49,767 nt of DNA from an uncultured Anaerolineae bacterium. GTDB taxonomy: Bacteria > Chloroflexota > Anaerolineae > Anaerolineales > Villigracilaceae. The first letter of the stretch is position 1. Each line of letters begins with the position of its first letter. Both the position numbers and the translations under genes were made by a program. This document shows, one piece after another, positions 1 to 49,767 of the stretch. Where the stretch lies: positions 1-49,767 of the forward strand of contig CAILYI010000103.1 in assembly GCA_903838415.1 (NCBI GenBank). The letters are read 5' to 3'. A model generated the notes under the pieces. That model was not told the DNA's origin. It searched no databases and saw only the letters and a program-made list of their open reading frames with translations.

Positions 1-73
1 AATGGAATTTTCTCGTGAGAGAGAGCTTGCTGGAAAGAACTATTCGGGAAAAACAGATAGAGTGAAGAAAGAG

Positions 74-195
74 TCTCTTGGTGATTGGAGCGACGGAGGT
101 ACACCCGGTCTCATCTCGAACCCGGTCGTTAAGCCCGTCAGCGCCGATGGTACTTGGGGGGCAGCCCCCTGGGAGAGTAGGTCATTGCCAAGAGA
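74..195 (+). rRNA. rrf: 5S ribosomal RNA
   Basis: The two ends form the helix I stem (CTCTTGG near 75-81 with CCAAGAG near 188-194). The interior has the conserved loop-B/C stretch GGTCTCATCTCGAACCCGG and the loop-E/helix IV region GATGGTACTTGGGGG. The length of about 120 nt is normal. A T-rich tract follows at 197-210. No 23S 3' end is recognisable in bases 1-60, so the rest of the rRNA operon, if linked, lies further upstream. Exact ends may be off by one or two bases. Confidence 0.93.
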
Positions 196-221
196 CTTTT
201 TCTTTTCGTTATTTATCAGCC

Positions 222-250
222 TTGCTTACAAGTACGGTTGATAGTATAAT
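222..250 (+). promoter_or_regulatory. Promoter for the rpsU-infA leader
   Basis: TTGCTT at 222-227 and a perfect TATAAT at 245-250 are separated by exactly 17 bp. Transcription would begin near 257, giving a leader of about 178 nt before rpsU. The -35 box matches consensus in only three positions, so the strength of the call comes from the -10 and the spacing. Confidence 0.6.
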
Positions 251-256
251 TAATAT

Positions 257-434
257 GTTCACGAACCAGCCCCAGTGTGTGACTGCTGCGATGCAGTCAA
301 GGAGTTGTGCAAGAGCGATAAATTCTTGAAGATGTGAGTTAAATCATCGTAAGGATTGCGCCTTGCCTCGGCTGATCATGTGGACAGCCGATTTTTTATT
401 TCAGTATCCCATTAGAGATGGGAGGTGATTTCGC
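257..434 (+). promoter_or_regulatory. Structured 5' leader of rpsU, candidate autoregulatory element
   Basis: Five consecutive small hairpins can be drawn before the start codon: GACTGC/GCAGTC (281-298), CAAGA/TCTTG (310-328), GATG/CATC (331-348), AAGG/CCTT (351-364) and the terminator-like TCGGCTG/CAGCCGA (368-391). A sixth, CCCATT/GATGGG (408-422), pairs with the first bases of the Shine-Dalgarno GGAGGTG (421-427). Such an arrangement fits a ribosomal-protein leader that controls both read-through and ribosome access. Alternatively 257-397 is an independent small RNA. No known leader family was recognised. Confidence 0.45.
368..397 (+). terminator. Intrinsic terminator inside the rpsU leader
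   Basis: The stem TCGGCTG/CAGCCGA encloses a 10-nt loop and is followed directly by six T. It lies between the promoter at 222-250 and rpsU, so it must either be read through conditionally (attenuation) or end a short upstream RNA. Confidence 0.65.
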
Positions 435-632
435 ATGACGCTCGTAGTGTTACGTTCCAACGAATCTCAAGAGTCTTTACTCAAGCGCTTCCGCAAGAAA
501 ATCGTGAAGAGTGGCGTTCTCAGCACTGTGCGCCGCAAACGCTGGTTTATTTCGAAAAGCGAACAGCGCCGCATGGAAGACAAGAAGGCTATTCGCCGCC
601 TGAAGCGGCGCTCGGTTAAGGTCACCGAATAA
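435..632 (+). CDS. rpsU: 30S ribosomal protein bS21
   Basis: A 65-residue, strongly basic protein of the bS21 family. This small-subunit protein sits near the 3' end of 16S rRNA and assists mRNA selection. The family pattern is clear: an N-terminal VVLRSNESQESLLKRFRKK segment, an RRKRWF block, and an Arg/Lys-rich helical tail ending RRLKRR. The length is normal. ATG 435 is preceded by GGAGGTG, part of which is locked in a small hairpin, as described for the leader. infA follows after 16 nt and shares the transcript, which ends at the terminator near 936-963. bS21 is often regulated because it affects Shine-Dalgarno pairing, which makes the structured leader more interesting. Confidence 0.95.
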   Translation: MTLVVLRSNESQESLLKRFRKKIVKSGVLSTVRRKRWFISKSEQRRMEDKKAIRRLKRRSVKVTE

Positions 633-648
633 TTGACCGGAGGTGTGT

Positions 649-909
649 ATGGCGAAAGAAGATGATAAGCTTGTGGTAGAAGGCCTCGTAATTGAGGCGT
701 TGCCTGGTACGCAGTTTAAAGTTAAACTGGAAAACGGCCACGTGATCCTGGCATATTTATCCGGTAAAATGAGAAAGTTCTACATTCGCATTTTGCTGGG
801 CGACCGGGTGAAAGTGGAAATGTCTCCTTATGACTTGAGCCGCGGGCGGATTACTTATCGCGCCAAGAAAACAAGCAGCGGTGAAGTTTTCGAAGAAGTT
901 GTTGCCTGA
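649..909 (+). CDS. infA: Translation initiation factor IF-1
   Basis: An 86-residue single OB-fold protein that binds the ribosomal A site during initiation. The sequence runs through the usual landmarks: an acidic N-terminus (MAKEDD), a [23 protein letters not shown] core, and the [33 protein letters not shown] signature (given here as consecutive landmarks). A C-terminal extension of about 12 residues goes beyond the usual end. ATG 649 is chosen because GGAGG lies five bases before it; the GTG at 643 overlaps that site. It is co-transcribed with rpsU. Pairing bS21 and IF-1 in one small operon puts two initiation-related proteins under one leader. Confidence 0.95.
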
Positions 910-935
910 ACCATACACCATAAACTGACAATAAA

Positions 936-963
936 AGAGACGCCCACACGGGCGTCTCTTTTT
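936..963 (+). terminator. Bidirectional terminator between infA and the convergent gene
   Basis: The perfect 10-bp stem AGAGACGCCC/GGGCGTCTCT has a 4-nt loop, four T continuing after the stem and A-rich sequence in front. It can therefore serve infA on the plus strand and the convergent dihydroorotate-dehydrogenase-like gene on the minus strand. Confidence 0.9.
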
Positions 964-986
964 GTTTAATGAATTTTAGTCGTGCG

Positions 987-1988
987 TTAGGGCAGGTCTC
1001 GGTAGGAGCCGAGGATCTTCATATAGTTGGCGCGTTCAAAGGCTGCCGGTTCTTTTACCGCTTGCTGGCTCATACTGCCCTGCATTTGTTGGATGGATGT
1101 GTATTCGCGTTCTTCCATCCAGGATTGCATGGTGGCGAGAATGTCGGGGATACGGTTGTAGCCATTTTTGAGGATCTCGGATGCAATCATGGCCACTTTG
1201 GCGCCTGCCATCATGGATTTGATGACGTCCGTCGCGGTGTGCACGCCGGTGCTCAGGGCCAGGTCTGCTTTAACTTTGCCGTAAAGGATCGAGATCCAGC
1301 GCAAAGGCAGGCGTAATTCGTCAGAATTGCTCAAGACAAGGCTGTGGACAACTTCCAGGTTGTCGAGGTCGAAATCGGGTTGATAGAAGCGGTTGAACAA
1401 GACCAATCCGTCAGCGCCTGCAGCGGTGATGTTTTTGGCGAAGTTTGGCAGGGATGTGATGAAAGGGTTGAGCTTGACAGAAAGCGGAATGCTGACAACG
1501 GCGCGAATGTCTTGGACAAGTTCCAGGTAGGTGTTTTCCAGTTCAACGGCGGGCAGTTCGGGGTCGGCAGGCAGATAGTATAGGTTGAGTTCAATGGCGT
1601 CTGCGCCAGCATCCTGCATGCGGCGGGCGTAGCTTGTCCAGCCGCCTTTGGAGACTCCGTTCAGGCTGCCGATGACGGGCACGCTGACGGCTTTCTTGAT
1701 GGCATGTAGATGATCAAGGTACTTGCCGGGGCCCATGGCGTAGGTGCCGATTTCTGGCAGGTAGGTGATAGCCTCAGCGAAGGAGTTTGTGCCGCGGGTC
1801 AGGTAGTGGTCGAGCTCCAAACTTTCATGGATGATTTGTTCTTCGAAGAGGGAATAGACTACTATGGCGCCTACCCCGGCGTCATTAAGTTTTTTTGCGC
1901 TTTCGATTTTTTTCGTAAGCGGGGAGGCTGCAGCCACAATAGGATTTTTTAGTGTGAGACCAAGGTAACGGGTGGTAAGGTCAGTCAT
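987..1988 (-). CDS. Dihydroorotate dehydrogenase-like flavoprotein
   Basis: A 333-residue TIM-barrel flavoprotein of the class 1 dihydroorotate dehydrogenase superfamily. It begins DLTTRYLGLTLKNPIVAAASPLT, as such proteins do, and keeps the SLNG strand (about residue 107), the AIELNLYY strand, SVKLNPF and a glycine-rich phosphate-binding end (STGVHTATDVIKSMMAGA). It has no ferredoxin domain. The start ATG has AAGGA eight bases before it. It lies 80 bp downstream of nifJ on the same strand and is probably co-transcribed, a pairing seen in anaerobes. Its position beside nifJ, away from other pyrimidine genes, suggests it may not be the true PyrD; the real substrate is not shown by the sequence. 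Confidence 0.85.
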   Translation of the reverse strand: MTDLTTRYLGLTLKNPIVAAASPLTKKIESAKKLNDAGVGAIVVYSLFEEQIIHESLELDHYLTRGTNSFAEAITYLPEIGTYAMGPGKYLDHLHAIKKAVSVPVIGSLNGVSKGGWTSYARRMQDAGADAIELNLYYLPADPELPAVELENTYLELVQDIRAVVSIPLSVKLNPFITSLPNFAKNITAAGADGLVLFNRFYQPDFDLDNLEVVHSLVLSNSDELRLPLRWISILYGKVKADLALSTGVHTATDVIKSMMAGAKVAMIASEILKNGYNRIPDILATMQSWMEEREYTSIQQMQGSMSQQAVKEPAAFERANYMKILGSYRDLP

Positions 1989-2068
1989 GGTAATGTCCTT
2001 CAGGTAGAGAAATCTGGTTTATATGATAGGGACGCGGGTACCTGACCGCGTCCCTATCTCTGTGTTAG

Positions 2069-5000
2069 TTACTGGTTTTCGCTGCCATTGCCCTTGTCAT
2101 AGTGCATGGAAGCCATCTGTTGATAGTATTCCCAGCGCTTGTTGACATCGTTTTGGGCTTCCTTGAGAAGCATTTCGGCGCGTGCTTCGTCAGATTGCAG
2201 GAGCATGCGGTAGCGTGTTTCGTTGTAAACGTACTGTTCCAGCGGGATGGACGGGGCTTTTGAGTCGATCGTGAGCGGATTCTGGCCCTGGTTGATGAGG
2301 TCGGGGTTGTAGCGGTAGAGCGGCCAGTGACCGGCCTGCACGGCCAGTTTCTGCTGTTCGAGACCCTTGGCCATGTCGATGCCGTGGGCGATGCAGTGGC
2401 TGTAGGCGATGATCAGGGATGGGCCATTATAGGCTTCAGCCTCGATGATGGCCTTGAGGGTCTGCTGGTCGCTAGAGCCCATGGCTATCTTGGCGACGTA
2501 GACATAGCCGTAGGACATGGCAATCAGGCCCAGGTCTTTCTTGGAGATGCCCTTGCCGCTCATGGCGAATTTGGCGACCGCTCCGCGTGGCGTGGCTTTG
2601 GATGATTGTCCGCCGGTGTTCGAGTAGACTTCGGTGTCGAGCACCAGGATGTTGACGTTTCGTCCGGAGGCCATGACGTGGTCGAGACCACCGTAGCCGA
2701 TATCGTACGCCCAACCGTCACCGCCGATAATCCAGACGGATTTCTTAACGAGCATATCGGCCAGGGAGAGCAGATCGCGGGATTTCGGATCTGTCTTGCC
2801 GGTCAGTTTCTTCTTGAGAGCTTCCACGCGTTCGCGCTGTTGGCTGATGCCCAATTCGGTGGATTGATCCGCGCTGAGCAGGTCCGCCGTCAGGGTGCCC
2901 AGTTCTGCAGCCATTTGTTTGAGCAGGAAGTGGGTGTATTCGACCTGTTTGTCGACCGTCAGGCGCATGCCCAGGCCGAATTCGGCGTTGTCTTCGAACA
3001 GCGAGTTTGACCAGGCTGGGCCGCGGCCTTCCTTGTTGGCAGCCCACGGGGTGGTGGGCAGGTTGCCGCCATAAATGGAGGAACAACCGGTGGCGTTGGC
3101 GATGATGGCGCGATCGCCGTATAACTGCGAGACGAGCTTGACATACGGAGTCTCGCCGCAGCCAGCGCAGGCGCCGGAGAATTCAAACAGCGGTTGCAGC
3201 AACTGCGAATTTTTGATGGTGGATGGATTTACCAGTGTGCGATCGATTTCGGGCAGTTTGTAGAAGAAATCCCAGTTGGCGGCTTCGCTTTCGCGTAATG
3301 CGGGCTGCGGCACCATGTTGAGGGCCTTGCGTCCGACCTGGGTCTTATCTTTGACCGGGCAGGCTTCAACGCACAGCGTGCAGCCGGTGCAATCTTCGGG
3401 AGCGACCTGCACGGTGTAAGCCATGCCGGGGAATTCCTTGAACTTGGAATCCATGTGCTTGAAGGTGGCGGGCGCGCCCGCTAATTCTGCCTGAGCATAT
3501 ACCTTGTGGCGGATGACGGCATGCGGGCACACGAATACGCATTTTCCGCACTGGATGCACAAATCCGCTTCCCAAGCCGGGATTTCGAGCGCGATGTTAC
3601 GTTTTTCCCACTGCGTGGTGCCGCTGGGGAAGGTACCGTCGATCGGCATGGCCGAAACGGGCACTTCTTCGCCTTCGAGCGCGATAATCGGGCCAAGAGT
3701 GGTTTTGACAAAGTCAGGCGCTTCTGCGGGCACCCGGGGGCGCATGGCGAGCTTGCTGCTGGCGTTGACGGGAACTGCGATTTCATACAGGTGCGCCAGC
3801 GTCTGGTCGACCGCTTCGAAGTTCTGCTTGACGACGGCCTCACCACGTTTGCCGTAGGTTTTTTCGATGGAATGCTTGATCTCGGCAATCGCCTGGTCGC
3901 GCGGAAGCACGCCAGAGATGGCGAAGAAACAAGTCTGCATGATCGTGTTTACGCGGCTGCCCATGCCGGTCAATTCAGCCACTTCATAAGCGTTGATGTT
4001 GTAGAACTTAAGCCTCTTGTCAATAATCGCCTGCTGCACTTCCACCGGCAGGTTATCCCAGACTTCTTCCTTTTTGAAAATGCTGTTGAGCAGGAATGTG
4101 CCGCCGGGCTGGGCATACTTCAAAATATCGTAGCGCTCCAGGAAGCTGAACTGGTGACAGGCCACGAACGTGGCGGTGTTTGTCGCGATCAAATAGGCCG
4201 CTTTAATCGGTTTGGGGCCAAAGCGCAAGTGCGATTGTGTCAGTGTGCCAGATTTCTTCGAGTCATAATAGAAGAAGCCCTGGGCATAATTCTCAGTTTC
4301 CTCACCAATAATCTTGATGGAGTTCTTGTTCGCGCCCACCGTGCCGTCAGCGCCGAGGCCGATAAATACGCAGCGCACGGTTTCGGGGAATTCGATGCTG
4401 AAAGACGAGTCAACCTCCAGGCTGGTGTGTGAAACATCATCGTTGATGCCCACCGTGAAGTGCTTCTTGGACGCGGCCTTTGACAATTCATCCAGCACGG
4501 CCTTGGCCATCGCCGGAGTAAATTCCTTGGAGGACAGCCCGTAGCGCCCGCCGACAACCTTGATGTCACTGCGGCCCGATTCGAACAAAGCGTTGACGAT
4601 ATCCAGGTACATCGGTTCGCCCGCCGCGCCCGGTTCCTTGGTGCGGTCCAGAACGGAGATGGATTTGACGCTCTTCGGCAGGGCTTTGATGAAGGATTCC
4701 GTATCAAATGGGCGGTACAGGCGGACGCGCACTGCGCCGACCCGCTCGCCTTTTTCTGCCAGATAGTTGACCGTCGCCTCGAGCGTTTCACCGCCCGAAC
4801 CCATGATGATGACGATTCTTTCCGCTTCGGGATGGCCCACATAGTCAAACAGGTGATACTGACGCCCTGTCAGCGCGGCGAACTTGTCCATCGCGTCCTG
4901 GACGATGCCTGGAACGACCGTGTAAAACGGGTTGACAGTTTCACGACCCTGGAAATAAACATCCGGGTTTTGGGCGGTACCGCGAATGAACGGATGATCG

Positions 5001-5632
5001 GGGGAAAGCCCGCGGGCGCGGTGCGCCTGGACGAGTTCCATGTCGATCATTTCGCGCAGATCATCATCGGTGAGCTGTTCAATTTTGGCAACTTCATGCG
5101 AAGTGCGGAAGCCATCAAAGAAGTGCAGGAACGGCAGGCGGGATTTCAGGGTAGCCGAATGTGCGATTAGCGCCATGTCATGGGCTTCCTGCACCGAGCC
5201 GGAGGAAAGCATGGCCCAACCGGTCTGGCGGACGGCCATGACATCCTGATGGTCGCCGTAAATCGACAGACCCTGGGCAGCGATAGCGCGCGCCGCAATA
5301 TGGAATACTGTGCTGGTCAATTCACCCGCAATTTTGTACATATTCGGGATCATCAGCAGCAAACCCTGGCTGGCGGTAAAAGTCGTGGTCAGCGCGCCGG
5401 TTTGCAATGCTCCGTGGACAGCACCTGCGGCGCCGCCTTCGGATTCCATTTCGATGACGTGGGGCGTAGTTCCCCAAATATTTGCCTTGGTTTTGGAAGC
5501 CCATTCATCAGAAAGTTCTCCCATCGTGGATGATGGGGTGATCGGATAGATGGCGATCACTTCGCTAACGCGATAGGCAATCGAAGCGGCTGCTTCGTTG
5601 CCGTCAATTGTGATCATTGGTCGTTTAGACAT
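2069..5632 (-). CDS. nifJ: Pyruvate:ferredoxin (flavodoxin) oxidoreductase
   Basis: A 1187-residue single-chain PFOR, the usual length of the fused homodimeric type. It converts pyruvate and CoA to acetyl-CoA and CO2 and passes electrons to ferredoxin in the cytoplasm. Visible in order: the domain I motif YPITPSSTMGE near the N-terminus; the gamma domain; two 4Fe-4S clusters at about residues 688-700 (CIQCGKCVFVCP) and 745-757 (CTGCTLCVEACP); the proximal cluster cysteines CAGCGET near 822; and the thiamine-diphosphate/Mg site GDGWAYDIGYGG near 969, with YSNTGGQ near 1002. ATG 5632 has AAGGAG in front. A candidate promoter and a CRP/FNR-like operator lie just upstream. It marks a fermentative or anaerobic metabolism. 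Confidence 0.97.
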   Translation of the reverse strand: MSKRPMITIDGNEAAASIAYRVSEVIAIYPITPSSTMGELSDEWASKTKANIWGTTPHVIEMESEGGAAGAVHGALQTGALTTTFTASQGLLLMIPNMYKIAGELTSTVFHIAARAIAAQGLSIYGDHQDVMAVRQTGWAMLSSGSVQEAHDMALIAHSATLKSRLPFLHFFDGFRTSHEVAKIEQLTDDDLREMIDMELVQAHRARGLSPDHPFIRGTAQNPDVYFQGRETVNPFYTVVPGIVQDAMDKFAALTGRQYHLFDYVGHPEAERIVIIMGSGGETLEATVNYLAEKGERVGAVRVRLYRPFDTESFIKALPKSVKSISVLDRTKEPGAAGEPMYLDIVNALFESGRSDIKVVGGRYGLSSKEFTPAMAKAVLDELSKAASKKHFTVGINDDVSHTSLEVDSSFSIEFPETVRCVFIGLGADGTVGANKNSIKIIGEETENYAQGFFYYDSKKSGTLTQSHLRFGPKPIKAAYLIATNTATFVACHQFSFLERYDILKYAQPGGTFLLNSIFKKEEVWDNLPVEVQQAIIDKRLKFYNINAYEVAELTGMGSRVNTIMQTCFFAISGVLPRDQAIAEIKHSIEKTYGKRGEAVVKQNFEAVDQTLAHLYEIAVPVNASSKLAMRPRVPAEAPDFVKTTLGPIIALEGEEVPVSAMPIDGTFPSGTTQWEKRNIALEIPAWEADLCIQCGKCVFVCPHAVIRHKVYAQAELAGAPATFKHMDSKFKEFPGMAYTVQVAPEDCTGCTLCVEACPVKDKTQVGRKALNMVPQPALRESEAANWDFFYKLPEIDRTLVNPSTIKNSQLLQPLFEFSGACAGCGETPYVKLVSQLYGDRAIIANATGCSSIYGGNLPTTPWAANKEGRGPAWSNSLFEDNAEFGLGMRLTVDKQVEYTHFLLKQMAAELGTLTADLLSADQSTELGISQQRERVEALKKKLTGKTDPKSRDLLSLADMLVKKSVWIIGGDGWAYDIGYGGLDHVMASGRNVNILVLDTEVYSNTGGQSSKATPRGAVAKFAMSGKGISKKDLGLIAMSYGYVYVAKIAMGSSDQQTLKAIIEAEAYNGPSLIIAYSHCIAHGIDMAKGLEQQKLAVQAGHWPLYRYNPDLINQGQNPLTIDSKAPSIPLEQYVYNETRYRMLLQSDEARAEMLLKEAQNDVNKRWEYYQQMASMHYDKGNGSENQ

Positions 5633-5678
5633 TACTTACTCCTTGATTATTGAGGGAATCAGAGCGAACTCTGTTATT

Positions 5679-5709
5679 TGTGAAATGTGTTACAAACCTA
5701 CTAATTATG
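5679..5709 (-). promoter_or_regulatory. nifJ promoter with CRP/FNR-type operator
   Basis: On the minus strand an extended -10 (TGG-CATAAT, -10 at 5704-5709) lies about 72 bp before nifJ; no good -35 is seen. Immediately downstream, across the expected start point, is the dyad TGTGAAATGTGTTACA (5679-5694). It matches TGTGA-N6-TCACA in all but one position. This is the shape of a CRP/FNR-family site, which at that location would most simply repress. The regulator is not in the window. Confidence 0.4.
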
Positions 5710-5824
5710 CCACATCTGTACAAGTTTAGTCCTATCAATTTGGATATGATAGTAATAAATGACACCTAAAAAAACCGATCCTTGTCATGAATTTTGGACA
5801 ATGACGAGTGGAAATGTGGACACA

Positions 5825-5864
5825 AAAAAAGCTTCCGAAGTGTCATCACTTCGGAAGCTTTTTT
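5825..5864 (-). terminator. Strong terminator between Nudix gene and nifJ leader
   Basis: The 12-bp stem GCTTCCGAAGTG/CACTTCGGAAGC has a TCAT loop, seven A on one side and six T on the other, so it works on either strand. It lies 2 bp beyond the stop codon of the minus-strand Nudix gene. Confidence 0.9.
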
Positions 5865-5866
5865 GC

Positions 5867-6394
5867 TTACATCAGATATGTTTTTGCCAGAAGCAGCGCT
5901 GCCAGCGATTTTGCATCTTGCATTTGACCGCTTTCAGCGAGATGGAGAGCCTCGGCCAGCGGCATTTTCTCCACGCTCAGATATTCATCGGCATCCGGGT
6001 CAAGCGGATCGTGAGTCAATTCTGTCGCCATGAATACGTGCATCAGCTCAGTCGAATATCCTGGGGCCAGGTAAAAGCTGCCGATTTCTTTGAGATTCGC
6101 CGACGCCATGCCAGTTTCTTCGCGGATTTCGCGCGCGGCGGCTTCGATGGGCGGTTCATTTGGCTCCAACGTTCCGGCGGGCAGTTCGAGCAGTTCCAGC
6201 TCGGCGGCGTGGCGGTACTGGCGGACAAAGTAGATTTGGCCATCGCTATCGATGGGGATGAGAATCACGGAGCCGATATGTTGGATAATGTCATACTTAA
6301 CGGTATTCCCGCTGGGGGTGAGCAGGTGATCCCTTCGGACAGTAAATGCGCGCCCTTCGTAAGTAACTTCTGATTTAAGCAGTTCAAATTTCAT
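5867..6394 (-). CDS. Nudix hydrolase, ADP-ribose pyrophosphatase type
   Basis: A 175-residue Nudix protein with the full box G-x5-E-x7-R-E-U-x-E-E-x-G-U at about residues 74-96 (GTLEPNEPPIEAAAREIREE, then TG). The segment RQYRHAAELELLELPAG before the box, and a proline/tyrosine-containing APGYSTE stretch after it, are typical of ADP-ribose pyrophosphatases of the NudF/ADPRase group. It probably hydrolyses ADP-ribose or related nucleotide sugars in the cytoplasm. ATG 6394 is preferred over upstream in-frame starts because GGGAG lies five bases before it and the family begins near here. It stands alone between terminators at 5825-5864 and 6408-6440. Confidence 0.88.
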   Translation of the reverse strand: MKFELLKSEVTYEGRAFTVRRDHLLTPSGNTVKYDIIQHIGSVILIPIDSDGQIYFVRQYRHAAELELLELPAGTLEPNEPPIEAAAREIREETGMASANLKEIGSFYLAPGYSTELMHVFMATELTHDPLDPDADEYLSVEKMPLAEALHLAESGQMQDAKSLAALLLAKTYLM

Positions 6395-6407
6395 GATGGC
6401 TCCCATC

Positions 6408-6440
6408 AAAAAAATACCCGGGCAATAATCCCGCCCGGGT
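6408..6440 (-). terminator. Terminator of the LysM lipoprotein gene
   Basis: Read on the minus strand, ACCCGGGC and GCCCGGGT pair across a 9-nt loop and are followed by a run of T (the A tract at 6408-6414). It lies 20 bp beyond the lipoprotein stop codon. Confidence 0.88.
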
Positions 6441-6460
6441 GTTTGAGAACGGATGCAAGT

Positions 6461-7180
6461 TTATGGGATCTGGATTTGCGCGCCAGCAGTCAGAGTGTAG
6501 CTGCCGGTCAGGCTGTTGACTGAGACGATGCCCATCGGATCGACATCGCCGAATTCGCAGGCCACCGAGTAAATGGTATCACCTGCGCGGACGGTGTATG
6601 CCGTGGGATGTGCCTTGAGCGAGCGTGGGCCAGGGAACGCGCCGCCGCTCTGTGGAATGGTGATGCTGGTTCCGGGAGCGTAATAGCTTTGAGCGCTGCT
6701 TAAGCCGTTCAGAGTCAGCAGTTCGTCGGGGTTGACGTTGTAGCGCCGCGCCAGGCAGTATGGGAACTCACCATCGTGTAAAACATAGGCTCCCGGCTTG
6801 GTGACCGGTGCCGCAGTTACCACGGCAGTGACGCCAACTGTAGGCGTGGGGAGCGCAGTATTGACGGCTGTTGCATTGGTGCTGCTAGTGGGTTCAACAA
6901 CGACCGGGGTCTGGTTGAGTCCGGCCAGCGGGGTTGCGGTTTCACTACCTATGGGGCCTTCTGTTCCGGCCTCTGCTGATGGCATTGGCAAAGATGCAGT
7001 GGCAAGGGCGGTTTGTGTTCCCGCCACTTCGATGGCATTCATGCCAGAGGTCGCCACTGGTTTGGGGAAGTTAGCTTCCAGGGTTGGCGTGACCAGGGGA
7101 GCTGTGGAAGCCGCGCGCGTGCAGGCATTCAGCGTTAGCGCCAGCATCGCTAAAAGGATTAGTGTGAATTTCTTGTTCAT
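6461..7180 (-). CDS. LysM-domain lipoprotein
   Basis: A 239-residue secreted protein. The N-terminus MNKKFTLILLAMLALTLNAC is a lipoprotein signal peptide with the lipobox LNAC. It is followed by about 110 residues of Thr/Pro/Ala/Val-rich linker. Two LysM modules finish the protein. The first is a variant with cysteine (GEFPYCLARRYNVNPDELL, then NGL). The second (AYTVRAGDTIYSVACEFGDV, ending IQIP) lies at the extreme C-terminus. LysM modules bind N-acetylglucosamine-containing glycans, so this is probably a lipid-anchored cell-wall-binding protein. ATG 7180 is chosen because GGAGGAGAA precedes it. An upstream ATG at 7246 lacks a ribosome site. No catalytic domain is seen. Confidence 0.85.
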   Translation of the reverse strand: MNKKFTLILLAMLALTLNACTRAASTAPLVTPTLEANFPKPVATSGMNAIEVAGTQTALATASLPMPSAEAGTEGPIGSETATPLAGLNQTPVVVEPTSSTNATAVNTALPTPTVGVTAVVTAAPVTKPGAYVLHDGEFPYCLARRYNVNPDELLTLNGLSSAQSYYAPGTSITIPQSGGAFPGPRSLKAHPTAYTVRAGDTIYSVACEFGDVDPMGIVSVNSLTGSYTLTAGAQIQIP

Positions 7181-7236
7181 ATTTTCTTCTCCTCCAGAAG
7201 ACGGCCGGGTTGTAAGGGAATCGGTTAGTTTTGTTG

Positions 7237-7265
7237 ATACTAGCACAGACTTTCTAGTGCGTCAA
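7237..7265 (-). promoter_or_regulatory. Promoter of the LysM lipoprotein gene
   Basis: On the minus strand TTGACG (7260-7265) and TAGTAT (7237-7242) are 17 bp apart, and TGC directly before the -10 makes it an extended -10. The leader would be about 50 nt. Confidence 0.6.
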
Positions 7266-7363
7266 GTTTTCACATTATTTATTGGTTTTATTTATCGAAA
7301 TAATCGCCTGATTCGATACAAAGGGCCAACTATTTGATCATTTGCCAGGAAGAACCCCGCAAA

Positions 7364-8143
7364 TCATGGTTTTATTGCGCGCGTTGCCAGATAAGTGGGT
7401 GTGTGATCGCTGATGGCGGTACCGCTGTGTCGGTCTTCGTACAGGCCAATCAAGTGAAAACCAGCCTCCATTTGTCCGGCCAGCTGATCGGTGAGGGAAT
7501 GGCCGTATTCCAGCGGCAAACCGTTGGCCACCATCTGCTCGCGTATAACGGGATAGTCAACGTCCGCATAAGGCAGACTGTGAATGACTTCCAAAACGCC
7601 TTTTTCGGCTTTATCAAAATCAAAGATGTAGAAGATAGGATTCATGAAGCCTGCCAGCATCAGCCCGCCATGCCTGAGCACGCGGAAGGCCTCCTTCCAG
7701 ATTGGGCGTATTTCTGGGATGAAAAGATTTGAAACCGGGTGAAAGACCAGGTCGAAGCTTTCATCCGCGAAAGCTGAAAGGTCGCGCGCATCTCCTTCGA
7801 TGGTGCGCAGGTTGGACAAGCCCTCACGCGCCGCCACTTCGCGGTCACGGTCGAGCTGGCGCGGGGAATTATCGAAAACAGTCACATTTGCGCCCGCGGC
7901 TGCAAAAACTGGCCCCTGTTGGCCACCGCCGCAGGCCAGCGCCAGGATATCCAACCCTTTGAGTGCGGGAAACCACTCGGCGGGCACGGGCTGATTTTCG
8001 GTCAACAACACTGAGAAATCGTTCTGGCGGGCGCGGGCGATCACTTCTGGTTCAACCGGTTTGGTCCAGGGGTTTTCGCCAGCATCGACCTCTCTGTTCC
8101 AGGCTTCCCGGTTATATGAGCGGATATCGATATCCTTTGACAT
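7364..8143 (-). CDS. Class I SAM-dependent methyltransferase
   Basis: A 259-residue methyltransferase of the Methyltransf_11/UbiE-like group. Motif I is LACGGGQQG (about residues 69-77). The acidic end of beta-2 (VTVFDNSPRQLDRDRE) and motif IV region (FDLVFHPVSNLFIPEIRPIW) follow, then the EAFRVLRHGGLMLAGF strand. The C-terminal cap after residue 180 is less conserved and gives no substrate clue. The start has AGGA five bases before ATG. It lies downstream of the DinB-like gene on the same strand, 62 bp apart, and may be co-transcribed with it. Confidence 0.85.
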   Translation of the reverse strand: MSKDIDIRSYNREAWNREVDAGENPWTKPVEPEVIARARQNDFSVLLTENQPVPAEWFPALKGLDILALACGGGQQGPVFAAAGANVTVFDNSPRQLDRDREVAAREGLSNLRTIEGDARDLSAFADESFDLVFHPVSNLFIPEIRPIWKEAFRVLRHGGLMLAGFMNPIFYIFDFDKAEKGVLEVIHSLPYADVDYPVIREQMVANGLPLEYGHSLTDQLAGQMEAGFHLIGLYEDRHSGTAISDHTPTYLATRAIKP

Positions 8144-8205
8144 GGTTCCTCTTTGAGTTGACTCCGACCGTCATGGAAGACGACCGGGCCGTGGTTGAAG
8201 TCGAT

Positions 8206-8679
8206 CTACCCTTGACCTTTAGCCTGCGCGATGACTTTTTCTGTGTCCTCGGCGTGTTCCTCTTCGTGCGGGCCAAAAATGTGGACAACATCCACCAGCG
8301 TTCCCCGCTCACCCCAGGGCAGCGTATATGCTTCGGTAATCTTTTCTTCCGGGATCTTTCGAATCAGATCAAGCAGTGTTTTGCGGGTCATGATGTATTC
8401 GCGGTAAACGTGATCGTAGTCCAAGCCCTCGCGCGTGGAGACGCTTTCAGCGTTATAGACATCAATTCCGCGCGCGGCGGGCGTGGCCGGGATTTTTCCT
8501 TCCATCAGCGAGGTGATGAAAGCAATCATGGCGTCATCCCAACCCGAAAGGTGCGCCAACATCTCACGGATGGTCCATAACGGGTAAATTTTTCGGTTGC
8601 GCTCAATCTCATCGAGCAGTGATGTCATTTTGGCGTGTGAATGTTCGAGGATGGCGATTAACTCGTCGCGTTGTGTCAT
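8206..8679 (-). CDS. DinB/ClbS-like four-helix bundle protein
   Basis: A 157-residue protein with the pattern of the DinB/YfiT/ClbS superfamily: an N-terminal helix (RDELIAILEHSHAKMTSLLD), then TIREMLAHLSGWDDAMIAFI containing the first histidine, and a C-terminal HEEEHAED segment that would complete a three-ligand metal site. Members include thiol transferases and ClbS/DfsB-type protective hydrolases; which applies here cannot be told. ATG 8679 is used because GGAG lies eight bases before it. A possible -10 (TATAAT, 8734-8739 on the minus strand) lies upstream, without a good -35. Confidence 0.75.
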   Translation of the reverse strand: MTQRDELIAILEHSHAKMTSLLDEIERNRKIYPLWTIREMLAHLSGWDDAMIAFITSLMEGKIPATPAARGIDVYNAESVSTREGLDYDHVYREYIMTRKTLLDLIRKIPEEKITEAYTLPWGERGTLVDVVHIFGPHEEEHAEDTEKVIAQAKGQG

Positions 8680-8799
8680 CAAATCTCCTTTCCTGGATGC
8701 CGACTTTCGGTTTTTGTCTTTCCGGTAGAGTCAATTATATATGATCCAAATCACTTTGCCATTTTGTAGTATATTTTCTCCCATAAGGATAACGATTTT

Positions 8800-10623
8800 A
8801 TGGCATTATTGAGTTTACAGGATGTGAGCCTGGGATTTGGCGGGCCGCTTCTTTTGGATGGCGTCAATCTGCAGATTGAGCGTGGCGAATGGGTGGGGCT
8901 CTTGGGACGCAACGGGATGGGGAAATCGACCCTGCTGAAACTTGTCAGCGGCGAACTTTCACCCGAAAGCGGCAGCGTTGCCCGGCAGCAGAACCTGTCA
9001 GTGGCTTATCTGCCCCAGGAAGTGCCCCAGGGCCTGTCTGGGAGAGTTTCTGCCATCGTCGAGGGTGGGTTGGAAGCTGAGATGGCTGGAACCAGCCCGG
9101 AAGAACACTGGCAGCATCAACTTCAGGTCGAACAGGTCATCGCGCGCATGCAGCTTGACGCAGCAGCGCAGTTTGATGTCCTTTCTGCGGGATTAAAACG
9201 TCGGGTTTTGCTTGCTCGCGGCCTGGTCCGCAACCCAGATCTACTTTTATTGGATGAACCCACCAACCACCTCGACATTGAGTCGATTGACTGGCTCGAA
9301 GATTTTCTCAAACGCTGGGGCGGGACTCTGCTCTTCGTCACCCACGATCGGGTTTTTCTGCAAAAACTATCCACGCGGATTGTTGAATTGGACCGGGGCC
9401 GCCTGTTTGACTGGAATTGCGACTACGTCAAGTTTTTACAGCGCAAAGAAGCCATGTTGTCTGCGGAATCCGAGCAAAACGTACTTTTTGATAAGAAATT
9501 AGCCCAGGAAGAGCAATGGATTCGACAGGGAATTGAAGCGCGCCGTACCCGCAACGAGGGCCGTGTCCGTGCCCTTAAGCGACTGCGCGAAGTGCGCCTG
9601 GAACGCCGTGAACAACCGGGAAAAGTCCGTATGCAGATCCAAGCCGACAGGCGCTCGGGGAAGTTGGTGATCGAGGTTGAAAATATCAGCTATTCGTTCG
9701 GCGACAGGCCTATCGTGCGTGATTTCTCCACCACCATCCAGCGCGGCGACAAGATTGGTATCATCGGCCCCAACGGTTCGGGGAAAACCACCCTGTTGCG
9801 CATCCTGATGGGTGAAATTGCCTCGGGAAAGGGCGAAGTACGTCACGGAACGAACCTGGAAGTGGCGTATTTCGATCAACTCCGCGCGCAGCTGGATGAA
9901 ACCAAATCGGTATTTGACAATGTCGGCCAGGGCCGCGATGTCATCACGATTAATGGCAAATCCCGCAACCTGGTCGGTTACCTGGAAGATTTCCTGTTTA
10001 CGCGCGAGCGGGTGCATGCGCCCATCAGCGCTCTTTCGGGTGGGGAGCGGAATCGCTTGTTGCTGGCGCGCCTGTTTGCCGCGCCAGCCAATCTGTTGGT
10101 GATGGATGAGCCGACCAATGACCTGGATATTGATACGCTGGAAATCCTGGAAGATTTGCTGCTGGAATATGACGGCACGCTGCTTTTGGTCAGCCACGAC
10201 CGCGCTTTCTTGAATAACCTGGTCACCAGTACGCTGGTTTTGGATGGCGCCGGGAATGTGGTTGAGTTTGTGGGTGGTTACGATGACTGGCAGCGTCAGA
10301 GCCAGCTTGGGAACATGGACAAGCCCGAGGAGAAACCGCGTAAGCTGACAGATACACCGGCAACTGTCGAGGCGGCGCGCAAGCCCGGCTACAAGGAGCA
10401 GCGCGCGCGAGAAGCGCAGAAGCGTGAGCTTGCTGAACTCCCGCAGCGCATTGAAGCGCTGGAGCGCGAACAGCACCAATTGAGCGGAGCCATGGCGGAC
10501 CCGGCGTTTTATCAGCGGGACAGCGCCGAAATTGCGCGTGACGCGAATCGTCACAAAGAATTGGAAGATGAATTGGCGCGGGCTTATCAACGCTGGGAAG
10601 AGTTGGAACAAATCCTGTCATAA
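8800..10623 (+). CDS. ABC-F family ATPase (Uup/EttA-like)
   Basis: A 607-residue soluble protein with two ABC domains and no membrane segment. NBD1 has Walker A GRNGMGKST (36-44), signature LSAGLKRR (about 128) and Walker B LLLLDEPTNHLD. NBD2 has GPNGSGKTT (about 324), LSGGERN (about 412) and LLVMDEPTNDLD. The charged linker between them (about 230-290) is the P-site tRNA-interaction motif region of ABC-F proteins, and the C-terminus (from about 510) is a coiled-coil tail as in Uup. Such proteins act on the ribosome or on branched DNA intermediates. The NBD1 signature LSAG instead of LSGG is slightly divergent. It stands alone and is followed by a terminator. Confidence 0.93.
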   Translation: MALLSLQDVSLGFGGPLLLDGVNLQIERGEWVGLLGRNGMGKSTLLKLVSGELSPESGSVARQQNLSVAYLPQEVPQGLSGRVSAIVEGGLEAEMAGTSPEEHWQHQLQVEQVIARMQLDAAAQFDVLSAGLKRRVLLARGLVRNPDLLLLDEPTNHLDIESIDWLEDFLKRWGGTLLFVTHDRVFLQKLSTRIVELDRGRLFDWNCDYVKFLQRKEAMLSAESEQNVLFDKKLAQEEQWIRQGIEARRTRNEGRVRALKRLREVRLERREQPGKVRMQIQADRRSGKLVIEVENISYSFGDRPIVRDFSTTIQRGDKIGIIGPNGSGKTTLLRILMGEIASGKGEVRHGTNLEVAYFDQLRAQLDETKSVFDNVGQGRDVITINGKSRNLVGYLEDFLFTRERVHAPISALSGGERNRLLLARLFAAPANLLVMDEPTNDLDIDTLEILEDLLLEYDGTLLLVSHDRAFLNNLVTSTLVLDGAGNVVEFVGGYDDWQRQSQLGNMDKPEEKPRKLTDTPATVEAARKPGYKEQRAREAQKRELAELPQRIEALEREQHQLSGAMADPAFYQRDSAEIARDANRHKELEDELARAYQRWEELEQILS

Positions 10624-10626
10624 TCG

Positions 10627-10659
10627 AAAGCGCTGTTCCACTTGCGGACCAGCGCTTTT
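10627..10659 (+). terminator. Terminator of the ABC-F gene
   Basis: The stem AAAGCGCTG/CAGCGCTTT has a 14-nt loop and four T starting inside the 3' arm. It lies just past the TAA at 10621-10623. Confidence 0.8.
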
Positions 10660-10682
10660 GAAAAGTGTCGATGTGGCAGCCG

Positions 10683-11387
10683 TTATTTCTGCGTGCCCAA
10701 GCGCAGGATGGCTGTAGTCATTAAGATGGTCAGGGCAATCAAGAAGAGGCCCGCAATCCAGATGCCTTGCAGGCTAACCAGCAGCCCAATCAGGGCGATA
10801 ATCGTCAGCGCTTTGGCGGCGTTGATGGCTTTGGGTGCATTCTCCAGGTTGGATGACCACAGCGCCAGTCCCAGCGAGGTGAATGTCAGGCCCAATATCA
10901 GCCCGATGATGAAGATTTGCATCCCGGTCAGAAAAGGTACGTCCAAAATGAGGATGCCGCAGTTCGCTTCCGCGCCGGGTAACGGATAGGTAGGATAGCG
11001 ATAGGTCTTGGCAAAGATGAAGAAACCCAGATCAATATTTTCTGCGCCGACCGGCCGCTCAAATTTCTGCGTCTGGCCGGGTTGGATTTTCATCTGCACC
11101 TGACTTGAATCCGCCACGCCGGGGGTGCTGATGTCAACGCGCAGGACGGGTTCGATCACTTTTTCTGTGGGGTTGCTGACTGAAACGAGGATGGTGCTCG
11201 TTTCGCGGCGAGTCATGAAGTACGGACAGGAGATTCCGTCGAAACGGTCAACGGCCAGTCGCGGAAATCCGTAGAAATCAGATTCCAGGAAAACCCAGGT
11301 GATGGCGGTTGTGAGAGCGGTGCAAATCAGGATGCCGACTGAGAAGAATAATATGCCCAGAATGCGTTTACCTGTGGTTCTGTCCAT
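10683..11387 (-). CDS. Hypothetical membrane protein with extracytoplasmic domain
   Basis: A 234-residue protein I do not recognise. It has an N-terminal membrane segment (about residues 9-33), then a domain of about 120 residues with beta-rich character (TSTILVSVSNPTEKVIEPVL, PGQTQKFERP) containing two cysteines. Three hydrophobic stretches follow: about 153-176 (MQIFIIGLILGLTFTSLGLA), 190-208 and 210-228. The cysteines and sandwich-like strands suggest the central domain faces outside. The ATG has no Shine-Dalgarno. Instead TAGAAT ends six bases before it, so the message may be leaderless. No neighbours on this strand give a functional hint. Confidence 0.7.
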   Translation of the reverse strand: MDRTTGKRILGILFFSVGILICTALTTAITWVFLESDFYGFPRLAVDRFDGISCPYFMTRRETSTILVSVSNPTEKVIEPVLRVDISTPGVADSSQVQMKIQPGQTQKFERPVGAENIDLGFFIFAKTYRYPTYPLPGAEANCGILILDVPFLTGMQIFIIGLILGLTFTSLGLALWSSNLENAPKAINAAKALTIIALIGLLVSLQGIWIAGLFLIALTILMTTAILRLGTQK

Positions 11388-11393
11388 ATATTT

Positions 11394-11399
11394 ATTCTA
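11394..11399 (-). promoter_or_regulatory. -10 box for leaderless membrane-protein transcript
   Basis: TAGAAT on the minus strand ends six bases before ATG 11387. No -35 match is seen at the usual distance. Confidence 0.35.
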
Positions 11400-11560
11400 C
11401 TACACGGTTGGCTCCAGCGAAAATTGACCGTTGGCATCCGCTTTTCACGGTAGCTCTGTGATATTCTTGGCGGATCTTTGGTTTTGGGGGCGGTTTTGTG
11501 TAAATCCTGAAGTTTTAAATTGCCATCAGCTTGCCAGTTTTACCAGAATCAAAAAGATAA

Positions 11561-11589
11561 TTGACGCACTGCTGGGATGGTGATAAAAT
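11561..11589 (+). promoter_or_regulatory. tRNA-Lys promoter
   Basis: TTGACG (11561-11566), a 17-bp spacer and TAAAAT (11584-11589), with TGA before the -10 as an extended element. The tRNA starts 17 bp further on. This is one of the best matches to a housekeeping promoter in the window. Confidence 0.75.
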
Positions 11590-11605
11590 CCCCCTTCGCA
11601 GTTAC

Positions 11606-11677
11606 GGGCGCGTAGCTCAATGGCAGAGCAGTGGCCTTTTAAGCCATTTGTTGAGAGTTCGAGCCTCTCCGCGCTCA
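11606..11677 (+). tRNA. tRNA-Lys (anticodon TTT)
   Basis: A full cloverleaf: a 7-bp acceptor stem (GGGCGCG with CGCGCTC, one G-U pair), D stem GCTC/GAGC, anticodon stem GTGGC/GCCAT enclosing CTTTTAA with anticodon TTT, a short variable loop, T stem GAGAG/CTCTC with loop TTCGAGC, and discriminator A at 11677. CCA is not encoded. It has its own promoter and terminator. Confidence 0.95.
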
Positions 11678-11682
11678 CAAAA

Positions 11683-11716
11683 AAAGGAATCCTCTTTGCG
11701 GGGGATTCTTTTTTTT
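11683..11716 (+). terminator. tRNA-Lys terminator
   Basis: AAAGGAATCC pairs with GGATTCTTTT (one G-U) across a 10-nt loop and runs into eight or more T. It starts six bases after the tRNA. Confidence 0.85.
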
Positions 11717-11744
11717 GCCGCGAGTCCCCATTGATGGGATGGCA

Positions 11745-11766
11745 TTCGAGCCTCTCCGCGCTCACA
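11745..11766 (+). repeat. 22-nt copy of the tRNA-Lys 3' end
   Basis: Bases 11745-11766 repeat 11658-11679 exactly. The copied part covers the T loop, the 3' T-stem strand, the 3' acceptor strand, the discriminator and two following bases. The flanks differ. It is not part of a second complete tRNA. Such a copy is what site-specific integration at a tRNA 3' end leaves behind, but no element or integrase lies between the copies (87 bp apart). Confidence 0.85.
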
Positions 11767-11940
11767 TAAAAATTCCGGCTCTTTGGGGTTTTCCGTGAAC
11801 CCTTCACACGGATTTTCACGGATAAACCCCAAAAAGCCGTTTATAAGCTCTTGAAAATCCGTTGTCGTCAGTGTAATCCGTGGCCCCAAAAAGGCCTTAT
11901 CACGGAAATTCCCAGAGTCCCAGAATCCCGCCAAGGTGAT
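11767..11940. repeat. Degenerate ATCCGTG/CACGGAT intergenic repeats
   Basis: This non-coding stretch holds repeated TCCGTG or CACGGA hexamers in both orientations (11792, 11807, 11817, 11877, 11901), plus two similar blocks CCCCAAAAAGCC (11827) and CCCCAAAAAGGCC (11884). It looks like a decayed dispersed intergenic repeat rather than a gene. The whole 332-bp gap from the tRNA to the MBL-fold gene otherwise contains only the tRNA terminator, the 22-nt copy and a TATAAT at 11950. Confidence 0.5.
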
Positions 11941-12009
11941 TCTTTGTTTTATAATTTCCCCGGCCAAAAATTGCGGGTTTCACATGAATAGGACTTATGC
12001 GGAGGAAAA

Positions 12010-12705
12010 GTGACCGAAGTTACCAGGATAAAGCTGTCTTTGTCGAATGCGTACATTTTGCGCGGACGCAAAACCATCCTGCTGGATAGCGGCTCGCCGC
12101 GCGAGGGAGTCAAAATTCTGCGCGCGCTGGCGCGGATGGGCATTGAGCCAAAGGATTTTTCGCTGATTCTGCATACGCATGCCCATTTTGACCATGCCGG
12201 GAGCACGCTGGAACTCAAACGCTGGATCAACGTCCCGACGGCGGTTCACGCGGCGGATGCGGCCATGCTGGCGCGTGGACGGACGAATCTGCTCACGGCA
12301 ACGAGGCCGGAGGGCGGGCTGATCAAACTGCTTTTGGGGAATAAGACTTTCTCCGGTTTCAAGGCCGATTTTGTCATCCAGGATGATATGTCGCTCAAAG
12401 ATTTCGGCGTGGATGGCAAAATCATCTTTACGCCGGGGCATACTGCCGGATCGCTGTCAGTTTTGCTCAATGACGGTCAGGCCATCATCGGTGACTTGCT
12501 AATGGGCGGCAGTTTGGGTGGCAACCTGTTTGCGGCGCGCCCGAACTATCATTACTTTGCTGAAAGCATGGATGACGTCCGCGCCAGTATCAAGAAGCTG
12601 ATGGGTTTCAAGCCCAAGCGCCTGTATGTCGGTCACGGCGGGCCGTTGACGCCGGAAGCTGTCATCGAACGATTTTCGCGCGATATTCAATTTCAGAGGA
12701 GATGA
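12010..12705 (+). CDS. MBL-fold metallo-hydrolase
   Basis: A 231-residue metallo-beta-lactamase-fold hydrolase. The metal ligands are present: HTHAHFDHAG (about residues 55-64, two-zinc HxHxDH), the PGHTAGS histidine (about 141-147), an Asp in IIGDLL, and the final VGHGG histidine. The spacing and short C-terminus resemble glyoxalase-II-like or generic single-domain MBL proteins; the substrate is unknown. Translation starts at GTG 12010, preceded by GGAGG at 12001-12005. The stop overlaps the beginning of the next gene's ribosome-site region, so the two genes form an operon. Confidence 0.85.
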   Translation: MTEVTRIKLSLSNAYILRGRKTILLDSGSPREGVKILRALARMGIEPKDFSLILHTHAHFDHAGSTLELKRWINVPTAVHAADAAMLARGRTNLLTATRPEGGLIKLLLGNKTFSGFKADFVIQDDMSLKDFGVDGKIIFTPGHTAGSLSVLLNDGQAIIGDLLMGGSLGGNLFAARPNYHYFAESMDDVRASIKKLMGFKPKRLYVGHGGPLTPEAVIERFSRDIQFQRR

Positions 12706-12707
12706 GT

Positions 12708-13637
12708 ATGTCAGATTTGCATGTGATTTTCGGTACCGGCCCGCTGGGCAAATGGACGGCGCGTGAACTTGTCAAAATGGGGAAGTCCGTCCGCATGGTC
12801 AACCGCTCCGGGAAGGCGGACCGGCTGCCAGTTGAAGTGGAGGTGGTGGCGGGCGATGCCTATGATGCGCAGAAAAATATTGAATTGACCAAAGGCGCGG
12901 CGGTGGTTTATCAATGCGCCCAGCCAGCCTACTTTGAGTGGGCCGAGAAATTCCCCCGTTTTCAAACCGCGATCTTGGATGCGGCCGCCAAAAATGGCGC
13001 GAAACTGGTCGTTGGCGATAACCTGTATATGTACGGAGAACCCCACGGACAGCCCATCCGCGAAGATTTGCCCTATCAGCCGCACACCAAAAAGGGCAAA
13101 ATCCGCGCGGAGATGGCGAACGCCGTCATAGAAGCGCATCGCAGCGGCAAAGTTCGCGCGGCGATTGGGCGCGCCTCCAACTTCTTTGGCCCTGATGACC
13201 ATGTCGTGACCGATCTGGCTATCCGCCCGGCTTTGCAGGGCAAAACGATCAACCTGTTGGGGCGCACCGACCAACTGCACAGTTTTTCCTATGTCCCCGA
13301 TTTTGGGAAATTGTTGGCGACTCTCGGCACCCACGAGGAAGCGTTTGGGCAAATCTGGTTTACGCCCAGCCCGACGGCTGTGACGCAAAAGGAATTGGTC
13401 CAATTGATGGAGGCTGAACTGGGCCGGCCGGTGAAAGTGTTGGTGGCCGGGAAAACGATGATGAGTTTGCTCGGTCTGTTCAACCCGATGATGCGCGAAA
13501 CGGTCGAAATGATGTACGAGTGGACTGCTCCATTTGTGGTCGATACCAGCAAAGCCGAAAAAGCCTTTGGCTGGAAAGGCACCCCGCTGAATGTGGCGAT
13601 TAAAGAAACGCTGGCGTGGTGTCGAGAGAATGATTAA
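12708..13637 (+). CDS. NAD-dependent epimerase/dehydratase-family protein
   Basis: A 309-residue Rossmann-fold protein of the extended SDR/atypical group. The dinucleotide-binding loop near the N-terminus is FGTGPLGKW rather than the usual GxxGxxG, so it is a variant. VVEVEVVAGDAYD-like sequence, VYQCAQPAYFEWAE, and NLYMYGEP (in the place of the catalytic Tyr region) follow. Related proteins are NAD-dependent epimerases and NmrA-like reductases; the substrate is unknown. ATG 12708 is chosen over 12702 because GAGGAG at 12696-12701 would have no spacing to the earlier codon. It is co-transcribed with the MBL-fold gene and ends at the terminator 13662-13692. Confidence 0.8.
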   Translation: MSDLHVIFGTGPLGKWTARELVKMGKSVRMVNRSGKADRLPVEVEVVAGDAYDAQKNIELTKGAAVVYQCAQPAYFEWAEKFPRFQTAILDAAAKNGAKLVVGDNLYMYGEPHGQPIREDLPYQPHTKKGKIRAEMANAVIEAHRSGKVRAAIGRASNFFGPDDHVVTDLAIRPALQGKTINLLGRTDQLHSFSYVPDFGKLLATLGTHEEAFGQIWFTPSPTAVTQKELVQLMEAELGRPVKVLVAGKTMMSLLGLFNPMMRETVEMMYEWTAPFVVDTSKAEKAFGWKGTPLNVAIKETLAWCREND

Positions 13638-13661
13638 AGACCCGGTGAAATGGTGAGCAAT

Positions 13662-13692
13662 AAAAAATCGGCAGGTTTTTCCTGCCGATTTT
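13662..13692 (+). terminator. Bidirectional terminator
   Basis: AAAATCGGCAGG pairs with CCTGCCGATTTT around a TTTTT loop. It sits between the convergent epimerase and inositol monophosphatase genes and suits both. Confidence 0.88.
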
Positions 13693-13701
13693 GATTTCCG
13701 C

Positions 13702-14481
13702 TTATTCGAATTTTAGTTGTTCGAGCATTTTGGGATGCAAAGCCTGGCTGGCCGCCAGGATGGATATGGGCGCAGCCAGGTAATTCGAGCCGCCAGTGAT
13801 GTTGGTGACGAGCGCCCCGGCTTCCTCGGCAATCAACCCGCCTGCGGCCAAATCCCAGGCTTTGAGAGAAAGCTCCCAATAGCCATCGAGGCGCCCAGCG
13901 GCGATGTAGCACAGGTCAAGGGCGGCGGAACCCAGTCGGCGCACGCCCTGAGTCATTTTGCCGAGTTTGACAAAGAAGTCAAAGTTGCTGGGTTTGGCGT
14001 TCCACGAATCGTAGGGGAAGCCCGTTACGAGCAGGCTTTTTTGCAATTCGTCACTCGTGCTGGCTTTTAGTGGGCGGCCATTGACCCAGGAACCTTTTCC
14101 ACGCTCGGCGCTGAACATCTCGTCGCGCATCGGGTCGTATACGGCGCCGAGAATCACCTGTCCGTGATAGGAATAGGCGATCGAGACGCAGAACAAGGGC
14201 ACGCCGTGGGCGTAATTGACCGTCCCATCGAGCGGATCAATGATCCACAGGTGTTCCGTCTGATCAGCGCTGGCGCCCGATTCTTCGGCTAGGAAACTGT
14301 GTCCGGGGAAGAGACGGCTGATCTCGTCGATCAGGAACTTTTCGGAGGCATGGTCAACTTCTGTGACCAGGTCAATCACTCCCTTATAATCCACCTTGTG
14401 ATCTTTTTCGTAACTTTCAGACAAAATTTGGCCGGCCTGGCGCGCGAGACGCTCCAGGTCGGCCAGGGTAGGCAGTGTCAT
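13702..14481 (-). CDS. suhB: Inositol monophosphatase family protein
   Basis: A 259-residue Mg-dependent phosphatase. All family motifs are present: LAEESG (Glu 66-67), WIIDPLDGTVNYAHG with Asp 82 and Asp 85 as metal ligands, and the second signature AWDLAAGGLIAEEAG near residue 208. It removes phosphate from myo-inositol-1-phosphate or a similar substrate. The window also encodes myo-inositol-1-phosphate synthase (38959-40044), so an inositol role is plausible, although many bacterial members act on other sugar phosphates. It starts 2 bp after the stop of the response regulator gene, so the two are co-transcribed. The symbol is family-level. Confidence 0.88.
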   Translation of the reverse strand: MTLPTLADLERLARQAGQILSESYEKDHKVDYKGVIDLVTEVDHASEKFLIDEISRLFPGHSFLAEESGASADQTEHLWIIDPLDGTVNYAHGVPLFCVSIAYSYHGQVILGAVYDPMRDEMFSAERGKGSWVNGRPLKASTSDELQKSLLVTGFPYDSWNAKPSNFDFFVKLGKMTQGVRRLGSAALDLCYIAAGRLDGYWELSLKAWDLAAGGLIAEEAGALVTNITGGSNYLAAPISILAASQALHPKMLEQLKFE

Positions 14482-14483
14482 GA

Positions 14484-15113
14484 TTATTTTCCAGTTTCTT
14501 TTAATTTATCGAGCGTGTTGTAAATTTCGGCCAGCTCATCGTGGATGGTCTGACGGTCGTTCAGGGCCTGTTGAAGCATGGCCTGAAAGGCTGGGCGCTG
14601 TTCGGTGGGCAGGGTTGGAATCAGCCGTTCAGTGCGGATGATCTGGGTATTCTTGTGGCGCAGCTTTTGTTCGAGGCGCTCGCGGTAGCCTTGATAAAAT
14701 TCTTTGGCATTGAGCGGTTTTTGCGCGGCGGCGGGATCCTCAAGCATGATTTCCGCAATGGTCAGCAGGAATTCTTCGGTGTCGATCGGCTTCTCGATGA
14801 AGCAGGTCGCGCCCAGGCTCATGGCAAAATTCTTGTCTTCAGGTGTCACATACGTGGCAGACAGGAAGATGACTGGGATGGCGAGCCGATCGAGATCGGA
14901 TGTGCGCAGTTTTTGGATGAAGGCAAAGCCATCCATGCGCGGCATGAGAATATCAGTGATGATTAAGGCCGGGGTGGTCTTTTCGATCGCTTCAAGCGCT
15001 TCCACGCCGTTGTGCGCGCTGATGACTGAATACCCTTTAAATCGCAGCGTAATCTCGATCAATTCGAGGATGTTGGGCACATCTTCCACTACCAGAATTG
15101 GACCTTGTCTCAT
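14484..15113 (-). CDS. Response regulator with coiled C-terminal region
   Basis: A 209-residue protein. Residues 4-120 are a CheY-like receiver domain with the acidic pair ED at 10-11, phospho-acceptor Asp 54 in ITDILMPRMDG, a Ser/Ala switch in FLSA and the invariant Lys in FIEKP. The rest (about 130-209) is charged and helical (AKEFYQGYRERLEQKLRHKN), probably a coiled coil, and is not a DNA-binding output. It may act through protein contacts. ATG 15113 has TAAAAT ending six bases before it (leaderless candidate), but AAGGAG also lies 13 bases upstream. No histidine kinase is adjacent. Confidence 0.85.
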   Translation of the reverse strand: MRQGPILVVEDVPNILELIEITLRFKGYSVISAHNGVEALEAIEKTTPALIITDILMPRMDGFAFIQKLRTSDLDRLAIPVIFLSATYVTPEDKNFAMSLGATCFIEKPIDTEEFLLTIAEIMLEDPAAAQKPLNAKEFYQGYRERLEQKLRHKNTQIIRTERLIPTLPTEQRPAFQAMLQQALNDRQTIHDELAEIYNTLDKLKETGK

Positions 15114-15119
15114 AAGATT

Positions 15120-15125
15120 ATTTTA
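15120..15125 (-). promoter_or_regulatory. -10 box for possibly leaderless response-regulator transcript
   Basis: TAAAAT on the minus strand ends six bases before ATG 15113; no -35 match is seen. Confidence 0.3.
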
Positions 15126-15151
15126 CTCCTTATTGACGTATTCCGACCCGA

Positions 15152-16051
15152 TTATTTGCTCCAGATTCTGCGGCCCAGCGCCGAAACGGCCAATTCGACG
15201 GCCAACGCGGCGGTTTGATTCTGAACATCCAAAATGGGATTGACTTCGACCAGATCCATGCCGATGAGTTTTCCCGTTTCCGCGGCCATTTCGCAGGCGA
15301 GATGCGCTTCACGGTAAGATAACCCACCCGTAACCGGAGTCCCGACACCGGGGGCGTGGTGCGGGTCGAGCGAGTCCACGTCAAAAGACAGGTAAATGCC
15401 ATCCACTTCCTGCGAGATTTGCGCGATGGCCTGTTCCATCACCCGGAACATGCCCAGACGGTCAATCTGTTCCATATCGAGCACCGTCACCCCGGTTTCG
15501 CGCAGATTCTTTTTTTCGCCTGCATCCAGGTCGCGCGCGCCGATGACGGCCACGCGCCGGGAATCCAGGACTGGTTCACTTTCATCCCACAACCGGACCA
15601 GGCGCGGATCGCCCAGCCCGCACAAGGCTGCCAGTGGCATGCCGTGGATGTTCCCTGAAGGCGTGGTTTCGGCCGTATTGAAATCCGCGTGCGCGTCAAC
15701 CCAAATGACGCCTAATTTCTTGTGCTTGGCGGCTCCGCGGATGGAGCCGAGCGCAAGGCTGTGATCTCCGCCAATCACGAGCGGGAAATGCCCGCTTTGA
15801 ATCGATGTGGCAACGGCGCCAGCCGTGCGGCGCGCCATGGGCACAATACAATCGATGTATTTGAGATTTGGTTCGCTGATATTGCACATTTCGGCGATGG
15901 CTACTTCCACATTGCCGTGGTCTTCAATGGTGTGGCCGATCTTTTGCAGTTCCCGGTGTAAATGGGCGTAACGGATGGCACTCGGGCCCATATCCACACC
16001 GCGCCGGTCTGCGCCCAGGTCAATTGGAACGCCAATAATATCGACTTGCAT
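15152..16051 (-). CDS. rocF: Arginase
   Basis: A 299-residue ureohydrolase, the length of Bacillus-type arginase. Manganese ligands are visible: GGDHS (His 97), DAHADFN (Asp 119, His 121, Asp 123) and SFDVDSLDP near residue 226. The N-terminal [19 protein letters not shown] and the [12 protein letters not shown] segment (substrate guanidinium and alpha-amino contacts) favour arginase over agmatinase. It hydrolyses L-arginine to ornithine and urea in the cytoplasm. It follows the HD-domain gene by 15 bp on the same strand and is probably transcribed with it. No urease or ornithine genes are nearby. Confidence 0.92.
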
Positions 16052-16066
16052 GATTTTCTCCCAGTT

Positions 16067-16705
16067 TTACAGTTCGCCGTTCCATTCAGCGATCAAGCGT
16101 TTGAAATATTCATCCAGGTATTGATGACGTTCCGCGGCGATGGCTTTTCCGGTTTTGGTAAACATGCGTTCTTTGATTTTGCTCAATTTGAATAGATGCT
16201 CGTGGTATGCGGTATGCGGCTCGTCAGGCTCTTTTGTGCCGGTTTCCAGGAACTGCTGCGAGGGCTGCGCATAAAATGGACGTGGCACGCGCGCCGAAAA
16301 GGACACCACACGAGCAACTCCCACCGCGCCAATGGCATCCAGCTTATCGGCATCGAAGATGATCTGCGCCTCCAGCGTTTGCGGCAGCTCGGATGTATCC
16401 CGGAAGCGGTGCGCGCGGATGCAGTGCTGAACGGCGGCGATGCGTTCCGCACTCCAGCCTTCGGCGGATAACACGTCAGCGGCGAAATCGGCGGAGGTGT
16501 GGTGGTGGTTGGCGCGTTTGGCCTTGTCGTCGGGATTGCTGCCTTCCGCGTCGTGGAGAAGGGCGGCAGCGTGGATGATTTCCAGGTCCGCGCCTTCAGC
16601 CAGGGCCAATCGTTCGGCCATGCGGTAAACGCGCAGGATGTGGTCAAAGTCGTGGACGGGATCGGAATCCGAATACCAGGTGCGGGCTTGTTCAATCGTT
16701 GGCAT
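16067..16705 (-). CDS. HD-domain phosphohydrolase
   Basis: A 212-residue HD-superfamily metal-dependent hydrolase. The ligands are His 22 (DFDHILRV), the His-Asp pair 51-52 (ALLHDAEG), a histidine-rich NHHHTS segment, and the Asp in DADKLDAIG near 118. This pattern is that of the YedJ/YpgQ-like uncharacterised nucleotide phosphohydrolases. The substrate is unknown. No Shine-Dalgarno precedes ATG 16705. Instead GATAAT ends six bases before it, suggesting a leaderless message. Arginase follows closely. Confidence 0.83.
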
Positions 16706-16711
16706 AGGTCT

Positions 16712-16717
16712 ATTATC
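16712..16717 (-). promoter_or_regulatory. -10 box for leaderless HD-hydrolase transcript
   Basis: GATAAT on the minus strand ends six bases before ATG 16705, and no ribosome-binding site is present. No clear -35 is seen. Confidence 0.35.
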
Positions 16718-16805
16718 GCAGAAAAAACTGTTTCATGGATCAAGCCTTTCTGCGCAAAGTGTCCCAAAAACCCGACTTCCCCTCCCGCCTGTCCCTTATC
16801 GCCTG

Positions 16806-16811
16806 TATAAT
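16806..16811 (+). promoter_or_regulatory. -10 box for leaderless HAD-phosphatase transcript
   Basis: A perfect TATAAT ends six bases before ATG 16818, which places the expected transcription start on the A of the start codon. No Shine-Dalgarno or good -35 is seen. Confidence 0.45.
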
Positions 16812-16817
16812 TGACTT

Positions 16818-17288
16818 ATGATTGAACTGACGATCCCCGGGCGTGGGGACTTGAGCCTTGAGCATCTGGTGATGGATGTGAATGGCACCCTCGCGGTGGA
16901 TGGTATACTGATGGATGGTGTAGCCAGGCGCATCGCTAATTTGCGTGACCGGCTGACGGTGCATTTGCTGACGGCTGATACGCATGGTGGACAGGCTGCC
17001 ATTGACCATCTGCTCAACCTGCAGGCTGTTCGGATTCAGCGCGGCGACGAAGCCGGGCAAAAAGCCGCTTACGTTCGCCAACTGGGTGCGGAGCATGTGG
17101 CGGCCATCGGTCAGGGCGCAAACGACGCCAGTATGTTAGCCGCAGCCGCCCTGGGAATTTGTGTGATGTCCATAGAAGGGCTGGCAGTGGAAGCTCTCAA
17201 TTCATCAGATTTGCTGATGCCCGATATTTTAAGTGCCCTTGATTTGTTTGATAGACCGTTGCGATTGATTGCGAGTTTGCGCAAATGA
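16818..17288 (+). CDS. HAD-superfamily phosphatase, soluble P-type-ATPase-like
   Basis: A 156-residue HAD protein. Motif 1 is MDVNGTLAVDG, with nucleophile Asp 20 but Asn at the usual acid/base position 22. Motif 2 is in LLTADTHGG, and motif 4 is in GQGANDASML. This layout, with no cap domain and a DxNGT motif, is that of the small soluble P-type-ATPase-like phosphatases. Loss of the second Asp usually slows phosphoryl-enzyme hydrolysis, as in P-type ATPases. The stop overlaps the next gene's ATG by four bases (ATGA), so the two are translationally coupled. The natural substrate is unknown. Confidence 0.8.
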   Translation: MIELTIPGRGDLSLEHLVMDVNGTLAVDGILMDGVARRIANLRDRLTVHLLTADTHGGQAAIDHLLNLQAVRIQRGDEAGQKAAYVRQLGAEHVAAIGQGANDASMLAAAALGICVMSIEGLAVEALNSSDLLMPDILSALDLFDRPLRLIASLRK

Positions 17289-18739
17289 CATTTCCCGAAG
17301 ATGAAAACCCTTTAGACAACGGCCCGGAGCCGTTCGAACCAGCTGAAGATCCGTCCGCTGAGGCTGCGCCAGAAGAACAACCTGACGAACCGGCCCAGGT
17401 GGTTGGACGGGTGCCACGCTTCCCGCTCCAGCCAGAAGCTGCACCGGAGTTTGATTTCCCGCGCATGGATGATGACGTCGCGGCTTTTCGCCGTGAGCTG
17501 GATGAGTTTCAGTTTAAGTCCGCTGCGCAAAACGCTGAAAGCGAACCAAGTATTGCGGTCAGCCAATCCCAACGTCGACGCCGAAGAACTTCACGCATTG
17601 TCGAGCGCCCTGATGCCAGTCAATTGAGTGATCGACTGGAATCAATCGCCCACCGCGCCTCACCCACCTTCGATTTTTTTGTTTTTTCCTTTCTCAGCGG
17701 CTGCATTTTGGGCATCGGCTACATTTTGGATGCCCCGGCTATTTTGCTGATCGGCATCCTGGTTGTTCCCCTGCTGGCTCCCTGGGTGGGGGCGGCGCTG
17801 TCCGCCGCGACGGGCGAAAACCGCTTCTTTGGACAAACTTTCGGCGGTTTTCTGACCGCTGTCTTGATGGTTTTCAGCCTGGCGGCGTTGGCCGGTTTGG
17901 CTTCGCGCATTTTTCAGCCGCTGACGGCCTCGCAAGCGTTTTTACATGCCCGCCTGTGGTGGCCTGACTTGCTATTGCTGGTGATTGGCACCGTGGTGCT
18001 GATTATCTCCTTCATCCAGTCGGATGAAAAACCGATCCTTGCCAGCCTGATGCTGGCGTATGAAATTTACCTGCCAGCCAGCGCAGCCGGGTTTGGTTTG
18101 GGTTCCGGGGTGCAGGGCCTGTGGCCTGAAGCCGTGCTGGTTTTCAGTATCCACCTGGCGATTTCGCTGATTACCAGTCTCATCATCTTCTTTTACATGG
18201 GATTCCGCCCGCTGGAGCCCAAAGGTTATGCCCTGACGATTGGCATTGTCCTGATTGGGCTGGTGATCGTCGCCGGATTTGCCGGACTCGGCAGCCTGAT
18301 TAATGTGCGCGGCGACCAGGCTTCAGCCACACCTGCGCCGATAAGCACCCCCACCATCAGCCCGGCCCTGGTACTATTGACCACTCCCAGCCCCACGCTG
18401 AGTTTGAAGCCCGTCCCTAGTCCATCAGCCATTCCCGTCCGACCGAGCGTTACTGTTACACCCACCCTGGATGTCACACCTGGCCCCACGCTTTTGCCCA
18501 CGCCGATCTATGGACGGGTGCAATCCGAATCTGGCGGCGTGTACGTGCGCATCAAACCGGCGGGAACGACGATTACCACCGTTGAAAATGGTTATCTGGT
18601 TGAAATTCTGCCTGACAAGCCCATCATCCTCGAAGGCTCCACCTGGATTCACGTGATTATTCAAACCCCAAATCGAGAGATTAATGGCTGGGTGCTGCTA
18701 AACCTGATCACCACGGCAACGCCCTTTGGATCCCCGTAA
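17285..18739 (+). CDS. Polytopic membrane protein (DUF389-like) with SH3-like C-terminus
   Basis: A 484-residue protein. Residues 1-125 are acidic and proline-rich, then Arg-rich (SQSQRRRRRTSRIVER), and probably cytoplasmic. About seven membrane segments span 128-343. The stretch ILVVPLLAPWVGAALSAATG resembles the ISPLMGP-type repeat of DUF389 membrane proteins. A Thr/Pro/Ser-rich linker (about 350-410) leads to a C-terminal SH3-like domain (GVYVRIKPAGTTITTVENGY, ending GWV) that would lie outside the cell. No ligand is known. It is coupled to the HAD gene by an ATGA overlap. Confidence 0.75.
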   Translation: MTFPEDENPLDNGPEPFEPAEDPSAEAAPEEQPDEPAQVVGRVPRFPLQPEAAPEFDFPRMDDDVAAFRRELDEFQFKSAAQNAESEPSIAVSQSQRRRRRTSRIVERPDASQLSDRLESIAHRASPTFDFFVFSFLSGCILGIGYILDAPAILLIGILVVPLLAPWVGAALSAATGENRFFGQTFGGFLTAVLMVFSLAALAGLASRIFQPLTASQAFLHARLWWPDLLLLVIGTVVLIISFIQSDEKPILASLMLAYEIYLPASAAGFGLGSGVQGLWPEAVLVFSIHLAISLITSLIIFFYMGFRPLEPKGYALTIGIVLIGLVIVAGFAGLGSLINVRGDQASATPAPISTPTISPALVLLTTPSPTLSLKPVPSPSAIPVRPSVTVTPTLDVTPGPTLLPTPIYGRVQSESGGVYVRIKPAGTTITTVENGYLVEILPDKPIILEGSTWIHVIIQTPNREINGWVLLNLITTATPFGSP

Positions 18740-18766
18740 CAACCCAAAATATTGACAATTCTCGTC

Positions 18767-18794
18767 GTGCGGAAGTCATCCTTCCGCACATCTT
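18767..18794 (+). terminator. Hairpin before phosphohexomutase, weak terminator
   Basis: GTGCGGAAG and CTTCCGCAC pair perfectly around a 5-nt loop, but only ATCTTT follows. It may terminate the upstream operon weakly or stabilise or regulate the downstream message, whose start is 19 bp away. Confidence 0.5.
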
Positions 18795-18812
18795 TCATTA
18801 TGGAGAAACTCT

Positions 18813-20267
18813 ATGCCCATTCACTTCGGCACCGACGGCTGGCGCGCCGTCATCTCAGATACATTTACTTTCAGCAATTTGCGCATGGTGGCGCAGGCCA
18901 TCGCTGATGCGGCTGCTTCAGAGCATTGGGATATCAGTTCCACCCCGAACGTTGACCCGAAAAAATTTGTGGTCGGTTTCGATACCCGTTTTCTTTCAGA
19001 CCGCTATGCTTCGGAAGTTGCCCGTGTGCTGGCTGCCAATGGATTCCGCGTATTGCTGGCCCAGGCCGATGCGCCCACCCCGGCCATTTCTTACGCCGTA
19101 AAGCATCACAATGCGGCGGGCGGCGTAATGATCACCGCTTCGCACAATGCGCCGCGTTATAACGGCGTCAAGCTCAAGGCTTCTTATGGCGGTTCTGCCC
19201 TGCCCGAACAATGCCGTCGCGTGGAAGTGTATATCAATGACAACGAGGAGCAGGCGCGCGGCCCAAACCTGATGGATTACAACCAGGCCAAGCAAAACGG
19301 CCTGATTCAGAAATTCAACCCGCTCCCGACTTATTTCGACCACTTGCGGACGCTGATCAACACGGATGTGATTGCTGAAAATCCCCAGCGTTTCGTGATC
19401 GACTCGATGTATGGTTCCGGGCGCGGCACGATTCGTTCATTTTTACAGGGCATTGGATGTGAAATTACCGAAGTGCGCGGAGAAATGAATCCCGGCTTTG
19501 GCGGAGTCCATCCGGAGCCGATTGCAAAAAACCTCGGGGCGCTGACCGGCGCTTTGGGCGCAGGCCTGGGCAGTTTTGGCCTGGCCACCGATGGCGATGC
19601 TGACCGGATTGGCGCGATGGATGAGCGTGGCGTGTTTGTTGATCCGCACAAGATCATGGCGCTCTCTTTGCGTTATCTGGTGGAACAACGCGGCTGGAGC
19701 GGTGCCGTGGTGCGGACCGTTTCCACGACCCGCATGATCGACAGACTGGCGAAGCGTTACGGCTTGCCCGTTTACGAAACTCCCGTGGGTTTCAATCACA
19801 TTGCTGATTATATGATGAGCGAGGATGTGTTGATCGGCGGCGAAGAATCGGGCGGAATTTCGTTCAAGGGACACATTCCCGAAGGCGATGGGCCGATTAT
19901 GGGCTTGCTGTTGGTGGAAATCATCTCCCAGGCGAAGAAAACCCTCGGTGAATTGGTCTCTGATTTGCTGGAGGATGTTGGCCCGGCCTTTTACGAGCGC
20001 GCCGATCTGCGTTTGAACCGCCCGGTGGCGAAGCAAGAGATGACGGATATGCTGGTGAAAAATGCCCCGGCTGAAATCGGCGGCGTGAAAGTCGGCGAAA
20101 TCTCCACACTGGATGGGGTGAAGTACATCATGGCGGATGATTCCTGGCTGTTGATCCGCCCTTCAGGGACGGAGCCGGTTCTGCGGGTGTATGCTGAAGG
20201 GCGATCAATGCAGTTGGTCAAGGCTTTGCTGGGGTATGGGCAAAAGGTGGCAGAGAGCGTGGTCTAA
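18813..20267 (+). CDS. Phosphoglucomutase/phosphomannomutase family protein
   Basis: A 484-residue alpha-D-phosphohexomutase that interconverts hexose 1- and 6-phosphates in the cytoplasm. It begins IHFGTDGWRA. The catalytic phosphoserine loop is TASHNAP (about 108-114), the Mg site DGDADRIG (about 260), the sugar-recognition loop GEESGG (about 343), and the phosphate-binding loop RPSGTEP (about 449). All are intact. Whether glucose, mannose or glucosamine is preferred cannot be read from the motifs. The start has GGAGA eight to ten bases before ATG. A strong terminator follows. Confidence 0.93.
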   Translation: MPIHFGTDGWRAVISDTFTFSNLRMVAQAIADAAASEHWDISSTPNVDPKKFVVGFDTRFLSDRYASEVARVLAANGFRVLLAQADAPTPAISYAVKHHNAAGGVMITASHNAPRYNGVKLKASYGGSALPEQCRRVEVYINDNEEQARGPNLMDYNQAKQNGLIQKFNPLPTYFDHLRTLINTDVIAENPQRFVIDSMYGSGRGTIRSFLQGIGCEITEVRGEMNPGFGGVHPEPIAKNLGALTGALGAGLGSFGLATDGDADRIGAMDERGVFVDPHKIMALSLRYLVEQRGWSGAVVRTVSTTRMIDRLAKRYGLPVYETPVGFNHIADYMMSEDVLIGGEESGGISFKGHIPEGDGPIMGLLLVEIISQAKKTLGELVSDLLEDVGPAFYERADLRLNRPVAKQEMTDMLVKNAPAEIGGVKVGEISTLDGVKYIMADDSWLLIRPSGTEPVLRVYAEGRSMQLVKALLGYGQKVAESVV

Positions 20268-20341
20268 ATTTATCGGCGGGCCGGTGACGGGTGCGTGCTT
20301 TTGCGCCGGTTTGGTGGAGTAAAGTCTGGTTAAATAAAAAT

Positions 20342-20376
20342 GCCCGGGCGGGGAAACCGTCCGGGCGTTATTTTTT
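20342..20376. terminator. Bidirectional terminator between phosphohexomutase and the ASKHA cluster
   Basis: The GC-rich stem TGCCCGGGCGG-type arm (20341-20351) pairs with CCGTCCGGGCG (20357-20367), with TTATTTTTT after it and AAATAAAAA before it. It ends the plus-strand mutase and the eight-gene minus-strand cluster. Confidence 0.88.
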
Positions 20377-20388
20377 AACCAAAAAAGA

Positions 20389-21033
20389 TTAGTGGCTGAG
20401 CGGCGTTTGGCGCAAGCGGCGTGCCAGTAATATGACTGCGACCAGAATGATGGAAAGGATGAACAGCCCAGGTAGCCCGACTTCATCGGCGAAACCGGTT
20501 TTTGCGAGTTGTTGCGTGGCTGCTGCGGCGGCCAATTCGGTTCCGGGTGTTCCCGGGGTGCCAGTTTGGGCAACAGTTGTGGCCTGAGCGGCTGCCAGTT
20601 GGGTCTGCAGGGCCTGGACGGTGGCTGTGGCCGGGTCGCTGGTGGGAACGGTGCTGGCGGTGGGGGTGGCGAATACCACGACCGGGGTTTCAGTGGGCGC
20701 CGCGGTGCTGGTTTCGGTAGGCGGCAGGGTTGGGGTAAACAGCGCGGCCTCTTGGGTTTGCTGTTGGATGCCGAAGGCCTGGGTCATGGCTGCTGCGTTC
20801 GCTTCAGATGTCATTTGCAGGTTGGCTTTTTGGCCCGGCAAAATGAGCAGGGCGTAGACTGCCATGCAAACGAGCGAGAGTAACACGATGCCGCCGAGAA
20901 CGATGGCAGCGATTAGAAAGGTGCGGTTGTTGCTTTCGCCGCCCTCGGGCTGTTCAGGATCGGACGGTTCTGGTGCTGGTGATCCTGCGTTAGGTTGGGA
21001 TTCGTCATCGTCGAATACAAATGTGTTGGCCAT
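20389..21033 (-). CDS. Membrane protein with LAKTG-type C-terminal sorting-like signal
   Basis: A 214-residue protein, last in the eight-gene cluster. An acidic cytoplasmic N-terminus (VFDDDESQPNAGSPAPEPSD) leads to a membrane segment (about 37-62). Then comes a long Thr/Pro/Ala/Gln-rich extracytoplasmic stretch, and the end QLAKTGFADEVGLPG, a hydrophobic helix and RRLRQ. That tripartite end (LAxTG, hydrophobic span, basic tail) is the layout of sortase substrates. Unlike those, the protein starts with a non-cleaved-looking anchor. ATG 21033 has GGAGAAAAAATC before it, and the gap to the upstream gene is 31 bp. Function unknown; no sortase is in the window. Confidence 0.72.
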   Translation of the reverse strand: MANTFVFDDDESQPNAGSPAPEPSDPEQPEGGESNNRTFLIAAIVLGGIVLLSLVCMAVYALLILPGQKANLQMTSEANAAAMTQAFGIQQQTQEAALFTPTLPPTETSTAAPTETPVVVFATPTASTVPTSDPATATVQALQTQLAAAQATTVAQTGTPGTPGTELAAAAATQQLAKTGFADEVGLPGLFILSIILVAVILLARRLRQTPLSH

Positions 21034-21064
21034 GATTTTTTCTCCTTGCCTGGGTAGGTATATT

Positions 21065-22120
21065 TTACCCCAGCACTTCCAGATTGGTGAGTGGAACGAG
21101 TATTTGGTCTCCGCTTTCCAGGCGCACTTCGGCGACCCTGGCTTGCAGGCCATTGGGCAGATGAACCGGGCTGGCGCGTAATTGCATCAGGGTGCCAATC
21201 TGCGCGGGGCTGGCCAGGTGAATGACGCGGACGGTTTGCCCGGGAGCGAAGGTTTCCACTTCGCGCGGTTCAGGTGGTTCTTGCGTAAAGGGTAAGGGAA
21301 TAAAGACTTCGGGGCGGGAGCCGTTCTGCCGGTTGTAGACTTCGGCGTTGAGAGTCACATCACGTTTGATGTTGGTGGAGAGCAGCTTGTAAGCAGTTGA
21401 GTTCATTGGGCGTCGGCCAAAACCATCCAGGATGATGATGGGGAAGTTGGCCTGGGCCGCCAGTGGCAGCAGCGCTGGTGAAATGCTCGCCAGAATCAGT
21501 CCGCGCACGGGCAGTTCGCTGGCGTTTTTGATGACGGCCGGACTATCAGTGTAACCACCCAGTATGATGGAGCCGCGAACGCTGACATCCAACCGGTTGG
21601 CGTCGAAGACTTCGTCGGGGCCGTCCATGGCGCTGACCATCACACCGGTTTCAAGCCGTCCATTGCCCCACAAGCCCTGGACGACGGCCCCGGTGGAGCG
21701 AATGACTACGCCACGCTCGCCGATGACTTCGGTGATGACGCCCGGAATTCCGGCGGCAAGCTCAAAGGATGAGCCTCCCGTCTCGACGATCAGTTTCCCG
21801 CCGCCGATCGCCACAATCCGCCCATCAGCCGGGGATTTGGCTTCGCGGGCAAACAGGCCGGTTGTTTCGGCGATGACTTCGCCTTTGCTGATCTTTTGGT
21901 TTTTTTTGATTTTGACCAGGGCCGCCGCATTTTGTGGAGAAACGCCAAGTAATTGGGCTACATCCACGATGATGTGCTGGCGTCCAACGATGGCTTCCGC
22001 CACGACGTCGGTCGGGTTTACTTTTTGGCCGAGTTTGGCGATGATGCGTCCATCAATGGGCAGCATGCGTTTGCGGACAATGGTGGTCAGCGGGAGGATG
22101 TGTGTGAACGATGCCAGCAT
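21065..22120 (-). CDS. Barrel-sandwich (lipoyl/biotinyl-like) protein of the ASKHA cluster
   Basis: A 351-residue soluble protein with no family I can name. It contains repeated glycine-rich beta segments of barrel-sandwich type: DGRIIAKLGQKVNPTDVVAE (about 23-42), and AREAKSPADGRIVAIGGGKL (about 92-111). In neither is there the modified lysine of true biotinyl or lipoyl domains. A middle part (GVITEVIGERGVVIRSTGA) and a Rossmann-like segment (VRGLILASISPALLPLAAQA, FPIIILDGFGRRP) follow. The C-terminus looks like a small beta domain. It starts 1 bp after the ASKHA gene, so the two are likely co-translated and may act together. Confidence 0.7.
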   Translation of the reverse strand: MLASFTHILPLTTIVRKRMLPIDGRIIAKLGQKVNPTDVVAEAIVGRQHIIVDVAQLLGVSPQNAAALVKIKKNQKISKGEVIAETTGLFAREAKSPADGRIVAIGGGKLIVETGGSSFELAAGIPGVITEVIGERGVVIRSTGAVVQGLWGNGRLETGVMVSAMDGPDEVFDANRLDVSVRGSIILGGYTDSPAVIKNASELPVRGLILASISPALLPLAAQANFPIIILDGFGRRPMNSTAYKLLSTNIKRDVTLNAEVYNRQNGSRPEVFIPLPFTQEPPEPREVETFAPGQTVRVIHLASPAQIGTLMQLRASPVHLPNGLQARVAEVRLESGDQILVPLTNLEVLG

Positions 22121-22121
22121 G

Positions 22122-23873
22122 TTAGCCTCCCAGGGTGGTGATCCACTTTTGCGCCAGGTTGCGGCGCTGTCCGACGTCGGTTGGCAGGCGCAGCGGACGT
22201 CCGCGCGCGTCGATGACGATGCCCAGCGATGATCCGATCACATCAACTTCACCGGCGCGGCCCGGCCCCAGGCCAACATCGGCGCGATGGAGCGGGCGTA
22301 GTTGCAGACGGGCTGTCTGGCCATTTTCCAGCGGCAGGATTTGCAGGTCGCCCATCTTGACTTCGCTGGCCATTTCGCTATTATCGTCTCTGATGAGCTT
22401 GGCGCGTACGATGGGCGTGCCATAGGCCACGTCACAGATAGGCGAAATGACCGTGGCAAGATAACCCAGCGCGCCCGAATCGATTACTTGCACGGGCAGG
22501 ATGTTGTTGACTTCGGCGATTGCGCCGAGCATGGCCAGTAAATTGTTCTGGTCGAGCGCCAGGGTGGCGATTCCGGCGGGCTGGAGGCCGTCGAGCAGCA
22601 TGAGCAGTTTTTGTCCGGTTGTGGCTGCGCTGGTGATGGCTGCGCCCCCGGCCAGTATCGGTTCAAAAGCTGGTAGGAGCCCATTGCGCGGGCGGAAACG
22701 TCCCGGCAGGCGTTGCAGCATCCAGCTTGAAGCCAGCTGCAGATTCTGACGCACGATGGCCTGTTCGATGGCCAATTCTTCCTTAGTCGCCGGGATGGCC
22801 CCAGGGTAGACCGATTTTTGATACAGATAGTCGCGCACGGTGCTGGCGGGAATATCCAGCGGCAGCCAGCGCGCAATCTCATCCAGCGTTGTCAGCTTGA
22901 GTAGATTATCCAGCGCCTCGCCCAGGCCGAGTTGGGGGAACACATTCAGGTGCAGATCGCCCTCAAAGGAGGCGCCCATCGAAACGGCTGAAGCGCCAAT
23001 GTCAACGCTCAGTACGCCTTTCCCCGAGTTGTAGTAACTCGACAGGAAACGCACCATCCGTCCCTGTGCATAGGAGGTCGGCAGGATGATTCCGCCTGAA
23101 AGAGTGCGGGCTTCTTCCAACTCAGGCATTTGTTTCTGGCGGATTTCGACGACCATATTGGCCAGTTCGCGTTGCGCGGGGGCCAGATCTTCCACTTCCA
23201 GCGTGGGCCGGATATTGGGGCTGATGTGGATGGAAGACGCGATGTTACTGAGCGACCCTTTCACTTCCTGTGCTAGCTGCTTGTTTCCGGCGTACAGAAC
23301 TGCCGGGCGTTTGGTTTCGGGAAGCAGGTATGCGGCCAGGCCGATGATTTCCAGTATTTTTTGGGTGGAATGGGATGCGCCGCCATCCATGCCCCCGGCG
23401 ATCAGCACCAGCTCGGGGCTGTGGCGGACGATGTCATCCACCTGCTCATCGATGTGGCGCGGGTCGTTGAGATTGATGCTGTCCACCACGCGGATGTAGG
23501 TGGTTTGCGCTAGGCTTTCGACGGATTTGAGCGACACATCGGGCAGCAGGCCGACAATCAGCGTTTTGATGGCTGAGCCGAGTGACAGGGTGGTCACCAT
23601 GCTATCCATCCCGGAGCCATCCGGCTGGGACGGGATCGTCAAACGACCTTCGTCATCCATCAAGGGTTTGCCGATCAGTGTTTGCAGGTTTTCGATGGCG
23701 AGTTGTACGCCGAGCATGGCATTCCGCACGGGTGGGTTGGAGGTGGTCGGGGATTGCCCCATTCCGATAAATCGGTAGCGGCCTTCCACCACGTCAAAAT
23801 AAGTGGCGCGTGTGTTGACTGCGCCGATATCGACTGCCAGTATTGAGTTACCTTCGATGAGTGAAGTTGGCAT
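22122..23873 (-). CDS. GlmL/MutL-like ASKHA-fold ATPase
   Basis: A 583-residue protein of the actin/Hsp70-like (ASKHA) superfamily, closest in pattern to GlmL (MutL), the accessory protein of B12-dependent glutamate mutase. The N-terminal phosphate loop is LAVDIGAVNTRATYFDVVEG. A second DxG motif, VLSVDIGASAVSMGASFEGD, opens a later half (about 290). ELVLIAGGMDGGA and EPILAGGAAITSA are the adenosine-type strands. No glutamate mutase S or E subunits are near, so the usual name would mislead. It sits centrally in a membrane-protein cluster divergent from a B12-mutase subunit and MeaB. Likely role: an ATP-dependent switch or chaperone for a membrane complex (inference). Confidence 0.72.
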   Translation of the reverse strand: MPTSLIEGNSILAVDIGAVNTRATYFDVVEGRYRFIGMGQSPTTSNPPVRNAMLGVQLAIENLQTLIGKPLMDDEGRLTIPSQPDGSGMDSMVTTLSLGSAIKTLIVGLLPDVSLKSVESLAQTTYIRVVDSINLNDPRHIDEQVDDIVRHSPELVLIAGGMDGGASHSTQKILEIIGLAAYLLPETKRPAVLYAGNKQLAQEVKGSLSNIASSIHISPNIRPTLEVEDLAPAQRELANMVVEIRQKQMPELEEARTLSGGIILPTSYAQGRMVRFLSSYYNSGKGVLSVDIGASAVSMGASFEGDLHLNVFPQLGLGEALDNLLKLTTLDEIARWLPLDIPASTVRDYLYQKSVYPGAIPATKEELAIEQAIVRQNLQLASSWMLQRLPGRFRPRNGLLPAFEPILAGGAAITSAATTGQKLLMLLDGLQPAGIATLALDQNNLLAMLGAIAEVNNILPVQVIDSGALGYLATVISPICDVAYGTPIVRAKLIRDDNSEMASEVKMGDLQILPLENGQTARLQLRPLHRADVGLGPGRAGEVDVIGSSLGIVIDARGRPLRLPTDVGQRRNLAQKWITTLGG

Positions 23874-23878
23874 AAGGA

Positions 23879-24580
23879 TTAATAGATGAACTTTGATAAT
23901 ATCTGGTCAAAAAATAATACGATGGATTGCACCCGGTCGACAAAGGCGGCTAGCGCGGCTGCCAGCACTCCGGCGAAAATGGCGCCCAGCGTGATGGCGA
24001 TAAAGACCTGTCCCAACAGGGCGAAGAAGCTCACAAACCAGCCGCGTTTTCCGGCGGAGTTGTTGCGGCTACGCACCGTGAACTGGAAATAAGCCAGGGT
24101 GACGATTGTTCCCACCAGGGCGAACGTGCCGGTCAGCAAATTCCCTGCCACAGCCCCCAGGCTGATGCTGGATCTCACGTCGAACATATCCGCCGCGGCG
24201 AGCACCTGTGGGAAAAGGGTTCCCAGCACGGCGCCGGATACGGCTGCGGCGGTGCCGATGCCGACCAGCAATGCCACGACGGGGCGTCCCATCCACTCGA
24301 AACGGGCGGACATTTTCGTCAATAGAAACAAGCCCATAATCAGGGGAAAAGCCAGCAGAATGCGATCCTGCATGGTCCCATTGACCAGTGGCAGGAACAT
24401 CTTATTGACAATGACCTGCCGGAAGACCACCACTGCGATATAACCGACTGAAACGCCCGCAAAAGCATGGATGGCCAGCCGGAAACCGGGATTGTCGCCC
24501 ACTACGTAGCTCAAAATGAGCACTGTGAACAGAAAGCTGAGAAAACCTGTGATGATGTCTGTTTGAATAGCGCCCGGCAT
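23879..24580 (-). CDS. Six-helix membrane protein of the ASKHA cluster
   Basis: A 233-residue integral membrane protein I do not recognise. About six membrane segments can be seen. The first is ITGFLSFLFTVLILSYVVGD and the second is FRLAIHAFAGVSVGYIAVVV; the others lie near 78-95, 101-125, 143-168 and 183-215. A short basic loop (VRSRNNSAGKRG, about 170-181) probably lies in the cytoplasm. No transporter or enzyme motif is evident. Its stop is 5 bp before the ASKHA start, and its ATG directly abuts the stop of the 935-aa gene (TAAATG), arguing for a fixed stoichiometric complex. Confidence 0.72.
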   Translation of the reverse strand: MPGAIQTDIITGFLSFLFTVLILSYVVGDNPGFRLAIHAFAGVSVGYIAVVVFRQVIVNKMFLPLVNGTMQDRILLAFPLIMGLFLLTKMSARFEWMGRPVVALLVGIGTAAAVSGAVLGTLFPQVLAAADMFDVRSSISLGAVAGNLLTGTFALVGTIVTLAYFQFTVRSRNNSAGKRGWFVSFFALLGQVFIAITLGAIFAGVLAAALAAFVDRVQSIVLFFDQILSKFIY

Positions 24581-27388
24581 TTAAGCCTCGTCCTGTTCCA
24601 TAGCAGAGCGGCGAGCGCGCAGGCTGGTCATCAGCCCCCAAACCCCGCCAATGATGATGAGTAATTCGGTGGCGAGCAGACCTGCCCCGAAGGCGTCCCA
24701 GTTCATGCGCGCCGGGCCATCTTTGCCCGCGGCGCTTTCGTACAGCGCTGCGCCTTCCAGCCCGGCCACCAATCCCTTGATTTGACCGGAGAGCAGGTAG
24801 GGTTGCAGCATTGGTTCGGCCTGTGCGCTGATCAGCATCAGCAAGGGAGTTCCCGCCAGGGCCGCTTCAGATTGTTCAATCCACAGGCGTCCGGTATCGG
24901 GATTGTCAGTCATCACCACCAGTGCCGAAAAATCGGCCAGACGGTTGACTCCCGCCATGGAGGGCGTGTCCCATAAATTACCCAGGATGGTATCCTGCCC
25001 GACGGTTGTCTTCGGCCTGTCAGAAAAGACTTTAATTCCACCAGCGCCGCCCGGCAGGTATCCGAGGTTCACATACTGCGTGCCTGCCACATAAGTGCTT
25101 GAGACCTTTTGCATCAAGCGTTCCGCCATGTAGCTGCCCATTGGCGAAGTGGAAATGAAGGCCAGCCGCGCCTGTTTGTCCACCAACTGAGCCAGCACTG
25201 CTCCGGCAGCCGGTTCCAATTCGCCGGCAAATCCCGGCTGATAATCGACCACCAACAAGACCGGCGCGCCTGCGGGAATATTATTCGTCGTTTCAATAAA
25301 GGCGCTGATGGTGCTTTTATCTGTGGAAAGCTGCGGCGCAGGGAATATTCTGGTTCCCAGAATCGCCGGTATCAAGACCACCAGCAACAAGACCGCCGCA
25401 ATCACCAGGCGCAAGGGCCGTATGACTTGCGTTTGGGTCGATTTTTTGACCGCTTGCGGCGTGTTTTCAGAATTTAAGAGATTTTCAAGCAGTGCGGCCT
25501 GCGCCAGCTGGGTTTCATTCGCCAGTAATTTGATCGAAAAAACTTTGGGCTTATGCGCTTCCGGCAATCCGGTTTGGCCCGGCAAGGTATTACGCAGTCC
25601 GGCCAGCGGTCCCTGATTCTCAAAGTTATCCAATTCGCCGTCTTCATCAGCGTCCGAGATGACCGCTTCCATCGGGCGCATGGCTTGCACCCAAGAAGGC
25701 AATTCAGCCGGTCTCAGATCGGCATCGTCGGGCTGATCCTCCGCCGGGGCGTTTTTTTGTTCCACTTTTGGCGGCGTAAATCCAGAAAGCCAATCGGGTA
25801 CTTCCATGTCCAGGATCGCATCCAGGTTTTGTTCTTCGCCGGAAACGTTGAAGGAGATGGGATCTTCCGTTTCTGGAGCAGGGGCTTCCATTGGAGCGGA
25901 TTCCGCTTTGGCGGGTTTGACCGGTTCAGGTTGACCCTCAGCCTCTGTCGCCGTTTCGATAGCTACAGCCCCGGCGGACAGGTTGTTCATCCAATCAGGT
26001 AGTTCCGCCTCGACAGGCAAACTCGCGGCTGGAGCTGTGGGTAGGATTTGTTTCGCGGCAGGCGCCTCGGCAGGTCCGCCGAGATTGGCCATCCAATCGG
26101 GTAATTCACTGTCTGCAATGATCGGCTTAAGTTCTTGCAGTGCGCCGGTATTAAATGGTTTTGAGGCGCGCACGGCTTTTTCATCCGGTTGTTCGCCGAT
26201 CGCCTCGGCCAGCCAGGATGGCAAATCCCCATCGATGGGAGCCGCCGGTTCTTCAGCGGTCAGCGCCTGTTCCTGCCCGGAATCCATCCAATCGGGCACT
26301 TCAGCTGCGGAGGCTGGTTCCGGTTCAATTTCAGCCTGCGCGGGAGCGGGGGCCGCATGATCTTGCAGGCTGCTGATCCAATCCGGCAGATCGGCGGCGG
26401 GCGGCTGGTTTTCAACCGGGGCTGCGTCATTGCGGACAGGTTCTGCGCCGAGATTTGACAGCCAATCGGGCGTGTCGATGCTTGATATGGCCGAGGCCGA
26501 GGTTTCATCGGGGGTAAACGTGCCGCCCAGGTCGGACAGCCAATCAGGCGCGCTGCCAGCCGAGATATTTTCTGGCGGAGCTTCCAAATTTGGAGCTTCG
26601 ATTCCGGTTCCCAGGCTGGAGAGCCAGTCCGGGGTGTTATCGTCAGGGGCGGAAGTCTGTCCCAATGAGCCGGATTCAGGCTGCGGGATGGATTCAGTGC
26701 CTGTTTCGGAGAGAGACGCCAGCCAGTCGGACATATCCTGGCCCGCGAGCGGGTCAAAATCCGCTTGTGCGGCGGGCGTATTCTCCGCAGAACCGGAGCG
26801 GGCGGTTTCATCTTGCGCTTTGAGATCCGCGAGCCAATCAGGCGTATCATCAGCGACCTGCGGAGCGGATTCGGCGTTTTCGTCAAAGTTAAATGTGATT
26901 GGCTGCGTGCCAAAGCCCCAGTTTTGCTCAGACTCGGCAGGTGGTTCCGGCTCCGGGTTGGAGTCAAGCTGCCAATCGGGAGTTTGCGCCTGTTCCTGGT
27001 TCGGTTCAGCGGGCTCCGGGGCGGCAGTCGGCAGGCTGCTTTGCAGGCTTTTCAGCCAATCGGGGGTTTCGTCATCATCTTCCCCGGCCTGCGAGAGCCC
27101 GGCCAGAAGATCGAGTGGGGCGGCCTTGGGGGGCGCAGGTTTTGCCACCGGCGGCTCCGCTGGGGCAGAAGCTGGCGCTTCTTTTTTGGTTGCGTTGCGG
27201 ATGTCCCTGAGCCAGCCGGGTAGGGTGCTTTCCAGATCAGACGTTTTTGTTTTTACCGGCATATCGCCGGGGTGAATGGGCGCCAGTGGTTCGGTGGCAT
27301 TTCTATTCAACGCGCTGCCGCAATACTGGCAGGTTTCGACATTTATAGGATTCTGTTTTTCGCAAGTGGGACAAATTGAAGTATTCAT
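24581..27388 (-). CDS. Zinc-ribbon membrane scaffold with about 15 PDWL repeats
   Basis: A 935-residue protein with four parts. (1) An N-terminal zinc ribbon CPTCEKQNPINVETCQYC (CxxC-x10-CxxC). (2) About 600 residues of acidic, Pro/Ala-rich, probably disordered chain carrying some 15 copies of a short motif, mostly x-P-D-W-[LMI]-x-x-[LMF] (TPDWLKSL, TPDWLADL, MSDWLASL, APDWLSDL, LPDWISSL, LPSWLAEA, LPDWMNNL and others). (3) A membrane span (VIRPLRLVIAAVLLLVVLIP, about 670-690). (4) An alpha/beta extracytoplasmic domain (APVLLVVDYQPGFAGELEP onward) and a C-terminal span near 905-925. ATG 27388 overlaps the preceding stop by one base. Function unknown. The repeats look like docking motifs for a partner. 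Confidence 0.8.
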   Translation of the reverse strand: MNTSICPTCEKQNPINVETCQYCGSALNRNATEPLAPIHPGDMPVKTKTSDLESTLPGWLRDIRNATKKEAPASAPAEPPVAKPAPPKAAPLDLLAGLSQAGEDDDETPDWLKSLQSSLPTAAPEPAEPNQEQAQTPDWQLDSNPEPEPPAESEQNWGFGTQPITFNFDENAESAPQVADDTPDWLADLKAQDETARSGSAENTPAAQADFDPLAGQDMSDWLASLSETGTESIPQPESGSLGQTSAPDDNTPDWLSSLGTGIEAPNLEAPPENISAGSAPDWLSDLGGTFTPDETSASAISSIDTPDWLSNLGAEPVRNDAAPVENQPPAADLPDWISSLQDHAAPAPAQAEIEPEPASAAEVPDWMDSGQEQALTAEEPAAPIDGDLPSWLAEAIGEQPDEKAVRASKPFNTGALQELKPIIADSELPDWMANLGGPAEAPAAKQILPTAPAASLPVEAELPDWMNNLSAGAVAIETATEAEGQPEPVKPAKAESAPMEAPAPETEDPISFNVSGEEQNLDAILDMEVPDWLSGFTPPKVEQKNAPAEDQPDDADLRPAELPSWVQAMRPMEAVISDADEDGELDNFENQGPLAGLRNTLPGQTGLPEAHKPKVFSIKLLANETQLAQAALLENLLNSENTPQAVKKSTQTQVIRPLRLVIAAVLLLVVLIPAILGTRIFPAPQLSTDKSTISAFIETTNNIPAGAPVLLVVDYQPGFAGELEPAAGAVLAQLVDKQARLAFISTSPMGSYMAERLMQKVSSTYVAGTQYVNLGYLPGGAGGIKVFSDRPKTTVGQDTILGNLWDTPSMAGVNRLADFSALVVMTDNPDTGRLWIEQSEAALAGTPLLMLISAQAEPMLQPYLLSGQIKGLVAGLEGAALYESAAGKDGPARMNWDAFGAGLLATELLIIIGGVWGLMTSLRARRSAMEQDEA

Positions 27389-28017
27389 CAATTTTCCCCG
27401 TAAGGCCGGTCGGCCCCAAGCAAAACGCGCAGGCCGGTGGTGAGTGTGCCCAGCGCCACGCCGATTAATATGCCACGCGCGCCGCCCGCGGTCAGGGCGT
27501 TTGAGATGAAGGGTTTCACCCAGTCGCTCAGGAAGGGTATTTGTCCGATGAAGGGCAGGGGGGCTGAGCCAAGCAGGATGATCAACGTGGTTGAAAGGAA
27601 TATGATCGAGGTCAGGTTACCGCGCAGGCGTAAAAGTCTCACGCTGGCATAAACCAGCGTGACCGCCAGCACGGCCATCAGGCTGATTTCGGCCGGGATC
27701 ATGATGCCATTCAAAATGACATGCTGAAGTTGTTCAAAAACCGGGGTAATGCTCACGGTGGCTGTCAGCAGCAGGAAAAAGAGCAGCACCAGGCTGTAGA
27801 CTGAGCCAGGTCGCCGCTCGTGGATTTTTTGCAGGTGGACGGCGAACAGATTCCATATCCCGACCAGCATTGCCACCCCTGCCAGGATGACCGCCCATTG
27901 CAGCAGGATGAAGCCAAATCCGCTGACAGCGGGCAGGCTGATAAAATAGCCCAGCAAGACGATAATTCCAACACTGATTGCGATGACAGCATTGGCAGCC
28001 GCAAAGACACGTTTCAC
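27388..28017 (-). CDS. Multi-span membrane protein of the ASKHA cluster
   Basis: A 209-residue hydrophobic protein with about six membrane segments (about 10-30, 35-62, 73-92, 107-126, 135-157 and 182-202). Only short loops separate them; the loop HLQKIHERRPGS is basic and probably cytoplasmic. No family was recognised. Translation begins at GTG 28017, which overlaps the stop of the previous gene (GTGA), and its own stop shares a base with the next ATG. It may form the membrane core of the complex with the 233-residue protein. Confidence 0.7.
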   Translation of the reverse strand: MKRVFAAANAVIAISVGIIVLLGYFISLPAVSGFGFILLQWAVILAGVAMLVGIWNLFAVHLQKIHERRPGSVYSLVLLFFLLLTATVSITPVFEQLQHVILNGIMIPAEISLMAVLAVTLVYASVRLLRLRGNLTSIIFLSTTLIILLGSAPLPFIGQIPFLSDWVKPFISNALTAGGARGILIGVALGTLTTGLRVLLGADRPYGEN

Positions 28018-28760
28018 AATACACCTGCCATTTTTAGCGCCGGCCCGGCCAGCAGGGCCAGGATGATGAACCAGCGCAGAATATCTTGCACCAGCAGGCT
28101 GGCAGAATGGGAGGCTCCCGCTTGAAGGTAGGCTCCGGCCGCGAACAACTCTTCGCCAATCAGTGGCTCAGATGACGCGGCATATAACACAGCTTGCGCT
28201 GTCAGGTTGTCGCTGGCGGCAATTACGTTGGCGTTTTGCCGGTCCGCGGATTCAGTCAGCAGGCCGACTTCAGGTCCAAAGTTGCCAATCAGCACATTGG
28301 ATGAAATGCTCTCATCTCGAATGGCTGGCATCACGCCTGCCACGTAGGCCAGCGGCGTGAAACCGGTAATCCGGGCGTTATTCATATCAAAAGCATGATC
28401 CACAGCGACAGTATTGTGCGCTGCGCGCAGGGTGTCCTGCGCGAGCAGGTTGAGCAATCCGCTGCCGGTGGTGGCGACGGGCGGCCGGTCGCTGAGGGAA
28501 GTGACTTCTCCCAGGCGGCGTAGCAAAGCCAGCCCGGCCAGCGCGGAGGCGCCTGCCGGAGTCAGCACGCTGCCATTGCCTAACGCCACGTGCAGGCGCG
28601 TGCCATCTTCCACGACCAGGCTTGCGGCGCGGCGGATGCGTGAAAAAGCTCTAATATTGCGAAATGAAAAAGGGGAACGCCGGTGAATGAAGGCAAGCAG
28701 GGCGATAAAAAAAGATACCAGCGCCACGATACCGAGTCCGGCAAAACCTGTGGGGGTCAC
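28014..28760 (-). CDS. Membrane-anchored alpha/beta protein of the ASKHA cluster
   Basis: A 248-residue protein with an N-terminal membrane helix (LGIVALVSFFIALLAFIHRR) and a C-terminal one (DILRWFIILALLAGPALKMA). Between them is a soluble domain of about 180 residues containing GTRLHVALGNGS, SDRPPVATTGSG and GNFGPEVGLLTESADRQNAN. It reminds me of a DUF-type family (possibly DUF6754), but I cannot confirm this without a search. Start is GTG 28760, sharing a base with the preceding TAG, and its stop overlaps the next GTG. No enzymatic motif is evident; a structural or sensing role is guesswork. Confidence 0.7.
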   Translation of the reverse strand: MTPTGFAGLGIVALVSFFIALLAFIHRRSPFSFRNIRAFSRIRRAASLVVEDGTRLHVALGNGSVLTPAGASALAGLALLRRLGEVTSLSDRPPVATTGSGLLNLLAQDTLRAAHNTVAVDHAFDMNNARITGFTPLAYVAGVMPAIRDESISSNVLIGNFGPEVGLLTESADRQNANVIAASDNLTAQAVLYAASSEPLIGEELFAAGAYLQAGASHSASLLVQDILRWFIILALLAGPALKMAGVL

Positions 28761-29005
28761 TACGGCTGTCCTTTCAGCAGGGCGGCAAAGGCCCTGGCTT
28801 CATCTTCTTGCTCCAATAAATTTGCCAGTGCGCTAAATCCCTGCGTGGCGGTGGATGGAATCAGCGGTTGGCTGATGTAAAGCAGCTGCGCCCCCAAAAT
28901 ATTGAGCGGCCCGGCGGCCTCAAGAACCCAGGCAGCCAGTTCTACCCAGCCCTGCCTGCGCAGAAAATCCATCCATATCGGCCAGTATGTGCGCGGCTCA
29001 TCCAT
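28760..29005 (-). CDS. Small protein opening the ASKHA cluster
   Basis: An 81-residue protein, MDEPRTYWPIWMDFLRRQGW at its start, then amphipathic helices (VELAAWVLEAAGPLNILGAQ) and an acidic end (LLEQEDEARAFAALLKGQP). No family was recognised. ATG 29005 is preferred over an in-frame upstream ATG at 29026 because an extended -10 (TGC-TATACT) lies 11 bases before 29005 and covers the earlier codon. There is no Shine-Dalgarno, and the leader would be only about five nucleotides. It is the first gene of the cluster and shares one base with the next start. Confidence 0.6.
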   Translation of the reverse strand: MDEPRTYWPIWMDFLRRQGWVELAAWVLEAAGPLNILGAQLLYISQPLIPSTATQGFSALANLLEQEDEARAFAALLKGQP

Positions 29006-29016
29006 AATTGTATTAA

Positions 29017-29025
29017 AGTATAGCA
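29017..29025 (-). promoter_or_regulatory. Extended -10 promoter of the ASKHA cluster
   Basis: TGCTATACT on the minus strand, with TATACT at 29017-29022, gives a start point about five bases before ATG 29005. No strong -35 is present, which fits an extended -10 promoter or an activated one. Confidence 0.45.
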
Positions 29026-29037
29026 TAAATTATAGAA

Positions 29038-29079
29038 CAGGCGTCACATGATTGTATATCGCCTGCATTGCAGGCGTCA
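29038..29079. promoter_or_regulatory. Operator-like palindrome and direct repeats between divergent operons
   Basis: The palindrome CGCCTGCATTGCAGGCG (29060-29076) has two perfect 8-bp arms around one T. CAGGCGTCA occurs at 29038-29046 and again at 29071-29079, 33 bp apart, about three helix turns; the second copy overlaps the palindrome. The block lies between the -10 of the ASKHA cluster (29017) and the -10 of the mutase-subunit/meaB operon (TATAAT, 29107-29112), as expected for a site that controls both. Confidence 0.55.
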
Positions 29080-29106
29080 AGGGAAAAGTTGTGCAGGCTT
29101 CAATAG

Positions 29107-29112
29107 TATAAT
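29107..29112 (+). promoter_or_regulatory. -10 box of the mutase-subunit/meaB operon
   Basis: A perfect TATAAT about 29 bp before ATG 29141. No -35 match is seen at 16-18 bp, so activation by a factor bound at the palindrome upstream is possible. Confidence 0.4.
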
Positions 29113-29140
29113 CAGCGTGCTAAATCCTCATGGAGGCAAA

Positions 29141-29548
29141 ATGACTGAACAAAAAATTCGTGTGCTGGTGGCCAAACCGGGTTTGGATGGACATGATCGG
29201 GGGGCAAAAGTGGTAGCCCGCGCCTTGCGTGACGCTGGAATGGAAGTCATCTATACCGGGCTGCGCCAAACACCAGAAATGATCGCCGAAGCTGCGTTGC
29301 AAGAAGATGTGGATGTGGTTGGCTTATCAATTTTGTCGGGTGCGCATATGGCCCTGGCTCCGCGCATTCTTGAACTGCTCAAGGCAAACGGTCAAACTCA
29401 GGTAAAAGTCTTTATTGGTGGCATCATTCCGGATGAAGATGTGGTTCGTTTGAAGCAGCTGGGCATCAGCGGTGTTTACGGCCCTGGCGCCTCAACCGAA
29501 CAAATTGTTGCCGATATTCGTGGAGCAGTTTCTGGAGTTGCGGCGTAA
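29141..29548 (+). CDS. Methylmalonyl-CoA mutase cobalamin-binding subunit
   Basis: A 135-residue stand-alone B12-binding domain. The cobalamin signature D-x-H-x-x-G is at Asp 16, His 18, Gly 21 ([13 protein letters not shown]); the [10 protein letters not shown] and [18 protein letters not shown] segments complete the lower-ligand fold. Such small subunits pair with a separate catalytic chain to interconvert methylmalonyl-CoA and succinyl-CoA. The catalytic chain is not in the window. ATG 29141 has GGAGG before it; upstream in-frame codons lack a ribosome site. meaB begins one base after its stop. A different acyl-CoA mutase (for example ethylmalonyl- or isobutyryl-CoA type) cannot be excluded. 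Confidence 0.88.
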
Positions 29549-29549
29549 C

Positions 29550-30554
29550 ATGTCGCTGGCTGATTCCGTCCTTAATGGCGACCGCCTCGCGCTGGCGCGC
29601 CTGTTGACTCGTGTGGAAAATGACACCATCGAAGGCCGCGAGGCACTCGACGTGCTGTTTCCGCACACCGGCAAGGCTCACTTAATCGGCGTGACCGGCG
29701 CTCCGGGCACCGGAAAGTCGACGCTCGTCAACCAGATCGCGCTCTCTTTTCGCAAGCTGGGACAGCGCGTGGCGATTGTGGCGATCGACCCATCCAGTCC
29801 GTTCACGGGCGGTGCTGTGCTTGGCGACCGGGTGCGCATGCGCGATCTGGCCGGGGATACGGGAGTCTTTATCCGTTCGATGGCTTCGCGTGGCTCGTTG
29901 GGCGGGTTGGCGCAGGCCACTGCCGGACTGGTGCAAGTCTTCGATTCCGCCGGTTTTGAAATAATTTTGATCGAAACCGTCGGTGCGGGGCAGAGTGAAG
30001 TGGATATTGCCCGGCTGGCGCATACCACGCTGGTGGTCGAAGCGCCGGGGCTGGGGGACGAAATCCAGGCCATCAAGGCTGGAATTTTGGAGATTGCCGA
30101 TATTTTGGTGATTAATAAGGCTGACCGGCCCGGCGTGGAAAGTACCGAACGGGCGTTAAAAAATATGCTGGAAATGGCCCACCCGGTGCCGAAAATTTTC
30201 CAACATCACGGTCAAACGCTGACGGAAACTCTGCCCGACAACCCCAGCCCTAACGCCTCGCTGTGGTTTCCGCTCATTCAGCGGACGGTGGCAACTGACG
30301 GGGCCGGGCTGCCGCAGTTGATTGAGTCGATTCAGCGGCATGCGGCGCATCTACGCCAGAGTGGCGAGTGGCTCACCCGCGAGAGAGCCAGGCTGGAGGC
30401 TGAGTTTGATCTTTTTATCCAGCAAGAATTGGTTGCACGTTTTCGCGCCGGTCTCCCTGAAGCAAAACTCGCTCAAATAATGGAATCCATACAAAACCGC
30501 AAGATTTCTCCGCGCGAGGCGGTAAGTGTGTTATTAAATGGGGGCGTGTCATGA
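29550..30554 (+). CDS. meaB: MeaB-family GTPase, B12-mutase chaperone
   Basis: A 334-residue G3E GTPase of the MeaB/ArgK group. The Walker A loop is GAPGTGKST (50-58). DPSSPFTGGAVLGDRVRM covers the switch I region characteristic of MeaB, ETVGAGQSEVDI is the G3 region and NKAD the base-recognition motif near 187. MeaB proteins gate adenosylcobalamin loading and protect methylmalonyl-CoA mutase from inactivation. The start follows the B12-subunit stop by one base. Its last four bases overlap the next ATG (ATGA). Confidence 0.93.
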   Translation: MSLADSVLNGDRLALARLLTRVENDTIEGREALDVLFPHTGKAHLIGVTGAPGTGKSTLVNQIALSFRKLGQRVAIVAIDPSSPFTGGAVLGDRVRMRDLAGDTGVFIRSMASRGSLGGLAQATAGLVQVFDSAGFEIILIETVGAGQSEVDIARLAHTTLVVEAPGLGDEIQAIKAGILEIADILVINKADRPGVESTERALKNMLEMAHPVPKIFQHHGQTLTETLPDNPSPNASLWFPLIQRTVATDGAGLPQLIESIQRHAAHLRQSGEWLTRERARLEAEFDLFIQQELVARFRAGLPEAKLAQIMESIQNRKISPREAVSVLLNGGVS

Positions 30555-31102
30555 TTTACGGAGAACGTATTCGCCTGCGCGGTGTTGAGAAAGAAGACCT
30601 GCCGCATTTCGTGGAATGGATGAACGACCCCGAGGTGATCGAAGGGCTGCTCGCCTTCTGGCCCATTTCGAGCGCTGACGAACAGCGCTGGTTTGAGCAC
30701 CTGCCTGACCGTGAGCCGGTTGAGCGCCCGCTGTCGATCGATGTGCGCGCCGGGGAGGCGTGGCAGCATATCGGCAGTTGTGGATATCAGCATATCGAAT
30801 GGAAGGCCCGCGAGGGCGAGATTGGTATTTCGATTGGCGTCAAAGCTCTTTGGAATCAGGGCTATGGTACTGAAGCGGTGAAACTGTTGCTCAAGCAGGG
30901 GTTTGAAACACTCAACCTGAACCGGATTTATTTACGTGTGAATGCCACCAACCTGCGCGCCATCCGTTCTTATGAAAAATGTGGTTTTGTTTTGGAAGGC
31001 CGGTTGCGACAGGCCCTTTATCAGTATGGAAGTTTTCAAGATTTGCTTATTATGAGCGTTTTGCGCTCTGAATGGGAATCATCCAATAGAGAGGTTTTGT
31101 AA
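30551..31102 (+). CDS. GNAT acetyltransferase, RimJ/RimL type
   Basis: A 183-residue acetyltransferase of the RimJ/RimL-like GNAT group. It begins YGERIRLRGVEKEDLPHFVE, as family members do. The acetyl-CoA loop is in GVKALWNQGYGTEAVKLLL (Q/RxxGxG/A-like), followed by LNRIYLRVNATNLRAIRSYE and KCGFVLEGRLRQALYQYG. Proteins of this group acetylate ribosomal N-termini, amino-sugars or small molecules; the target is not evident. Its ATG overlaps the meaB stop and its TAA overlaps the prs ATG, so it is an integral part of this operon. Confidence 0.88.
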   Translation: MIYGERIRLRGVEKEDLPHFVEWMNDPEVIEGLLAFWPISSADEQRWFEHLPDREPVERPLSIDVRAGEAWQHIGSCGYQHIEWKAREGEIGISIGVKALWNQGYGTEAVKLLLKQGFETLNLNRIYLRVNATNLRAIRSYEKCGFVLEGRLRQALYQYGSFQDLLIMSVLRSEWESSNREVL

Positions 31103-32091
31103 TGAGTCATCATTCGCATCGTGATATGAAGGTCTATGGGGGAATTAAGTTGTATGCCGGAACCGGCTCACCTGAATTGGCGCAGAAAGTGGCAGATTAC
31201 GTTAATGCGCCGCTGTGCGGACGCGATATTATCCAATTTCCCAACGAAAATTTGTTTATCAAGCTCCATTCCAGCGTGCGTGGACAGGACGTGTATGTTA
31301 TACAGACTACTTCTGCGCCTGTGCATCGCAACTTGATGGAATTGCTGATCCTGGTTCAGACGCTTAAGCTGGATTCTGCGGCGCGTATCACGGTGGCTCT
31401 GCCTTACCTGGCGTATGGCCGGTCGGATAAAAAAGACCAGCCGCGTGTGCCGATTACGGCGCGCCTGGTGGCCGACATGATCGAAGTGGCCGGAGCCGAT
31501 CGATACATGGTGCTCGATCCGCATGCCGGCCAGGTTCAGGGCTTTTTCAGCATCCCCGGTGATGTTTTGACCGGTTTCCATCTGATTGCAGATTATCTAA
31601 AAGCCAAGCGCCCGCAGATGAAAGACCCGGTTGTCGTCACGGTTGATTTGGGATTTGCCAAAAAAGGCCGCAACGTGGCTGCTGAAATTGACGCGCCGAT
31701 CGCTTTCATCGAAAAGCGACGTGTGGCGAATGACGCCAAAGCCCAGGCGCTGACCGTGATCGGTGACGTGGAAAACCGCGACGTGATCCTGGTGGATGAT
31801 GAGATTGACACTGGCGGCTCAATCGCCCAGGCGGTCAATCTGGTTAAGGAAAAAGGCGCGTTGGATGTGTACGTTGTCTGTGTTCACCCGATATTTTCAT
31901 CCAACGCCGCCGATCGGTTGGTGGCTTTACCCGTCAAACAATTCATCACCACTGACACGGTGCCGATTTCACCCGAAAAAATCTCCCTGCTCAAAGACCG
32001 GCTGACAGTTCTTTCCGTCGCACCGTTGATTGGCGAGGTCATTATGCGCGCGCACGAAGGCCGCAGCGTCGGCGAGATGTTTAACGAATAG
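31102..32091 (+). CDS. prs: Ribose-phosphate pyrophosphokinase (PRPP synthase)
   Basis: A 329-residue PRPP synthase: ATP plus ribose 5-phosphate gives PRPP, used for nucleotides, histidine and tryptophan. Family landmarks: KLYAGTGSPELAQKVADYVN, the RQ-type flexible loop region near LPYLAYGRSDKKDQPRVPIT, DPHAGQVQGFFSIP, and the PRPP-binding motif VILVDDEIDTGGSIAQA. It has a slightly longer, His-rich N-terminus (MSHHSHRD); an alternative start at residue 9 is possible, but GAGAGG precedes ATG 31102. DPHAGQVQGFFSIP replaces the more usual DLHAxQIQGFFDIP. Co-transcribed with its neighbours. Confidence 0.93.
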   Translation: MSHHSHRDMKVYGGIKLYAGTGSPELAQKVADYVNAPLCGRDIIQFPNENLFIKLHSSVRGQDVYVIQTTSAPVHRNLMELLILVQTLKLDSAARITVALPYLAYGRSDKKDQPRVPITARLVADMIEVAGADRYMVLDPHAGQVQGFFSIPGDVLTGFHLIADYLKAKRPQMKDPVVVTVDLGFAKKGRNVAAEIDAPIAFIEKRRVANDAKAQALTVIGDVENRDVILVDDEIDTGGSIAQAVNLVKEKGALDVYVVCVHPIFSSNAADRLVALPVKQFITTDTVPISPEKISLLKDRLTVLSVAPLIGEVIMRAHEGRSVGEMFNE

Positions 32092-32098
32092 ATTTGAG

Positions 32099-32899
32099 AT
32101 GCCAGAATTGCCAGAAGTTGAAACCTTTGTCCGCAGCCTGCGCCCCGAATTGACCGGGCGTACCATCCGCGCGGCACAGGTTCTCTGGGATCGGACGATT
32201 GCTCCACGCAGCCCTGCGCAATTTATGGCAGAAATTGCCGGACAGGAAATCTGCGCGGTTTCGCGTCGCGCCAAATACCTGCATTTGCAACTGACCAGCC
32301 TGCACCTGTTCATTCATCTGCGCATGAGCGGCGATTTGTGGATGCGTGAACTTCCCTATCAGCCCGAAAAACACGACCGTTTAATTCTTGAACTTTCCGA
32401 CAATCGCGCGCTGGTCTTTAACGATACTCGTAAATTTGGCCGCGCCTGGCTAACGGTACATCCAGAGGACGTGATCGGCGGGCTTGGCCCCGAGCCATTT
32501 GACCCGGCTTTCACTCCCGCCACGTTCCATGCCCGTTTAATGGAACACCACCGCCAGATCAAGCCGCTTTTGCTCGATCAGAGCTTCCTGGCTGGTTTGG
32601 GGAACATCTATACCGACGAGGCATTACATTTGTCGGGTGTGCATCCACAGCGAATTTCGGATAAAATTAAATATGATGAAGCTGAGCGGCTCCATCAATC
32701 CATCCAAAACGTGCTGCTTACCGGTATCGAACACAACGGCGCCAGTTTTGATTGGGTCTACCGCGGCGGAAATTTTCAGAACTATTTCCGTGCTTACGCG
32801 CGCGAAGGCCAGCCCTGTCCCGTGTGCGGCGCTCCCATCCAGCGCATGGTTGTCGGTCAGCGCGGCACGCATTTTTGCCCAGAATGTCAGGTGAAATGA
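32099..32899 (+). CDS. mutM: Formamidopyrimidine-DNA glycosylase
   Basis: A 266-residue Fpg/MutM that excises oxidised purines such as 8-oxoguanine and cuts the abasic site. The N-terminus is MPELPEVET, exposing the catalytic Pro 2 and Glu 3. The conserved lysine is in RRAKYLHL (Lys 59). LDQSFLAGLGNIYTDEALH is the helix-two-turn-helix. The C-terminal zinc finger has its four cysteines at about 240, 243, 260 and 263. The start at 32099 follows from the mature MPELPEVE sequence. It begins seven bases after prs and is followed one base later by the next gene. Confidence 0.96.
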   Translation: MPELPEVETFVRSLRPELTGRTIRAAQVLWDRTIAPRSPAQFMAEIAGQEICAVSRRAKYLHLQLTSLHLFIHLRMSGDLWMRELPYQPEKHDRLILELSDNRALVFNDTRKFGRAWLTVHPEDVIGGLGPEPFDPAFTPATFHARLMEHHRQIKPLLLDQSFLAGLGNIYTDEALHLSGVHPQRISDKIKYDEAERLHQSIQNVLLTGIEHNGASFDWVYRGGNFQNYFRAYAREGQPCPVCGAPIQRMVVGQRGTHFCPECQVK

Positions 32900-32900
32900 T

Positions 32901-33635
32901 ATGAACCTTGGACCTGCTGTAATCCTTATTATTGTGGCGGCGATCGCCGGTTATGTGTTGGGAATTATTGACAGCCGCATGACGGCCGCCCTGCGCAAAA
33001 AAGCCGAAGACAACAAACCTGCGCCTGTTGAAGCAGGGCTTGTCGAACAGAATTTGCCCGGCGAGCATACGGTTTTAAAGGTCACAATTGACCATGCGCT
33101 CAAATGGCATCTCGAACTGGATGAAGCCCGCATCGATGTGCCTGCCTCCATCAGCCCGGAACAACGCCAGCGGCTGGTCAATGTCATCGTGCAAATTCGT
33201 CCGTGGGTGGATGGAAAATCCACGCCGGTACAGGAGGCTGCGCCCGTTCCCGAGCCGCAACCCGCGCCTCAGCTTGTACCGGAACCAGCGCCACTGAAAC
33301 CGCGCCCCACAGCAGTAGCGGCTCAACCCCCCGTCGGCAACGCCCCAGCTCCCAAAATTGACGCCATACGCGGATTCCGCAGCTTGTTAAACGGTGAACT
33401 TAAATCTGCCAACGAAATCAAGAGCACCAGCATCGTGGCAATGATTGACGAAGTTTTACAGGCCAAACTGCTGAGTTCGCCGCTCCTGAGCAAAGGCATC
33501 CGCCTGGAAGAGGGTTCCTTTGGTGAAGTCGTCGTCTTCGTGGGGACCAATCACTACCCTGGCGTAGACGCCGTCCCCGACCCTGAAATTCAGGCCATTA
33601 TCAAATCTGCGATTGCTGATTGGGAAAAGAAGTAA
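32901..33635 (+). CDS. Membrane-anchored hypothetical protein with Pro/Ala-rich linker
   Basis: A 244-residue protein with one N-terminal membrane helix (GPAVILIIVAAIAGYVLGII). Then come an alpha/beta segment (TVLKVTIDHALKWHLELDEA), about 60 residues of Pro/Ala/Val linker (about 110-150), and a C-terminal domain (KIDAIRGFRSLLNGELKSAN, IVAMIDEVLQAKLLSSPLLS, RLEEGSFGEVVVFVG). No family was recognised. The basic stretch after the helix suggests the rest is cytoplasmic. It is the last gene of the meaB operon and ends at the terminator 33643-33670. Confidence 0.72.
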   Translation: MNLGPAVILIIVAAIAGYVLGIIDSRMTAALRKKAEDNKPAPVEAGLVEQNLPGEHTVLKVTIDHALKWHLELDEARIDVPASISPEQRQRLVNVIVQIRPWVDGKSTPVQEAAPVPEPQPAPQLVPEPAPLKPRPTAVAAQPPVGNAPAPKIDAIRGFRSLLNGELKSANEIKSTSIVAMIDEVLQAKLLSSPLLSKGIRLEEGSFGEVVVFVGTNHYPGVDAVPDPEIQAIIKSAIADWEKK

Positions 33636-33642
33636 AACAACA

Positions 33643-33670
33643 AAACGGCGAGGGCTTCCTCGCCGTTTTT
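33643..33670. terminator. Bidirectional terminator
   Basis: AAACGGCGAGG and CCTCGCCGTTT pair perfectly around GCTT, with TTTTT following and AAAACAACAAAA before. It separates the convergent meaB operon and the usp operon. Confidence 0.92.
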
Positions 33671-33687
33671 GATTCCTGCCGGGTCAC

Positions 33688-34527
33688 TTATTCTTGTGGT
33701 TTCAGATAACGAGCCGTCAAAATCGGGCACTGACCGATTTCCGCCACATCGGCAGTCACGTTGGGGGTGTAGTGCTGTCTCAGGCTGCGCGCCGAATATT
33801 GCGACCCCATGCAGATCAGATCATAATTTCCGTCTTTGACTTCAGCCAGGATTTGCTCGACCACATTGCCGTGCCGCACTTTGATGCGGGCTTCCAGACC
33901 CACTTTTTGGGCGCTTTCCAGCCCTTCGCGCAGATTACGTCCGGTCAGGGTGTCGGTATTTTCCACGTTCTTCCAGTTTTCGCGGATTTTTCGCGCTTCG
34001 GGGTAGTCCAGGTTGATCGGGGGAATCACCGTCATCAGCGTGACCGTGGCTGAGTTCATTTGCGCCACCCTCAATCCCAGATGCTCGGCTGTGACGGTGT
34101 AACCCAGCCCGCCCATGCAAATGAGAACGCGTTTAATTGGCATGCGCACCGCTGGAACAAACAAAATTGGAATTGTGACATCGGCCATGATCTGCCGGAA
34201 GGAATTTCCCAAAACCATGCGGCGGATTTGCGGTCTGCCAAACGGGCCAAAGACGAGCATTCGTTCTGATTCGGGGTTGGCGCGGCGCGAGATGGCCGCT
34301 TCGGCGGAGCCGTTGTCCAACTCCAGCGAGTAATCAAGCCCATATTCCTGAAAGAGCGTGACCGCGCGGCTGAAGATTTCTTCCACCGGGTGTTCGTCAT
34401 CGTTGCCTTCCACCACACCGACCAGCGCCAGGCGCGAGGCCATTGTTTTGGCAATCCACGCGCCGTATTCAATCGCGGGCCAGGTTCCTTCAAAGCCGTT
34501 GGTGAAAATCATTAGTTGCGGTTTCAT
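33688..34527 (-). CDS. Universal stress protein, tandem UspA domains
   Basis: A 279-residue protein made of two UspA-like alpha/beta domains (about 1-128 and 129-279). The first starts QLMIFTNGFEGTWPAIEYGA and ends in the strand IPILFVPAVRMP. The second starts RVLICMGGLGYTVTAEH, contains DLICMGSQYSARSL and ends CPILTAR. The G-2x-G-9x-G(S/T) ATP loop of ATP-binding Usp proteins is only partly kept (MGSQYSARSLRQHYTPNVTA). The start overlaps the stop of the chromate-transporter gene upstream (ATGA), placing it in that operon. Confidence 0.85.
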   Translation of the reverse strand: MKPQLMIFTNGFEGTWPAIEYGAWIAKTMASRLALVGVVEGNDDEHPVEEIFSRAVTLFQEYGLDYSLELDNGSAEAAISRRANPESERMLVFGPFGRPQIRRMVLGNSFRQIMADVTIPILFVPAVRMPIKRVLICMGGLGYTVTAEHLGLRVAQMNSATVTLMTVIPPINLDYPEARKIRENWKNVENTDTLTGRNLREGLESAQKVGLEARIKVRHGNVVEQILAEVKDGNYDLICMGSQYSARSLRQHYTPNVTADVAEIGQCPILTARYLKPQE

Positions 34528-35063
34528 CGGAATAAAAATACTCCTAAAATCCCGGCGCCGAACAGCACCAGTGGGGATGGCAGGTCAAACCACAGCGCCA
34601 CAAATGCGACTGCGCCAATTGCCAGCGCCCGCCGTCCAATCGATTTACTGGCGTCGGAGCGGAAAATTTGCCACGCCACCAGCGCAATCAGCACGCCCAC
34701 GGCGGGCGACATGCCCTTGATGAAATTTTCCATCCAGGTTTCGCTTTGATAGCGTTCAAGAACGGAGACCACCGTTAGCATGATGATGGTGGGCGGCAAA
34801 ACGGCACCCACCAGCGCTGTCAACACTCCGGGGAAGCCGCCCGCCGCAAAACCGACGAACATTGCCAGCTTGAGGGCTTCGCTGCCGGGCAGGACGTTTG
34901 ACAGTCCCACCGCTTCGATGAATTGCGCCTCGCTCATGATTGTCCCCACCGATTCTTTGTACAATAGCCCGACGGAGGCCGGGCCCGAAGTGGTCAGCAG
35001 GTTGACCTTCAGGAACATCCAGAATAATTTCAGCCAGACGGAAACTTTCGCAGGTGGATTCAT
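34524..35063 (-). CDS. chrA: Chromate transporter, half-size (CHR family), second partner
   Basis: A 179-residue membrane protein, one CHR domain. The family signature is clear: FLKVNLLTTSGPASVGLLY, then VLPGSEALKLAMFVGFAAGG and ALVGAVLPPTIIMLTV. About five membrane segments. Full-length ChrA has two such halves fused; here the halves are separate genes (35060-35578 is the other), as in the short-chain CHR pairs that need each other for chromate export. It overlaps the partner by four bases. The transport substrate may be chromate or another oxyanion. Confidence 0.88.
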   Translation of the reverse strand: MNPPAKVSVWLKLFWMFLKVNLLTTSGPASVGLLYKESVGTIMSEAQFIEAVGLSNVLPGSEALKLAMFVGFAAGGFPGVLTALVGAVLPPTIIMLTVVSVLERYQSETWMENFIKGMSPAVGVLIALVAWQIFRSDASKSIGRRALAIGAVAFVALWFDLPSPLVLFGAGILGVFLFR

Positions 35064-35578
35064 CGGAACAGGAGAACTCCTGTCAGCCCGGCTACCAGGA
35101 TGACGAGCGGCGCCGGAAGCTCAAAGATCAGCGCCGCCAGGCTTGCGCCTCCAATAATCAACGATTGCCAGCCCAGCCCGCCATTGCCGCCTTTGAACAC
35201 TTTCCAGGCGACGAAAAGCATCAAAACGGCGACTGCCGGGGTCAGGCCTTCGACAAAACTTCCCACCCACGATTCGCGGCGCAGACGGTGCAAAACCGAT
35301 ACCACGCCGAACATCAGCACCGTTGGTGGCAGGATGGCGCCAAATAGGGCCACCGTTCCACCGGGAATCCCGGCGATAGTGTATCCGATAAACATGGCCA
35401 GCTGCAATGCGTCCGAGCCGGGCAGGAGCGTGGAAAATCCCACCGCCTGGATGAATTGCTGTTCTGTCAAAAAGTGACCAACGGCCTCTTTGTACAGCAG
35501 CCCCACCGAAGCCGGGCCGGAGGTGCTGAGCAGGTTGACTTTCAGGAAAGTCCAGAAAAGGAGAAGAAGTTTATCCAT
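35060..35578 (-). CDS. chrA: Chromate transporter, half-size (CHR family), first partner
   Basis: A 172-residue single-CHR-domain membrane protein, closely similar to its downstream partner: FLKVNLLSTSGPASVGLLYK, LLPGSDALQLAMFIGYTIAG, and ALFGAILPPTVLMFGVVSVL. The similarity of both halves, each starting FLKVNLL, suggests tandem duplication, with opposite membrane topology usual for such pairs. It begins 11 bp after the elp3 stop and runs on through the second half and the universal stress protein. Confidence 0.88.
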   Translation of the reverse strand: MDKLLLLFWTFLKVNLLSTSGPASVGLLYKEAVGHFLTEQQFIQAVGFSTLLPGSDALQLAMFIGYTIAGIPGGTVALFGAILPPTVLMFGVVSVLHRLRRESWVGSFVEGLTPAVAVLMLFVAWKVFKGGNGGLGWQSLIIGGASLAALIFELPAPLVILVAGLTGVLLFR

Positions 35579-35589
35579 AGGCGCGGAGT

Positions 35590-37242
35590 TCAGATTTTTT
35601 TCACCAGGTACAGTTCTCCACGTTCAAAACCGCGCTCCAGGTAGTATTGGCGCGTTCCAATGGCAGAAATGACCGCCAGTTTGTCAAAACCGTGCGCTTT
35701 GGCGATATTTTCGGCTTCGACGAGCAGACTTGTGCCCAAACCGGCATGTTGGGTGGAGCCGTTTGTCTCCGCGCCAACCGGCAGCGATTGTCCGTAGACG
35801 TGGACTTCACGGATTAAGGCCGCGCCGCTTAAATCGTCCAGGCCGGTTTCAGGGGAATCAGCTTGAGGCAGGCACAGGCGGATGAAACCGGCGAGCCGGT
35901 CATCAGGAGTGATGTAGGAGAGAAAATGCTCCTCGGCGGCACCGGCCGGATAGATCTGGTCATCCAGCTGCAGGGTGGCTGCCTCCACATTTGTCCCGCG
36001 CACTTCCCGGCAGCGGATGCAGCTGCAGCTGGTTCCGCGCGATTTCATTTCCTTTTGGACGTCCTGCCGCAGGCTGGTGCGTTTGTTGCCTTCGACCACG
36101 TTGGTGGACGGGATGTCGCGGATGACGCGATTGATGCGGCAGTAGCGCGGGACGGTCGGTTTGATCTCGGTGATCAGATCGATCAGTTCCTGGGTGGTGT
36201 ATGGTTGAAACTCGCCGCGCTGCCAGACTTCGTACAGTTCGGCGTTGGCGAGCAGTTGATTGGGGTAAATTTTGATTTCATCGGGGCAGAAATCAGTCCA
36301 TAGGCGGGCAAAATCGAGGCGGTCGCTTTCGGGGGTGGCGCCGTGCAGGTTGGGCATCCAGTGCAGGACGATTTTGAATCCGGCGGTGCGCAGCAGGGCC
36401 ACGGCTCGGCGCGTTGTTGCCACGTCGTGGCCGCGTTTGTTCATTTCAAGGATGCGGTCATCCAGGCTCTGCGCGCCCATTTGCACCTTGGTGACGCCCA
36501 GGTGGCGCAGCCAGGTCAGTTCTTTGGGTGTGATTTCATCGGGACGGGTTTCAATCACCAGTCCCACGTTGCGGTGTGGCGCGCTTTCGTTGAGAGTCTG
36601 GGCGGCGGCGAGGTCGCTGCCCCCCTCGATCCCCCCATTTTGCTCTGTAACATAGGGGGATGACAGGGGGGACGGGGCATTCATCGCGTCAAAACAACGC
36701 TTGACGAACCATTCCTGATAATCGCGGCGGTAGGCGCTCCAGGTGCCGCCCAGAATCAGCAGTTCAATTTTGTCGGTGGGATGTCCCAGGTTTTCGAGCG
36801 CTTCCAGCCGCGAGCGCACCTGGGTGAAGGGGTCAAAGTTGTGTTCCAGCCCGCGCATAGCGCCCGGTTCATCGGGGAGATAACTTTTGGGCATGCGCAC
36901 ATCGGTCGGGCAGAAAATACACTTGCCGGGGCAGGGATAGGGTTTGGTGAGGACGGTGACGGTGGTCACGCCCGAAAGCGTGCGCACCGGCTTCATGCGG
37001 ATTTTTGCCAACAGGCTTTTATCCGGATTGAGCTCCCCGAGGGCGGTCATCTCGTTATAAGCGCCTACCAGCGCTGCCTTAGAAAGCACCTGTCCCCCGG
37101 TGTGCGGATGTTCGCGCAAGGCATCCATCGGGTCTGCGCCGTTGATGATGTCGTTGAGCACCACGCGCGCCAGGGCCAGTTTTTCGGGGGTCAGGGTATT
37201 TTGCTGTTTCCAGCGTTGTTGACGTTCGGTAGTAGGGTTCAT
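35590..37242 (-). CDS. elp3: Elp3-type radical SAM/GNAT tRNA-modifying enzyme
   Basis: A 550-residue Elp3 homologue. The radical SAM cluster is CPGKCIFCP with cysteines at about 104, 108 and 111 (CxxxCxxC). GLVIETRPDEIT and MGAQSLDDRILEMNKRGH are the conserved barrel strands. The C-terminal part (from about 400) is the GNAT acetyltransferase domain with LGTSLLVEAENIAKAHGFDK. Elp3 installs the carboxymethyl group at wobble U34 of tRNA from acetyl-CoA. An extra stretch at about residues 191-208 is encoded by a palindrome inserted in frame (see repeat 36620-36671). ATG 37242 is chosen over an upstream TTG. Confidence 0.92.
   Translation of the reverse strand: MNPTTERQQRWKQQNTLTPEKLALARVVLNDIINGADPMDALREHPHTGGQVLSKAALVGAYNEMTALGELNPDKSLLAKIRMKPVRTLSGVTTVTVLTKPYPCPGKCIFCPTDVRMPKSYLPDEPGAMRGLEHNFDPFTQVRSRLEALENLGHPTDKIELLILGGTWSAYRRDYQEWFVKRCFDAMNAPSPLSSPYVTEQNGGIEGGSDLAAAQTLNESAPHRNVGLVIETRPDEITPKELTWLRHLGVTKVQMGAQSLDDRILEMNKRGHDVATTRRAVALLRTAGFKIVLHWMPNLHGATPESDRLDFARLWTDFCPDEIKIYPNQLLANAELYEVWQRGEFQPYTTQELIDLITEIKPTVPRYCRINRVIRDIPSTNVVEGNKRTSLRQDVQKEMKSRGTSCSCIRCREVRGTNVEAATLQLDDQIYPAGAAEEHFLSYITPDDRLAGFIRLCLPQADSPETGLDDLSGAALIREVHVYGQSLPVGAETNGSTQHAGLGTSLLVEAENIAKAHGFDKLAVISAIGTRQYYLERGFERGELYLVKKI
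36620..36671. repeat. 52-bp palindromic element inserted in frame in elp3
   Basis: The arms CCCCCCTCGATCCCCC (from 36620) and the reverse complement of 36655-36671, CCCCCCTGTCATCCCCC, match except for one short step, around an 18-nt loop. Base composition differs sharply from the surrounding gene. It encodes a Ser/Pro-rich then Gly-rich stretch that Elp3 proteins normally lack, between FDAMN and the AAAQTLNESAPHRNVGL segment. The frame is kept. Confidence 0.6.
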
Positions 37243-37281
37243 TGATACCTGTAAATTCTCATGTGCCAAGCAAAAATCAAC

Positions 37282-37632
37282 TCAGCCCATCGGGTATTTC
37301 AAGTGCTGCCCGCCGATCAGGTGCATGTGCAGGTGGAAAACTGTCTGCCCGCTGTGCACGCCGGTGTTGACGATGGAGCGGTAGCCGCCTGCGGCAATAC
37401 CGTCCATTTCGGCGATTTTTCGGGCTGTAGTGAACAGGTGGCCGAGAATTTGTTCGTCTTCTGCTTCGGCATGGCTTACGGACTGGATGTGTTTATTGGG
37501 CACAATCAGGACGTGAGTCGGCGCGACGGGGTGGATATCGCGGAAAGCGGTCACCAGTTCATCCTGGTAAACGATGTTTGCCGGGGCTTCACCGGCGGCG
37601 ATTTTGCAGAAGATACAGGATGGATTCAGCAT
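37282..37632 (-). CDS. HIT-family hydrolase (HINT-like)
   Basis: A 116-residue histidine-triad protein. It starts [20 protein letters not shown] shortly after the Met, has [13 protein letters not shown], and ends with the triad HLHMHLIGG followed by the usual C-terminal strand. HINT members hydrolyse purine nucleotide phosphoramidates or act on nucleotide conjugates. Met 37632 is chosen by family length; no good ribosome site is seen, and a longer frame reaches 37686. The two N-terminal cysteines (CIFC) could bind zinc with downstream histidines. It lies 39 bp upstream of elp3 and is likely co-transcribed. Confidence 0.87.
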
Positions 37633-37702
37633 ATATCCAAAGGCGGAAAGGTGTGAGTAAAGGAGGATGAGCCGCGCGCGGAACATATATGGGGTTCAGC
37701 CC

Positions 37703-38881
37703 TTACGGGATCGCTCCATAGGTCGGCGCGCAGACAATATCGTAGTATTCCAATTCGATGGCTTTGTTTTGCTCGGCATAGGCGGTGGCTTCTTCGCCAA
37801 TGCTGCGAACTGTGTCGATGTGGGCGCGGGCGTCGGTATCCCAATAGCGCGGCAGCGTCATAAGCGGGTCGCCGATGGGACCATCCGGGATGTAGGAAGG
37901 GCGTGCCGGGTCAGCGCCATCGGTCAGCGGCACCCAGTTGTACATGATCGGGCCGCGCGGATTGATGGTGAAGCCGAGTTTGAATCCGTACTGGCGCGCC
38001 GCGTCAGTCGGGCGTTTCCCAAAGTCACCGCCGGGCCAGATGATGGCGACCGGCGTTTTGTTGAAGTGAGCTTGCATGGCGTCGATGGAACCCTGCAGTT
38101 CGCCTTTCAGAAACTCATCGCTGGAATTGTCGCTCATGTTGATATTGTGGATGACGCCGTGCGCCTGATGATCCACCCAACCTTCAGCCTCGATGGCGGC
38201 ATTCTCATCCCATAATTGCTGATTGGTATCAGGGTGGCTGATCCAGGCATTGACGACTTTCCAGCCCCAATCGTCATAGAAATTCTTGAAGGTTTTGTCG
38301 AAATATTCGCGATATTTGCGATCGTCAACGATCAGCAGCACGGAGCGCTGGGGGATTTTGGCGTTATTGTACAGAAAATCGGCGGCCTGCTGCATGGTGA
38401 CAGCTTCAAAGCCCATTTCGTGCAGGTCGTTCATCATCTTGCGGAAGTCGCTAAGGTTGATCTGGTCAGCGGCTGTAACTGCGCCCTTGGTGATGGAGTG
38501 GAACATGATGGGCATCAGCACTGTGCCGGGGACGGCGTTGTTGGGGTCCCATTTGGCTTTCAGCGCCTGGCAGCTGTCGCTGACGTAGGTGTGCGGTGTG
38601 TCGAGCGGATTCAAGAGCGTGGTGCTGAATCCATCCGGCAGGGCCGGGGGCGTGCGATTTGGATCGGGAGTGATGGTTGCTGTGGGGGCGGGAGTTTCTG
38701 TGATGGGCGGAACATACCCGGCGGTTTGCGTGGCGCCAGCAAAAATGGTGGCGACCGCCTGGGTCAGCGCCGCATCCATATCGGGCGTGGGCTGCGGCGT
38801 GGCTGCCGGGGCGCATGTGGCCGTGATAACGGCGAATAAGAGCAGGGTGGAGAAAGTCCGTAGGAAAGGGGTGTGAGTCAT
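37703..38881 (-). CDS. Polysaccharide-deacetylase-like lipoprotein
   Basis: A 392-residue secreted protein. MTHTPFLRTFSTLLLFAVIT leads to the lipobox TATC, then a Thr/Pro/Ala linker. From about 110 the NodB-like fold follows: PIMFHSITKGAV, DFRKMMNDLHEMGFEAVTMQ, and the core strand SVLLIVDDRKYREYFDK in the place of the LTFDDG motif. Later come IIWPGGDFGKRPTDAARQYG and GFKLGFTINPRG, typical barrel strands. The motif DDRK instead of DDG and no clear HxxxH argue for altered or lost metal-dependent deacetylation. ATG 38881 has no Shine-Dalgarno; TAAAAT ends seven bases before it (leaderless candidate). Confidence 0.78.
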   Translation of the reverse strand: MTHTPFLRTFSTLLLFAVITATCAPAATPQPTPDMDAALTQAVATIFAGATQTAGYVPPITETPAPTATITPDPNRTPPALPDGFSTTLLNPLDTPHTYVSDSCQALKAKWDPNNAVPGTVLMPIMFHSITKGAVTAADQINLSDFRKMMNDLHEMGFEAVTMQQAADFLYNNAKIPQRSVLLIVDDRKYREYFDKTFKNFYDDWGWKVVNAWISHPDTNQQLWDENAAIEAEGWVDHQAHGVIHNINMSDNSSDEFLKGELQGSIDAMQAHFNKTPVAIIWPGGDFGKRPTDAARQYGFKLGFTINPRGPIMYNWVPLTDGADPARPSYIPDGPIGDPLMTLPRYWDTDARAHIDTVRSIGEEATAYAEQNKAIELEYYDIVCAPTYGAIP

Positions 38882-38888
38882 GGGCTTG

Positions 38889-38894
38889 ATTTTA
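38889..38894 (-). promoter_or_regulatory. -10 box for leaderless deacetylase-like transcript
   Basis: TAAAAT on the minus strand ends seven bases before ATG 38881, with no ribosome-binding site. Confidence 0.35.
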
Positions 38895-38920
38895 ATCGAT
38901 AAAGCGGAGATATTTGCAGC

Positions 38921-38959
38921 AGAAGGGGCGACCCATTGGGCCGCCCCTTCTACTTTTTT
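38921..38959 (+). terminator. Hairpin downstream of the inositol-phosphate synthase gene
   Basis: AGAAGGGGCG and CGCCCCTTCT pair around an 11-nt loop. A run of six T follows on the plus strand, but no plus-strand gene ends here. For the minus-strand synthase gene, whose stop lies just beyond, it is a hairpin without a T tract. Its role may be message stability. Confidence 0.45.
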
Positions 38960-40044
38960 CATTCTTTGTTTTCGCCCTTGATGAAGGCTTCGGTCATCTC
39001 TCGGCAGATATTGTCTTTGAACTGTTGGGGAGGTGTCTTGAAGAAATAGGATGATGGGCCGACGATCGGGCCGCTTATGCCGCGATCGAGGGCCAGCTTG
39101 GCGCAGCGCACCGCGTCGATGATGACTCCGGCGGAGTTGGGGCTGTCCCACACTTCGAGCTTGGCTTCCAGGTTGAGCGGTACGTTGCCAAAAGTGGTGC
39201 CTTCCATGCGGATGTAGCACCACTTGCGGTCAGTCAGCCACGGCACATAGTCCGATGGGCCGACATGGATGTTGCCCGGCTCGAGTTCGTAAGGAATCAT
39301 GCTGGTGACAGCGCCGGTCTTGGAGATTTTCTTGCTTTCCAGGCGTTCGCGCTCGAGCATATTCATAAAGTCGGTGTTGCCGCCGAAATTAAGCTGGTAG
39401 GTACGATCAATGCGCACGCCACGGTCAACGAACAGGCTGGTGATGACACGGTGCAGGATGGTGGCGCCCACCTGCGATTTGATGTCATCGCCCAGGATCG
39501 GCAGACCGGCATCCTTGAAGCGTTTGCCCCAGTATTCTGACGAGGCGATAAAGACCGGGATGGCGTTGACGAAGGCGCAGCCCGCTTCGATGATCTGTTC
39601 CACGTACCATTTGGTGGCCATTTCCGAGCCAACAGGTAGGTAGCTGACGACGACATCGGTTTTGGTCTCTTTGAGCAGCTTGACGATATCTGCGGTGGCG
39701 CCGGGGGCTTTGGTGATGACCTGTGAAAGGTACTTGCCCAGGCCATCGTGAGTCATACCGCGCACGACGGGCGCGTTCAGGTGCGGCACATCGCTGAACT
39801 TGTAAGTGTTATTGGGTTCGGCGAAAATAGCCTCAGAGATGTCTTTGCCCACTTTGGTGATGTTAATATCAATTCCCATCGTCAGTTCGATGTCACTGAT
39901 GTGGTAACCACCCAGGTTGACGTGCATTAATCCTGGCACGCTGGCATCGTCAGGGGTGTTCTTGTAGAATTCAAGACCCTGCACCAGCGACGATGCACAG
40001 TTGCCAACACCGATGATTGCTACTCGGACTTTCTTGTTGCTCAT
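38959..40044 (-). CDS. ino1: myo-Inositol-1-phosphate synthase
   Basis: A 361-residue Ino1/MIPS, the length of the bacterial and archaeal type. It converts glucose 6-phosphate to myo-inositol 1-phosphate using NAD. The N-terminal Rossmann motif is [71 protein letters not shown], the catalytic core region [11 protein letters not shown], and [20 protein letters not shown] follow, all family landmarks. A good Shine-Dalgarno (AAGGAG) precedes ATG. With the inositol monophosphatase at 13702-14481 it could supply free inositol for inositol phospholipids, as in other MIPS-bearing bacteria. Confidence 0.95.
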
Positions 40045-40211
40045 GTTGTTCTCCTTGCGTTGCGTTTGGTTTCAATCTCCTGCCACAGGTTCTTTGCAGG
40101 GTGAGAATTTGACTGTTTTTAACCGCCAGCTGCCATTCTTCTTTGTTCAGTCATTGGAAATTTTGAATGGCAGTATAATCTTAATGCGTTCTACTATCGA
40201 AATCTATCCTT

Positions 40212-40610
40212 TTGTTGACTCTTATGCATCAGCAAGTCCGTCACTTGAAAAATCTCATACAAATTGGCCGCGAATTCAATATCGCGGCTGACTTGTCTTC
40301 AGTCTTACAGATGATTTGGGCTGCGGCGCTCGGATTAATCTATTCAGCGAGAGACTGCAAGACTTGCTCTGGGTTGGATGCGTTCAGCAAAATTGGCAAG
40401 GCTGATTATAACGGGGATGACGCCACAATTCTAGTGACACTTGCCAAGTATGCCGCATTGGTTACTCAGAAAACACAACGGCAGACTCAATTGGAGAAAA
40501 CCCGTAACGAAGACATTCGTATCGAAAAGACGAAAAATGACTTCGTGGTGTGCCACTCCCTTAAAATACACATCCGGTTCCCAAGCACCGGGAAAATACT
40601 CGCAGGTTAG
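40212..40610 (+). pseudogene. Remnant of a GAF-domain sensor kinase
   Basis: An open frame of about 132 codons that looks like a shrunken sensor. LIQIGREFNIAADLSSVLQM corresponds to the start of a GAF domain (compare LTQVGQIINSSLELDEVLRI in the cyclase at 42782-44488). GDDATILVTLAKYAALVTQK corresponds to its last strand and helix, but only about 45 residues lie between them instead of about 120. A short coil (EKTRNEDIRIEKTKNDFV) and CHSLK recall the linker and H-box of a histidine kinase, then the frame ends in unrelated sequence. The catalytic part is absent. A TATAAT at 40174 is upstream. Between ino1 and here (40045-40211) nothing else is recognised. Confidence 0.6.
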
Positions 40611-40624
40611 GTCGTTTATTCCTT

Positions 40625-41629
40625 ATGGATTATTCCCTCGTTTTTGTTGGGCAACTGCGTCGACAATATCTGCTACCCTTCCAGGGCCGTCCATTGCTGG
40701 ATACGCCCGGAGGGAATTTGTTGCACGCTGCCTCCGGTGCGCGCCTGTGGGTTGATTCCGTTTCCCTGCTGGCGCGCGTTGGGGAAAACTATCCCCATGA
40801 ATGGCTGAGCGCATTTAAGCAAAGAGGCATGGATCCTGCCGGTGTCAAGATCATCCCTGATTCGATCGACTTGCGAACTTTCATGGTCTACACCGATTCT
40901 CAGAACTTCCAGCGCACCAACCCGGTTTCACATTTTGTGCGCCTGGGCCTGCCTTTTCCAAAGGGCTTACTCGGATACCAGCCGCCTCAGGCCGAACAAG
41001 ATCAGCGCCTGCACGCCAACCCCGATTCGCCGAAATTGACCGACATCCCGGCAAATCATCTCGTTGCCAGGGCTGTCCATCTCGCCCCGCTCGATTTGCT
41101 GACTCATTCCCAGCTGGCGACCGCTTTTCGGCAGGGTGGCGTGCCTTTCGTGACCATCGATCCCGGCCCCGGATATATGAACGCAAGCTTTCTCGACGAT
41201 TTGCGTTCGCTCTTGCAGGGCGTCACCGCGTTTTTGCCATCCGAGGAAGAAATCCGCAATCTTTTTTGGGGACGCACCACCGATCTGTGGGAAATGGCCA
41301 TGACACTGGCCGGTTTTGGCTGTGAAATCGTCGTCATCAAGCGCGGCGGAGTTGGTCAGCTGGTATATGAGCGCGCCAGCGGCAAAAAGTGGGAAATCCC
41401 GGGCTATCCATCGCGCATGGTCGATCCCACCGGCGCGGGCGATGCTTTCTGCGGCGGTTTTTTGGCCGGTTTCGCCGCCACGCTCGATCCCCTGCAGGCT
41501 GCCATGCACGGCAATATCTCGGCTTCTTTTTCTATTGAAGGCTCGGGCGCATTTTATCTACTCGATTCGATGCCTGGCCTGGCGCAAGCGCGCCTGCAAT
41601 CTCTCTCCAGCCTCGTCAGGGAAGTATGA
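40625..41629 (+). CDS. PfkB-family carbohydrate kinase
   Basis: A 334-residue ribokinase-fold kinase. The C-terminal PfkB signature DPTGAGDAFCGGFLAGFA gives the anion hole and catalytic Asp (about 270). The N-terminal GGNLLHAASGARLW corresponds to the first signature region, though less canonical than in ribokinase, and FVTIDPGPGYM and AFLPSEEEIRNLF are the usual inter-strand segments. The substrate (a sugar, nucleoside or inositol) is not evident; the neighbouring inositol synthase makes an inositol kinase conceivable but unsupported. No good ribosome site precedes ATG 40625. The next gene starts 13 bp after its stop. Confidence 0.85.
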   Translation: MDYSLVFVGQLRRQYLLPFQGRPLLDTPGGNLLHAASGARLWVDSVSLLARVGENYPHEWLSAFKQRGMDPAGVKIIPDSIDLRTFMVYTDSQNFQRTNPVSHFVRLGLPFPKGLLGYQPPQAEQDQRLHANPDSPKLTDIPANHLVARAVHLAPLDLLTHSQLATAFRQGGVPFVTIDPGPGYMNASFLDDLRSLLQGVTAFLPSEEEIRNLFWGRTTDLWEMAMTLAGFGCEIVVIKRGGVGQLVYERASGKKWEIPGYPSRMVDPTGAGDAFCGGFLAGFAATLDPLQAAMHGNISASFSIEGSGAFYLLDSMPGLAQARLQSLSSLVREV

Positions 41630-41642
41630 CCGTGGAGCATGA

Positions 41643-42728
41643 ATGATTAATCGTTTGCTAAACCTTGCCATCCAGATTCAACAAATCCCGGCGCCCAGCT
41701 TTGCAGAAAACGAGCGCGCCCAATTCATCCGGAAGATGTTTGCCGCCGAGGCGTTAACCGATATTCAGACGGATTCCGCAGGAAATGTGCTCGCCCGTTT
41801 GAAAGGGAAAGAGCCGGGCAACCCTTTGATTATTTCCGCCCATATGGACACCGTTTTCCCCGCTGAAACCGATCTCGCCATACGGCGCGCAGAGGATCGA
41901 ATCTACGGCCCGGGCATTGGCGATAACTCGATGGGTGTGGCCGGGCTGTTTGGCGTGTTGTGGAGGCTGCGCGAGCGCGGAAATCAACTTCCTGGCGATG
42001 TCTGGTTCGTGGCGAACACCTGCGAAGAAGGCTTGGGCGATTTGCGCGGCATGCGAGCGCTTGTGGAACATTTCGGCGCGGCGCCCAAAGCTTATCTCAT
42101 TCTTGAAGGCATGGCGCTGGGGCATGTTTATCACAAGGCGATCGGGGTTCGGCGTTATAAAATCACCGTGCATGCCCCCGGCGGTCATTCCTGGATCGAT
42201 TATGGGCGACCATCAGCCATCCACGAACTTGCGGAGTTGATTACGAAGATAGCGGCTTTGAAACTGCCCGAAAATCCGCGCACCACGTTAAACGTTGGTC
42301 GCATGGGCGGCGGGACGACCATCAACACGATCGCCGCCGAAGCCTGGCTGGAACTGGATTTGCGCTCGGAGGGGCAGCTGGCTTTGGCGGATCTGGATCG
42401 AAAGGTGGAAAACCTCGTCGAAACGGCGGGACAGCGCGGCGTAAGGGTAGATATGGAACTGATCGGTCAGCGCCCGGCTGGAGAAATCTCATTCGATCAT
42501 CCCATCATCCGCCTGGCTGAATCCTGCCTGCGCAAACAGGGCTATGATCCGGTGCTGACGGTTGGTTCAACGGATGCCAATATTCCGCTGAGTAAGGGTT
42601 ACCCGGCCGTGGTATTGGGCCTGACGCATGGCGGTGGCGCGCATACGCTCAGCGAATTTGTCGAAACCGGGCCTGTGGAGCGCGGCCTGGAGCATTTGGT
42701 GGATTTTGTGGAACAGGTTTGGGGATAA
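41643..42728 (+). CDS. M20-family metallopeptidase
   Basis: A 361-residue zinc peptidase or amidohydrolase of the M20 clan. Motifs: SAHMDTVFP (first metal His and the adjacent Asp), GPGIGDNSMGVAG (bridging Asp), NTCEEGLGDLRG (catalytic Glu pair), a dimerisation-type lid with APGGHSWIDYG, and the late metal-binding region GSTDANIPLSKG with LTHGGGAHTLSEFV. It probably removes residues from small peptides or acylated amino acids in the cytoplasm; it has no signal peptide. TGGAG lies five bases before ATG. It probably shares a transcript with the PfkB gene. Confidence 0.9.
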   Translation: MINRLLNLAIQIQQIPAPSFAENERAQFIRKMFAAEALTDIQTDSAGNVLARLKGKEPGNPLIISAHMDTVFPAETDLAIRRAEDRIYGPGIGDNSMGVAGLFGVLWRLRERGNQLPGDVWFVANTCEEGLGDLRGMRALVEHFGAAPKAYLILEGMALGHVYHKAIGVRRYKITVHAPGGHSWIDYGRPSAIHELAELITKIAALKLPENPRTTLNVGRMGGGTTINTIAAEAWLELDLRSEGQLALADLDRKVENLVETAGQRGVRVDMELIGQRPAGEISFDHPIIRLAESCLRKQGYDPVLTVGSTDANIPLSKGYPAVVLGLTHGGGAHTLSEFVETGPVERGLEHLVDFVEQVWG

Positions 42729-42775
42729 AAACGGCCCGCCGCATATTTTTGTGCGGCGGGCCGTTTTTATTTTTT
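42727..42775. terminator. Strong bidirectional terminator
   Basis: AAAAACGGCCCGCCGCA and TGCGGCGGGCCGTTTTT form a 17-bp stem with an 8-nt loop, followed by ATTTTTTT. It divides the convergent M20 and cyclase genes. Confidence 0.95.
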
Positions 42776-42781
42776 TGGGTT

Positions 42782-44488
42782 TTACTTCAATCCAAGCACT
42801 TCATAGACTGGAATGGGCTCTTTTTTGCCCTTGACGGTCATTGGTTCAAGGGCCTGCACGATAATCTGGTCTTTGACACGGTTGTAAGCCAGTTCGCTGA
42901 TGACGATCTGGTTTTTCCCGGCGTTTTCTTGCAAGCGTTTGGTGGTGTTGACGCTGTCGCCGATGGCGGTGTATTCCAGGCGTTTTTCGGTGCCGATCAA
43001 GCCCAGGACCGCATCGCCATAGTGAATGCCGATGCCGAAAGCCAGTTGCGCTTCGGGCGGCAGGATGGTATGCAGTCGGGCAACGTGATCGCGCAGCCGG
43101 AGCGCGGCGCGTACGGCGCGCAGGGTGTGATCGGGCTGCGGAATGGGGGCATTAAACCAGGCCATGACGGCATCGCCCAGGAATTTGTCGACCGTGCCTT
43201 CTTCATCCAAAACGGCTTCAGCTCCGGCAGCCAGGTAGCGATTCAAAATGGAGACCAGCTTTTCCGGCGATTGGTTCTCGCTGAAACTGGTAAATCCGCG
43301 TATATCGGCGAACAGGATGGTGATGTCAATGTGTTTGCCGCCCAGCGCCAGGCTGTTCGGGTTTAACTGCTGGATAACGGCGGGAGAAACCATGCGTTCA
43401 AACAACTGTCGTTGGGCTTCGAGTTTTTTGTGTTCGGTCAGGTCATCCAGCACGATGGCGACGCCCTGGGTGGTTTGATCGGCATCCTTGAGCGGTGACA
43501 TGTTCAAGCGCCAATCCACCGGGCCGCGCTGAGGCAGGTGGTGGCTGATTTCCAGATCGGTGATGGATGTATCCTGGTTGCGAATGTTGCTGACTTGTGG
43601 CAGGATGTCGCTGGCGATGGAGGGCAGCACATCCTGCAGTTTTCGTCCAATCACTTGCTGAGCCGTTTGACCGATAATATTTTCCGCCGCGCGATTGCAC
43701 AGCGTAACCAAATCCTGGGTATCGGCGGTGATGACTCCGCTGGCGATGGAGGCGAAGATGTTGTCCATCATATTTTTCAGTTCGGTCACTTCGGCCAGGG
43801 TATGGCGCAGCGAGGCGAACAAGCGCGCGTTTTCAATGGCGATGGCGGCTTGATTGGCGAACGCACCCAGCAAATCGCGTTCTGATTCGGAAAATATGCC
43901 GGAACGGATGCGGTTATCGGCATAAATGACGCCAATCAGATCCTGTTTAACTTTCAGGGGTACGCATAAAATCGACCGCAGATTAAAAGCGATGATGCTT
44001 TCCTGTTCGCCGAAGCGCGGGTCTTCCTGCGCATTGGTGGTCAATATCGACCTGCCAGTTTCAATCACCCTTTGCATGACGGTGCGGCTGAAGGCGTGTT
44101 CGCTCTGTCGCAGCGATTCCTGCTCCCAGTTGCGGGCAATGCGGGTGGACATTTGGCCGCTTTCGTCGCGCAGCATCAAAAATCCGCGCTCGGCCCCCGT
44201 CAGTGCGATGATGTTGTCCATCACAATGCGCAGTACTTCATCCAACTCGAGCGAGGAGTTGATGATTTGTCCGACTTGAGTCAATGCCAGCAGGTTTTTG
44301 CGTTCCTCGGTAAAAGCGCCCACTTCCTGCGCGATGCGGAACAGGCTGCTTTCAAGGTGAGAAAGCTCTTCCAAAGTGGTCGGCGGCAGGCTGTCGTGCA
44401 TTGGCAGGACCGATGCGCGAATCTGCCTGGCGGCCTGGCTCAATGACTTGATTTGTTGTTCAACGCTGAGTGGGACACTCTCGGTCAT
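42782..44488 (-). CDS. GAF-PAS class III adenylate/guanylate cyclase
   Basis: A 568-residue soluble signalling enzyme. A short helical N-terminus is followed by a GAF domain (about 65-220, ALTQVGQIINSSLELDEVL to AFANQAAIAIENARLF) and a PAS domain (about 235-350, MMDNIFASIASGVITADTQD). Then comes the class III cyclase domain (about 390-560). Its metal Asp lies in ILFADIRGFTSFSE, the base-recognising Lys and second Asp in VDKFLGDAVMAWF, and the transition-state Asn and Arg in GDSVNTTKRL. All catalytic residues are kept, so it should make cAMP, or cGMP less likely. ATG 44488 has GGAGA and overlaps the stop of the upstream transglutaminase gene. Confidence 0.92.
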   Translation of the reverse strand: MTESVPLSVEQQIKSLSQAARQIRASVLPMHDSLPPTTLEELSHLESSLFRIAQEVGAFTEERKNLLALTQVGQIINSSLELDEVLRIVMDNIIALTGAERGFLMLRDESGQMSTRIARNWEQESLRQSEHAFSRTVMQRVIETGRSILTTNAQEDPRFGEQESIIAFNLRSILCVPLKVKQDLIGVIYADNRIRSGIFSESERDLLGAFANQAAIAIENARLFASLRHTLAEVTELKNMMDNIFASIASGVITADTQDLVTLCNRAAENIIGQTAQQVIGRKLQDVLPSIASDILPQVSNIRNQDTSITDLEISHHLPQRGPVDWRLNMSPLKDADQTTQGVAIVLDDLTEHKKLEAQRQLFERMVSPAVIQQLNPNSLALGGKHIDITILFADIRGFTSFSENQSPEKLVSILNRYLAAGAEAVLDEEGTVDKFLGDAVMAWFNAPIPQPDHTLRAVRAALRLRDHVARLHTILPPEAQLAFGIGIHYGDAVLGLIGTEKRLEYTAIGDSVNTTKRLQENAGKNQIVISELAYNRVKDQIIVQALEPMTVKGKKEPIPVYEVLGLK

Positions 44489-46815
44489 TGTTTGTCTCCA
44501 TAAATCCGGCGGAGGATGATTTTTAGTGCGGTGAAATACCTGATTCTCCAACCGGCGCGGATGGCGTCTGCAGGTTCTGCTGGATGTGGGGTGAACAAGG
44601 TTTGTTCGAGTGCCGCGCTGATAAGTTCCACATCCTCGGCGGCCTCGGGAATCAGGCTCTTGAGCAGTTCGGCGCGTTCTGTGGGCGTGACATGATTGGG
44701 TTGGGGCTGCCGCAGCCAATTGAGTGCCTGGTTAATGGCGTGAAAGGCGTGTTCCACATCGCTGACTTCGCCCCAGCGTTCCCAGCGCTCCACCCAGATG
44801 GGGATTCTCAGGTTGTAGCGGCTGTAAATGGCTTTTATTACGCGAGGGGCTCTTTGCGAAAAAGACCTGGTACGCTGGATTTGCCAGACAGAAATCCCCA
44901 TCGCTGCGATTGCAACGAGAGAAATTATAACCCACAACCATTGGCCGCGCGTCAGCCCCCAAAAAGTGGCGGAAATAGCGGCATCTGCGGTTGCCGGGTC
45001 TTCCGCTTCGTGTCCGCCACGTGGCTGATTCTCCAGCCCGTCGATGGCCGCCGGGAACTGATTGGGATTGCCGCCAGGGTTGGTTTCTTCGCCGCTGGGG
45101 CGTATGAGCGCATCCTGGTTGACGGTTGGTTCAAATTCCACCCAGCCAATCTTGGGGAAGTAGACCTCGGGCCAGGCATGCGCATCCTGGCCTCGTACGC
45201 TGTACATGCCATAATTGCCGCTTGTTCCCTGGGAGTAGCCTACCACCATGCGCGCCGGGATGCCCGCTGAGCGCAGCAGCAGCACTTCGGCGCTGGCGTA
45301 ATAATTGCAAAATCCGCTCTTCCAACCGAACAAAAACCAATTTAGCGGATCTGTGCCGGGCGGCGGAGCTGGGATGGTGTCGCTGTAAGTCATGTTTTGA
45401 CGCAAATATCCGGTTACTGCTTCAACTTTGTCGAAAACGGTGGGCTGTTCACGGGTAATTTGATCTGCCAGTCGGCCCAGTTCCTCGGCAGTCGCCTCAG
45501 GGATTTGCAGGTTGTGTTCCTTAATCCAGTCTGGGTATTCTTCCCCGGCGGCGCGCAAATCCATGCGGCTGGGATTCGATAATAAAGCGCGGATTTGATA
45601 CTGGTCGCCGGTCTGCAAATTTGGCGAAACGCTCCAACTCAGCGGATCAGTATCTATTTGATCGTTTTTTGCGGTTTGGACGGCGCCGGTCCGGCTGGCC
45701 CAAACTGGCTGCGAGGGTGTTGTCAGCAGCGAACTCCGGCTGGTTTTCCAGGTAAAGATAAATTCTGCGGTTGGCGCTGGCAGGACGTCTGTCCGCACCA
45801 GGCTGCCTTCCTCGGGATCAAAAGGAGTGTTCTGGCTGTTGAACGTCTGCCAGATTCCGTTTTGGTAGGTGTCGTAGGTGCGCACGCGCCAATAGAGCCG
45901 CGGCAGGTTGTTTTGCGGCGCGCGGACGGTAAAAATTTCCGTTTCTCCGCTCCCGGCGCTGCGCCCCAGGCTCATGGCATTTCCGTATAATTCGCCTGCC
46001 GTGTTGGTGGAATTGTCACTTTTCAAGGCGGCCAGCATATCATCGATGCGTTGACGGGCTTGCTCAAATGGCTTGTTGAAACTCTGCCAGGCGCGCGCGG
46101 CCGCCGGCAGCACTGCGGATGGCGTGGGCAGCATCCAGGCTGCCAGGATAATGACAGCCGCCGCAAGTGCCATGTTCTTGTTCAGGTCAAATTCGGGGTC
46201 GCTCCCGGCCACCACGTTTTGTTCTTCCCAGCGTTCGCGCGATTTGAGCAAATTCATGCGTCCGATCAACAGCAGCGCGATGAAGAAGAAAAAAGCCAGG
46301 CCCCAGATGCGCTCCGCTTTATAGCCGTCATAATATTGGATAATCAAAATGGGCAGGGTGGCTGGCAGCAAGACCGGCAAAATGGCGGGCCGCCGCATCA
46401 GCCGGTATCCGCAATAAATACCGACCGACCAAAACAGGATGGTCATCAGCGTGACAAAAAACAGGTAATCTTCAACGGCCTTGCCGCTGAACAATAAGCT
46501 GAAGGAGGCCGCCAACCTGCCGCCCAGGCTTGCCAACCGTCCGATGTAGGTATTCTCGCCGCTAATGATCCTGCTCAACTGCGCTGGCAGGAAGATCAGT
46601 GTGTACCCGGTCACCAGCCAGCGCAGGGCGGCCCGTCCAAACTGGCTGATGCCCAGCGCCAGGCCCAGCACTGTGCCCAATACGGCGAGCGTGCCGACAT
46701 ATTCCAGATCCTTGGTCCAGTCGGTCGCATTCAGGCGTACGGCGGATGTGAATACTGCCGCTGTGATTAACGCAGCGGCAGGCCAATCCCAACGTTGATA
46801 GGAACTCGTTTTCAT
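44485..46815 (-). CDS. TgpA-like transglutaminase-domain membrane protein
   Basis: A 776-residue protein. About six or seven membrane segments lie in residues 13-235, then a long extracytoplasmic region. Its transglutaminase core carries the catalytic triad: Cys in WKSGFCNYYASAEVLLLRSA (about 503), His in QDAHAWPEVY (about 545) and Asp/Glu in IGWVEFEPT. A further membrane span (about 622-642) precedes a cytoplasmic helical tail similar to DUF4129. This is the TgpA/YebA architecture, usually linked to DUF58 and MoxR genes, which are absent here. ATG 46815 lies seven bases after the -10 TACACT, so the message is likely leaderless. The cyclase gene is coupled by ATGA. Confidence 0.9.
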   Translation of the reverse strand: MKTSSYQRWDWPAAALITAAVFTSAVRLNATDWTKDLEYVGTLAVLGTVLGLALGISQFGRAALRWLVTGYTLIFLPAQLSRIISGENTYIGRLASLGGRLAASFSLLFSGKAVEDYLFFVTLMTILFWSVGIYCGYRLMRRPAILPVLLPATLPILIIQYYDGYKAERIWGLAFFFFIALLLIGRMNLLKSRERWEEQNVVAGSDPEFDLNKNMALAAAVIILAAWMLPTPSAVLPAAARAWQSFNKPFEQARQRIDDMLAALKSDNSTNTAGELYGNAMSLGRSAGSGETEIFTVRAPQNNLPRLYWRVRTYDTYQNGIWQTFNSQNTPFDPEEGSLVRTDVLPAPTAEFIFTWKTSRSSLLTTPSQPVWASRTGAVQTAKNDQIDTDPLSWSVSPNLQTGDQYQIRALLSNPSRMDLRAAGEEYPDWIKEHNLQIPEATAEELGRLADQITREQPTVFDKVEAVTGYLRQNMTYSDTIPAPPPGTDPLNWFLFGWKSGFCNYYASAEVLLLRSAGIPARMVVGYSQGTSGNYGMYSVRGQDAHAWPEVYFPKIGWVEFEPTVNQDALIRPSGEETNPGGNPNQFPAAIDGLENQPRGGHEAEDPATADAAISATFWGLTRGQWLWVIISLVAIAAMGISVWQIQRTRSFSQRAPRVIKAIYSRYNLRIPIWVERWERWGEVSDVEHAFHAINQALNWLRQPQPNHVTPTERAELLKSLIPEAAEDVELISAALEQTLFTPHPAEPADAIRAGWRIRYFTALKIILRRIYGDKQ

Positions 46816-46822
46816 TATATTG

Positions 46823-46852
46823 AGTGTACAATATTAGCATTCGACTCGTCAA
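46823..46852 (-). promoter_or_regulatory. Promoter of the transglutaminase/cyclase operon, leaderless
   Basis: TTGACG (46847-46852), an 18-bp spacer and TACACT (46823-46828) on the minus strand, with the -10 ending seven bases before ATG 46815. It overlaps the plus-strand promoter of the PAP2 gene. Confidence 0.55.
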
Positions 46853-46862
46853 TTCATATAAT
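46834..46862 (+). promoter_or_regulatory. Promoter of the PAP2 gene
   Basis: TTAGCA (46834-46839), a 17-bp spacer and a perfect TATAAT (46857-46862). It lies face to face with the promoter of the divergent transglutaminase gene, so the two may compete for polymerase. Confidence 0.55.
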
Positions 46863-46934
46863 CATTTGTAAGCTTGACGGGCTCGCCGAAATAACCCGGA
46901 ACTGAATTCATTCGCTGGGCAAAAAGGAGGCTGC

Positions 46935-47924
46935 ATGGAAACGATCTGGAATTTGGGCATTACTTTGATCGTGTGGTTTCAAGGATTGGGCACCTGGCTT
47001 GTATTGCCGATGAAATTGTTTTCTTTTTTGGGTTCTGAAGAATTTTTCCTGGTCTTACTGCCCCTCATTTACTGGTGCGTGGATTCTAATGCCGGTTTGC
47101 GGATCGGGATGATCGTGCTCTTCAGCAGCGGGCTGAACGATATTTTGAAACTGGCGCTGCGCGGCCCCCGTCCGTACTGGTTCAGTACGCAAGTCAAAGC
47201 CTTCGCGGCTGAGACGTCTTTTGGCGTCCCTTCAGGGCATGCCCAGATTGCCACCGGCTTGTGGGGCATGGCCGCCGCGCTGCTCAAGCGTGGATGGGCG
47301 TCAGTTCTGGCAGTTTTCATTATCTTGATGATTGGCCTCTCGCGTCTGTATCTGGCGGTTCATTTTCCGCATGACGTTTTACTCGGCTGGACGCTTGGCG
47401 CGCTGACTCTGTGGGCTTTTCTCGCCTGGTGGGATTCTGTCGCAGCCTGGGCGAAACAAAAAAGCCTTGGGCAGCAGGTTGGATTGGCGTTTTCCGTTTC
47501 GGTGCTGATGCTGGTCTTTGGGGCGATTGCCTTCGGCAGTTTACGCGGCTGGGTCTTGCCAGCTGAATGGCTGGCGAACGCCCAACAGGCCGGTGTGGAT
47601 GCGCTCCCCGCGCCGGTGACGCTGAGTTCCACCATCACATCCGCTGGGGTGTTGTTTGGGATGCTGGCCGGTCTGGCCTGGATGAATTCGCGGGGCGGAT
47701 TTGATTCTCGTGGCGGATTCTGGTCGCGGGTGATCCGTCTTTTGCCCGGTTTGGTGGGAATCCTGATTTTATATCTTGGCCTCGGTGCAGTTTTCCCTCG
47801 CGGCGAGACCTTGCTCCCTTATGTGTTACGCTATATGCGTTATGTTTCCATCGGTTTATGGATCTCGGCGGGTGCGCCGTGGCTATTCCAGAAGCTGAAT
47901 CTGGCTCGAAAGACGAAAATTTGA
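46935..47924 (+). CDS. PAP2-family membrane phosphatase
   Basis: A 329-residue integral membrane phosphatase. The three PAP2 motifs are present: KLALRGPRP (K-x6-RP type, about 72-80), PSGH (about 99-102) and SRLYLAVHFPHD (SR-x5-H-x3-D, about 135-146). Eight or so membrane spans are seen. Such enzymes dephosphorylate phosphatidate, undecaprenyl diphosphate or other lipid phosphates on the outer face of the membrane. The C-terminal four spans beyond the catalytic core (about 170-320) are an extension not found in the smallest members. AAAGGAGG lies before ATG. Confidence 0.88.
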   Translation: METIWNLGITLIVWFQGLGTWLVLPMKLFSFLGSEEFFLVLLPLIYWCVDSNAGLRIGMIVLFSSGLNDILKLALRGPRPYWFSTQVKAFAAETSFGVPSGHAQIATGLWGMAAALLKRGWASVLAVFIILMIGLSRLYLAVHFPHDVLLGWTLGALTLWAFLAWWDSVAAWAKQKSLGQQVGLAFSVSVLMLVFGAIAFGSLRGWVLPAEWLANAQQAGVDALPAPVTLSSTITSAGVLFGMLAGLAWMNSRGGFDSRGGFWSRVIRLLPGLVGILILYLGLGAVFPRGETLLPYVLRYMRYVSIGLWISAGAPWLFQKLNLARKTKI

Positions 47925-48000
47925 TCGATTCGATCAAGGCTTTTCTACCGTTTACCACTTTTCCGGCCTGGCCTCCTGTGCCGGGAATGTCTTTATCCTT

Positions 48001-48009
48001 TGATATAAT
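48001..48009 (+). promoter_or_regulatory. Extended -10 promoter of the kinase gene
   Basis: TGATATAAT, an extended -10 with a perfect TATAAT at 48004-48009, about 46 bp before ATG 48055. No -35 is seen. Confidence 0.5.
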
Positions 48010-48054
48010 CAAAAATATTGGAATTTATTCGTATTCGAAGCGGGTTTTCTCGTA

Positions 48055-49767
48055 ATGACCCTTGAACAAGGACTACTTTTAAACGGGCGTTATCGCATTG
48101 TTGATATCCTGGGCCAGGGTGGCATGGGATCTGTTTACCGTGCCCTTGATGAAAATCTGGGCCTGGAAGTTGCGGTTAAAGAAAACCTGTTTACCACGGA
48201 TGAATATTCGCGCCAGTTCCGGCTTGAAGCGGTCATTCTGGCGGGTTTACGGCACCAACATTTGCCGCGCGTGACCGATCATTTTGTGATGGATGCGCAC
48301 GGGCAATATCTTGTGATGGATTATATCGAGGGGGAAGACCTGCGCCAGCGTATGGAGCGGCTCGGCACCATCCCTGAAGAAGATGCCATTTTAATTGGTG
48401 CGGCGGTGTGCGATGCGCTCGCCTATTTGCACACCCGCAAACCGCCGGTTTTACACCGCGACATCAAACCCGGCAATATAAAAATCACCCCGGATGGGCA
48501 GGTTTTCCTGGTGGATTTTGGCCTGGCAAAGTTGGTGCAGGGCAGTCAGACCACCACTACTGGTGCGCGTGCCATGACGCCGGGTTATTCGCCGCCCGAA
48601 CAGTATGGCACCGCCCGCACTGATCCGCGCTCTGATATTTATTCGCTGGGGGCCACCCTGTACGCTGCTTTGACGGGTGTCATCCCTGAGGATGGTCTGG
48701 CGCGCGTCATGGATAATGTCCAACTTACGCCTATTCGGAAACACAATACCAAAGTTTCGCGGCGGCTGTCAACCGCCATCGAAAAGGCGATGGAAGCTTA
48801 CCCGGATGATCGTTATCAGGTGGCGGATGAGTTCCGCCGCGCTTTGCTCAACTCAAGTTCAAAAACCCAGCACATTGTCGAATTGGATTTAAATATCAGC
48901 GTTCCGCCGCCGCCGGATGCTTCGGCCCTGACGGAAAATGGTTCGGAGCAGAATTCAGCGCTTCGCCCGGAGCCTGCCGGGAAAAGATCGGCCAGGAATG
49001 TCGTGACGTCCGCTGTCATGCGGCTGCGTCGCCGACTGCGACGTTTTAACGGACTGGGCGCCTGGGCCGGGTTGGGGCTGTTATTAATCTTGGGCTGGCT
49101 TTTGTGGTCGAATAATTCCGGTTTTCGCACCGGGGTCATGGGCATCTTTCCGCCCGAGATGGCCTCGGCACCATCCGCAACCCCAATCATTGACCAGCCT
49201 GTGGGAACGCCGACTCCGCGAGAAAGCGCGACCGTTTCTCCGGAACCGGTTGCCACCGCGTTGCCACCCACGCCAACAGCGCTGGGCGGCGGTCTGGGAC
49301 AGATTGCATTTGTCTCTTCGCGCACCGGCAGCCCACAGGTCTATGTCATGCAGGCCGATGGCAGCAACCTTCAGCAGATCACCAATGAGCAGGATGGAGC
49401 CTGTCAACCGGATTGGTCGCCGGATGGCGCACAGATTGTTTATGTCTCTCCCTGTCGCCAGAAGCAGGATACCTATCAAGGTTCGAGCCTGTACATCACG
49501 GACGTCGGGAAAGGGAATCGGATTTCATTGCCCACCAGTCTTGGCGGCGATTTTGAACCAGCCTGGTCTCCGGACGGAAAACGTATCGCCTTCACTTCCC
49601 TGCGTGATGGATACATGGAAATCTACATGATTTACCTGGAGAATCATCAGGTGGTACGCTTGACGCGCGCCCAGAGCATTCCCAGCACGTTGTATGCGCG
49701 CATGCCCGCCTGGAATCCATTTGGTTCACAGATTGCTTATGTTTTGAAGCGTCTGGGTCTTTCGCAG
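48055..49767 (+). CDS. Ser/Thr protein kinase with PD40 sensor domain, cut by window end
   Basis: 571 codons are visible and the frame is still open at the last base. Residues 12-270 are a Hanks-type kinase: glycine loop GQGGMGSVYRA (20-30), Lys 42 in AVKENLF, catalytic HRDIKPGN (about 135-142), DFG at 154-156 and the SPPEQYGT activation segment. A juxtamembrane stretch rich in Arg (VMRLRRRLRRFNGLGAW) leads to a membrane helix (about 335-353). Outside come a Thr/Pro linker and WD40-like PD40 repeats (QIAFVSSRTGSPQVYVMQAD, PDWSPDGAQIVYVS, PAWSPDGKRIAFTS). A transmembrane kinase sensing an outside signal. No Shine-Dalgarno is seen. Confidence 0.9.
   Translation, partial: MTLEQGLLLNGRYRIVDILGQGGMGSVYRALDENLGLEVAVKENLFTTDEYSRQFRLEAVILAGLRHQHLPRVTDHFVMDAHGQYLVMDYIEGEDLRQRMERLGTIPEEDAILIGAAVCDALAYLHTRKPPVLHRDIKPGNIKITPDGQVFLVDFGLAKLVQGSQTTTTGARAMTPGYSPPEQYGTARTDPRSDIYSLGATLYAALTGVIPEDGLARVMDNVQLTPIRKHNTKVSRRLSTAIEKAMEAYPDDRYQVADEFRRALLNSSSKTQHIVELDLNISVPPPPDASALTENGSEQNSALRPEPAGKRSARNVVTSAVMRLRRRLRRFNGLGAWAGLGLLLILGWLLWSNNSGFRTGVMGIFPPEMASAPSATPIIDQPVGTPTPRESATVSPEPVATALPPTPTALGGGLGQIAFVSSRTGSPQVYVMQADGSNLQQITNEQDGACQPDWSPDGAQIVYVSPCRQKQDTYQGSSLYITDVGKGNRISLPTSLGGDFEPAWSPDGKRIAFTSLRDGYMEIYMIYLENHQVVRLTRAQSIPSTLYARMPAWNPFGSQIAYVLKRLGLSQ

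Follow-up and report, generated by a model that had tools for sequence, protein, structure and literature searches.

A GlmL-like ASKHA protein and a four-protein membrane core as a candidate conserved system in Chloroflexota and other phyla

Eight minus-strand genes (g1–g8) in the 49,767-nt stretch of DNA analysed here (the window), from an uncultured Anaerolineae bacterium, are tentatively interpreted as the Chloroflexota form of a widespread system, in which g6 and g7 would constitute a reactivase-like switch serving a complex of the membrane proteins g2–g5 (estimated probability, ca. 0.45). Equally tentatively, this would be an undescribed membrane machine occurring under about a dozen phylum names, with a reactivase-type chaperone (ASKHA plus swivelling domains) dedicated to an integral membrane complex rather than to a B12 enzyme; in Chloroflexota, it would operate without the catalytic motif and be organised by a multivalent PDWL scaffold. 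A physical complex between g6–g7 and g2–g5 is suggested by gene order, co-occurrence and fusions. The analysis links DUF6754 with five unnamed families (g1, g3, the g4 exodomain, g5 and g7) as parts of one system, and an orphan branch of GlmL-like ASKHA proteins gains a recurrent partner set. The gene set, which has no assigned function, is conserved in module order over many phyla, with Nitrospira and anammox Planctomycetota among its carriers.

An earlier note on this DNA had recognised no published system of such composition, and none was found in the literature searched, subscription journals being outside its scope. Within that literature, no paper was found for DUF6754, PF20539, PF13941 or "methylaspartate mutase accessory protein", and nothing on topic was found among publications on GlmL, glutamate mutase or reactivating factors, including those on Chloroflexi and anammox bacteria. 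One paper (PMC5167688) was irrelevant to the system.

Gene organisation of the locus

The eight open reading frames were present on the minus strand (20389–29005) where the earlier note had placed them. The features are as follows.

29029..29080, minus strand: two promoter-like sites upstream of g1 (10/12 matches each; consensus only)
28760..29005, minus strand: g1, 81-aa small protein; part of a g1-g6-g7 module in other phyla (profile matches)
28014..28760, minus strand: g2, DUF6754 (PF20539); membrane helix, cytoplasmic (probable) Rossmann-like domain, membrane helix
27388..28017, minus strand: g3, six-span membrane protein (six hydrophobic segments)
24581..27391, minus strand: g4, 936 aa; zinc ribbon, PDWL-repeat disordered region, membrane helix, exodomain, membrane helix
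25690..27064, minus strand: 12 PDWL-type motifs inside g4 (motif count against shuffles)
24605..25435, minus strand: conserved membrane helix–domain–membrane helix part of g4 (cross-phylum profile)
23879..24580, minus strand: g5, six-span membrane protein (six hydrophobic segments)
22122..23873, minus strand: g6, GlmL/MutL-family ASKHA protein, 583 aa; C-terminal domain with DARGRPL (PF13941)
21065..22120, minus strand: g7, barrel-sandwich, swivelling beta/beta/alpha and KOW/SH3 protein (predicted structure)
20389..21033, minus strand: g8, two-span surface protein with LAKTG-type C-terminal anchor (sequence)
20339..20369, no strand assigned: intrinsic terminator hairpin, 13-bp stem with nine G-C pairs, T-rich tails

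The stop-to-start spacings from g1 to g8 were −1, −4, −4, 0, 5, 1 and 31 nt; g1–g7 overlapped or were separated by at most 5 nt, and g8 followed 31 nt further on, in agreement with the tight packing previously described. The proposed composition also held, with an opening protein of 81 aa, six hydrophobic segments in each of g3 and g5, and two spans in each of the anchored proteins g2, g4 and g8. The hairpin closing the run lies between g8 and a convergent phosphomannomutase gene and corresponds to the terminator proposed at the end of the unit; the scan reported it in the plus orientation, and its minus-strand T-rich tail is a reading of the sequence. Given the scan totals relative to shuffled controls (8 promoter-like sites vs. 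4.3; 14 terminator-like sites vs. 10.4), single promoter or terminator sites constitute weak evidence. The window's genome is a draft with 99% completeness and 8.6% contamination.

Conservation, modules and co-occurrence

Loci were fetched from 60 of the 66 Chloroflexota genomes with DUF6754 besides the window's own. In all 61 Chloroflexota loci including the window, many of them cut by contig ends, the genes found stood in the same order, g1-g2-g3-g4-g5-g6(-g7), with flanking genes varying by clade, and the grouping is therefore not due to chance. The same system was seen in the best 80 of 533 confirmed loci from other phyla, which were ranked by similarity to the query and thus do not form a random sample; about a dozen bacterial phylum names are represented. 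Of these best 80 of 533, 25 had exactly the arrangement g1-g6-g7-g2-g3-g4-g5 and 34 exactly g2-g3-g4-g5. The genes fall into two modules, each travelling as a block: the membrane core g2-g3-g4-g5 and g1-g6-g7. Tandem duplicated cores occurred in six single loci (L090, L099, L107, L112, L125 and L148).

Profile matches to g1 were obtained in 58/61 Chloroflexota loci and in 29 of the other-phyla loci (best 80 of 533); the corresponding counts were 59/61 and 78 for g3 and 51/61 and 75 for g5. The eight genes had been expected to behave as one unit, which the conserved order in distant genomes bears out. Co-conservation of all eight, which the earlier note had put forward as a check, held only in part: the order was kept, but among the best 80 of 533 other-phyla loci no profile match with E below 1e-3 was obtained for g8 or for the zinc-ribbon/PDWL half of g4. 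The system is better described as seven components in two modules under about a dozen phylum names than as the Chloroflexota eight-gene set.

Of the 47 other-phyla loci without g6, 27 were chosen for a genome-wide search, which covered 26 genomes (all but that of L123); MutL and g7 were each found in 25 of the 26. In addition, g7 was present in all 28 Chloroflexota genomes searched (20 without g7 at the fetched locus, five without a fetched locus and three controls). DUF6754 was present in 41 of the 149 Planctomycetota and 67 of the 301 Chloroflexota genomes sampled. In Planctomycetota, the numbers of genomes with both, the first only, the second only and neither were 36, 5, 6 and 102 for DUF6754 and MutL (Fisher 7e-23, a test that ignores shared ancestry) and 36, 5, 2 and 106 for DUF6754 and g7. 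In Chloroflexota, MutL was found in 65 of the 67 genomes with DUF6754. As a counterweight, five of the 41 Planctomycetota genomes with the core marker lacked MutL and six showed the reverse, two of the 67 Chloroflexota genomes lacked MutL, and among the 234 Chloroflexota genomes in which DUF6754 was unmatched, 57 nevertheless carried MutL above the cut-off and 93 did so at E 1e-3.

From those 93 genomes, 20 loci were fetched, and 16 contained the g6–g7 pair with no membrane core detected. Among the remaining loci, L167 possessed g2, g3 and g4 according to their own profiles although it was missed by the Pfam model, L162 and L164 had g6 without g7, and L168 had neither. The pair without a detected core suggests that g6–g7 may act on another target or that the core may have diverged beyond detection. 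In trees of g2 and g6 built from 37 chosen loci (21 Chloroflexota and 16 others, with several Chloroflexota rows on very long branches), both proteins separated Chloroflexota from the others with 100% bootstrap support, and both grouped Nitrospirota with Methylomirabilota.

The ASKHA protein g6 and its partner g7

The g6 protein passed the Pfam MutL model (180.7 bits, cut-off 27) and aligned to positions 1–446 of its 450, placing it in the GlmL/MutL family (PF13941; NCBIfam NF040745, TIGR01319). However, it failed the model of GlmL, the methylaspartate mutase accessory protein (NF040745; 70.1 bits vs. a cut-off of 475), and differs from canonical GlmL by an additional C-terminal domain of ca. 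120 aa and the loss of the TTD motif. The glutamate mutase E family (PF06368) had no match in the window's own draft genome. The earlier description of the protein as GlmL-like was thus upheld, as was the absence of the glutamate mutase E subunit.

An active ASKHA ATPase has two phosphate motifs, D-x-G with a following Thr/Asp, and glycines at the adenosine site. In the window's g6, the first motif (D-x-G-T) was kept, while the second retained D-x-G and had lost Thr-Thr-Asp (TTD); the adenosine site read AGGA vs. GSGG in other phyla. It therefore lacks the motif set of an active ASKHA ATPase but may still bind ATP. In alignments of at most 48 rows each, picked for diversity, TTD was kept in none of the 48 other core-bearing Chloroflexota proteins and in 2/19 Chloroflexota rows without the core, vs. 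32/32 from the other-phyla loci (best 80 of 533) and 16/17 rows of a further other-phyla set. The system had been proposed to be ATP-driven; this suits the relatives outside Chloroflexota, in which the ASKHA motifs are retained, and is doubtful for the window, where TTD is lost. Weak segments above a crude hydropathy threshold (two in g6 and one in g7) were taken as buried.

The barrel-sandwich domain attributed to g7 by the earlier note is present in its predicted structure, and barrel-sandwich families gave weak sequence matches only. The first 140 residues have the predicted fold of the RnfC N-terminal domain and the biotin carboxyl carrier domain. An Rnf-like redox complex, which this RnfC-like start might suggest, is nevertheless highly improbable, as the iron-sulfur cysteines of an RnfC-like subunit are missing: unlike RnfC, the window's g7 has no cysteine, no column reached at least 80% Cys among 25 aligned g7 rows, and RnfC was the only Rnf subunit to which any of the eight proteins gave a match. 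The profile search against solved structures gave KOW-type matches (NusG, E 0.014; Spt5, 0.19), and NusG was the sole Foldseek match below 0.001 (6.4e-5), but with a TM-score of 0.16. A lysozyme chain match (8.5e-6) was taken as chance because its best stretch spanned 47 positions. The swivelling beta/beta/alpha domain resembles AF_0055 (UPF0107), the aconitase X small subunit, the pyruvate kinase C-terminal domain and RraA, with sequence identities of 7%–16% that imply no common function. Since proteins as unrelated as pyruvate kinase, rifampin phosphotransferase, RraA and the aconitase X subunit have this fold too, it alone says nothing on the function of g7.

The pairing of g6 with g7, together with gene fusions, may parallel the B12-enzyme reactivases. 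The reactivase alpha chain comprises ATPase, insert, linker and swivelling domains (PMC7674605), and in the diol/glycerol dehydratase reactivase alpha subunit an ASKHA domain is likewise paired with a swivelling domain. The window differs in its separate genes, its barrel-sandwich and KOW domains and its four-protein membrane core. Reactivases of the DdrA/GdrA type, which release damaged cobalamin from their enzyme in an ATP-dependent manner, have both domains in a single chain. Here such a chain was found only in paralogues: in L185, L188 and L189, a single reading frame encodes a GlmL paralogue together with g7-type domains, with the GlmL-paralogue match ending before the g6 C-terminal domain and a g7 part without KOW.

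Under the interpretation of g6–g7 as a reactivase-like switch, the four membrane proteins g2–g5 would form the core and g6, its partner g7 and the small g1 the second module. The g6–g7 pair might correspond in its action to the ATPase and swivelling domains found in B12-enzyme reactivases: a nucleotide switch of chaperone type which, docked to the g2–g5 complex from the cytoplasm, would serve to assemble, gate or reset that complex. For Chloroflexota, g6–g7 would be kept at the membrane by a PDWL scaffold that is either part of g4 or a protein of its own, and the switch may rely on nucleotide binding more than hydrolysis because TTD is lost.

The membrane core and g1

The g2 protein is a member of DUF6754 (PF20539; 71.7 bits, cut-off 27), a family to which Pfam assigns no function. 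Its Rossmann-like domain probably faces the cytoplasm. The profile search against solved structures gave no match, Foldseek gave nothing below 0.01, and VIA-align matched the predicted model to generic Rossmann proteins only (KtrA/MthK RCK, Sir2, COMT and quinate/shikimate dehydrogenase). As these matches were closely tied, an RCK identity was dropped and g2 is named a Rossmann type. Neither Pfam nor NCBIfam gave a family for g1, g3 or g5, even with E values up to 1 admitted. The profile search against solved structures revealed no relative of g3, g4, g5 or g6 (nothing below E 0.11) and no structure below E 2 for g3 and g5.

Two features of g4 were absent from the earlier note: an N-terminal zinc ribbon, which scored below Pfam's cut-off, and 12 PDWL-type motifs, where 2000 shuffles averaged 0.29 and never exceeded 3. 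The exodomain lies probably outside the cell. A profile built from g4 of other phyla and Chloroflexota matched the window's g4 at E 1e-80, indicating that the C-terminal part is homologous.

The g2–g5 proteins could alternatively be a transporter or secretion complex for an unnamed substrate, energised or gated by g6–g7. Two six-span proteins combined with two anchored ones, whose domains probably face opposite sides of the membrane, would suit this function, and the tandem duplicated cores would suit several substrates. We regard it as unlikely, given that g3 and g5 have no recognised family or structure within the limits above, that the window's g6 lacks TTD, and that no constant substrate-related gene was seen, the commonest neighbour cluster reaching 12 of the other-phyla loci (best 80 of 533) and 11 Chloroflexota loci.

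The surface protein g8 and PDWL motifs

As previously described, the unit ends with a LAKTG-type membrane protein: at the g8 C-terminus, LAKTG is followed by a hydrophobic span and then by a basic tail, with an LPXTG-anchor score (TIGR01167) of 15.8, just under the cut-off of 15.9. Matches to g8 occurred in 25/61 Chloroflexota loci, and the window's genome has six sortase matches. PDWL/PEWL motifs were also found in the C-terminal tails of two g6 proteins (L045 and L049), several Chloroflexota g6 tails end in a basic-aromatic stretch, and in several Chloroflexota (L152, L157 and L171) a separate PDWL scaffold gene with a basic tail precedes g6–g7.

The LPXTG-like g8, the sortases and these tails could point to a Chloroflexota envelope or division scaffold linked to surface proteins, with an ASKHA polymer at the membrane like FtsA, MreB or PilM, tethered by basic tails and multivalent PDWL motifs. 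This is quite improbable, as g6 belongs to the GlmL family and neither Pfam nor NCBIfam listed FtsA, PilM or MreB for it up to E 1; since g8 and the PDWL half of g4 were unmatched in other phyla (best 80 of 533), a scaffold is unlikely as the ancestral role.

Neighbouring genes

A B12-binding protein and MeaB are encoded divergently to g1 (29048–30554). Together with the naming of the GlmL family after glutamate mutase, and with a related ORF in L164 in which MutL is combined with a weak match to a B12-binding domain (23.9 bits, cut-off 32.1), they might suggest repair or cofactor loading for a B12-dependent mutase, in the window the adjacent methylmalonyl-CoA mutase. There is only a slim chance of this. 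MeaB was a neighbour in 8/61 and the B12-binding protein in 5/61 Chloroflexota loci, all in the window's family, and this neighbourhood was therefore rejected as an indication of function. Other clades carry different genes there, which we take by reading to be RadA, PIN-TRAM, D-Tyr-tRNA deacylase, RecG and DegV and which vary with the clade. Furthermore, the glutamate mutase E family was unmatched in the genome, and four membrane proteins would be left unexplained. Separately, a gene named gcvPB by sequence reading precedes g1–g6 in five loci (L172, L173, L179, L181 and L191), and a link to glycine cleavage was not generalised beyond these five.

Operon organisation and conservation within Chloroflexota

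The eight minus-strand genes of the window (20389–29005; g1, 28760–29005, to g8, 20389–21033, in the direction of transcription) are separated, from each stop to the next start, by −1, −4, −4, 0, 5, 1 and 31 nt, and these spacings bear out the tightly packed run described in the earlier note. Six hydrophobic segments were found in each of g3 and g5, and two in each of g2, g4 and g8. Only g2 (DUF6754) and g6 (MutL, GlmL family) exceeded a Pfam cut-off, and none of the eight window proteins exceeded an NCBIfam cut-off. The following elements lie at the two ends of the run:

20339–20369: 13-bp hairpin between g8 and the convergent phosphomannomutase gene
Upstream of g1: promoter-like sites

Elsewhere in the window, two half-length chromate transporter genes stand side by side (34524–35578), and a protein with a transglutaminase core is encoded in a minus-strand frame that overlaps that of a GAF-PAS-adenylate/guanylate cyclase protein (42782–46815).

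DUF6754 was found in 67 of 301 Chloroflexota genomes, and loci from 60 of the 66 besides that of the window were fetched and analysed by iterated profile search. In all 61 loci, the window counted, the genes detected kept the order g1-g2-g3-g4-g5-g6-g7. All seven genes were present in 31 loci and g1 to g6 in 17; in the remainder, at least one gene was missing or a contig end cut the locus. Individual genes were detected in 58 (g1), 59 (g3), 51 (g5), 50 (g6), 33 (g7) and 25 (g8) of the 61 loci. The flanking genes, most of which read as housekeeping, varied from clade to clade, indicating that the unit is the operon itself. Genes for a B12-binding protein and MeaB, which lie divergently upstream of g1 in the window (29048–30554), adjoined the operon in five and eight of the 61 loci, respectively, all within the window's family.

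Two modules across phyla

A search of a genome collection with a query for the conserved end of DUF6754 yielded at least 533 confirmed relatives; the 80 best were retained as loci. These 80 carried the labels WOR-3/Stahlbacteria, Latescibacterota, Gemmatimonadaceae, Eisenbacteria, Armatimonadota, Planctomycetota (anammox, Phycisphaerae), Nitrospirota, Methylomirabilota, Poribacteria, Zixibacteria, Cloacimonadota, Edwardsbacteria, TA06, UBP7 and CSSED10-310. The complete membrane protein core (g2, g3, g4, g5) was present in 75 of the best 80 loci. The order was g1-g6-g7-g2-g3-g4-g5 in 25 and g2-g3-g4-g5 alone in 34; the other 21 were truncated, partial or tandem, with two or three consecutive cores in loci L090, L099, L107, L112, L125 and L148. 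The system therefore comprises two modules, the membrane core and g1-g6-g7, the core being nested inside g1-g6-g7 in Chloroflexota and placed downstream of it elsewhere. In other phyla, g4 matches the window's protein in its C-terminal helix-domain-helix segment, and the g8 and full-length g4 profiles gave no match below 1e-3 in the best 80 loci. In locus L128, two DUF6754 proteins of ~1000 aa (1927–4971 and 7358–10297) carry a long N-terminal extension reading as a signal peptide and extracellular domains.

The g6 gene was absent from 47 of the best 80 loci. Whole-genome searches of 26 genomes, from 27 chosen among these 47, detected a MutL protein in 25 and g7 in 25. MutL loci fetched from 16 of the 26 had g1 adjoining in 12 and g7 in eight; in L180, L182 and L183, the g6 found was part of a second locus linked to g2. 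Likewise, g7 was detected in all 28 Chloroflexota genomes searched, 20 of which had no g7 at the fetched core locus. Among 149 Planctomycetota genomes, DUF6754 occurred in 41, MutL (over cut-off) in 42 and g7 in 38, with all three in 35 (Fisher test ignoring shared ancestry: DUF6754-MutL, 7e-23; other two pairs, 1e-26 and 2e-28); DUF6754 occurred without MutL in five genomes and MutL without DUF6754 in six. In Chloroflexota, MutL (over cut-off) was found in 65 of 67 genomes with DUF6754 versus 57 of 234 without it. Trees of g2 and g6 from 37 chosen loci were concordant in their main splits. One conserved membrane-linked system, broader than initially proposed, is strongly supported.

g6-g7 away from the core

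Twenty Chloroflexota loci were fetched in which MutL was present without a DUF6754 match. A g6-g7 pair with no core detected was found in 16 of the 20, the pair being strongly diverged in L169; g6 was present and g7 not found in the fetched loci L162 and L164, and neither was detected in L168. In L167, g2, g3, g4, g6 and g7 were all matched by their own profiles. Given these loci with no core detected and the L167 core overlooked by the Pfam model, g6-g7 may act independently of the core, or the core may evade detection. Stand-alone proteins with a zinc ribbon, the PDWL motif type repeated in the window's g4, and basic tails precede g6-g7 in Chloroflexota loci with no core detected:

L152, 6972–8798: zinc-ribbon/PDWL protein
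L157, 3423–5504: zinc-ribbon/PDWL protein
L171, 10572–12428: zinc-ribbon/PDWL protein

In L172, L173, L179, L181 and L191, a gene reading as glycine dehydrogenase subunit 2 (gcvPB) lies immediately upstream of g1-g6.

In three further loci, GlmL-like paralogues are fused in frame with barrel-sandwich and swivelling domains of the g7 type; the fetched stretches contain no core gene:

L185, 3926–7009: GlmL-paralogue/g7-type fusion
L188, 9196–12408: GlmL-paralogue/g7-type fusion
L189, 9211–12234: GlmL-paralogue/g7-type fusion

Separately, L164 contains a 1268-aa ORF (4221–8024) that begins with a weak, below-cut-off B12-binding match and ends in a MutL domain, and that is possibly a B12-domain-GlmL fusion.

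Comparison with known systems and proposed mechanism

The window's g6 belongs to the Pfam MutL family, yet scored 70 bits against the 475 required by the GlmL model. The glutamate mutase E family had no match in the window's own draft genome. The system does not qualify as an Rnf complex, g7 being without cysteine, and no match to FtsA, PilM or MreB was found in the system. No paper naming DUF6754, PF20539 or PF13941 was found in the open-access library searched, in line with the earlier statement that no published system of such composition was recognised. On these grounds, we regard the system as a whole as undescribed, built from folds that are already known.

In a review (PMC7674605), the alpha subunit of glycerol dehydratase reactivase is described as containing ATPase, insert, linker and swivelling domains, and ATP hydrolysis as aiding a partner's departure from the swivelling domain. 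This layout resembles the GlmL-type ASKHA and swivelling-domain proteins paired here and fused in three loci. In the working model judged most likely, g6-g7 would be a chaperone-like switch acting upon the g2-g5 membrane complex from its cytoplasmic face. The core itself may serve transport, lipid or envelope functions, or have a redox or other enzymatic activity in the membrane. Gene order, co-occurrence and fusion provide the demonstrated basis of the model, together with predicted domain folds; we infer physical contact between g6-g7 and the core, the direction of action, nucleotide dependence and domain sidedness. ATP-driven action is questionable in the window organism, where the motif evidence disfavours ordinary hydrolysis. 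Hydrolysis by Chloroflexota g6 is doubtful because the Thr-Thr-Asp of the second phosphate motif is lost. In Chloroflexota, the PDWL scaffold, fused to g4 in the window and a separate protein elsewhere, may tether the g6-g7 module.
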